This document shows positions 1 to 33,430 of a stretch of DNA of 33,430 nucleotides, piece after piece. The position numbers and the translations under genes were made by a program. The notes beneath the pieces were generated by a model. It made no database searches. It saw only the letters and a program-made list of their open reading frames with translations, and had not been told where the DNA came from. The stretch lies in assembly GCA_002713185.1 (NCBI GenBank), contig PAVV01000020.1, positions 16,822 through 50,251 on the forward strand, written 5' to 3'. Each line of letters starts with the position of its first letter. Position 1 is the stretch's first letter. The DNA comes from Methanobacteriota archaeon. GTDB lineage: Archaea; Thermoplasmatota; Poseidoniia; Poseidoniales; Thalassarchaeaceae.

Positions 1-1
1 C

Positions 2-1996
2 ACATTCGAACACAATGAAAATCAAGAATACGACTTAGTTTCAATAGAGTTGATACAGACCTCTGAAGTACTACAGGAATATTCTAATTTGGGTGAATTT
101 GGACCCCACGATATAGGCGGATATTACACGTTGAAGGCAACTTATAGTGATGAAATTGCATCTACCCAACATATTCACTTCAGAATGGAGTCAGGTTCAT
201 CCTCAAATCCCAACCCCAACCACTTCCAATTCAATTACGGGCATAACAGCGTCTATGGATTCATGTCTGATTTAGATGGAATTCCGGTGCCTGACGTCAC
301 TGTGAGTGCCAACAACAGAACATCTGTGACTAACTCCGATGGGTTTTTCCTGCTCCAGAATCTTGAAGTCGGTTCGACACATTCCATCACAGCCACATAT
401 TGGGGCAACGATCTGATTGAGCCCATTCCGATAGAGATAACCAACAACCATGGTTGGCTCAACCTAACCGCAACAGCGGAAAAGAATATGCCTGACTTCG
501 CTAATTTCTCGACTCAGATAATAACTTCATCTTTAGAAACAATCGATGTTCGCTGGAAAGGTGGTAACTATACAGACTACTACTCCTTGTTTTTGGAAGG
601 CGAATTGGTATACAGAGGGGCGCAAGAGTCCTACGTTTTTGACCCTCAGGAACCAGGAAACTACCATTTTTCGGTGGAGGCGACGAACTCCAATGGATCA
701 AAGATGAACCCCCAAGAACTCAGAGTAGTTGTTCTTCCGATCCAGTCCAACTCCGATCTGTGGTCCACAGGGATGAGTTGGGATTACACGATATTGCACA
801 CGCCTTATTACCAGCAAAACAAGACATACACCGCCATTGGATCTGAGTCAATCGAAAACGCCTTCGGCGATGTGGTAGAGACCTATCTAATGAGGATCTC
901 AGATGATGATTACGAGGAAGGAGAGAAGGCTTTCCGTTGGGTAGATAAAAATACTCTAATGACAACACACACCTACTGGGTTGACTCTCCATCCGTGTCT
1001 TCATATTACCAAGAAGGCTTCCTTGGTTGGAAATTCTCCGATCAATATGGAAATGCAGTCAATCCTCTCCTGTATAGTGGTAACGAGGAGATAAACCTCC
1101 ATTTCAACCGGACTAACATTATCGGTGTCCCTGGTCATCCAAACGGCTATGAAGATACGACCAACAAAGTGCAAATAACGCACGGGGTTACCCTTGAAAC
1201 ATCAGCTGGGGTCTTCAAAACCACATATCTGAGAATTACCGATGATGATGACGGAGTCCTTTCGTGGGAAATGTGGTACAATGAGACCGTTAGGAACTGG
1301 GTAAAGGTGATTGATAGAATTCCTGGTTCCCACTCCGATATTGTTACTTGGGAGCTGACATCATTCGAAGTTCCTGTCACGCCGCAATTCTTGACCGAGG
1401 ATAACTCAAAATTCTCTGATCACGATTTCGTGATCGAATGGGCGAACTTTCAAGGTGCTAGCTACTACCAGCTTACGGAAAATGGAAATCTGATTTACAC
1501 CGGCCAAGATACCAATATCAGCCTGAGCGATAGAGTGGACGGAGACTACACCTACGGGCTTAGCGCTGTAATGGAAACCGGCACGACGTTAGATGGAGAA
1601 CCCATAAATGTGGCAGTTTCTTTTGTGTTGAAACCGCCAACCTTCTTGACAGATTCTCACTCTGTTAACGGCACTTCGTCTGAGGTTTCCTGGTCAGCAG
1701 TTGATGATGGTCCGGCCCAATACACTGTTCTGGTATTACACGGGGACGGTACTTCTTCCATCGCCTATGAGGGAAGTGAGGAAACCGCAAACATAGACGT
1801 TCTAAAACCGGGCATCAACCGCGTAAGGGTTATGGTCGCACTGAGCGACGAGGTGGTCTCTGAGTATTCGGATTCCATATTCATCACATCCCCTGAAGAA
1901 ACTGAGGAGAGCGACAAACTTCCATTCCAGTCCTCGATCGCGACACTGGTGGTCCTGTTGATAGGCCCATTATTCGCTAGGAGGGACGAAAGGTGA
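2..1996 (+). CDS. Anchored surface protein, 5' end outside window
   Basis: The reading frame is open from base 2, with no stop before the first possible start codon (TTG at 50), so the gene almost certainly begins upstream. The visible part, about 664 codons, looks like a modular exported protein. Numbering from the TTG at base 50, residues near 66-125 resemble a carboxypeptidase-regulatory-like beta-sandwich (alternating G, N and D turns around VYGFMSDLDGIPVPDVTVSA), followed by several fibronectin-III-like segments. The C-terminus has an acidic spacer (EETEESD), a hydrophobic stretch and RRDER at the very end. That tripartite layout resembles archaeal surface anchoring signals. Its stop codon overlaps the GTG start of the binding-protein gene (GTGA at 1993-1996), so the two are co-transcribed. 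A role as surface receptor or scaffold for the heme/iron importer is inference; I see no known heme-binding domain. Confidence 0.75.
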   Translation, partial: TFEHNENQEYDLVSIELIQTSEVLQEYSNLGEFGPHDIGGYYTLKATYSDEIASTQHIHFRMESGSSSNPNPNHFQFNYGHNSVYGFMSDLDGIPVPDVTVSANNRTSVTNSDGFFLLQNLEVGSTHSITATYWGNDLIEPIPIEITNNHGWLNLTATAEKNMPDFANFSTQIITSSLETIDVRWKGGNYTDYYSLFLEGELVYRGAQESYVFDPQEPGNYHFSVEATNSNGSKMNPQELRVVVLPIQSNSDLWSTGMSWDYTILHTPYYQQNKTYTAIGSESIENAFGDVVETYLMRISDDDYEEGEKAFRWVDKNTLMTTHTYWVDSPSVSSYYQEGFLGWKFSDQYGNAVNPLLYSGNEEINLHFNRTNIIGVPGHPNGYEDTTNKVQITHGVTLETSAGVFKTTYLRITDDDDGVLSWEMWYNETVRNWVKVIDRIPGSHSDIVTWELTSFEVPVTPQFLTEDNSKFSDHDFVIEWANFQGASYYQLTENGNLIYTGQDTNISLSDRVDGDYTYGLSAVMETGTTLDGEPINVAVSFVLKPPTFLTDSHSVNGTSSEVSWSAVDDGPAQYTVLVLHGDGTSSIAYEGSEETANIDVLKPGINRVRVMVALSDEVVSEYSDSIFITSPEETEESDKLPFQSSIATLVVLLIGPLFARRDER

Positions 1997-3078
1997 TCAG
2001 AAGAACAAACATGGCCGTATTCCAAGTAGTAATCGTTCTGGTTACTGTGGTGGGTGCATGGCAAGTCTCCGATATAATCGAAGATTCTTCGCAGACTGGA
2101 ACCCTCGTTGTCACCGATTCGAATGATAGGCTTCACAGATTTTCTGACAAACCCGAGCGTGTGGTTCTCACAAATACTTACGCGGCAAGTGTGATGAGAA
2201 TGCTCGACATTGATAACTCGGTTATAGTTGGGGTTTCAGGAGACTTTAGTGACGAGCAGTTATGGCCCGAACTCTCAAGGAAGGATATCGTGCAACAGTC
2301 TGCACACTCGGAGATAGACTTCGAATCGCTGTTGGATACAAGGCCTGAGATCTATATTGTCTTCGCCACCAATGGGATGGTAGATACAAATGCAATCCGG
2401 GATAAGCTCGAGCCGGTCGGCGTAAAGGTCTTGGCGCTAGACTTTTACAAGTATGATTCCCTGAAAAGAGAAATAGGGGTCTTAGCAGAGATATTCGGCA
2501 AACAAAATGAGGCAGCAGAGCTTTTTTCCGAGTTTGATCAGATAGAGGGAATTGTTTCTGAACGAGTGTCATCTTTGGAAATCTCGGAAAGACCTTCGGT
2601 AGTCATCGAACACCATGCATCACTTGTACGAGATCCAGTGGTTCTAACAGGGACATCGCAGTGGACAGACTTAGTTTACATGGCAGGTGGGGATAACGTA
2701 TTCGCAGGATTGCCAGGGCACACCACACACGTCGACATGGAAGAGATACTAAACGCCAATCCAGACGTCCTAATGTTCGACGGGATTGTATTCGATATTG
2801 GATTCAACTCATATGATGACGAGGGCAGGTGTTCAACTCATTTCGATTATATCGCGGAGAGGGCGGGCTTTGACCACATGGAAGCAGTCAATAACGGTAG
2901 GATGGCTATAATGTCTGGGGAGTTCGCCGGTCCTATGATGATTCACGGCTTACCGACTCTTGCTAAGATAATGCATCCCGAACTATTTTCCGATGTAGAT
3001 GCGGACTCATTCCTAAATGATTACTTCTCCAAATATCACGGAGTCGAGCGAGTTGGGAAATTTGTTTGCTCCCCATAG
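1993..3078 (+). CDS. ABC transporter substrate-binding protein (heme/iron chelate class)
   Basis: A 361-residue protein of the Peripla_BP_2 family (BtuF, FhuD and HmuT relatives). These proteins bind heme, ferric siderophores or cobalamin outside the membrane and deliver them to a FecCD permease. A hydrophobic segment at residues 8-23 is a signal or membrane anchor; there is no lipobox cysteine. PERVV near residue 53 is the usual entry to the N-terminal lobe. NANPDVLMFDG near residue 253 and the Ala/Gly-rich helix start of the C-terminal lobe are also family-like. The start is GTG, overlapping the upstream stop by four bases. The order binding protein, permease, ATPase, HugZ makes heme the most likely ligand; cobalamin or a siderophore cannot be excluded from sequence. 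Confidence 0.88.
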   Translation: MIRRTNMAVFQVVIVLVTVVGAWQVSDIIEDSSQTGTLVVTDSNDRLHRFSDKPERVVLTNTYAASVMRMLDIDNSVIVGVSGDFSDEQLWPELSRKDIVQQSAHSEIDFESLLDTRPEIYIVFATNGMVDTNAIRDKLEPVGVKVLALDFYKYDSLKREIGVLAEIFGKQNEAAELFSEFDQIEGIVSERVSSLEISERPSVVIEHHASLVRDPVVLTGTSQWTDLVYMAGGDNVFAGLPGHTTHVDMEEILNANPDVLMFDGIVFDIGFNSYDDEGRCSTHFDYIAERAGFDHMEAVNNGRMAIMSGEFAGPMMIHGLPTLAKIMHPELFSDVDADSFLNDYFSKYHGVERVGKFVCSP

Positions 3079-3088
3079 AGGGAAAAGA

Positions 3089-4126
3089 ATGGATGAAATC
3101 ACCACAGCACACCAGGAAAAGACCACTCGTCAACTAGTCATGGTCAGCTCACTTTGTTTGGTGACTCTCATTTTCGCTGTTATCTCTATGGGCACTGGGT
3201 CATCAGAAACCCTGGATATGACATCAACAATGAGGATTATCTTCGGGATTGATAACCCGACCAAACTACAGTCTGACATAATATGGAGATTGAGATTTCC
3301 CAGGGTATTGATGGCGATAATAGCCGGTACGGCGCTGGCAACGGCAGGCGCACTCATGCAAGGATGCCTCGGTAATCCCCTAGTCTCACCGCTCACTCTC
3401 GGTGTAGCATCCGGAGCTGCTTTAGGGGCTGCATTCGCAATAATTCTCGACTTCTCCGTCATACCGAATGTCGCAATTGTGGCGAACGCGTTTTTGTTCT
3501 CTTTATTGGTAGTCGGAATAATAATTCAGCTCGGCAGTATGCGATCCGTCTCAGCTGAGTCTTACATATTGGTAGGAATAGCCATAACTTTCATTGCTGG
3601 AGCCATAGTTTCCACCCTGACCTATTTCGCAACAGACGCCCAGCTATCGCAACTGACTCACTGGTCATTCGGAAGTTTGTCCAGACCCACTCTTGAGGAT
3701 ACCATCTGGATAGGTGCCACTGTCCTATGCCTAATACCGATGAGCCTAATTTTCGCATGGGACCTTAACGCAATGTCACTAGGGGGGGATGATTTTGCAA
3801 TATCGACGGGCGTCGACCCCCAAATAACCAGAAGAAACATTCTGATTCTCTCGGCACTGCTAACTTCCGTCGTAATATCATTTACCGGACTCATAGGCTT
3901 TGTCGGCCTAGCAGCCCCTCATATGAGTAGGCTAATTATAGGAAACGACTACAGGAAGCTGATACCATGCTCTGCTGTATCAGGCTCACTTCTGATGCTA
4001 TTCGCTGATACCGTTGGTAGGACCCTTTTCTCCCCGATAGTTATTCCCGTAGGAATCATGCTCTCGATAATTGGCGGACCAGTCTTCATGTATCTGCTGA
4101 TGAGGCACAGAGGAGTGGTAATGTGA
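3089..4126 (+). CDS. FecCD-family ABC transporter permease
   Basis: A 345-residue polytopic membrane protein of the FecCD/BtuC/HmuU family, which forms the membrane channel of type II importers for heme, ferric siderophores or cobalamin. The family signature LRFPRVLMAIIAGTALATAGALMQ, shortened here to its key piece RFPRVLMAIIAGTAL near residues 70-84, is clear. GLIGFVGLAAPHMSR near residues 270-285 is the conserved coupling helix that contacts the ATPase. About nine or ten hydrophobic helices are visible. I chose the ATG at 3089 because GAGGGAAAAG lies just upstream and the protein then starts MDEITTAHQ. An earlier in-frame start at 3017 would overlap the binding-protein gene by 62 bases and add non-family residues. 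The stop overlaps the next gene's GTG. Confidence 0.93.
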   Translation: MDEITTAHQEKTTRQLVMVSSLCLVTLIFAVISMGTGSSETLDMTSTMRIIFGIDNPTKLQSDIIWRLRFPRVLMAIIAGTALATAGALMQGCLGNPLVSPLTLGVASGAALGAAFAIILDFSVIPNVAIVANAFLFSLLVVGIIIQLGSMRSVSAESYILVGIAITFIAGAIVSTLTYFATDAQLSQLTHWSFGSLSRPTLEDTIWIGATVLCLIPMSLIFAWDLNAMSLGGDDFAISTGVDPQITRRNILILSALLTSVVISFTGLIGFVGLAAPHMSRLIIGNDYRKLIPCSAVSGSLLMLFADTVGRTLFSPIVIPVGIMLSIIGGPVFMYLLMRHRGVVM

Positions 4127-4974
4127 GCATTTTAAACCCCGAAAAGTCCCTTTCAAAGGAGTCTAATGACGAAATTGTCAGGGTAAGTAATTTGAGATTT
4201 AGCTGGGGTGAAAAAATCGTTTTACAGGACATTAGCTTCAGTATCAACAGCGGGCAGATCGTCGCGATCCTCGGTAAGAATGGTGCAGGGAAGACAACTT
4301 TAATCAAATGCCTGAATGGAATACAGAAGCCAAAGGTGGGCAAGGTAGAAGTATGCTCCAAGGACATATCAGAACAAAGCCTGTTAGAGCTATCGAAATT
4401 AGTTTCCTACGTCCCACAGTCAGTCAGAACCAGTTTTCCAATGGACGTTTTTGATGTTCTCATGTTAGGAAGGAGGCCGCATGTATCTTGGAGGACTTCG
4501 CCTGAGGACCTAGAAACAGTCAGCGATACGCTCAGACAGTTCGGACTCCAAGATCTCGCGTTCAGGAGATTCAACAGGCTCTCTGGTGGTGAGAGGCAGA
4601 GAGCAATAATAGCTAAAGCAGTCGTGCAAAATCCCCGCATTTACCTACTAGACGAACCGACCAGTGACTTGGACCTCCAACACCAATTGCTGATCATGGA
4701 GAAGGTCACAGATATCATAAAGAACAGTGGGGGCCAAAAATCGGCTATTTTTGCGATACATGACATCAACATGGCGGCTCGGTTCTCAGACAGAGTGATA
4801 CTGTTACATGAGGGTGAAATACTGGCTGACGGTACACCTTCGAAGGTCATCACGCAAGATAACATAGCCACTGTCTTCGGAGTCGATTCCGAGATAACGC
4901 TTTCATCGGCAGGGTCCCGTATGAACATAATCATTGGAGAACGTTTAAAAAAGGGTGATAGAGAAAATGAATGA
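4123..4974 (+). CDS. ABC transporter ATP-binding protein (FecE/HmuV type)
   Basis: A 283-residue ATPase that powers the FecCD permease encoded just before it. Walker A is GKNGAGKTT at residues 51-59, the Q-loop is VPQS near 97-100, the signature is LSGGERQR at 153-160, Walker B is IYLLDEP at 173-179 and the switch histidine sits in AIHDINMA. This is the BtuD/FecE/HmuV class. The GTG start at 4123 overlaps the permease stop (GTGA), so the two are translationally coupled. It is the third of three transporter genes; with HugZ downstream, heme or ferric chelate import is the likely function. Confidence 0.94.
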   Translation: MSILNPEKSLSKESNDEIVRVSNLRFSWGEKIVLQDISFSINSGQIVAILGKNGAGKTTLIKCLNGIQKPKVGKVEVCSKDISEQSLLELSKLVSYVPQSVRTSFPMDVFDVLMLGRRPHVSWRTSPEDLETVSDTLRQFGLQDLAFRRFNRLSGGERQRAIIAKAVVQNPRIYLLDEPTSDLDLQHQLLIMEKVTDIIKNSGGQKSAIFAIHDINMAARFSDRVILLHEGEILADGTPSKVITQDNIATVFGVDSEITLSSAGSRMNIIIGERLKKGDRENE

Positions 4975-5092
4975 AAGAAGAATACAAAAAAAGGGGCTAA
5001 GTGAAACGGAGACCGACTCGCTCACAAGCAAGGATACATCGATAGGTAACGAGGATTACGGAAAAGCGTCCGATGGTTTTGCCCAGGAGTGA
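4967..5092 (+). CDS. Possible 41-residue peptide between ABC ATPase and hugZ
   Basis: An ATG at 4967 opens a 41-codon frame that overlaps the end of the ATPase gene by eight bases and ends at a TGA at 5090-5092, six bases before the hugZ ATG. The peptide begins MNERRIQKKG and is hydrophilic and rich in Lys, Glu, Asp, Ser and Thr, with no hydrophobic segment and no recognised motif. Without it there would be a 124-base gap inside an operon whose other genes all overlap. Its stop-start arrangement therefore looks like ordinary operon packing, but the peptide could equally be chance. Function unknown. Confidence 0.35.
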   Translation: MNERRIQKKGLSETETDSLTSKDTSIGNEDYGKASDGFAQE

Positions 5093-5098
5093 TATTTG

Positions 5099-5932
5099 AT
5101 GGTTGGAGAGAAAGAAGAACAGGATAAGATACCAAGACACCTTCCTCCAAAGGGATCTGATACCAGCAGTCAAGAGCTTCTCTATGACACAAACATACCC
5201 ACTCCCAGTCACTCCGAACACGCCAGAACTATGGTTAGTACGATTGGGACTGGGACTCTATGTACGCTTTCGACAGACCCTGATGGTTACCCTTACGGGT
5301 CCTTTGTGACATTTGCTCTTCACGAGAACGAGCCGATATTCTTGATAAGCGCTTTAGCTGAGCACACCAAGAACCTGCAGGTTTCGCCTGAGTCTTCATT
5401 ATTGATAGCTGAGGCAGGGGAGGGAAACCCTCTGGCATTGGGTAGAACAACTTTGATTGGAAAATGCGAGAAAATGGCAGAAAGCGAAAGAGAATCAGCG
5501 AAATCGGTCTTCGTACAGACTCATCCCGACGCTAGTTTTTACGCTGATTTCAAGGACTTTTTCTTCTACAAGCTAGAGGTGCAGTCTGCACGTTACATAG
5601 GTGGCTTCGGGAGGATGTCATGGATAACTGGAGATGATTGGAAGAGTGCTGAGCCTGATCCCTTGGCAGAATCTGCCGCAGGAATCATTGAGCACATGAA
5701 CGATGATCATAGAGATGCCATGGTCGTGTGTTGCACTAGACTCAGCAGAGCAAAAGACACCTCTGATGCATTTATGACGGGTATCGACAAGTATGGTTTT
5801 GAGATGTCCGCAATCACCGATGAGGGCCCCAGGCCGATAAGACTGGCCTTCGATAGACACGCAACCACATCAGAAGAAGCTCGGAAGGAGATTGTTAAAC
5901 TAGTAAAGAAAGCGAGGAATATGGTCGATTAG
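5099..5932 (+). CDS. hugZ: HugZ-type heme utilisation protein (flavin-reductase-like fold plus DUF2470)
   Basis: A 277-residue protein with a pyridoxamine-phosphate-oxidase-like split barrel (about residues 38-175) followed by a DUF2470 domain (about 190-275). This is the architecture of HugZ/HutZ proteins, which bind heme and, in characterised bacteria, cleave it to release iron. Visible family marks are YIGGFG at 166-171, where the barrel ends, and HMNDDH at 199-204, which opens the DUF2470 domain with its conserved histidines. The ATG at 5099 has GGAG at 5086-5089; a TTG directly before it is less likely. The preceding ABC importer and HugZ make a coherent import-and-degrade unit. Heme cleavage is known for the family; this protein's activity is inferred. 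Confidence 0.85.
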   Translation: MVGEKEEQDKIPRHLPPKGSDTSSQELLYDTNIPTPSHSEHARTMVSTIGTGTLCTLSTDPDGYPYGSFVTFALHENEPIFLISALAEHTKNLQVSPESSLLIAEAGEGNPLALGRTTLIGKCEKMAESERESAKSVFVQTHPDASFYADFKDFFFYKLEVQSARYIGGFGRMSWITGDDWKSAEPDPLAESAAGIIEHMNDDHRDAMVVCCTRLSRAKDTSDAFMTGIDKYGFEMSAITDEGPRPIRLAFDRHATTSEEARKEIVKLVKKARNMVD

Positions 5933-5953
5933 GAGCCCGATAAAACTTCTCAC

Positions 5954-7774
5954 TTATGGTACTGAAAGGACAGTTGCGGCATCTCTATTGATTAGGGGCA
6001 ACTTCATTTCTGATAGGCTGGGAAGAACGTGCAATACACAGGCGTTACCACAAGCGGGGGCAAGGTAATCCATTCCTGTATCTGTCATGATCAGTCTAAC
6101 TCCATTACCGGCAGGTATCAGCGCGTCTATCGCTTGAAATTCCATCATCATGGTTACCTCCTGCCCAGGAGTCACAGTCTGTGGCTCAGAGCCACCCTCA
6201 TGATACCTCACATCCATAGTGGAGTGACCGATCCGAACCCCAGTCACCAGATCCTGCATCTCAATGAAGACCTGTCCTCCGTCGAATGAAGGCACTGCCG
6301 ACAGATGTACTGTTGCTAGACCAGAGATATGCATATCGAAGTCGATGTTTATGTCTGGACAATCAACGATAATCGATTGATCACCACCAACACCTGGGAC
6401 CGATCCACCTACTACGGGAGCGCCTCCGATGAACACTCCGCTGCTACTGCAAGATCCCAAGGGGACACTGTATAATTCTGCGTCACGGGGAGGCCATACC
6501 TCTTCTATTCTCCACTGCCCATCGTTCCTTTGGATCTGCGCGATTAAATCCGGCTTTTCACCGACTCCTTTGAGATAGTACTCAAACCACTCGAAGAGGT
6601 CCTGCGCCCAGTCCCACCTTGTCATATTCATGATTGCCTCAGCCCCAAAACCACTCCCCAGATTTTCGTGCTTCTCCCACTGGTCAGGATAATCGTGCCC
6701 CCACTGTCCAAGCATTCCTCTCACATCATAACCAACATCAAGGTAGTCAGTGTACCAGTTAGTCCCCGGAGGGCCACCGAATACCTGATGAGGATCGACA
6801 TTCCAGTCCTGCATCCCCTGGACCCAGTATATCGAGCCGTTCCAGTTTTGGAAGGCCTTGTCAATGTGACTTCTCTCCTCGTAATAGTTTTGCATGTAGG
6901 GGTCCATTTCGCCACCGACGTAGGTCACAGGCCCTGCAAAAAGTCCTTCGACGATATCCGGACAGACGTTATCCAGATCATCCGCATTGTAATCGACAGT
7001 ACTTGAAAAGTAATTCATGTGCATAACTTGGCTTCTTGCCTCTGCGCTACCATTTTTGTACAGCAATGGATGTAAGGCAGTTGTTCCGGATACAGGAACA
7101 ATGGTCTTCAGGAACTTGCTACCCATTGCAGCAGCCTCCCATTGGGTTGCACCTTCGTAGGACTTTCCATACAATCCAACTTTTCCATTGCTCCATTCCT
7201 GGGACCCTAGCCACTCGACTGCTTCGTGAATCCCAAGACCTTCACCCGCCCCCCGATAGTCAAAACAGCCAGAGGACAACTCTGTACCAAAGACGCTGAC
7301 TTGGGCAAATGCATACCCATGGGGAACAAAGTTTTCGAAAATGAATTCTCCACGCCCCGGACTCACCACATTTGTAGCCGATGATTCGCTACCGGGTTGG
7401 CCATAGGAGAAATACGGGCTTATTACAGCAATCACAGGTACCGTTTCACCATCCAAAGTGTTGTTCGGGAGCCAGTATGATAGGTGAATTACAGAGGTTT
7501 CGGGACCTATTTCCCAAATCTCGCTTGTATCGACCTCAATGTATGCCTCGCGAACCTCCAGATGTGTGTATGGTCCCGTTTCCAACACATAAGAGAACGT
7601 GTGATTCATCTGCCAATCGAGGTTGTGACGTTCCCATATGGACGGGTAAATAGAATCAGAATCTGACCTGCCCTCTCGATCATTGTCTCCTGAAATACAA
7701 CCTGAAATGGTCGACAAGAGCATGATAAATGACATTAGCAGGCATAGCATGGGCGCCCTCATGGTATTCACCAT
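5954..7774 (-). CDS. Secreted S15/CocE-type alpha/beta hydrolase lipoprotein
   Basis: A 606-residue exported hydrolase. The N-terminus is a lipoprotein signal: a hydrophobic stretch at residues 8-22, then ISGC with the lipobox cysteine at 26. The fold matches the Xaa-Pro dipeptidyl-peptidase / CocE-NonD family: FDYRG near 171 and LYGKSYEG around the nucleophile Ser205. Probable catalytic Asp lies in GMQDWNVDP and probable His in GQWGHDY. The C-terminal 200 residues form the jelly-roll domain typical of S15 and CocE enzymes. Family members release X-Pro dipeptides or cleave esters and acylated amino acids, so a role in extracellular peptide breakdown is plausible but the substrate is not readable. 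It converges on hugZ with 21 bases between stops. A second ATG four codons downstream is an alternative start. Confidence 0.88.
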   Translation of the reverse strand: MVNTMRAPMLCLLMSFIMLLSTISGCISGDNDREGRSDSDSIYPSIWERHNLDWQMNHTFSYVLETGPYTHLEVREAYIEVDTSEIWEIGPETSVIHLSYWLPNNTLDGETVPVIAVISPYFSYGQPGSESSATNVVSPGRGEFIFENFVPHGYAFAQVSVFGTELSSGCFDYRGAGEGLGIHEAVEWLGSQEWSNGKVGLYGKSYEGATQWEAAAMGSKFLKTIVPVSGTTALHPLLYKNGSAEARSQVMHMNYFSSTVDYNADDLDNVCPDIVEGLFAGPVTYVGGEMDPYMQNYYEERSHIDKAFQNWNGSIYWVQGMQDWNVDPHQVFGGPPGTNWYTDYLDVGYDVRGMLGQWGHDYPDQWEKHENLGSGFGAEAIMNMTRWDWAQDLFEWFEYYLKGVGEKPDLIAQIQRNDGQWRIEEVWPPRDAELYSVPLGSCSSSGVFIGGAPVVGGSVPGVGGDQSIIVDCPDINIDFDMHISGLATVHLSAVPSFDGGQVFIEMQDLVTGVRIGHSTMDVRYHEGGSEPQTVTPGQEVTMMMEFQAIDALIPAGNGVRLIMTDTGMDYLAPACGNACVLHVLPSLSEMKLPLINRDAATVLSVP

Positions 7775-7870
7775 ACTTGCCTCAGTCGACTCTCCCCAAT
7801 CAACCTCTCGGAATTTCGATACAATATATCATAACCCGAGGATATTCAGGCTCAGTCAGGTGGCCTGATT
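7775..7870. promoter_or_regulatory. Divergent promoter region between S15 hydrolase and DUF4149 genes
   Basis: This 96-base spacer separates two divergent genes. The AT-rich core ACAATATATCATAA at 7821-7834 reads as a TATA-like box on both strands and lies about 37-50 bases from either start, fitting archaeal promoters with short leaders. No clear operator palindrome is seen. Composition-based call only. Confidence 0.4.
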
Positions 7871-8251
7871 TTGCACTACTATTTTCCCGGCATGGCTGTA
7901 GGCCTAATTTTGATGCAAACTGCTATTGTAGCCCCCAGCTTGTTCAGAAACCTAGAGATTGACGATTTCGGTAGGGCAATCAGAGATTTGTGGCCTAAAT
8001 TCTTCCTTGCTTTAATTCTAATTGGAGTGTTATCGACTACATCGTTGTACTTCGAGGACGATGCGAAGCTTCTGCATTACTCCATAGGATTAACAACAAT
8101 ATTTCTATCACTTGTCTGCTACCTACTAATCCCGGCCACAAATAAGGCAACCGATGAAGGAAACGAAAAAAAGTTCTCTATTCTCCATAGGATAAGCGTC
8201 ACCTCCACAGTGATAATACTGGTATCAAACATCATCTTTCTGATTATTTAG
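7871..8251 (+). CDS. Small four-helix membrane protein, DUF4149-like
   Basis: A protein of about 126 residues with four predicted membrane helices. The first helix ends in IVAPSLFR, and the following LWPKFF matches the pattern of the DUF4149 family (an AP-x-LFR loop followed by an amphipathic segment with FG and WP/FF). No biochemical function is established for that family. The start is uncertain: TTG at 7871 gives LHYYFPGMAVG and a full first helix, while the in-frame ATG at 7892 would truncate it, so I prefer TTG. The frame is open back to a stop at 7832. It lies 120 bases upstream of hemH on the same strand, but hemH has its own promoter-like sequence, so a heme link is only positional. 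Confidence 0.7.
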   Translation: MHYYFPGMAVGLILMQTAIVAPSLFRNLEIDDFGRAIRDLWPKFFLALILIGVLSTTSLYFEDDAKLLHYSIGLTTIFLSLVCYLLIPATNKATDEGNEKKFSILHRISVTSTVIILVSNIIFLII

Positions 8252-8371
8252 TGTCCTGTACACCGTCCGTTAGGAGTATCTTATTTTCGATTTCACTGTG
8301 AACAACTAAAAAATATGACTTTTCATAGGAATTACAAATAATTAAGTGGATAGTTTTGACCATTATACATC
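8252..8371 (+). promoter_or_regulatory. Upstream region of hemH
   Basis: An AT-rich 120-base intergenic stretch. CAAATAATTAA at 8335-8345, centred about 32 bases before the hemH ATG, is a plausible TATA box giving a near-leaderless transcript. No Shine-Dalgarno sequence precedes the ATG, which agrees with leaderless expression. No clear terminator for the upstream gene is seen. Confidence 0.4.
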
Positions 8372-9403
8372 ATGGCTAATAGGGGCGTTCTGATGATTAA
8401 CGTTGGAACGCCGGATGAGCCGACGGTTGAGTCTGTTAGAAACTATCTCCGGGAGTTCCTTCTAGATCCGGACGTGATAGACGCCCCATACCTAATCCGG
8501 CAACTTTTGGTCAGAGGCATAATCCTGCGTGCGAGGCCGAAAAAGGTCGCACCCCTATACAAGAAAATATGGATGGCAGAAGGCTCGCCCCTGAGAGTTT
8601 ACTCAGATAGAATAGCCGAGGCTGTGTCTGAATTACTCGATGGCATACACATAGAGCATGCCATGAGGTACGGGAATCCAAGCATAAATTACGGATTGCG
8701 TAAGTTAATGCACTCTGGAGTAGAAGAACTACTCCTTCTTCCGATGTTCCCTCATCACGCTCAGGCGACCACCGAAACAGCACTGAAGCACGCTTACAAG
8801 GAACTGGAGGAGTTATCTTGGCACCCTACTATAATCGAGATGGGCCACTTCCAGACAGATGATAATTACATCACCCCGCTAGCTAGTTCGATAGAGCCAC
8901 ATCTTGATGATGATACGCACCTTCTTTTCTCATACCATGGTCTTCCTGTATCGCATGTAAAGAGGATAGACAGATCAAAGAAACACTGTCAAAAGGTGGA
9001 TAACTGTTGCAGCATCTCCTGCGATGCTAATGAGCTCTGCTACGGTCACCACTGTATGGAGACTAGTCTTGCGGTATCCGATAAACTTGGATTACCCTCA
9101 GATAGGTGGTCGATTAGCTTCCAAAGCAGGCTTGGGCCGGTGAAGTGGCTAACACCATCGACCTCTGATAAAGTGAGGGAGCTAGTTGGGAGGGGGGTTA
9201 CTAATCTAGCCATCGTAGCACCAGCCTTCCTTGCAGACGGCCTCGAGACTTTGGAGGAATTGGATATCGGAATACGAGAAGAGTTCGAAGAACATGGCGG
9301 GGAGAAGCTCACCGTCATTAAGTGCCTGAATGACAATCCAGATTGGATTGCAGGACTTACCGAGATGGTGGAAGGTAAGTTCGCTCCGTCTGTTACTGCA
9401 TGA
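8372..9403 (+). CDS. hemH: Ferrochelatase with internal cysteine-rich insert
   Basis: A 343-residue ferrochelatase, which inserts ferrous iron into protoporphyrin IX to make protoheme. The N-terminal GVLMINVGTPD, the catalytic histidine in FSYHGLP (His189) and the active-site glutamate in ADGLETLEEL (Glu291) are all present. Between the conserved His and the usual ETS/TAR helix lies an insert with six cysteines (206, 212, 213, 217, 223, 228). This resembles the internal [2Fe-2S] binding segment described in some bacterial ferrochelatases. The ATG follows a probable promoter without a ribosome binding site. The 3' end overlaps the end of the convergent hemY by 11 bases. With hemF and hemY present and no hemQ in the window, protoporphyrin rather than coproporphyrin is the expected substrate. 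Confidence 0.95.
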   Translation: MANRGVLMINVGTPDEPTVESVRNYLREFLLDPDVIDAPYLIRQLLVRGIILRARPKKVAPLYKKIWMAEGSPLRVYSDRIAEAVSELLDGIHIEHAMRYGNPSINYGLRKLMHSGVEELLLLPMFPHHAQATTETALKHAYKELEELSWHPTIIEMGHFQTDDNYITPLASSIEPHLDDDTHLLFSYHGLPVSHVKRIDRSKKHCQKVDNCCSISCDANELCYGHHCMETSLAVSDKLGLPSDRWSISFQSRLGPVKWLTPSTSDKVRELVGRGVTNLAIVAPAFLADGLETLEELDIGIREEFEEHGGEKLTVIKCLNDNPDWIAGLTEMVEGKFAPSVTA

Positions 9404-10661
9404 ACAATTCGGATATTCTCTCCGCCTCATCGACAACATGCGTCACAGAAACCCCGCTAGCAGTCCATCCAGCATATGAGAATCGCTCTTGATGATCCAG
9501 TAGGGAAGAAAGGTAACCAGGGGGATATCGGGGGATCGCCCTCTCTCCTATTTTTTGGAATATGACAGGGGCTGCCTCAAAACCAATTAGATTACTAAGT
9601 GCATCTTTAACAGTTTGATCATCACCATCCCATCTAGTATGGGGGACCATCAGTCGAAACAGCCTGTGTCCATCAGGTGCTCTATCCGAAGAATGGATAT
9701 CCGACTCGTGGAGGATGCCGCTTATTGGAATATTCGGATCCGGAATTAGGGTACCATATCCTAATTCGACTTCATTTACCTCCTCCTTTGGGTAACCAAC
9801 AGCGAAAACCGAAAGCGAACTCTCTCCGGCCTCCCTGTTCGGAAGTCCCGAAGCCCAAATTATCGAGGAGAGGGGAACTCCGTAAGCTGAAGACACCTCA
9901 TCCGGAGTTTTCTCGTTAACTTCCTTGATAATATCGACATTGTTCATCTCCGAAAGCGCATCATTAAGTCCGTGGATAATATCTTCCATTCCTCCGTCCA
10001 TAGATGCCAGACTTCCTTTCTTGGGGATGAAAATCGGGTACGAATCCGTAATCATCTTCTTCATTTTTCGGTTTCCAATTGGAGGATTCACACCAAAACC
10101 AGTTAGTCTGGGAAAAAGGAAATTTGCGTCCACTCGCTCGGCTTTATCATTCACAATCCCCAATGTCATTGCATCCGCGATTTCCTTATTTCGAAGGATA
10201 TCATAAACCGATGGACTGCCCTTCCTCGAATTAATGAGACCTCTAAGAAATCCAAATAAACCGATCTTGAAAATTGTAGACGAAGATAATCTATGCTTAC
10301 CACCCTGGAGGATCACCCATCTAGAGGATGCCGATTCCCTGGAGGGGCTGAAGGAATCTTCCATGCCTAGGTCGTCAACGAGCCTCCAGAAGGATGGATG
10401 GGGTCTCACTGCATTAACCGATATGTCACATACCCACTCTCCCTGTCTCCATGTTTTTATTACTCCACCTAGCCGATTGCTCTTCTCAAGTAGTTTGATT
10501 GGAAGATCAGGCCTAGCAGACCCGATTCGGAACGCTATCGATAGTCCGGACAATCCGCCCCCTACTATTGTCAAACTATCCGACTCATGTAGTTCTTGGC
10601 TTACGAGTAGTGGTCTCCTAAGCTCATCACCATGACGAATCCAGTCTTCCAAGGTATACAT
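9393..10661 (-). CDS. hemY: Protoporphyrinogen oxidase, FAD-dependent
   Basis: A 422-residue FAD-binding amine-oxidase-fold protein, assigned as the oxygen-dependent protoporphyrinogen IX oxidase that removes six electrons to give protoporphyrin IX. The dinucleotide motif VGGGLSGL lies at about 33-40, the acidic FAD ribose-binding residue is in LLEKSNRLGG (about 57-66), and a C-terminal FAD-binding segment is visible at YAGWTASGVSVTHVVDEA. It is somewhat short and divergent for HemY (usually 450-480). The assignment leans on its position as last gene of the heme operon, 13 bases after hemF, and on the adjacent hemH. Another FAD-dependent oxidase is possible on sequence alone. ATG start at 10661. 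Confidence 0.82.
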   Translation of the reverse strand: MYTLEDWIRHGDELRRPLLVSQELHESDSLTIVGGGLSGLSIAFRIGSARPDLPIKLLEKSNRLGGVIKTWRQGEWVCDISVNAVRPHPSFWRLVDDLGMEDSFSPSRESASSRWVILQGGKHRLSSSTIFKIGLFGFLRGLINSRKGSPSVYDILRNKEIADAMTLGIVNDKAERVDANFLFPRLTGFGVNPPIGNRKMKKMITDSYPIFIPKKGSLASMDGGMEDIIHGLNDALSEMNNVDIIKEVNEKTPDEVSSAYGVPLSSIIWASGLPNREAGESSLSVFAVGYPKEEVNEVELGYGTLIPDPNIPISGILHESDIHSSDRAPDGHRLFRLMVPHTRWDGDDQTVKDALSNLIGFEAAPVIFQKIGERAIPRYPPGYLSSLLDHQERFSYAGWTASGVSVTHVVDEAERISELFMQ

Positions 10662-10674
10662 ATCAAACCCAAGC

Positions 10675-11577
10675 CTAGGACCAATCTCTCGGTTTCCTCA
10701 GGACTGCTAGCAGACGTTCCTCATCGCTATCATCAGCCACCTCGTGACAATACTCCCACCTCGCCTCTAAGGGTAAGGACATCAGTATGCTCTCTATTCG
10801 ACCATCGGTCCTTAGTCCGAATTTTGTCCCCCTATCATGGATGAGGTTGAATTCGACGTATCTCCCTCTTCTAATCCTCTGCCACACCTTCTGTTCGTCG
10901 TCGTAATGCATTTCCTTCCTGCGATCCAAGATCGGTATATAGGACTCGAGAAAGCCAGCCGCGCATTCCTTGACGAAATCAAAGCAAGCGTCCTTTCCCC
11001 CTTCATTGAGATTGTCAAAGAAAATCCCACCGACCCCTCTTCCTTCCTTCCTGTGGGCGTTGTAGAAATACTCGTCACACCAGGCCTTGAATCTCTCATA
11101 GTCAGCAATAGCATGCCGCCCGCAAATCTTCTTGTAGACAGAGTGAAAATGCCTAGCATCCTCCTCAAACAAATAAGAGGGAGTGAGGTCAGCACCGCCT
11201 CCGAACCACCAGCTTCCCTCGCTCTCCCTGTCCCCTCTTTCGAAATATCGGTAGTTTGAGTGAACTGTAGGGGCCATCGGGTTGCTTGGGTGTAACACAA
11301 GACTGACTCCCGTAGCAAAGAACTCTAGGTTCCCTTCCGGACCTATTCCCCCGCCCATCCCGGCCGCGGCTTCCTCGCTCAGCGTACCGTGTACCATACT
11401 CACGTTTACGCCTGCCTTGTCGAAGACGGAGCCCGAGGAGAAAACTCGGCTCCTCCCTCCGCCCCCTCCTTCCCTCCGCCACTCGTCTTCCCGATAGTCG
11501 GAGTCATCGATAGACGATATCACACTGCAAATATCGTCCTGAACTTCTCTGACCATATTCACCATTCGGTCTCTCAT
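10675..11577 (-). CDS. hemF: Coproporphyrinogen III oxidase, aerobic
   Basis: A 300-residue HemF, the oxygen-dependent enzyme that oxidatively decarboxylates coproporphyrinogen III to protoporphyrinogen IX. Family marks in order are GGGGRSRVFSSG near the N-terminus, NPMAPTVHSNYRYF, WWFGGGADLTP, NAHRKEGRGVGGIFFD and RRGRYVEFNLIHDRGTKFG. The length is typical. The ATG at 11577 overlaps the hemE stop (ATGA), so the two are coupled. This cofactor-free enzyme needs molecular oxygen; it is unrelated to the radical-SAM HemN. Its presence points to aerobic heme synthesis. Confidence 0.96.
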   Translation of the reverse strand: MRDRMVNMVREVQDDICSVISSIDDSDYREDEWRREGGGGGRSRVFSSGSVFDKAGVNVSMVHGTLSEEAAAGMGGGIGPEGNLEFFATGVSLVLHPSNPMAPTVHSNYRYFERGDRESEGSWWFGGGADLTPSYLFEEDARHFHSVYKKICGRHAIADYERFKAWCDEYFYNAHRKEGRGVGGIFFDNLNEGGKDACFDFVKECAAGFLESYIPILDRRKEMHYDDEQKVWQRIRRGRYVEFNLIHDRGTKFGLRTDGRIESILMSLPLEARWEYCHEVADDSDEERLLAVLRKPRDWS

Positions 11578-12608
11578 TTGATTCCTCCTGCAACGGTTTT
11601 CAAAACTGCCTCGACGTTTTCGATCTTGGAGTCTGGAGTCATCCCATGACCCAGATTGAAAATGTGTCCTGGACGATTCCCAGCCTTCTCTAATACACTT
11701 CTAGCGGCGTCGATCGCGCCTAACTGAGAACCATGTAGGTAGGATGGATCAAGATTTCCTTGTATGGCTAAATCATTACCATAGTCTCGCCTGTTGGTGT
11801 ATAAGTCATCCCTCCAGTCGAGGGATATTGCATCGATATCCAGGCTTCGGATTTGTTCGTGTAGATGGCCGGAACCCTTAGCATAGTGGATTAACGGAAC
11901 GTCGTTTTTAGCTTTCTCTCTGAAGACTCCAATTGCACGAGCAGTCGCCTTTTTTCCAAACCTCTCATACTGCTCGGGCGAAAGTAATCCAGCCCAGGTA
12001 TCGAATAATTGGACCGCGTCAGCTCTTCCGTAATTGACTTGGTCAGCTAATAAGTCCCCGACTACGTCGGCTACTCTTCCAAGCAATTCGTCAGCCATTT
12101 TTGTATTGGAGAAAATACTCGCTCTAGCGCTATGAAAGTCCTTGTCTCCGGTACCACCCGATAACAGGTACATCGAGATTGTCCATGGGCAACCTGCAAA
12201 ACCTAATCTAGCCTTGGTATCTCCTAATTCGCCTATTTCAGCGAGGGCGTCTGCGGCCCAGGGAGCGTCTTTCCTTGCGTTAAAATCAGCCCAGTCATCA
12301 ATCTGTTCAAAATCAAACTTGTCAATTCTAATTCCGTTTCCGTATCTAACTTCGTAACCGAGAGCAGGCAGGGGGGTCAAAATGTCACTGAACACGATTG
12401 CAGCGTCAATCTCCGGGTATCTATCCAAAGGTTGGAGTGTTATTTTGCTACAAATATCGACATCCATACATCTTGTCCAAAAGTCCTTCTCCTTCGCGAT
12501 CTTTCGATACTCTGGGAGATGCCTTCCTGCTTGACGCATGAACCAAACAGGTACTCTGTCGACCTCGGTTTTATTCAGAGCGGCAAGCAACCTCTCCTTT
12601 CCTTCCAT
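11574..12608 (-). CDS. hemE: Uroporphyrinogen decarboxylase
   Basis: A 344-residue HemE, which decarboxylates the four acetate side chains of uroporphyrinogen III to give coproporphyrinogen III. The signature MRQAGRHLPEYR at 24-35 carries the substrate-binding arginines (25, 29), the catalytic aspartate is Asp75 in FSDILTPLPALG, and the C-terminal NLGHGMTPD holds the conserved histidine. The gene starts at the base directly after the hemL stop and overlaps hemF by four bases. Having HemE instead of relying on siroheme decarboxylation places this organism on the classical heme route. Confidence 0.96.
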   Translation of the reverse strand: MEGKERLLAALNKTEVDRVPVWFMRQAGRHLPEYRKIAKEKDFWTRCMDVDICSKITLQPLDRYPEIDAAIVFSDILTPLPALGYEVRYGNGIRIDKFDFEQIDDWADFNARKDAPWAADALAEIGELGDTKARLGFAGCPWTISMYLLSGGTGDKDFHSARASIFSNTKMADELLGRVADVVGDLLADQVNYGRADAVQLFDTWAGLLSPEQYERFGKKATARAIGVFREKAKNDVPLIHYAKGSGHLHEQIRSLDIDAISLDWRDDLYTNRRDYGNDLAIQGNLDPSYLHGSQLGAIDAARSVLEKAGNRPGHIFNLGHGMTPDSKIENVEAVLKTVAGGIK

Positions 12609-13904
12609 TTAATCACCGATCTCGATAAGTGCTTCTTCTAGCGCTGCGGCCATGCCTGTGATGTTATCTTCACTGTGAGCTGTCGACAGGAAACCGATCT
12701 CATATGCTGATGGCGCCAGCATATATCCTCGCGCCAGCATCCCTCTGTGCAGGTCGGCATAAACCTCTCCTGCCGCGGCTGGGATTTGATCTGCCCTCCT
12801 AGGTGGTTCACCATCCCCCGGTGAGAACCAGAAAAGGCTCCCCATCCTAACAAGCCTGAATGGGTTTCCTTTCTCCTCGAGTATGGGCACCACCAAATCT
12901 TCAAGTGTCCCTCCCAAAGAGTCTAGCAAGTCATAGGCTGCCTCATCCAAGAGGTCTAATGTCGAGCTGCCAGCTACCATTGCTAGCGGGTTCCCTGAGA
13001 GTGTTCCTGCCTGGTAGACGGGTCCCAACGGAGACAAATGCTGCATTACCTCTTCCCGAGCCCCATAGGCACCAACGGGAAGCCCCCCTCCGATTACCTT
13101 CCCCAAAGCGGTGATATCAGGAGTGACTCCACAAACCTCCTCATATCCTCCATTTCTGAATCTGAACCCACTAATCACTTCGTCGAAGACCAGTAGAGCG
13201 CCATCCTCCTCACACACTTCCTTTATTTGTTCGAGAAACTCATTCCTTTGTATCAAAAGACCGTTATTCGCGGGCAAGGGCTCGATGAGGACCGCAGCGA
13301 TCTTTCCTGGATACTCCTCGAACAGATAACGAAGAGCACCTATGTCATCTAGCGGACAAACAAGAGTGGTCGATATGGTGGACTCCGGAATACCGGGACT
13401 GCTGGCGATGCCGAAAGTGGCAAGCCCGCTTCCAGAACTGACCAGTAGAGAATCTATGTGGCCATGATAGCAGCCATCAAACTTTACTATGTGGTCTCTG
13501 CCAGTTACTCCACGAGCTAGCCTTACCGCGCTCATTGCTGCTTCAGTCCCCGATGACGTAAATCGCACCATGTCAATGTGCGGAAATCGTTGCTTAACCC
13601 TCTTAGCGAGCTCAATCTCTCCCTTATGAGGGGCCCCGAATGAGGTCCCTTTAGACATCGTTTCTGCTATTGTTTTGATAATCTGGGGATGGGAATGGCC
13701 GTGAATAAGCGGGCCCCATGACTGCACGAAATCGACATATTGGTTACCATCCACGTCGATAACCGTAGCGCCGCTTGCCTCCTTGAAGTATACTGGATTT
13801 CCATGGACCGACTTAAACGCCCTCACTGGAGAATTAACTCCTCCAACAAGATGGTTTTGTGCTTCTGAATGCAGTGACTCTGAGACGGGCCTTTCCACAA
13901 TCAC
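12609..13904 (-). CDS. hemL: Glutamate-1-semialdehyde 2,1-aminomutase
   Basis: A 431-residue class III PLP aminotransferase that converts glutamate-1-semialdehyde to 5-aminolevulinate. The PLP Schiff-base lysine is Lys269 in ALGKVIGGGLPVGAYG, and the pyridine-nitrogen aspartate is Asp241 in FDEVISGFRF. The N-terminal GGVNSPVRAFKSV is diagnostic for GSAM against other class III enzymes. The start appears to be GTG at 13904, seven bases after the hemB stop begins the spacer. It is in the middle of the heme operon, so supply of aminolevulinate and later steps are co-expressed. Confidence 0.96.
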   Translation of the reverse strand: MIVERPVSESLHSEAQNHLVGGVNSPVRAFKSVHGNPVYFKEASGATVIDVDGNQYVDFVQSWGPLIHGHSHPQIIKTIAETMSKGTSFGAPHKGEIELAKRVKQRFPHIDMVRFTSSGTEAAMSAVRLARGVTGRDHIVKFDGCYHGHIDSLLVSSGSGLATFGIASSPGIPESTISTTLVCPLDDIGALRYLFEEYPGKIAAVLIEPLPANNGLLIQRNEFLEQIKEVCEEDGALLVFDEVISGFRFRNGGYEEVCGVTPDITALGKVIGGGLPVGAYGAREEVMQHLSPLGPVYQAGTLSGNPLAMVAGSSTLDLLDEAAYDLLDSLGGTLEDLVVPILEEKGNPFRLVRMGSLFWFSPGDGEPPRRADQIPAAAGEVYADLHRGMLARGYMLAPSAYEIGFLSTAHSEDNITGMAAALEEALIEIGD

Positions 13905-13910
13905 ACCAAC

Positions 13911-14888
13911 CTAGACCCAGCCTTCGCGAACAGCCTCTCTGGCGTGGTAACTGACAATAATGTCAGCACCGGCCCTTTTGAATGATCCAAGGACCTCTAG
14001 GACAACCCTCTTTCGTTGTTCTATTTCCTTTGCATAACTCATAACCATGGAATACTCACCACTTACGTTGTAGACCGCCACAGGCCTCTCGATATTAGCT
14101 GCAACCTCCCTGAGGACATCAAGATAAGAGAGGCCAGGCTTGACCATCGAAATGTCACAACCTTCCTTGACGTCTTCTTTGGCCTCTAGTATTGCCTCTC
14201 TATAGTCCGACCTTACATCCATCTGATGGCTTGAACGATCTCCAAATGCTGGGGCCGACGATGCAGCATCTCTGAAAGGGCCGTAGAACGAGGATGCGTA
14301 TTTGACAGAGTATGACATTATCCCGGTCGATTTCATACCCTCCTTCTCCAATGCCGTCCTGACGGCACCAACCCTGCCATCCATCATGTCAGAGAGACAG
14401 ACATAGTCGGCACCTACCCTTGCATGAGACAAGGATATGCGCACCAACATTTCGACTGAGGGGTCGTTGACGATATCCTGACCGTCCAAAAGCCCACAGT
14501 GTCCATGGTCAGTAGAAGTGCAAAGGCAAGCATCAGTCATCAGAACTATCTCATTGCCAAATTTCTGCTTCAAATCTCCTACGACTAGTTGTAACGGCAT
14601 CTCGTCATCTGCTGCCCTTGTGCCTAGGGAATCCTTCTCATTGTCATCCATTACGGGGAAGATCATGTGTGCTGCGATACCCATTGAGACGTCTTCAGCA
14701 ATCGTTCTTACCAGTACGTCCTTCGATTGACGATTGACTCCTGGCATTCCTGGGATTTCTTCGTTGACATCCTCACCACTTACTACAAAATGCGGTTGCA
14801 CTAGCGACTCAGCGATCGATGGACCATAAACCAGATTTCTTCTGGATTCTGTCCATCTATTTATTCTCGGCCTAATCTTCAATTTCAC
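13911..14888 (-). CDS. hemB: Delta-aminolevulinic acid dehydratase (porphobilinogen synthase)
   Basis: A 325-residue HemB that condenses two aminolevulinate molecules into porphobilinogen. The zinc-site cysteines are present: Cys121, Cys123 and Cys131 in DACLCTSTDHGHCG, so this is the zinc-dependent type rather than the magnesium type. The two active-site lysines are Lys196 (SVKYASSFYGPFR) and Lys250 (SMVKPG), the latter forming the Schiff base. The GTG start at 14888 lies 17 bases inside the end of hemCD, so translation is probably coupled; no later Met offers a good start. The stop is six bases before the hemL GTG. Confidence 0.96.
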   Translation of the reverse strand: MKLKIRPRINRWTESRRNLVYGPSIAESLVQPHFVVSGEDVNEEIPGMPGVNRQSKDVLVRTIAEDVSMGIAAHMIFPVMDDNEKDSLGTRAADDEMPLQLVVGDLKQKFGNEIVLMTDACLCTSTDHGHCGLLDGQDIVNDPSVEMLVRISLSHARVGADYVCLSDMMDGRVGAVRTALEKEGMKSTGIMSYSVKYASSFYGPFRDAASSAPAFGDRSSHQMDVRSDYREAILEAKEDVKEGCDISMVKPGLSYLDVLREVAANIERPVAVYNVSGEYSMVMSYAKEIEQRKRVVLEVLGSFKRAGADIIVSYHAREAVREGWV

Positions 14889-16581
14889 GCCCCTCCACTT
14901 TCGATTTCCAAAAACTTGTGATGTAATCTACAGTAGGCCCCTCCAGAGTTATAATTTCACATCCTACGAAATAAGGTATTGTTTCAACAGTTTCTGTGGT
15001 GCTTTTCCCCATTGATAACACAGTTTTTGGAACCTTCAACCTATTACTAGACCACGATTCAGCCGAAGACGAGGAAGAGATTAGCAGGACATCCTCCTCA
15101 CTTAATGAACAGGTATCGGGGGTAATCGACATATTTTCGTAAGCAATCCAATGCTCTACACCGAACCCTTTCTCCATTAGGGATTCAATGAACCGATAGT
15201 CTGATTTTGATGATCTAGGGACGTACAAAGAAGTCTCGCGTTTAACATTGGACACTATGTATTCCAATAACTGCTCGCTATTGCCCACCATCCCACAATG
15301 CGAAACGGTAACGCCTTCCTCAAAGCACGCTTTGTGAGTGCCTTCTCCGAGGGCAAGCCATGCTATTTGTCCAATTTCTGGATTTATCTTTGATACCTCC
15401 ACAGCACATTTAGCCGCAAATGGGGAAGTAAGAACTAGAATTGGCCATCTTGACCTAACTCCAAATTGTTCCAGAAATCTAACTGGCCAGTTATCAATCA
15501 AGGGCCTCAGTTTAACCACAGGCACATTTAGTGTCGGCACACCTTCTTTTCTTAGCTGGGAAGTAAGCCTGTCTGAAGTAAGTGTGGTGACGAGTTTTGG
15601 AGAATCTTTCGGAAAACTCTGTACGTGCTTTTCTTCAGCCTCATTTGATGTAAAATTAAATCCCTCAGTATCACCAATATATCTATGGATTTTGTAAGTA
15701 TCACCCCGAGAGTAACGAGTCCTCCAATCTTTAGGGGATATCGCGGCAGTTATCACTCCGCCTTCAGACTTTATTCCAGCGGGAAAAAGACAACCGCCCC
15801 CAATCAAGCCCAATAGGGATCTTTCTTTTGACACATCCTCCTCAGTTGGTATATGATTCAATATAGTTCGTAATTCACAAAATCTTTCCTCGTCTTGCAC
15901 TCTGCAATTCACAGCAATAGCGCCTTGGCCGGGAGCAGTTGGCCAATCCTTTTCTTTTATCCTCAAGGCCTTTAATTCGAGTGCTTCCTTGGTGATATGG
16001 CCTGCATTGTAAAGACGGCTGATGCCTACTTCGGCCAATATTAGATAGTCAACGAGATTCTCTATCAGCCTATTCATCCGAGTCTCGATATGTCCCCTGA
16101 CAGATATGGGGATGATATCTGGTCTGGAACTAAGCAAGAAAGATTGCCTCCGTCCAGCAACAGTTCCAATCTTAGATTTCATTGGTACACTTTTCATAAT
16201 CGAGATTAGGCTTTTCGATCGACTAGACTCTAGGACTTCACGAAGACTTGGCCACTCTTCGATACCATTAGCCAGGATGAGGTCGCTAGTCACATCTCTT
16301 TCCGTATAGGCTAGAGTATTGACTCCACTCATCCCTTCAATGGGAATATCCTTCGCTGAATGTACAGTTATATCGACAGCCCCTTCAATCAGAGCCTCAT
16401 CAATTCCATGCACGAATTGACCAACATTGGATGAGAGGTCACCTCCTAATGACCTGTCACCAAGACTGCTCAGAGTTTTTATCTCACACCGAATTCCACT
16501 CAATTTCAACTGCTTTTCAACTTCCATCGCTTGGAGGATGGCCAGTTTCGAGCCCCTAGTCCCTACTATCAATGGTTTCAC
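14872..16581 (-). CDS. hemCD: Fused porphobilinogen deaminase / uroporphyrinogen III synthase
   Basis: One 569-residue frame joins two enzymes. Residues 1 to about 305 are HemC: the catalytic aspartate is Asp78 in VHSAKDIP, GRRQSFLL is the substrate arginine region, and Cys264 in GGGCLFPAG carries the dipyrromethane cofactor. Residues about 325-560 look like HemD, with ILVLTSPFAAKCA, the LALGEGTHKA helix, SLYVPRSSKSDY and LLISSSSSAESW in family order. The fusion would hand hydroxymethylbilane straight to ring closure, which prevents spontaneous formation of uroporphyrinogen I. No internal stop or frameshift is seen. The start is GTG at 16581, two bases after the hemA stop. Bacterial HemC-HemD fusions are known, so this could be inherited by transfer. 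Confidence 0.92.
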   Translation of the reverse strand: MKPLIVGTRGSKLAILQAMEVEKQLKLSGIRCEIKTLSSLGDRSLGGDLSSNVGQFVHGIDEALIEGAVDITVHSAKDIPIEGMSGVNTLAYTERDVTSDLILANGIEEWPSLREVLESSRSKSLISIMKSVPMKSKIGTVAGRRQSFLLSSRPDIIPISVRGHIETRMNRLIENLVDYLILAEVGISRLYNAGHITKEALELKALRIKEKDWPTAPGQGAIAVNCRVQDEERFCELRTILNHIPTEEDVSKERSLLGLIGGGCLFPAGIKSEGGVITAAISPKDWRTRYSRGDTYKIHRYIGDTEGFNFTSNEAEEKHVQSFPKDSPKLVTTLTSDRLTSQLRKEGVPTLNVPVVKLRPLIDNWPVRFLEQFGVRSRWPILVLTSPFAAKCAVEVSKINPEIGQIAWLALGEGTHKACFEEGVTVSHCGMVGNSEQLLEYIVSNVKRETSLYVPRSSKSDYRFIESLMEKGFGVEHWIAYENMSITPDTCSLSEEDVLLISSSSSAESWSSNRLKVPKTVLSMGKSTTETVETIPYFVGCEIITLEGPTVDYITSFWKSKVEGREIED

Positions 16582-16583
16582 AC

Positions 16584-17963
16584 TCAGGCCCCCTCACTAG
16601 GGGTTCCTTCCATGGACAGGATAGTTTCATTTACGTCATTGGCGAGTTTATTGAGTAAATCATCGCTCAGATTTCGAGTCGTTCCAGTTACGAAATCATT
16701 GAGATCGGATAGGTTGAATTCTCCGTTGGTTTGGCAAATCCAGCCCGCGATCTCTCTACAAAAAGCTTTGATTTGCGCCCTCTCGCTCGAGAGAATAGAA
16801 CTCGAGCTTTCCCATATTTGCGATTTTTCGTCCATCTTGGCATAAACGAAAGAGCGAAAATTCGCCTGTGACAGGTTTTTCAGTGCCATTTGGAAGTTAT
16901 CTTCGACCGATGCGATGACTTCCTCCCCTTTTTCCAGAGTCTCGTCGTAATTCCAATCTATCCCAAGTTTCCGAGATCTACGAATCCAATGTTCCATATC
17001 GTAGATAGTGTCCTCAGGATGTAGGCTACCGGGGGCAAAGGAGGATGGCCATGAGAAATCCATTACAGTAATACTCTTATTTCTAGGAAATGGATTATTC
17101 AATGTGAAGGTTGGTTTTTTATTCCTCAATGTCGATATAACAAGGTCCGCCTCTCCAGCTGACTCGACCCATTGTTCTAGGGTCATAATATCGCATCTTT
17201 CGGATAGGTAGGGATATCGAGAAGAGGAAATTTCAGGGTCGCGAGATATTACTGTAATGGACTTTTGATTTTGTTGAATGAGTGACTCTACTGCTTTGGA
17301 CCCCATCTCTCCAAAACCAAGAACGAGATTGTTAAGCTGCTTATTTCCATCAATCATTTCAGCCATAGCGTTAGTACCCAAGTTAAGCATCGACTCCGCG
17401 GTTTTATCGAAACCCATTTCCTTTCGTACGATTCTGTTTGCAGCGATGACATGATCAAATAGCGCACAATTAACCGATGAAATGTGGTTATTTTGCTTGT
17501 GCCAAGAGACAGCATCTCTAAATTGCCCCATGACTTGAAGTTCACCTACAATAAATGAGTCCAGACCACTACATATTCTCACTAAATCTCTCCAAACCGC
17601 CATTCCGTCTGACTTCCGAAACGGTGCTGCAAAGACTCCGATAACTTCCTCGATAGCTAGGATCAACTCTTCCGCCTTCACGCCGAAACCGACGTATAGG
17701 ACCCTGTTACAAGTCGAAAACTCAAATACTTCTCCCCCTGTAAAACCTCGTAGTTTAGAGACGAGTTCGTTTTTCTCAAAATCTGACATGCCTTCGCTGG
17801 TTAGGGCCTCAACTGATTCTTTTGTGTCTGAGTCTAGCTTCATAGAAACCATACAAATCCCATCCATTAATGACTCGCCATTTGCATGGGAAGACGCCGT
17901 TTTGTCAGTAGTGAATGAGGTTATATCCGATATATTCACCCTTACGTTCGGACCCTTCAGCAT
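16584..17963 (-). CDS. hemA: Glutamyl-tRNA reductase
   Basis: A 459-residue HemA, the NADPH-dependent enzyme that starts the C5 route to tetrapyrroles by reducing glutamyl-tRNA to glutamate-1-semialdehyde. The nucleophile is Cys85 in FSTCNR, followed by GLDSFIVGELQVMGQFRDA, the NADPH-binding LVLGFGEMGSKA and a helical C-terminal dimerisation region. The residue pair after STCNR is V-L instead of the usual x-E. The Cys is at 85 rather than about 50, so there is an N-terminal extension of roughly 35 residues or the true start is internal (Met33 or Met38). I chose ATG 17963 because GTGAGGTGGTG lies directly before it; GTG at 17972 is also possible. It is the first gene of the operon. Confidence 0.92.
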   Translation of the reverse strand: MLKGPNVRVNISDITSFTTDKTASSHANGESLMDGICMVSMKLDSDTKESVEALTSEGMSDFEKNELVSKLRGFTGGEVFEFSTCNRVLYVGFGVKAEELILAIEEVIGVFAAPFRKSDGMAVWRDLVRICSGLDSFIVGELQVMGQFRDAVSWHKQNNHISSVNCALFDHVIAANRIVRKEMGFDKTAESMLNLGTNAMAEMIDGNKQLNNLVLGFGEMGSKAVESLIQQNQKSITVISRDPEISSSRYPYLSERCDIMTLEQWVESAGEADLVISTLRNKKPTFTLNNPFPRNKSITVMDFSWPSSFAPGSLHPEDTIYDMEHWIRRSRKLGIDWNYDETLEKGEEVIASVEDNFQMALKNLSQANFRSFVYAKMDEKSQIWESSSSILSSERAQIKAFCREIAGWICQTNGEFNLSDLNDFVTGTTRNLSDDLLNKLANDVNETILSMEGTPSEGA

Positions 17964-18195
17964 TACCACCACCTCACTCTATACTTGACAATGCCCATTA
18001 TACGAATCTTTGTTATTTCTATGCTGTAACTTTTTGACTCACGGAGGATCATAATCTCAGTGAGGTTATAACTGAAACCTGACCATGTTTTGGTAATAAT
18101 ATTATGTCAAGGCCACATTCAATAAAATCATTAGATCATTGCATCAGTCACCATGTTCCAAACAAAAGGTAAATCTGAGTACCATGAATTACTAA
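17964..18195 (-). promoter_or_regulatory. Upstream region of the heme operon
   Basis: This 232-base stretch between gpsA and hemA is the longest non-coding stretch in the window and must hold the heme operon promoter. On the - strand AGAGTGAGGTGGTGGTA directly precedes the hemA ATG and serves as ribosome binding site. A TATA-like CGTATAATGG lies around 17995-18005. The distal half is AT-rich and could also hold the gpsA terminator region boundary, although gpsA is transcribed away from a separate start. No clear riboswitch or palindromic operator was recognised. Confidence 0.45.
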
Positions 18196-19209
18196 CTATT
18201 CTACCTCATACGCTCCAGCCATCTTTCTCACTGCATCTTCTACCGTGATATCCCCGTCCAGAAGCAACCCCAGTGTCTTTAGGAATGGCGTTTGAAAGCC
18301 AATTCTTGCGGATCTGTTCAGGAACATCCTTGTCGCCCTGACTCCCTCGGCAACCATGTGCATCTCCTCCAGAGATTCTTCCAGGCCCTTTCCTGAGCCC
18401 AGCATCTCTCCAAGAGTTCTGTTCCTACTCCTTGGGCTGGTTGCTGTGACGTAGAGATCACCAATTCCCGCTGGTCCGAAAGCCGTATTCGGATCAGCTC
18501 CCATTTCCTCTAGAAGTCCAAGTCCCTCGCTGTAGCCGGACAGCACCATTGCGGCCTTCAAATTGTCACCTCCGATTGTGTCTTTCAAACCGTCCACTAG
18601 TCCGCATGCTAGGGCGACGCAATTTTTGTACGCGCCCCATAGCTCGGCTCCTACCGGATCTCCAGCGGGAGTAAGAATTAGAGAATCGGTTGATAGCCTC
18701 TCTGCCACCCTCTTTGCAACTACCGTATCATGACAAGCCACCAAGGCGTTAGTTATCACGCCCCTAGCTACTTCCGGAGCGATAGTAGGACCTGTCATTA
18801 CGACAACTTGGTTCGACATGCTAGCGTCCGAAAGCCTTCTCTCTATTGCGTCGGAAATCAATCCCGAGCCCCCTTCTGAGGAGGGTGCAAGACCTTTGGC
18901 GAGATCAACAATCAGATGGGATGGCCTCAGATTTGGAATAAGCAGGTCCACCACTCCAAGTATCACAGAGCTGGGAAGTGCCAGAACCAGAATCTCACAA
19001 GAATCAGTTACATCGGTAATCTCCATCGTACAGTCCATCTCTGGGATTTTGTACCCCGGCAGGTACTTCTTGTTCTCCTTAGAGTTCATCATCGACTCAT
19101 ATACATCTTGCTCGACGGTCCATCCAAGCACATTGTGTCCATCCTTGCACCACACAAGAGCCAGTGCCGTCCCCCAGTTGCCTAGTCCGAGAATCCCTAT
19201 TCGTGCCAT
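18196..19209 (-). CDS. gpsA: NAD(P)-dependent glycerol-3-phosphate dehydrogenase
   Basis: A 337-residue GpsA, which reduces dihydroxyacetone phosphate to sn-glycerol-3-phosphate, the backbone of bacterial-type phospholipids. The N-terminal GILGLGNWGTALA is the Rossmann motif, LPS in LALPSSVI marks the nucleotide domain, the active-site lysine is in WGAYKNCVALACGL, and GIGDLYVTATSPRSRNR is the C-terminal signature. The start is ATG at 19209. Most archaea make glycerol-1-phosphate with an unrelated enzyme; G3P dehydrogenases have been reported in Marine Group II, where the G1P enzyme appears missing. The gene stands alone, divergent from tRNA-Leu and upstream of, but separated by 232 bases from, the heme operon. 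Confidence 0.95.
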   Translation of the reverse strand: MARIGILGLGNWGTALALVWCKDGHNVLGWTVEQDVYESMMNSKENKKYLPGYKIPEMDCTMEITDVTDSCEILVLALPSSVILGVVDLLIPNLRPSHLIVDLAKGLAPSSEGGSGLISDAIERRLSDASMSNQVVVMTGPTIAPEVARGVITNALVACHDTVVAKRVAERLSTDSLILTPAGDPVGAELWGAYKNCVALACGLVDGLKDTIGGDNLKAAMVLSGYSEGLGLLEEMGADPNTAFGPAGIGDLYVTATSPRSRNRTLGEMLGSGKGLEESLEEMHMVAEGVRATRMFLNRSARIGFQTPFLKTLGLLLDGDITVEDAVRKMAGAYEVE

Positions 19210-19310
19210 TTTTGCCAGTTTGAGGGGCGCAAAGACCCTGTTATGACCCTATGGGGGTCGAGACGCGTATGCGCTGCCTTCTTGGTGGGTAATTATTCGC
19301 AAGGGACAGA
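19210..19310. promoter_or_regulatory. Divergent spacer between gpsA and tRNA-Leu
   Basis: This 101-base spacer must hold the promoters of gpsA (-) and tRNA-Leu (+). TAATTATT at 19290-19297 is the only clear AT-rich box and lies about 14-21 bases before the tRNA, rather close for a standard TATA position. A short inverted repeat GACCC/GGGTC (19245-19259) is present but too small to interpret. Confidence 0.3.
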
Positions 19311-19395
19311 GCAGGGGTACCCGAGTGGTCAAAGGGGCTGGGTTTAGGTCCCAGTGCGTAGTGCTTCGCAGGTTCAAATCCTGCCCCCTGCACCA
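19311..19395 (+). tRNA. tRNA-Leu (anticodon TAG), CCA encoded
   Basis: The cloverleaf can be drawn directly. Acceptor stem GCAGGGG (19311-19317) pairs with CCCCTGC (19385-19391), followed by discriminator A and an encoded CCA. The anticodon stem CTGGG/CCCAG (19338-19342 and 19350-19354) holds the loop TTTAGGT, anticodon TAG at 19345-19347, reading CUA and other CUN leucine codons. The T arm is GCAGG-TTCAAAT-CCTGC (19368-19384). The 13-base variable region (19355-19367) is long, as expected for a class II leucine tRNA. Only four bases separate the 3' end from the stop codon of the convergent protease gene. Confidence 0.95.
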
Positions 19396-19399
19396 CAAT

Positions 19400-22300
19400 C
19401 TATTGGATCCTGATTCTTTTGGATCTGAGTTTCGTGACTCCCCTATCCTTCCAATTGATTGCCCTGTAACCCATAAATCCTATGAATGCGATGGACGATA
19501 CAATTGCTATCCATGCTTCAGAGCTCAGAGGCCTCCCTGGGTCCTTGCTCCAAACTCCGAATCCATCTGCTCCAAGATCTCCATCAACTATGTCCAGAAT
19601 GCCATCATTGTCGTCGTCTACATCATAGTAGTCTGAGATGCCGTCTCCGTCGGTGTCTACCGCGGTTTCCGAGGAGGGAATTTCTGCCCCATCTCCGCTA
19701 TCAGTCTCTATTATTCCAATATCATCCCCGGGAAGTACTTTCACAGGGCACCCTAACTCGTTTCCTGGTAGAGCAATCAGTTCGATCATATTGTCCATGG
19801 AGGGGTTAATTCCGGCTTCATAGGGGCACTCGTCGGTGTTGTCCCCTATTCCGTCAGAGTCCGAGTCCTGCCATTCCGTCGAATCGTTGGGGAAAAGGTC
19901 CCTATTGTCACCTATGTTGTCACCGTCTGTATCATTCCATTCTGAAGGATCAAGGCTGAATGCATCAACAGTGTCATTGTAACCATCATTATCATCATCG
20001 GTATCATTCTGGTCTCCTATGCTGTCTCCATCGGTATCATACCAATTATACTCATCGAGAGGAAATGCGTCTCCATTGGGGAGTGCGATACAGTCTGACA
20101 GTCCATCATCATCCAGATCAGGAGGGCTCCCTTCATAGGAATCCTTTGGATCATCGCACAGTCCATCATTGTCGTCGTCCGGATCCGCATTATCACCGAA
20201 CGTGTCCCCGTCAAAGTCGGACCATTCCTCTGGGTTGTCAGGGAATACATCGAACCAATCGGATCTGCCATCCCCATCATCATCGTTGTCTGTATTGTCT
20301 CCTATGCCATCCCCATCGCCGTCTTTCCACTCTGCTTGATTATTTGGGAAGGCATCTTCAGTATCGTTGAAACCATCATTATCGTCATCCAGGTCTATAC
20401 TGTCAGGGATATTATCTCCATCAGAGTCAGCAGAAATATTCGGATCTAACCAGTCGAAATCTTGGGTATTGGGAACCCCATCGTTATCTGCATCGCTATC
20501 AAACTGATCAGGGATCTTATCCCCGTCGAAGTCGTTCATGCAATTATCGAAGTTTGTCGAACCCAGGTTTAGAGTAGATTGTCCATCGGGACAGGCAGTC
20601 TGGGTCACTGCTTCGAACTCTGAAACATAGAACCCTAGAGAGGCTAGAGTGCAAGTAGCTTGCCCTTTCAGACTGGAGTAAGTACCTCGAGTACAACCGA
20701 TTTGCTCCAGTTCTCCCGAATAAGGGACGCTGAAACCCCTGTCAGCTAGAATGCATGAGGTCTGTGAGGAATTAGGCTGGTAAGTTCCGGGGGAACAGGG
20801 AAGCTGTTCTTTCGATCCATGCCCCAGGTCTATCACGGTAGGTGAATACCTGTTAGTGGTCGAACCATCTCCTACTTGGCCTTTCGAGTTGATTCCCCAG
20901 CACTGCAGACTGGCGTCTGTAAGTATGGCGCATGAATGCCTATGTCCCACAGAAATTGAAAGCACCTCGTGATCTAGGACTAAGGTTTTTGGAAGGTGCC
21001 AACCACCGGATATCGGCGTACCATCACCTATCTGCCCATATGCGTTGTCGCCCCAGCAAGACATCTCTCCAGAGTCGAATAGTGCGCATGAATGGAAGAG
21101 ACCAACTTGGATATCTGTTGGGGATTGAGTGGAGTCAAGTGGTACTGGCATCGGAATCCCCGCTCGCGTAGTTCCTCCGTTTCCAAGTTGCCCATACGAG
21201 TTGTATCCCCAACAGTACATCGATCCGTCGTTCATGCCAACACAGGAATGGAATGCCCCAGAATCAACAGTCACTGCACTGCTGTTGCTCGGAATTTCGA
21301 TATCTACTGGACTCAACTTATCACTAAATGAACCATCGCCCAATTGGCCGTGCCAGTTGTCGCCCCAGCATCTTAATGACCTATCTGCCATTATAGCACA
21401 CGTATGGTAGGAACCAGATGAGACTTCATGCACTCCCGCATCACCCAATGGAACGCTTGTTGGGGCGTGCCTCTCTGAACGACTTCCATCACCAAGCTGC
21501 CCGTTGCTGTTATCTCCCCAACACATGAGGCTCGTATCCTCCATGACCGCACATGTGTGGGACTCTCCAGCTGATATGCTGAGAGCGACTCCTCCACTAA
21601 GATCAGCACTGACTGCAGTCAGCCTCTCCAAAGTGGTCCCATCCCCTAGCTGGCCGAACTCATTCGATCCCCAACATCGGACAGAACCGTCGTCCATTAG
21701 TGCACAGGAGTGGTATGATCCAGAGCTGATTTCGGACACTGTTCTACCCAACGGCATGATTGCCTTTTCGGGTTGATGATGATCTGTTCTGGTCCCATCC
21801 CCTAGCTGCCCGTTGCTGTTCTCCCCCCAGCAGCTAACAGATCCATCGTCAAGAATCGCACAACTGTGAAGTGCTCCCGACGAAACCTGCGTGAGCACTG
21901 GGACACTGTGCCCCGCCTCAGCCCAGTTGCAGGCATCTGCCGAGATTTGACCGTATTCGTCATTATATTTTCCTGCAGGACATGGCGTACCTTCTGATGC
22001 CCCAGGATCTGAAACGAAGTATCCTGGTCTGGCATCTTCGCAGGAGGTCTGGGCTGGGAGCTCTTGGAATTCTCCAGGAGAGCAGAGGGACTGATCGGTA
22101 GCCCCGTAGGTGTCGGTGTAATGGCCGGGGGTTGTTGGCGTCATTACGGTACTTCCGAGTGTGCTGACGTAGTAACCGGGAGTAGCTTGCCTGCAGGTGA
22201 AACGCCCATATTCTCCCGTGCCACAGCTAGCAGCAACTGTGGGATTCGTGTCATCACTGTCCAATCCCACGGGAAAGCCATCCCCATCCATATCCGAGGC

Positions 22301-25300
22301 TACATTCACTTCGAAGATATTCAAATCTCCGTTATCGTTCCAGTCTCTTTCAGAGGATCCAACATATGACCACCTTGGAATTTCGAATTCTTCCGGTGAA
22401 CTACCAATTGAAAGACCTCCATCGGAGCCAGAACCACCCCAGCACCTCGCTAGGTCATTTGTCGCTACTACGCATGTATATGACCCTCCGGAAGCTAGAG
22501 AAAGAGCACCGAGATTCAGCCCTAGATCTATTGCAGTAATCGAGGTCACTTGGTTAGATGTGCTTCCGTCCCCAACTTGACCCTCCGAACTCCCTCCCCA
22601 ACAGTGAAGCATCCTAGTGGTGTCAACTGCGCATGTTTGTTTTGCCCCAATTTCTAGTGTCGTAATCCCTGTGAGAATCGCTGAGACCGAATTGGCATCA
22701 TTTTGCTGATTCGTCCCACCATCACCCAATTGGCCGAATGAGTTGTCACCCCAGCATTTCAGGCTCTTACTGGTGCTTGAGAAGATTACGCATGTATGGG
22801 CACCTCCAGCCGAAACTGCCACCGCATCTCCACCGACAGTAATGCTGACTGGCGAGCTCTTATCTGATGGTGCAGAACCATCCCCAAGCTGTCCATTTTC
22901 GTTATTGCCCCAGCAATGTAGTGAGGAGTCGCTTAGAACTGCGCATGTGTGACCCGCACCAGCTGACATGCCCAATACAGTTTCTGGGAGAGCTATTGAT
23001 ACCGGATTCGCGCTATCATCGAAACTGTTGTCGCCAAGTTGCCCACCATCATTGGCCCCCCAACACTCCATGCTCGCGTCGTTGAGTATGGCGCAAGAAT
23101 GCGCCCCTCCCGATGAGATTTGAACAGGAACTCCAGAAAGCCCGTCAACATATACGGGCACATTAGAGTCTTCTTCGCTTCCATCCCCTAGCTGGCCGAA
23201 CTCATTCGACCCCCAGCACACCAGCTCGCCATTATCCAACACGGCACAGGTGTGATCGTGTCCTGCACTAACTGAAACTGCGGTTCTGCCGGTCGGTAGA
23301 GATACCTCAGTCATCGTGAGCCTGTCTATTGTGGTCCCATCCCCTAGCTGCCCGTTGCTGTTCTCTCCCCAGCACTGAAGAGAGCTATCATCAAGAATCG
23401 CGCAGATGTGGTTTCCTCCAACACTCATCGTGGTCTCCGTAAAAATAGAACCTGCTTGGAAGCCTGGGCTGACTAATCCATCGGAAACTGGATGCCTCAT
23501 GTCAGTGATGACTCCTTCATTAGATGCTAGGTAGTACTTTTGAGCGGAGTCGATCACCTGAACCCCGGTTACGATAACCTCCCAATCTCCAGCTTCAGGA
23601 GTACCGTCTACAGTTATTCCAACTAAATTGTTTACAGCATCGTTAGAGTAAGTCTCTATTACTCCGCTGGGGCTCTTCAACATGATGTCCAGATCATTAC
23701 GAAGTTGGGATGTAGTAAGAGGGGAGTTGGGAGGGTCATTCCATGCTAGGACTATTCTGAATTGCTCAATCCCAGAGTCCGGGATTGTGAGCTTGAATGA
23801 ATGACTTTCATCAGTTGCAATATCGATACCTTCCGTGAACCCGCTTCCAATCACCGACTGGAGGTCAACCCTGCCCCATCCTTCGTGGTTATTTGGCGCC
23901 TTTTCCACAGCTCCGTTCTCACCATCCCCGCCTGAGTTGTACTGCCCCATTAGGTCATGTGCTCCCGCGGCCATTATCGCCTTTATCAGCGCAGAGTCAG
24001 GGCAGTCACTGCTTGGGGGATTTTGCAGGAGATGGCAGTCATAAGCTCCAATGTTGTTCAGATATTCTAGAACCAAGGCAATTGATCCTGCTGTAATCGG
24101 GGTTGCCATGGACGTACCATATTTGTGGGTATACATCCCTCCTGACAAATCATAACCAACCCTCTCGTCCGCCTCGCTAGATCTAGTGGATATTATCCAG
24201 GTACCCGGGGCGACTAGGTCTGGTTTTATTCGACCATCGGCAGTAGGGCCCCGATTCGAGAATGCAGCCATTCCCTCGGGATCATCCGCTCCTGTATCTG
24301 TAAAGATCGGGCTCTGACTCCACTTCTCATCAGTATGGGGGTGGGGGCACTCACCAGAAGCAGCAGGGTAACCCCCAAACGTGCAGAAATTCCTGTAAGG
24401 TATGGAATATAGATCCAGAGTATATCGGAAGTTCTCGGAAGCTCCAATGGATAGTATATTCTTTGCAGTAGCTTGCCTATTGTGCGCTCCAAGATTTATT
24501 TCCCCATCCTTGCCACTGCTACAAGTTAGCTGATCGAACGAGTTGTAGGAGCAGTCCATAGCATCATTGCCCATGGCAAATAGTATTGTAAGATCCTCGA
24601 AGTCGTTGGCTTCCGTATCGAGTTCCAGACTAGCTGAACTGTAGTAATTCCAGCATTGCGAGCCGCTGCAACCGCTAGTGGAATCGGGACCAGTCCCCCA
24701 AGAGTTTGTGTGTATCCTAGCTCCTGCATTGTGTGCCTCAGTTAGAAAGGTCTCGTAAGAGGGGGGACAAAGCCTGGAACCGCCACAAGTCCCTCCTTCT
24801 GCATATACTCCTTGCATGAACAGGTGGGCATCCGGAGCCACCCCACTGTGATCGCTCCCATCGACTCCGTCAGTATCAGAGTTTGCTCCATTTCCGAGCA
24901 CCGAACCAGCTACGTGCGTACCGTGACCATTCGGATCGTTCGGCCCGTCAGTGCAGGTAGTGCAAGTGTAGGAGGACATCCCAATGATTCTACCCGCGAA
25001 GTCTGAATGTATTCCGCTGTTTACCGAGCTGCAGTGCGCCAAGCTATTACACTCAACACCAGTGTCAAGTCCAGAGTCCATTACCCCAACTATGATTCCT
25101 TCACCGGTTAGGGACCCCCCATTAGAGACCATGTTTGACACATCCCCTACCCAATCAGCATCGATTATATCGGCTGCCGCCTGATTGTCCAGTTGGGAGG
25201 GGTAACTAGGCTCTATCCATTCAACGAAGCTTTCGGAAATCAGTAATTCAACTTCTTTGTCGTTCACTAGAACATCTGCTATCCTTTCAGAACGATAGTC

Positions 25301-25939
25301 CAGAACCTCCACTCCAGTCTCAATAAGCTCTCTGAGAAGATTATTTCCAGAAAGGACCAAAGTCATCACGAACTTATTCTCTTGCATAATAGCTCCGTTT
25401 GGGGTCCCATTCAGGGCACCAATGACGTCCGGAGCAATTTTGTCGGATGGATCGAGCCTAAATGCTCCGACTACTCCTACGTCATGCAATTGATATGGGG
25501 TTAGCTTTGGAACATCACAGTGGAAACCATGCGGTGCAACAAATGTCTGACACTCCATTCCCAGAGACTCCAGCTTTCCTTTCCAATCAGAGGGGATCGG
25601 GTAGTCATGTGCTAGAACATGCCAACCAACAATCGTGGACTCACCAGTTCTTTTGCTCCAATCCAAAATAGGCAAGTATGTCGCATCTCTGTTAAAGAGG
25701 AAAGCCTTTCCAAAATTTTCTTTGTCAGTTACCCAACCGTGTGTTTCGTCCTCTATCTCAGGGAGCGCAAAGGTAGAGAAATCAGTATCGCCAAAATCTT
25801 TCGAACTCTTCGAGGAAACTCCAGAATCAAGCTCCTGAGAGCTTATTTGTGTTTGTGAAATGGACAGAAATAGTGGTAAGATCATCATAGCGACGAGGAA
25901 AATCGAGAGCCCCCTCCCCTCCGCGTTGCCACTGGGCAT
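19400..25939 (-). CDS. Giant secreted subtilisin-like protease with two RCC1 propellers and Ca-binding repeats
   Basis: A 2179-residue exported S8 peptidase. In order: signal peptide (hydrophobic about residues 11-27); propeptide-like region; subtilase domain with catalytic Asp in VGVMDSGLDTG (near 286), His in GHGTHVAGS (near 340) and Ser in YGTSMATP (near 608); a P-domain-like beta sandwich (near 710-820); seven RCC1-type repeats (about 830-1180); Cys-rich GCC2/GCC3-like repeats (about 1225-1345); seven more RCC1 repeats (about 1350-1710); further Cys-rich repeats; about ten thrombospondin-3-like DxDGDGxxD calcium motifs (about 1800-2050); and a C-terminal membrane helix with a basic tail (about 2145-2179). 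All three catalytic residues are intact, so it is probably active in degrading external protein at the cell surface. ATG 25939 is preceded by AGGAG. No frameshift is evident. Confidence 0.92.
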   Translation of the reverse strand: MPSGNAEGRGLSIFLVAMMILPLFLSISQTQISSQELDSGVSSKSSKDFGDTDFSTFALPEIEDETHGWVTDKENFGKAFLFNRDATYLPILDWSKRTGESTIVGWHVLAHDYPIPSDWKGKLESLGMECQTFVAPHGFHCDVPKLTPYQLHDVGVVGAFRLDPSDKIAPDVIGALNGTPNGAIMQENKFVMTLVLSGNNLLRELIETGVEVLDYRSERIADVLVNDKEVELLISESFVEWIEPSYPSQLDNQAAADIIDADWVGDVSNMVSNGGSLTGEGIIVGVMDSGLDTGVECNSLAHCSSVNSGIHSDFAGRIIGMSSYTCTTCTDGPNDPNGHGTHVAGSVLGNGANSDTDGVDGSDHSGVAPDAHLFMQGVYAEGGTCGGSRLCPPSYETFLTEAHNAGARIHTNSWGTGPDSTSGCSGSQCWNYYSSASLELDTEANDFEDLTILFAMGNDAMDCSYNSFDQLTCSSGKDGEINLGAHNRQATAKNILSIGASENFRYTLDLYSIPYRNFCTFGGYPAASGECPHPHTDEKWSQSPIFTDTGADDPEGMAAFSNRGPTADGRIKPDLVAPGTWIISTRSSEADERVGYDLSGGMYTHKYGTSMATPITAGSIALVLEYLNNIGAYDCHLLQNPPSSDCPDSALIKAIMAAGAHDLMGQYNSGGDGENGAVEKAPNNHEGWGRVDLQSVIGSGFTEGIDIATDESHSFKLTIPDSGIEQFRIVLAWNDPPNSPLTTSQLRNDLDIMLKSPSGVIETYSNDAVNNLVGITVDGTPEAGDWEVIVTGVQVIDSAQKYYLASNEGVITDMRHPVSDGLVSPGFQAGSIFTETTMSVGGNHICAILDDSSLQCWGENSNGQLGDGTTIDRLTMTEVSLPTGRTAVSVSAGHDHTCAVLDNGELVCWGSNEFGQLGDGSEEDSNVPVYVDGLSGVPVQISSGGAHSCAILNDASMECWGANDGGQLGDNSFDDSANPVSIALPETVLGMSAGAGHTCAVLSDSSLHCWGNNENGQLGDGSAPSDKSSPVSITVGGDAVAVSAGGAHTCVIFSSTSKSLKCWGDNSFGQLGDGGTNQQNDANSVSAILTGITTLEIGAKQTCAVDTTRMLHCWGGSSEGQVGDGSTSNQVTSITAIDLGLNLGALSLASGGSYTCVVATNDLARCWGGSGSDGGLSIGSSPEEFEIPRWSYVGSSERDWNDNGDLNIFEVNVASDMDGDGFPVGLDSDDTNPTVAASCGTGEYGRFTCRQATPGYYVSTLGSTVMTPTTPGHYTDTYGATDQSLCSPGEFQELPAQTSCEDARPGYFVSDPGASEGTPCPAGKYNDEYGQISADACNWAEAGHSVPVLTQVSSGALHSCAILDDGSVSCWGENSNGQLGDGTRTDHHQPEKAIMPLGRTVSEISSGSYHSCALMDDGSVRCWGSNEFGQLGDGTTLERLTAVSADLSGGVALSISAGESHTCAVMEDTSLMCWGDNSNGQLGDGSRSERHAPTSVPLGDAGVHEVSSGSYHTCAIMADRSLRCWGDNWHGQLGDGSFSDKLSPVDIEIPSNSSAVTVDSGAFHSCVGMNDGSMYCWGYNSYGQLGNGGTTRAGIPMPVPLDSTQSPTDIQVGLFHSCALFDSGEMSCWGDNAYGQIGDGTPISGGWHLPKTLVLDHEVLSISVGHRHSCAILTDASLQCWGINSKGQVGDGSTTNRYSPTVIDLGHGSKEQLPCSPGTYQPNSSQTSCILADRGFSVPYSGELEQIGCTRGTYSSLKGQATCTLASLGFYVSEFEAVTQTACPDGQSTLNLGSTNFDNCMNDFDGDKIPDQFDSDADNDGVPNTQDFDWLDPNISADSDGDNIPDSIDLDDDNDGFNDTEDAFPNNQAEWKDGDGDGIGDNTDNDDDGDGRSDWFDVFPDNPEEWSDFDGDTFGDNADPDDDNDGLCDDPKDSYEGSPPDLDDDGLSDCIALPNGDAFPLDEYNWYDTDGDSIGDQNDTDDDNDGYNDTVDAFSLDPSEWNDTDGDNIGDNRDLFPNDSTEWQDSDSDGIGDNTDECPYEAGINPSMDNMIELIALPGNELGCPVKVLPGDDIGIIETDSGDGAEIPSSETAVDTDGDGISDYYDVDDDNDGILDIVDGDLGADGFGVWSKDPGRPLSSEAWIAIVSSIAFIGFMGYRAINWKDRGVTKLRSKRIRIQ
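19800..20540 (-). repeat. Thrombospondin-3-like calcium-binding repeats
   Basis: About ten tandem acidic units of the type DxDGDGxxDxxD, interspersed with the DAFP-x-(N/D) spacers common in archaeal and bacterial secreted proteins. They lie between the second propeller and the membrane anchor and probably form a calcium-stiffened stalk. Confidence 0.85.
20800..21900 (-). repeat. RCC1 repeat array 2 (seven blades)
   Basis: Seven repeats of about 50 codons, each with an HxCA(I/L/V) strand and, about 14 residues later, a CWG-x-N-x-x-GQ-(L/I/V)-G-(D/N)-G turn. Seven units match one closed RCC1-type beta-propeller. The two cysteines per blade are spaced so that each blade could carry its own disulfide, which suits an extracellular protein. 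Confidence 0.85.
22390..23460 (-). repeat. RCC1 repeat array 1 (seven blades)
   Basis: A second set of seven CWG-type repeats, on the protease side of the Cys-rich linker. The seventh is degenerate (CWGGSGSDGG). Blades 1 and 2 read CWGENSNGQLGDG and CWGSNEFGQLGDG, the same order as blades 1 and 2 of the other array, and share near-identical DNA with them. Confidence 0.85.
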
Positions 25940-25943
25940 AGTT

Positions 25944-25960
25944 CTCCTACTACGTAGGAG
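25944..25960 (-). promoter_or_regulatory. Inverted repeat covering the protease ribosome binding site
   Basis: Seven-base arms CTCCTAC (25944-25950) and GTAGGAG (25954-25960) flank a three-base loop, four bases before the start codon of the giant protease. In the mRNA the 3' arm is GTAGGAG, which contains the Shine-Dalgarno sequence, and the 5' arm CTCCTAC is its complement, so folding would hide the ribosome binding site. It could instead be a DNA operator palindrome. Confidence 0.5.
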
Positions 25961-26099
25961 GACATTAAAATTGCCTTATTCTTAGAGTATTCCCTATCAT
26001 CAAAATCAGGTTTTTGTTTATAAAAAAAATAGTCTTTCACACAGAAATAACGAGCTAAAATACAAACTACACAAATACTTGAACCGACCGTAAAGTGTC
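25961..26099. promoter_or_regulatory. Divergent promoter region, protease and 721-residue membrane protein
   Basis: An AT-rich spacer with TTTATAAAAAAAATAG at 26017-26032 and ACAAATAC at 26071-26078. The latter lies 22-29 bases before the ATG at 26100, the position expected for a TATA box with a leaderless transcript; no Shine-Dalgarno sequence precedes that ATG. For the protease a leader carrying the hairpin at 25944-25960 is likely. Confidence 0.45.
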
Positions 26100-28265
26100 A
26101 TGGCTAATGCCGACATAGATGATTACTCTGAACATCCCCCTCAAGATCTATATGAAGAAGCCCAGGATACCGAAGCTAAGGATCAAACCGACATAGAGTT
26201 GGATAGAATCAGACACAGACGAGAAAACCCGGGCAATCGCTTCTTAGTCAACACAATAATTCCCCAGACTTTCGACGATGCGACCCTTGTATTTGGAGCA
26301 GTTTCTGGATTAGTGTTCTTTGGACTAATTACTCTGGCCTCTTCGGGTTTGATATTAGGCGACTCAATAGTGATTGACGAGACTCTCTCGGGAACGCCAT
26401 TGGATACCTCTGATTGTGTAGATAGAAGAGGGGAAGTTTGGATTCAGGCATGGGTAAATCATGACCAAGAGTTGGAGATAGTTTCTCATAATATTCCTGA
26501 TGATTCTCCTACAGCCCTTTTTGTGGAAAATCTAAATGAATCCAGCTCTGAAAGTGAATTCCTTCTTCTATTGGGAGGATTGGGGGATATTTCAGAGTCT
26601 ATTAATGGAGATAATTTTGATGAAGGCGAATATCGTATTCTCGTCACCATGGTCATTTCATCTAACAAATCAAACGACTGGCAAAGTCTTACTCGGGATG
26701 CACTCAATGACATATTCACTGACAAAAATGAGCTTGGCCAAGTAGTAACAAAGGATTTGCGTATTGAGATTAAGACCGTCAAGTCATCTTCCCTTTTTGG
26801 TTCCGGTGAGCCCCACACCAAGATGGAAAAGATAGACGAAGAGATGAGAACTTGCATGACAATTCAGGACTTTGGGGCGTGGGGATGGGTCCTAATGGGT
26901 GCAGAATGGGTCGGAGGGAGGGAAACTGCTATGCTCACTGGTGGAAGCGCAGAAGTCCCACCTTGGTATATGGCCATAGTTTCTCTCGGGATGTCGGTTT
27001 TCTTCCTCTGCGTACAATATCCACTAATGCACAGGTTATACCACAGAGAGGCTGACGACCTTCTGTCAAGTAAGCAAATGACGAGACTCATAGAGAGAAC
27101 AATAGAAAAATCATGCCAGAATATTCACGTCATTCCTGATTTGGATTTGATGAAAGTTCAGGATCGTTCTATTTCTGTGGATGTCTACCTTCCCTACAGG
27201 ATTACAAAACGTACAATAGTTCCGCCTATTGAGGTGAAAGGTACGATTATCAAACATATCCTGAAAGAGTTTAGAATTTTCGGGGAGATGAGACCCTTGC
27301 AAATCAAGACTGTCTGCCTAGAATCGGATAGTTCAGTCGAAGAAAATGAAATCTCATCTACCGATCATAAAATGACAGACTCTCCAATCCAACTTGCAGA
27401 AGACTACAGCGAGTTTTTCTCCAATATAGGCCAGTTCGGGATGTTAGAGGAGAAATTCAGAGAAAGTATGGCAAGATGGTTTAGGAAGCATGATGTTGCG
27501 GATTATGGTTCAGCAATTTTGGCAGATGAAGATGCAGTTTTCGTAAGAGTGATTTACAGGCCTGTAATGAGATTCGCATACTTTCTGTTCAAGCCAACCT
27601 ACGAGCATCTTCAGGGTGATTTGAGAGATCACTTGAGCGAGGATCTAAGGGATCATCTGGGTGACAGAGTTCTCGTGGTTAGTGCCAGAAATGAAAAATC
27701 TACCTTGGGTGATCGAGCTGTTGCTGGAAGAGTGGAGCAGGGGGCTACGGAAAACCAGTGGCATTTTCCTACAATTAAGAAACAGGAAATGCAGGAAGAT
27801 CTCTCAGGAGAGGCAATGGTTGCGAGAAGAGGGGGCATTCCAGGTGCCCTGTTACAGAACCCATTCATGGGCGATATTCTTTCGTCAGTAGAATACGTTG
27901 CACACAAAAACCGATCAAGAATAGATAAGTATGGTTTTTGGGGGCTGATTGTATTCGTCTGGATACCATTCATGGCAAGTGGAGTTCTAGTTGGAGCTAT
28001 GCTAGGACTGGTCGCCAGAATGAGATTCGAACGGGTCCTAGCTGCCTGTTTCATAGGGGGGACCGCCGCTTCAATCACTTGGGCGTATACCGCAAGAGGG
28101 ATCATTGAAGTAATGGAGAGATACCATGCTGAAGCATTGATTCCGTTTATTATCCTACTAGCAATAATTTTCACGTGGCTGAAGATTAGAGATAATAAGA
28201 GACATAGAAGGGAGGAACTCTTTAGGGACTCTATGGCATTCTTCGCAGGCGCCAGCGAGACTTAA
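26100..28265 (+). CDS. Multi-domain membrane protein with C-terminal COG2426-like domain
   Basis: A 721-residue protein of unknown function. Residues 1-55 are acidic and hydrophilic. A membrane helix at about 62-90 is followed by an external domain (about 92-285) with two cysteines, a second helix at about 288-312, then a large cytosolic region (about 315-600) holding the acidic, repeated DLRDHL pair (27618-27635 and 27642-27659). Residues about 605-700 form a hydrophobic unit KYGFWGLIVFVWIPF...GAMLGLVARM that resembles the COG2426 / Sm_multidrug_ex family of small putative exporters, with a Pro-containing re-entrant-like turn. The fusion of that unit to a long sensor-like N-terminus is unusual. 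The permease gene starts 77 bases downstream, but has its own promoter-like sequence. Transport or sensing is a guess. Confidence 0.75.
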   Translation: MANADIDDYSEHPPQDLYEEAQDTEAKDQTDIELDRIRHRRENPGNRFLVNTIIPQTFDDATLVFGAVSGLVFFGLITLASSGLILGDSIVIDETLSGTPLDTSDCVDRRGEVWIQAWVNHDQELEIVSHNIPDDSPTALFVENLNESSSESEFLLLLGGLGDISESINGDNFDEGEYRILVTMVISSNKSNDWQSLTRDALNDIFTDKNELGQVVTKDLRIEIKTVKSSSLFGSGEPHTKMEKIDEEMRTCMTIQDFGAWGWVLMGAEWVGGRETAMLTGGSAEVPPWYMAIVSLGMSVFFLCVQYPLMHRLYHREADDLLSSKQMTRLIERTIEKSCQNIHVIPDLDLMKVQDRSISVDVYLPYRITKRTIVPPIEVKGTIIKHILKEFRIFGEMRPLQIKTVCLESDSSVEENEISSTDHKMTDSPIQLAEDYSEFFSNIGQFGMLEEKFRESMARWFRKHDVADYGSAILADEDAVFVRVIYRPVMRFAYFLFKPTYEHLQGDLRDHLSEDLRDHLGDRVLVVSARNEKSTLGDRAVAGRVEQGATENQWHFPTIKKQEMQEDLSGEAMVARRGGIPGALLQNPFMGDILSSVEYVAHKNRSRIDKYGFWGLIVFVWIPFMASGVLVGAMLGLVARMRFERVLAACFIGGTAASITWAYTARGIIEVMERYHAEALIPFIILLAIIFTWLKIRDNKRHRREELFRDSMAFFAGASET

Positions 28266-28342
28266 TCCAGCCTCAGTGCCAATACAAATAAAATATAAAT
28301 TGATCAGAAGGGTATAAGTGATTTGGAGTAAAAGGTGGAATT
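28266..28342 (+). promoter_or_regulatory. Promoter and ribosome binding site of the FtsX-type permease
   Basis: AATACAAATAAAATATAAATT at 28281-28301 is a strong TATA-like tract about 42-62 bases before the ATG. AAAGGTGG at 28331-28338 is a good ribosome binding site five bases before the ATG. The gene is therefore probably transcribed with a leader from its own promoter. Confidence 0.5.
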
Positions 28343-30799
28343 ATGTTTTTTCTACTCACAAAACGATTGACTAGAAGCTTATTGAAAACAAAAATAAGAC
28401 TTGCAGCAGTTATTGCAATGGTGGCAGTGGCAGTCTTTGCTGGAATATCATTTGCAGCATACGCCAATACGGTTTCTGGAATCTATGATGGAATTTACGA
28501 AGATGATCAACAGGGAGTAAATCTACCAGATATTTGGGTAGAAAATCCCAGTGGTACATGGGATCAAGAAAGATCAGAATCAATTTGTGAGACTATTTCG
28601 GAAAGTTGGCCAATTTCTCCACTTGTACTTAATGAGTGCGAGCCCCGCCTTAGATTGGATGGTACGATGTTCCATTCAGAAACGAATCATGGAGAAGAAT
28701 CAGAGAAGCTAATTCCTTCGGTTTGGCATGGAATCGACGAAGGTATAGTTGACAGGGTTTGGATTCCTAATCACGGCTGCTGTTCTGGGAGAATAGCAAA
28801 TGGAGATTCAGAGATAGTAATAGACAAACGCGTAGCAGATGGCCTGGAAATATCATTAGGAGACACAATTTCTATTGCAGCAGGTTCAGGAAGAATGGAC
28901 TTCACAGTGGTAGGGATTGGATACCATTCAAATCATCTGTACTTTTCCCAGGAGGGCTCATTGTTCCCTGCCGAATCAGGAACATTTGCCACCGGATATC
29001 TCTCATCAGATGGTCTCGAGAAACTAGCCAACCTCTCAGCGGGTTCCTCTAATCTAATTCTGATTGACGTCTTTGGGACTCCAGACTACAATATCCCGTC
29101 TACCGACAAAAACGAAGGACTAGAGCTAGACTTTGTGATTTCTTCGATTGATGAGAATATCTCCCAGATGGTCGATTCGCCATCTCTTGTTTATGATCGA
29201 TCACAGGTTTTCTCAGTCGAAATTCTTCGTGCTGATGCAGAAGGTGCAATGATGTTTTACATTCCAGTTACTGGAATGATTGCTGCCATCGCTGGAATCA
29301 CAATTTTTCTAAGCCTTCAGAGATTAGTCCACTCACAGTCAAGAGAGATTGCCATACTCAGGACCCTTGGAATACCAAGGTTAGCAATTATGCCAGCATA
29401 CTTGCTAATGCCTCTAGCGATTGGCATCATAGGCACTATTGTGGGAGTGACTCTTGCTCTATCTATAGGCATCCCAGAAATGCTTGGAATTTACGAGGAT
29501 ATTATTGGAATACCTATTCTGGAAACTACTTCACTGCCACCTCTTGTTTTTCAGATATCAGTCCTGACAAATATCTTGGTTCTTGCATCAGGAATACTTC
29601 CAGCAATTCAGGTTTCAAAACTTCATCCTCTGGAAATTATGAGGGGCCAGCATGAGGTCAGGGTCTCTTCTAGGAAGATTCAGGAGTTAACTTCCAGAAT
29701 GCCTGCAACTGTCGGCCTAATCATTCGCTCCGGGATAAGGAAGCCTGCTAGACTATTTTTCACATTCTTCGCTGTTGGACTTTCAATGCTACTGTTCGGG
29801 AGTACACTTCTAATGATGTCAACAATGGAAGAAATTACAGTGGGATCGGCAGAAGATAATCAGAACTGGGACCTTCAAGCAAACGTACTTTTCGGAGGTG
29901 AACAAGAAGTAATTGAATGGTCTGATCAGAAGGGGGGGAATCATGAGATGTTACTGATGTTTCCAGCCAACCCTGAAAACGACTCCAGGGTAATTGTTAC
30001 CTATGGCTTGGAATCCTTGTCAACGGATGGAAACTCCATGATAACAATAGATTTAGCACGTGGTAGTATACCTCAAAAGGGACAACAAACCACTGAGATT
30101 TTAATTGATGAAGGTATTACTCACTTCTTGGGTTGGGACGTTGGCGATTTGCAAACCTTGCTATTCGGCTCAGAACCTAAGACTGTCGAGATTGTAGGAA
30201 TCACAAAAGGAGAAATTAGCAGGACCGTGTACCTCCACAGATCGGATTTAGCTGATGTGGTAGGGTTACAAGCCACTTCGGTCTTGATTGACCTGCCCGA
30301 TGGGGTGCAGTTGGACAGTGAGCTGGGCGAGATATCTCTCGGAGTAGTGGCTAAGGAAGATGTCATTTCATCTTACGAGATTATATTGGAACAACAGCAA
30401 GGATTCTTGGGAGCAATCCTATTTCTTGGCATCCTTATATCGATCGTCGTGCTCTTCAACACACTTCTGATGAATCTTTCAGAGAGGGATACAGAGATTG
30501 CAACATTAAGAGTTCTTGGGGCACCTATGAGCCGATTAGGGACGATGATTTTCGTTGAGCACCTGATCATTGGTCTGATTGGGGGCATTTTGGCCTTCTT
30601 CTTTACATTAGTTGGAACTCAGGCGATGATTACTTCATTCATCCAATGGTCATTCTACATGACAGTAATTGTTGACCCATTAGTGGCGATTATGCTCATC
30701 GGGGTGGTCGTTTTGATTTCGATAGCATTAACTCCTTACGGAATGAGGCGCATAAGAAAGATGGATTTAGTCGAGAAGGTCAAAGACCTGTCACAGTAG
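28343..30799 (+). CDS. FtsX/MacB-type ABC transporter permease
   Basis: An 818-residue permease with the two-module layout of the LolC/MacB/FtsX superfamily. The N-terminal helix is at about 18-40, then a large extracytoplasmic domain (about 42-300) and a first FtsX module with three helices (about 305-430) containing REIAILRTLGIPR. A further helix follows near 465-485, then a second external domain and a second FtsX module (about 685-805) containing DTEIATLRVLGAPMSR. Such permeases mechanically couple ATP hydrolysis to external work such as lipoprotein release or peptide export. They need a separate LolD/MacB ATPase, and none is encoded in this window. The start is ATG at 28343 with a clear ribosome binding site. 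Substrate unknown. Confidence 0.88.
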   Translation: MFFLLTKRLTRSLLKTKIRLAAVIAMVAVAVFAGISFAAYANTVSGIYDGIYEDDQQGVNLPDIWVENPSGTWDQERSESICETISESWPISPLVLNECEPRLRLDGTMFHSETNHGEESEKLIPSVWHGIDEGIVDRVWIPNHGCCSGRIANGDSEIVIDKRVADGLEISLGDTISIAAGSGRMDFTVVGIGYHSNHLYFSQEGSLFPAESGTFATGYLSSDGLEKLANLSAGSSNLILIDVFGTPDYNIPSTDKNEGLELDFVISSIDENISQMVDSPSLVYDRSQVFSVEILRADAEGAMMFYIPVTGMIAAIAGITIFLSLQRLVHSQSREIAILRTLGIPRLAIMPAYLLMPLAIGIIGTIVGVTLALSIGIPEMLGIYEDIIGIPILETTSLPPLVFQISVLTNILVLASGILPAIQVSKLHPLEIMRGQHEVRVSSRKIQELTSRMPATVGLIIRSGIRKPARLFFTFFAVGLSMLLFGSTLLMMSTMEEITVGSAEDNQNWDLQANVLFGGEQEVIEWSDQKGGNHEMLLMFPANPENDSRVIVTYGLESLSTDGNSMITIDLARGSIPQKGQQTTEILIDEGITHFLGWDVGDLQTLLFGSEPKTVEIVGITKGEISRTVYLHRSDLADVVGLQATSVLIDLPDGVQLDSELGEISLGVVAKEDVISSYEIILEQQQGFLGAILFLGILISIVVLFNTLLMNLSERDTEIATLRVLGAPMSRLGTMIFVEHLIIGLIGGILAFFFTLVGTQAMITSFIQWSFYMTVIVDPLVAIMLIGVVVLISIALTPYGMRRIRKMDLVEKVKDLSQ

Positions 30800-30809
30800 C
30801 GCATGGTTA

Positions 30810-31592
30810 GTGCGAGTCGTGACATGGAACCTGAATGGGATCAGAGCCGCCTATAGAAAAGGCCTAACCGATTTCATTGAAAGAATAGACGCGGATGTAA
30901 TGCTATTCCAAGAAGTTCGGGCTCTTCCTGAGCAGATGCCAAAGGAATGGACTGAGCCCGAGGGTTATGAGGTTATTTGGCATCCCGCTCAAAAGAAAGG
31001 TTACTCTGGAGTCATGTCCTGTTCAAGAGTAGGCATGGTCGAGCTTGGTAGGGGGATTGAAACGAAATTAGACGAAACAAGAGATCCCGAAGGGAGGGTA
31101 TTGGTGACAAAGCACAAGAACCTAAGTTGTGTTAATATGTATCTTCCAAACGGCTCCTCCCGAGAAGAAAGGCAACATTACAAGGATCAGTGGCTCGAAG
31201 ATATGCTCGTTTGGAGCTATCAGTTTCTAGATTCTGACGAACCCGCACTTCTCTGTGGCGATTTGAACATAGCTCATACCGAGGATGACATATGGGACCC
31301 AGCAGGCAACAAGCGGACCTCAGGTTTCTTACAGCATGAAAGGGAATGGTTCGATAGAATGCTAGAAGCGGGTTGGAGCGATCTACTCAGAATTCATTTA
31401 GGGCCCATGAAAGGACCATATTCCTGGTGGTCAAACTTTCGACGAGCTAGGGAGAGGGATAGGGGTTGGAGGATTGATTACATTCTAGCAAATAAAGTGG
31501 CTAGACCAATGCTGAAATCAGCTCAGATATTGAGAGAAGGAGGATTAGTTGTTTCCGATCACGCCCCAGTGATAGTAGACATTGATCTATAA
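30810..31592 (+). CDS. xthA: Exodeoxyribonuclease III / AP endonuclease
   Basis: A 260-residue enzyme of the ExoIII/APE1 family, which cuts DNA at abasic sites and trims 3' ends in base-excision repair. The N-terminal VVTWNLNGIRAA, the metal-binding Glu35 in LFQEVRALP, the catalytic Asp-Asn in CGDLNIAHTEDD, and SDHAPVIVDI at the C-terminus with the catalytic histidine are all present. The start is GTG at 30810, ten bases after the permease stop. An ATG at 30803 is out of frame. It may be co-transcribed with the permease by proximity. Confidence 0.95.
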   Translation: MRVVTWNLNGIRAAYRKGLTDFIERIDADVMLFQEVRALPEQMPKEWTEPEGYEVIWHPAQKKGYSGVMSCSRVGMVELGRGIETKLDETRDPEGRVLVTKHKNLSCVNMYLPNGSSREERQHYKDQWLEDMLVWSYQFLDSDEPALLCGDLNIAHTEDDIWDPAGNKRTSGFLQHEREWFDRMLEAGWSDLLRIHLGPMKGPYSWWSNFRRARERDRGWRIDYILANKVARPMLKSAQILREGGLVVSDHAPVIVDIDL

Positions 31593-31661
31593 TCAATTCA
31601 TTGAAAACAAAAGAAGAACTTACAAGGGACCATTCAAGAGAGTATCCAATCACGGCATTTC
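31593..31661 (+). promoter_or_regulatory. Upstream region of aroA'
   Basis: A 69-base spacer, AT-rich in its first half (TTGAAAACAAAAGAAG). It may hold a promoter for the shikimate genes, but no box stands out and read-through from xthA is also possible. Confidence 0.25.
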
Positions 31662-32456
31662 ATGGGAGATCAACTTTCCAGTCGCATGGAAACCATTCTC
31701 CCGGGTGGTAAGGGGGTTTGGATGCCCATGGACCACGGAGCATCCCGATTCCCCGAGTCTGGCCTTGAGGATACCATTTCGGCGGTAGATGCAGCTATTG
31801 AAGGTGGGGCGGATGCGATAATAATGCACAAGGGGCCAGTAAGCTACCACTCAATTCGTACAGGATGGAATCGTTTTGTCTGTCACACCTCTGTTTCTAC
31901 CGTTCATGGGGGGGCTCGCTCTCAGGACAAGATTCTAGTTGCAGCTGTATCTGAATGCATATCCAGAGGGGCAATAGCAGTCTCAGCACAGGTCAATTTA
32001 GGCGATCCCGCAGAACCAGAAATGATTGAGAGAATCGGTAAAATTACCACAGAAGCTCAGAAAATGGAAATCCCTGTATTGGGGATGTTCTATCCCAGAG
32101 GTCCAAATCTTTCTTTGGATGATTCCGACTCAACTGGTGGAATTGCCCATGCCGCTAGACTAGCTTGGGAGTTAGGTTGTAACGTGGTAAAGGTACCTTG
32201 GACCGGTTCAGAGGAATCATTCGAAATCGTAACATCTTCAGTACCAATCCCAGTTCTTCTATCTGGCGGCCCGAAAAAACTTACAAATTCAGACCTACTA
32301 AAGCTTGTCGAAAAATCAGTTTATTCTGGAGGATCGGGTGTCTGTATGGGAAGATATATCTTTAATTCGCACGATCCTTCTTCTCTAATCAGATCTCTAA
32401 GAGCTATAGTCCACGATGGAGCTAATTCCGAAGAGGCATCGAGATATCTGAGGTGA
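31662..32456 (+). CDS. aroA': 2-amino-3,7-dideoxy-D-threo-hept-6-ulosonate synthase
   Basis: A 264-residue class I aldolase-fold enzyme of the archaeal FBA/ADH-synthase family. ADH synthase makes the aromatic precursor from a 6-deoxy-ketohexose phosphate and aspartate semialdehyde, replacing DAHP synthase in many archaea. Family marks are WMPMDHGAS near 20-28 with the conserved aspartate, GMFYPRGPN with the catalytic tyrosine, and the Schiff-base lysine in NVVKVPWTG. Sequence alone cannot fully exclude archaeal fructose-bisphosphate aldolase. The following gene, type II dehydroquinate synthase, acts on the product of ADH synthase, which settles the call. ATG start at 31662. Confidence 0.88.
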   Translation: MGDQLSSRMETILPGGKGVWMPMDHGASRFPESGLEDTISAVDAAIEGGADAIIMHKGPVSYHSIRTGWNRFVCHTSVSTVHGGARSQDKILVAAVSECISRGAIAVSAQVNLGDPAEPEMIERIGKITTEAQKMEIPVLGMFYPRGPNLSLDDSDSTGGIAHAARLAWELGCNVVKVPWTGSEESFEIVTSSVPIPVLLSGGPKKLTNSDLLKLVEKSVYSGGSGVCMGRYIFNSHDPSSLIRSLRAIVHDGANSEEASRYLR

Positions 32457-32460
32457 GAAA

Positions 32461-33396
32461 TTGCAGATCTGGCTAGATTCGCCGACAAATGACTATTCCG
32501 GAAATAATACTGTAAGTAGGCTTTGGAGGGGTGGTTCTAGTGATGTTTCGGAGGTATTTATCGAGAACTCATTTGATCAGGAAGATGCAATATCATTAAT
32601 CGGTTTAGTCCCATGGATTCTAGTAAGATTTTCTGACTGGACAATGGTTCCATTAGAGAATCTGATTGCTAGCTCTAGAGGTTCAGGAACAAGAATAGCC
32701 GTGGCAATAGAAGACAAAATAGAATTGAATGGAGCAGTATATTCACTTGGTGGAGGGGTGGATGCCGTCTTGGTTTCCTCAGACCTAGTCGATGAAGCAG
32801 CAATTATGGTCGGGGAAAGGCTGGAATTTGAAGAGGGAGAAAAGGAAATAGAACTTTCAATTCTTCATGCAGAGGTAACATCCGTCGAATCGGCAGGAAT
32901 TGGAGAAAGGGTTTGCATAGATCTAACTAGAAGGATCCAAATCGGCGAGGGAATACCTGTAGGTTCTCTTTCAAGCAGCCTCTGTCTTGTTCATGGTGAG
33001 ACTATCTCTTCTGATTACGTACCCACTAGGCCATTTAGAGTAAATGCTGGAGCTATCCATTCCTATATTCTTCTTTCCAATGGGAAGACTAAATATCTCA
33101 GTGAATTGATATCAGGCGACGAAGTAGCCGTGGCTTCAGAGTCAGGATTACAAGGGTCTGCAACCATTGGGAGATTGAAAATTGAAACAAGACCTCTTAT
33201 TTTAATTAGGTTTAGGGTTGACGGAAAAAAAGGACAAATCGTGGTTCAACAGGCAGAGACTGTTAGATTGGTAAGCCCTTCGAAAGAGCCAATTTCAGTC
33301 ACGGCTTTGTCCGAAGGGGACTCTATATCAATAATTTCAGATTCTAGAATGCGTCATGTAGGAATTGCAGTTGAATCAAAGGTGGTGGAAAAGTGA
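32461..33396 (+). CDS. aroB': 3-dehydroquinate synthase type II
   Basis: A 311-residue archaeal-type dehydroquinate synthase, which oxidatively deaminates and cyclises the ADH synthase product to 3-dehydroquinate. The C-terminal block RPFRVNAGAIHSYI is the family signature, and GERVCIDLTRRIQIGEG..VGSL matches its central region. The protein is shorter than usual (family about 340-380), the missing length being mostly N-terminal. The start is TTG at 32461, four bases after aroA', with GAGGTGAG upstream. The stop overlaps the next gene's GTG by four bases. This is an aroA'-aroB' operon. Confidence 0.92.
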   Translation: MQIWLDSPTNDYSGNNTVSRLWRGGSSDVSEVFIENSFDQEDAISLIGLVPWILVRFSDWTMVPLENLIASSRGSGTRIAVAIEDKIELNGAVYSLGGGVDAVLVSSDLVDEAAIMVGERLEFEEGEKEIELSILHAEVTSVESAGIGERVCIDLTRRIQIGEGIPVGSLSSSLCLVHGETISSDYVPTRPFRVNAGAIHSYILLSNGKTKYLSELISGDEVAVASESGLQGSATIGRLKIETRPLILIRFRVDGKKGQIVVQQAETVRLVSPSKEPISVTALSEGDSISIISDSRMRHVGIAVESKVVEK

Positions 33397-33430
33397 AAAT
33401 CATCGGAAGGGGCTCGGCAAGAGGTGGAAT
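33393..33430 (+). CDS. Start of a further operon gene, cut by window end
   Basis: A GTG at 33393 overlaps the aroB' stop (GTGA) and opens a frame that runs off the window after 12 codons (MKIIGRGSARGG). Its position suggests another aromatic amino acid pathway gene. The Gly/Ala-rich start would suit an archaeal GHMP-type shikimate kinase, but 12 residues cannot decide this. Confidence 0.55.
   Translation, partial: MKIIGRGSARGG

Follow-up and report, generated by a model that had tools for sequence, protein, structure and literature searches.

Background

Few differences between Archaea and Bacteria run as deep as the handedness of the lipid backbone, and an order of ocean archaea that has only the bacterial-type enzyme offers a natural test of whether a lineage can cross the lipid divide. 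The closest described system is Ca. Poseidoniales (Marine Group II, MGII) itself, in which Rinke et al. 2018 (PMC6461757) reported the G1P-backbone enzyme (EgsA) in 0 of 270 MAGs and a G3P dehydrogenase in all genera except Q1, with mixed membranes as a possible outcome. A sequence-only reading of the locus described here had noted that GpsA without EgsA was already on record for Marine Group II, and it is indeed stated in PMC7852524 and PMC6962369 as well. The MGII G3P dehydrogenase of Rinke 2018 (and of Villanueva 2017, as cited) is the same gene in the same order as ours; in what Rinke et al. report we found no difference in the gene, and the present genome is a further member. Neither the gene nor its setting is an artefact, and both have been described before; the pattern of GpsA without EgsA is likewise published.

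Three other systems offer partial parallels. Bacterial GpsA (PRK00094; PDB 3k96, 1z82) shares both domains, the nucleotide motif, the catalytic lysine, the substrate residues and the length of the protein studied here, but the host in our case is an archaeon and MGII GpsA forms its own clade on a long stem, with 30.9-35.9% identity between the window GpsA and the 20 bacterial plasmid-collection rows listed. GpsA of the same family also occurs in other Thermoplasmatota, in 10 of 141 phylum genomes outside the class, but these proteins are only 25-37% identical to the window GpsA, the five best matches group in a clade of their own, and in at least G157, G183 and G208 the gene stands alongside a strong EgsA-family match. 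Ca. Cloacimonetes are alike in carrying GGGP synthase (GGGPS)-type genes without EgsA or AraM but differ in being bacteria, and the authors who describe them lean towards G1P, of unknown origin, as the product (PMC7852524).

Identity and genomic setting of gpsA

The window, by which we mean the whole 33,430-nucleotide stretch of DNA that was analysed (G000:C20:16822-50251), belongs to a 1.35 Mb draft genome (G000) of 44 contigs that is 72% complete. Its gpsA (G000:C20:35020-36030; Table 1) is a complete open reading frame, ATG to stop, on the minus strand, and the plus strand of the same interval holds many stops. The sequence-only reading had called this gene GpsA with no strand given, a call upheld by the open reading frame, the domains, the subfamily models and the PDB match. 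Pfam recognises NAD_Gly3P_dh_N (PF01210, 120.2 bits against a cut-off of 23.1), NAD_Gly3P_dh_C (PF07479, 122.5 against 25) and GPD_NAD_C_bact (PF20618, 58.6 against 27.6). Among NCBIfam models the protein passes two subfamily cut-offs, those of NF000942 (NAD(P)H-dependent glycerol-3-phosphate dehydrogenase; 259.1 bits, cut-off 257) and NF000940 (210.1, cut-off 202), and scores below the cut-offs of the equivalog models. The top PDB sequence match is 3k96 (GpsA), with an E value of 2.3e-37 over query residues 4-330.

The functional motifs, which the same reading had judged intact (GLGNWG, GPTIAPE, YKN, GIGDL, SRNR), are all present, with key residues kept in 79-80 of 80 MGII sequences, namely our own and those of 79 of 80 named loci, the partial L268 being left out. 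K195, which we take to be the catalytic lysine, aligns with the lysine of PDB 3k96 and 1z82; D251 presumably belongs to the substrate site and R262/N263 to phosphate binding, and we regard GxGxxG together with the catalytic Lys, the Asp and the Arg-Asn substrate residues as hallmarks of GpsA. Judged on its sequence, the product is a genuine GpsA, predicted to reduce dihydroxyacetone phosphate (DHAP) to sn-glycerol-3-phosphate (G3P) with NAD(P)H.

Table 1. Positions of the features discussed (window coordinates unless a contig is named)
Feature	Position	Strand	Basis or remark
gpsA, NAD(P)H-dependent glycerol-3-phosphate dehydrogenase, 337 aa	18196..19209	-	ORF, Pfam, NCBIfam, PDB matches
GLGNWG dinucleotide-binding motif, residues 8-13	19171..19188	-	G8, G10, N11, W12, G13 80/80; L9 79/80
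GPTIAPE motif, residues 140-146	18772..18792	-	seven residues each 80/80
YKN, residues 194-196	18622..18630	-	K195 79/80, N196 80/80
GIGDLYVT, residues 248-255	18445..18468	-	D251, T255 80/80
SRNRTLG, residues 261-267	18409..18429	-	R262, N263, R264 80/80
tRNA-Leu	19311..19395	+	beside gpsA
Haem cluster: HemA, HemCD fusion, HemB, HemL, HemE, HemF, and a flavin amine-oxidoreductase-like protein	9393..17972	-	downstream of gpsA
DeoC/LacD-family aldolase and 3-dehydroquinate synthase II	31662..33396	+	marks contig as archaeal
EgsA of f3 family	G147:C17 (L296:4602-5645)
EgsA of f3 family	G222:C25 (L297:4941-5981)
EgsA of f3 family	G273:C15 (L298:4858-5922)

A 72% complete draft in 44 contigs might be suspected of carrying gpsA as a bacterial contaminant of the bin or through an assembly chimera, but we consider this so improbable that we reject it. 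Orthologues 54-93% identical to the window protein occur in 136 of the 145 genomes of the order, its own included; one lies in the single-contig MG-II chromosome CM001443.1 (L254), and others lie in isolates with names such as AG-422-I18, a style that we take to be that of single-cell genomes. The top bacterial row among the plasmid-collection matches listed reaches 35.9% identity. In a named genome collection, 93 contigs encode a relative, and the 80 loci kept are titled Marine Group II, Poseidoniales, Poseidoniaceae/Poseidonia, Thalassarchaeaceae/Thalassarchaeum, or simply Euryarchaeota archaeon or uncultured euryarchaeote. The closest relatives with names belong to Ca. Poseidoniales, the group of Thermoplasmatota that includes Thalassarchaeaceae. 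One locus, L214, repeats the window order of S8 protease, GpsA, HemA, HemCD, HemB, HemL and HemE, and this recurrence of the haem-cluster gene order speaks against a chimera; at the remaining named gpsA loci the neighbour genes vary. The contig is archaeal and not bacterial, and the archaeal context assumed in the sequence-only reading holds on the strength of the locus titles, the L214 gene order and 3-dehydroquinate synthase II, whose pairing with the aldolase we take to be an archaeal-type aromatic pathway.

The neighbourhood has features of its own. A protoporphyrin-type haem pathway in an archaeon spans window positions 8372-17972, with HemH in addition to the enzymes of the tabulated cluster. 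Adjoining gpsA is a 2179-aa subtilase with many RCC1 repeats (19400-25939, minus strand), which finds a match in 19 of the 80 gpsA loci, many of these loci being cut short. No lipid gene was recognised among the gpsA neighbours in the profile-scanned window ORFs or in ten ORFs of L254 and L216. An operon of gpsA with lipid genes was therefore rejected; the cytidylyltransferase-like ORF among those ten (L254:3357-3980) sits between riboflavin genes.

Distribution of EgsA and GpsA

EgsA was searched for with two profiles, and neither the family profile PF13685 nor the equivalog NF002022 exceeds its cut-off in any of the 145 genomes of the order or, within these, in any of the 33 that reach at least 90% completeness with no more than 5% contamination. 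Of 14 known control genomes, 13 match PF13685, all over cut-off, and 13 match NF002022, 3 of them over cut-off. An egsA gene in the window's own genome would have spoken against the sequence-only reading; that genome has no match to either profile, which alone means little at its completeness. Weak PF13685 matches occur in ten genomes of the order, and the six that were read (L003-L008) were rejected as hidden EgsA: five are lipid-kinase-like (YegS/DAGK-like) and one is AroB (L005, in G045), with L003 and L005 checked by profile and the remaining four judged by eye. The single weak NF002022 match in the order falls at the same place in G045. The AroB-type 3-dehydroquinate synthase there (L005:787-1905, minus strand, on G045:C19) is of a kind distinct from the type II enzyme carried by the window genome, and its contig is possibly a contaminant.

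GpsA is nearly universal over the same genomes. The window protein matches 137 of 145, so that the gene is not a chance one, although G007 matches at 26% identity only; at a threshold of at least 54% identity 136 have an orthologue and the other 9 are without one. Among the 33 best genomes 31 have a match, G007 included. G002, 96% complete and assembled as a single contig, carries both GpsA and GGGP synthase, and neither EgsA profile matches it. A second GpsA-like match in the window's own genome (on C29) was set aside as, by eye, a 3-hydroxyacyl-CoA dehydrogenase. For G3P oxidation by GlpA/GlpD, the DAO_C profile (PF16901) matches 0 of 145 genomes and only 6 of 14 controls, none of them archaeal, and GlpA-like forms could escape it.

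In a sample of 194 genomes from the phylum, the 48 inside the order (a count that depends on the order in which unmatched genomes are listed) comprise 0 with EgsA over cut-off and 46 with GpsA, G007 at 26% included. The 146 outside the order comprise 133 with PF13685 over cut-off, which is not always EgsA since the family also matches in bacteria, and 10 with GpsA. Fisher tests of this sorting by clade, in which ancestry is ignored, give p = 3.7e-32 and 7.2e-34, and the sorting may be one event.

A sister family with EgsA and the phylogeny of GpsA

The phylum sample holds five genomes of a sister family in the same class as the order (f3), and none of the five matches GpsA. EgsA is strong in three of them (G147, G222 and G273, which score 430-438 bits where the EgsA cut-off is 413), marginal in G278 and not found in G212. 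In G222 and G147, where the neighbourhood was profile-scanned, the order is universal stress protein, ribosomal protein S3Ae, Na/solute symporter and EgsA, and the G273 region aligns to that of G222 at 74% over 6.9 kb. Ribosomal protein S3Ae is archaeal/eukaryotic, so bacterial contamination is unlikely as the source of these genes. G147 also carries a gene for a Ras-like small GTPase near EgsA (L296:8879-9415).

Because the GTDB class Poseidoniia consists of Poseidoniales and MGIII, f3 is probably MGIII. MGIII is described as lacking the G1P enzyme in PMC6737245 and PMC6962369, and if f3 is MGIII, its EgsA contradicts these printed claims. A literature search turned up no printed correction of them, which is weak evidence.

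A tree of 30 GpsA rows, seven of them bacterial, places 14 MGII orthologues in one clade with support 100/100 and a stem of 1.8, which fits a single acquisition of the MGII orthologue. The five best-matching sequences from other Thermoplasmatota form a separate clade and two further Thermoplasmatota rows fall elsewhere, and the divergent extra GpsA-like copies of two MGII genomes, G035:C16 (L282, 33% identity to the window protein) and G007:C45 (L285, 26%), lie outside the MGII clade. Nine forks are open, as is the basal branching, and the 30 rows point to no donor. The likely place of the swap of EgsA for GpsA, added by this analysis, is close to the root of the order: gpsA would have entered Ca. 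Poseidoniales there, at the point where EgsA was lost, and would have been inherited since.

GGGP synthase and the source of the backbone

GpsA is the only one detected of the two DHAP routes searched (EgsA and GpsA) and is thus the most likely supplier of the lipid backbone. We consider it somewhat probable that it supplies that backbone as G3P, which would be consumed by the retained GGGP synthase, an enzyme with known weak G3P activity, and/or by PlsC-family acyltransferases. By published accounts, the GGGPS of M. maripaludis can use G3P with an eightfold lower affinity, and DGGGPS takes G3P-based GGGP (PMC9385802).

GGGP synthase itself was among the genes to which the sequence-only reading had pointed, and it is present in the window's own genome (on G000:C30; 197.6 bits against the TIGR01769 cut-off of 161.55), over cut-off in 119 of the 145 genomes of the order with that genome included, and in 26 of the 33 best. 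We examined 87 sequences from 85 of the 119 genomes, with the frame chosen by the EAGSG motif and no fetched locus left out. The Tyr/Tyr/Glu associated with G1P selectivity is kept in 87 of 87, one Tyr and the Glu in Y-L-E-A-G-S-G and the other Tyr in G/A-Y-x4-P-G; taking the first Tyr of the three from the latter motif is our own assignment, and the review numbering for the M. thermautotrophicus enzyme (Y134/Y178/E180) stands at no constant offset from the PDB chain (130, 172, 174). At 58 of 75 near-invariant positions the MGII enzymes are identical to that of M. thermautotrophicus. The MGII GGGPS thus bears no sign of adapting to G3P, a suggestive point that this analysis adds. Three such residues are credited with both stereospecificity and catalysis (PMC9385802), so their conservation is suggestive and not decisive for G1P selectivity. 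The enzyme at L015:1477-2271 (minus strand) and its MGII homologues carry roughly 18-19 additional residues between GGS and LFP; the two motifs stand 44-45 positions apart in 83 of the 87 sequences, where two PDB relatives have 26 and 27.

With these residues kept, a G3P membrane does not follow from gpsA alone; nor does it in light of the report that E. coli makes G1P lipids without EgsA or AraM (PMC7852524). The main rival explanation builds on both points: the G3P from GpsA would serve head groups, redox balance or acyl-glycerol chemistry, and the ether backbone would be G1P made by an unrecognised enzyme, of the kind that E. coli must possess. The archaeal pathway is described as highly stereoselective for G1P (PMC7852524), and the stereochemistry used by the archaeal head-group enzyme is given as unknown (PMC9385802), both of which would suit such an arrangement. 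We nevertheless hold it to be unlikely, since none of the 145 genomes exceeds the cut-off of PF13685, a profile that also matches E. coli and B. subtilis, and as far as that profile reaches, close homologues of EgsA and AraM are therefore missing. The catalytic role of the Tyr/Tyr/Glu residues likewise means that their conservation need not signify G1P selectivity. We know of no candidate enzyme for a hidden source of G1P.

A fuller form of the preferred reading, in which GpsA supplies G3P for the backbone, can be put forward tentatively and with less confidence than that reading itself: EgsA would have been exchanged for a bacterial GpsA near the root of Ca. Poseidoniales, inverting the handedness of the backbone, with the sister family keeping EgsA and no GpsA and with the GGGPS selectivity residues unchanged. 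If true, nature would have crossed the lipid divide within a single class, at a point that can be dated. The contrast between f3 and the order offers a matched pair of an EgsA lineage and a GpsA lineage. The likely position of the swap and a GGGP synthase that shows no change, which are added here, sharpen the question of handedness and do not settle it.

The 26 genomes of the order in which GGGP synthase was not found cluster in the genera g16 (3 of 3) and g7 (9 of 12), and GpsA is present in 11 of the 12 g7 and all 3 g16 genomes (for example, G024 and G016). Contig ends are not a general reason for missing GGGPS, since 30 of 67 matches lie at most 6 kb from an end where 26.9 are expected; among 24 contigs longer than 60 kb, 8 lie near an end against 2.3 expected, and an assembly break near GGGPS is likely in some lineages. 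In G024 (g7), the GGGPS neighbours were sought in 56 stretches, which cover about 0.2 of 1.3 Mb. There the left neighbour begins some 3.7 kb from a contig start, nearer than the 7.7 kb between this neighbour and GGGPS in its congener G052, and the right neighbour was not found in those stretches. Four 20-kb stretches scanned around GGGPS contain no Rfam or tRNA features. If GGGP synthase is truly gone in g7 and g16, classical ether lipids could hardly be made there.

Acyltransferases and the possibility of hybrid lipids

The acyltransferases that the sequence-only reading had likewise raised give a divided picture. PlsY (PF02660) is found in 0 of the 145 genomes of the order and in 8 of 14 controls, which leaves the usual bacterial route to ester lipids incomplete, whereas the PlsC family (PF01553) is found in all 145. 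Archaeal PlsC and PlsY are reported mainly from environmental lineages, Marine Groups II/III, DPANN and Asgard (PMC6431249); in this order we find the former and not the latter. The window's own genome has two PlsC-family open frames, of 266 and 510 aa, and the 266-aa frame scores only below the cut-offs of NCBIfam acyltransferase models (TIGR00530, 56.8 against 102.95).

These genes invite another explanation, which overlaps the preferred one in its use of GpsA and differs in the acceptor: MGII lipids may be chiefly bacterial-like or hybrid, with G3P acylated by the PlsC family, possibly after GGGPS has attached one isoprenoid ether chain, so that the PlsC ester completes the lipid. A lipid with one ether and one ester was the idea of Villanueva 2017, as cited in PMC6962369, and with PlsY absent, GGGPS or a second acyltransferase is the sole visible maker of the single-chain intermediate. 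We judge it improbable, and more so than a hidden source of G1P. Hybrid lipids were not in high abundance in the data of PMC6962369, and the second ether step looks available: UbiA-family proteins occur in all 37 genomes searched, and those of the window genome are a haem-o synthase, a menaquinone/ubiquinone-type enzyme and a DGGGPS-like protein (L138), the last below both equivalog cut-offs (NF009523, 169.4 against 269; NF009521, 157.7 against 296). PlsC-family proteins are also present in the three EgsA-bearing f3 genomes searched; the family is thus not tied to the loss of EgsA, and this suggests that PlsC did not arrive together with GpsA.

For the reading that we prefer, with GpsA as the supplier of a G3P backbone, we count the identity of the enzyme, the distribution of EgsA and GpsA, the single MGII clade, the PlsC-family proteins in every genome, the reported use of G3P forms by GGGPS and DGGGPS and the finding that bacterial PlsC, like PlsY and unlike PlsB, takes both stereo-forms (PMC13400652). 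Against it we count the GGGPS residues kept in every sequence, the 26 genomes with no GGGPS found, the absence of PlsY, the 9 genomes without a GpsA orthologue and the lack of a recognised lipid gene near gpsA, as well as a precedent, the claim that Lokiarchaeota are without the G1P enzyme, later overturned by more genomes (PMC6737245). Field lipid data on MGII conflict. In the waters studied in PMC6962369, MGII are reported as no significant contributors to GDGTs and archaeol, and no known archaeal intact polar lipids are attributed to them there; on the other side, PMC7291766 reports a circumstantial link between MGII and GDGTs. Tetraether synthase is reported in 1 of 231 MGII MAGs (PMC8941075).

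The longer of the two acyltransferases in the window genome is one of a set of long PlsC-family frames (about 495-545 aa) that includes G000:C26 (L101:598-2127), G002:C1 (L098:1369-2991) and others. In the five of these that were Pfam-scanned, the acyltransferase domain is the sole recognised part.
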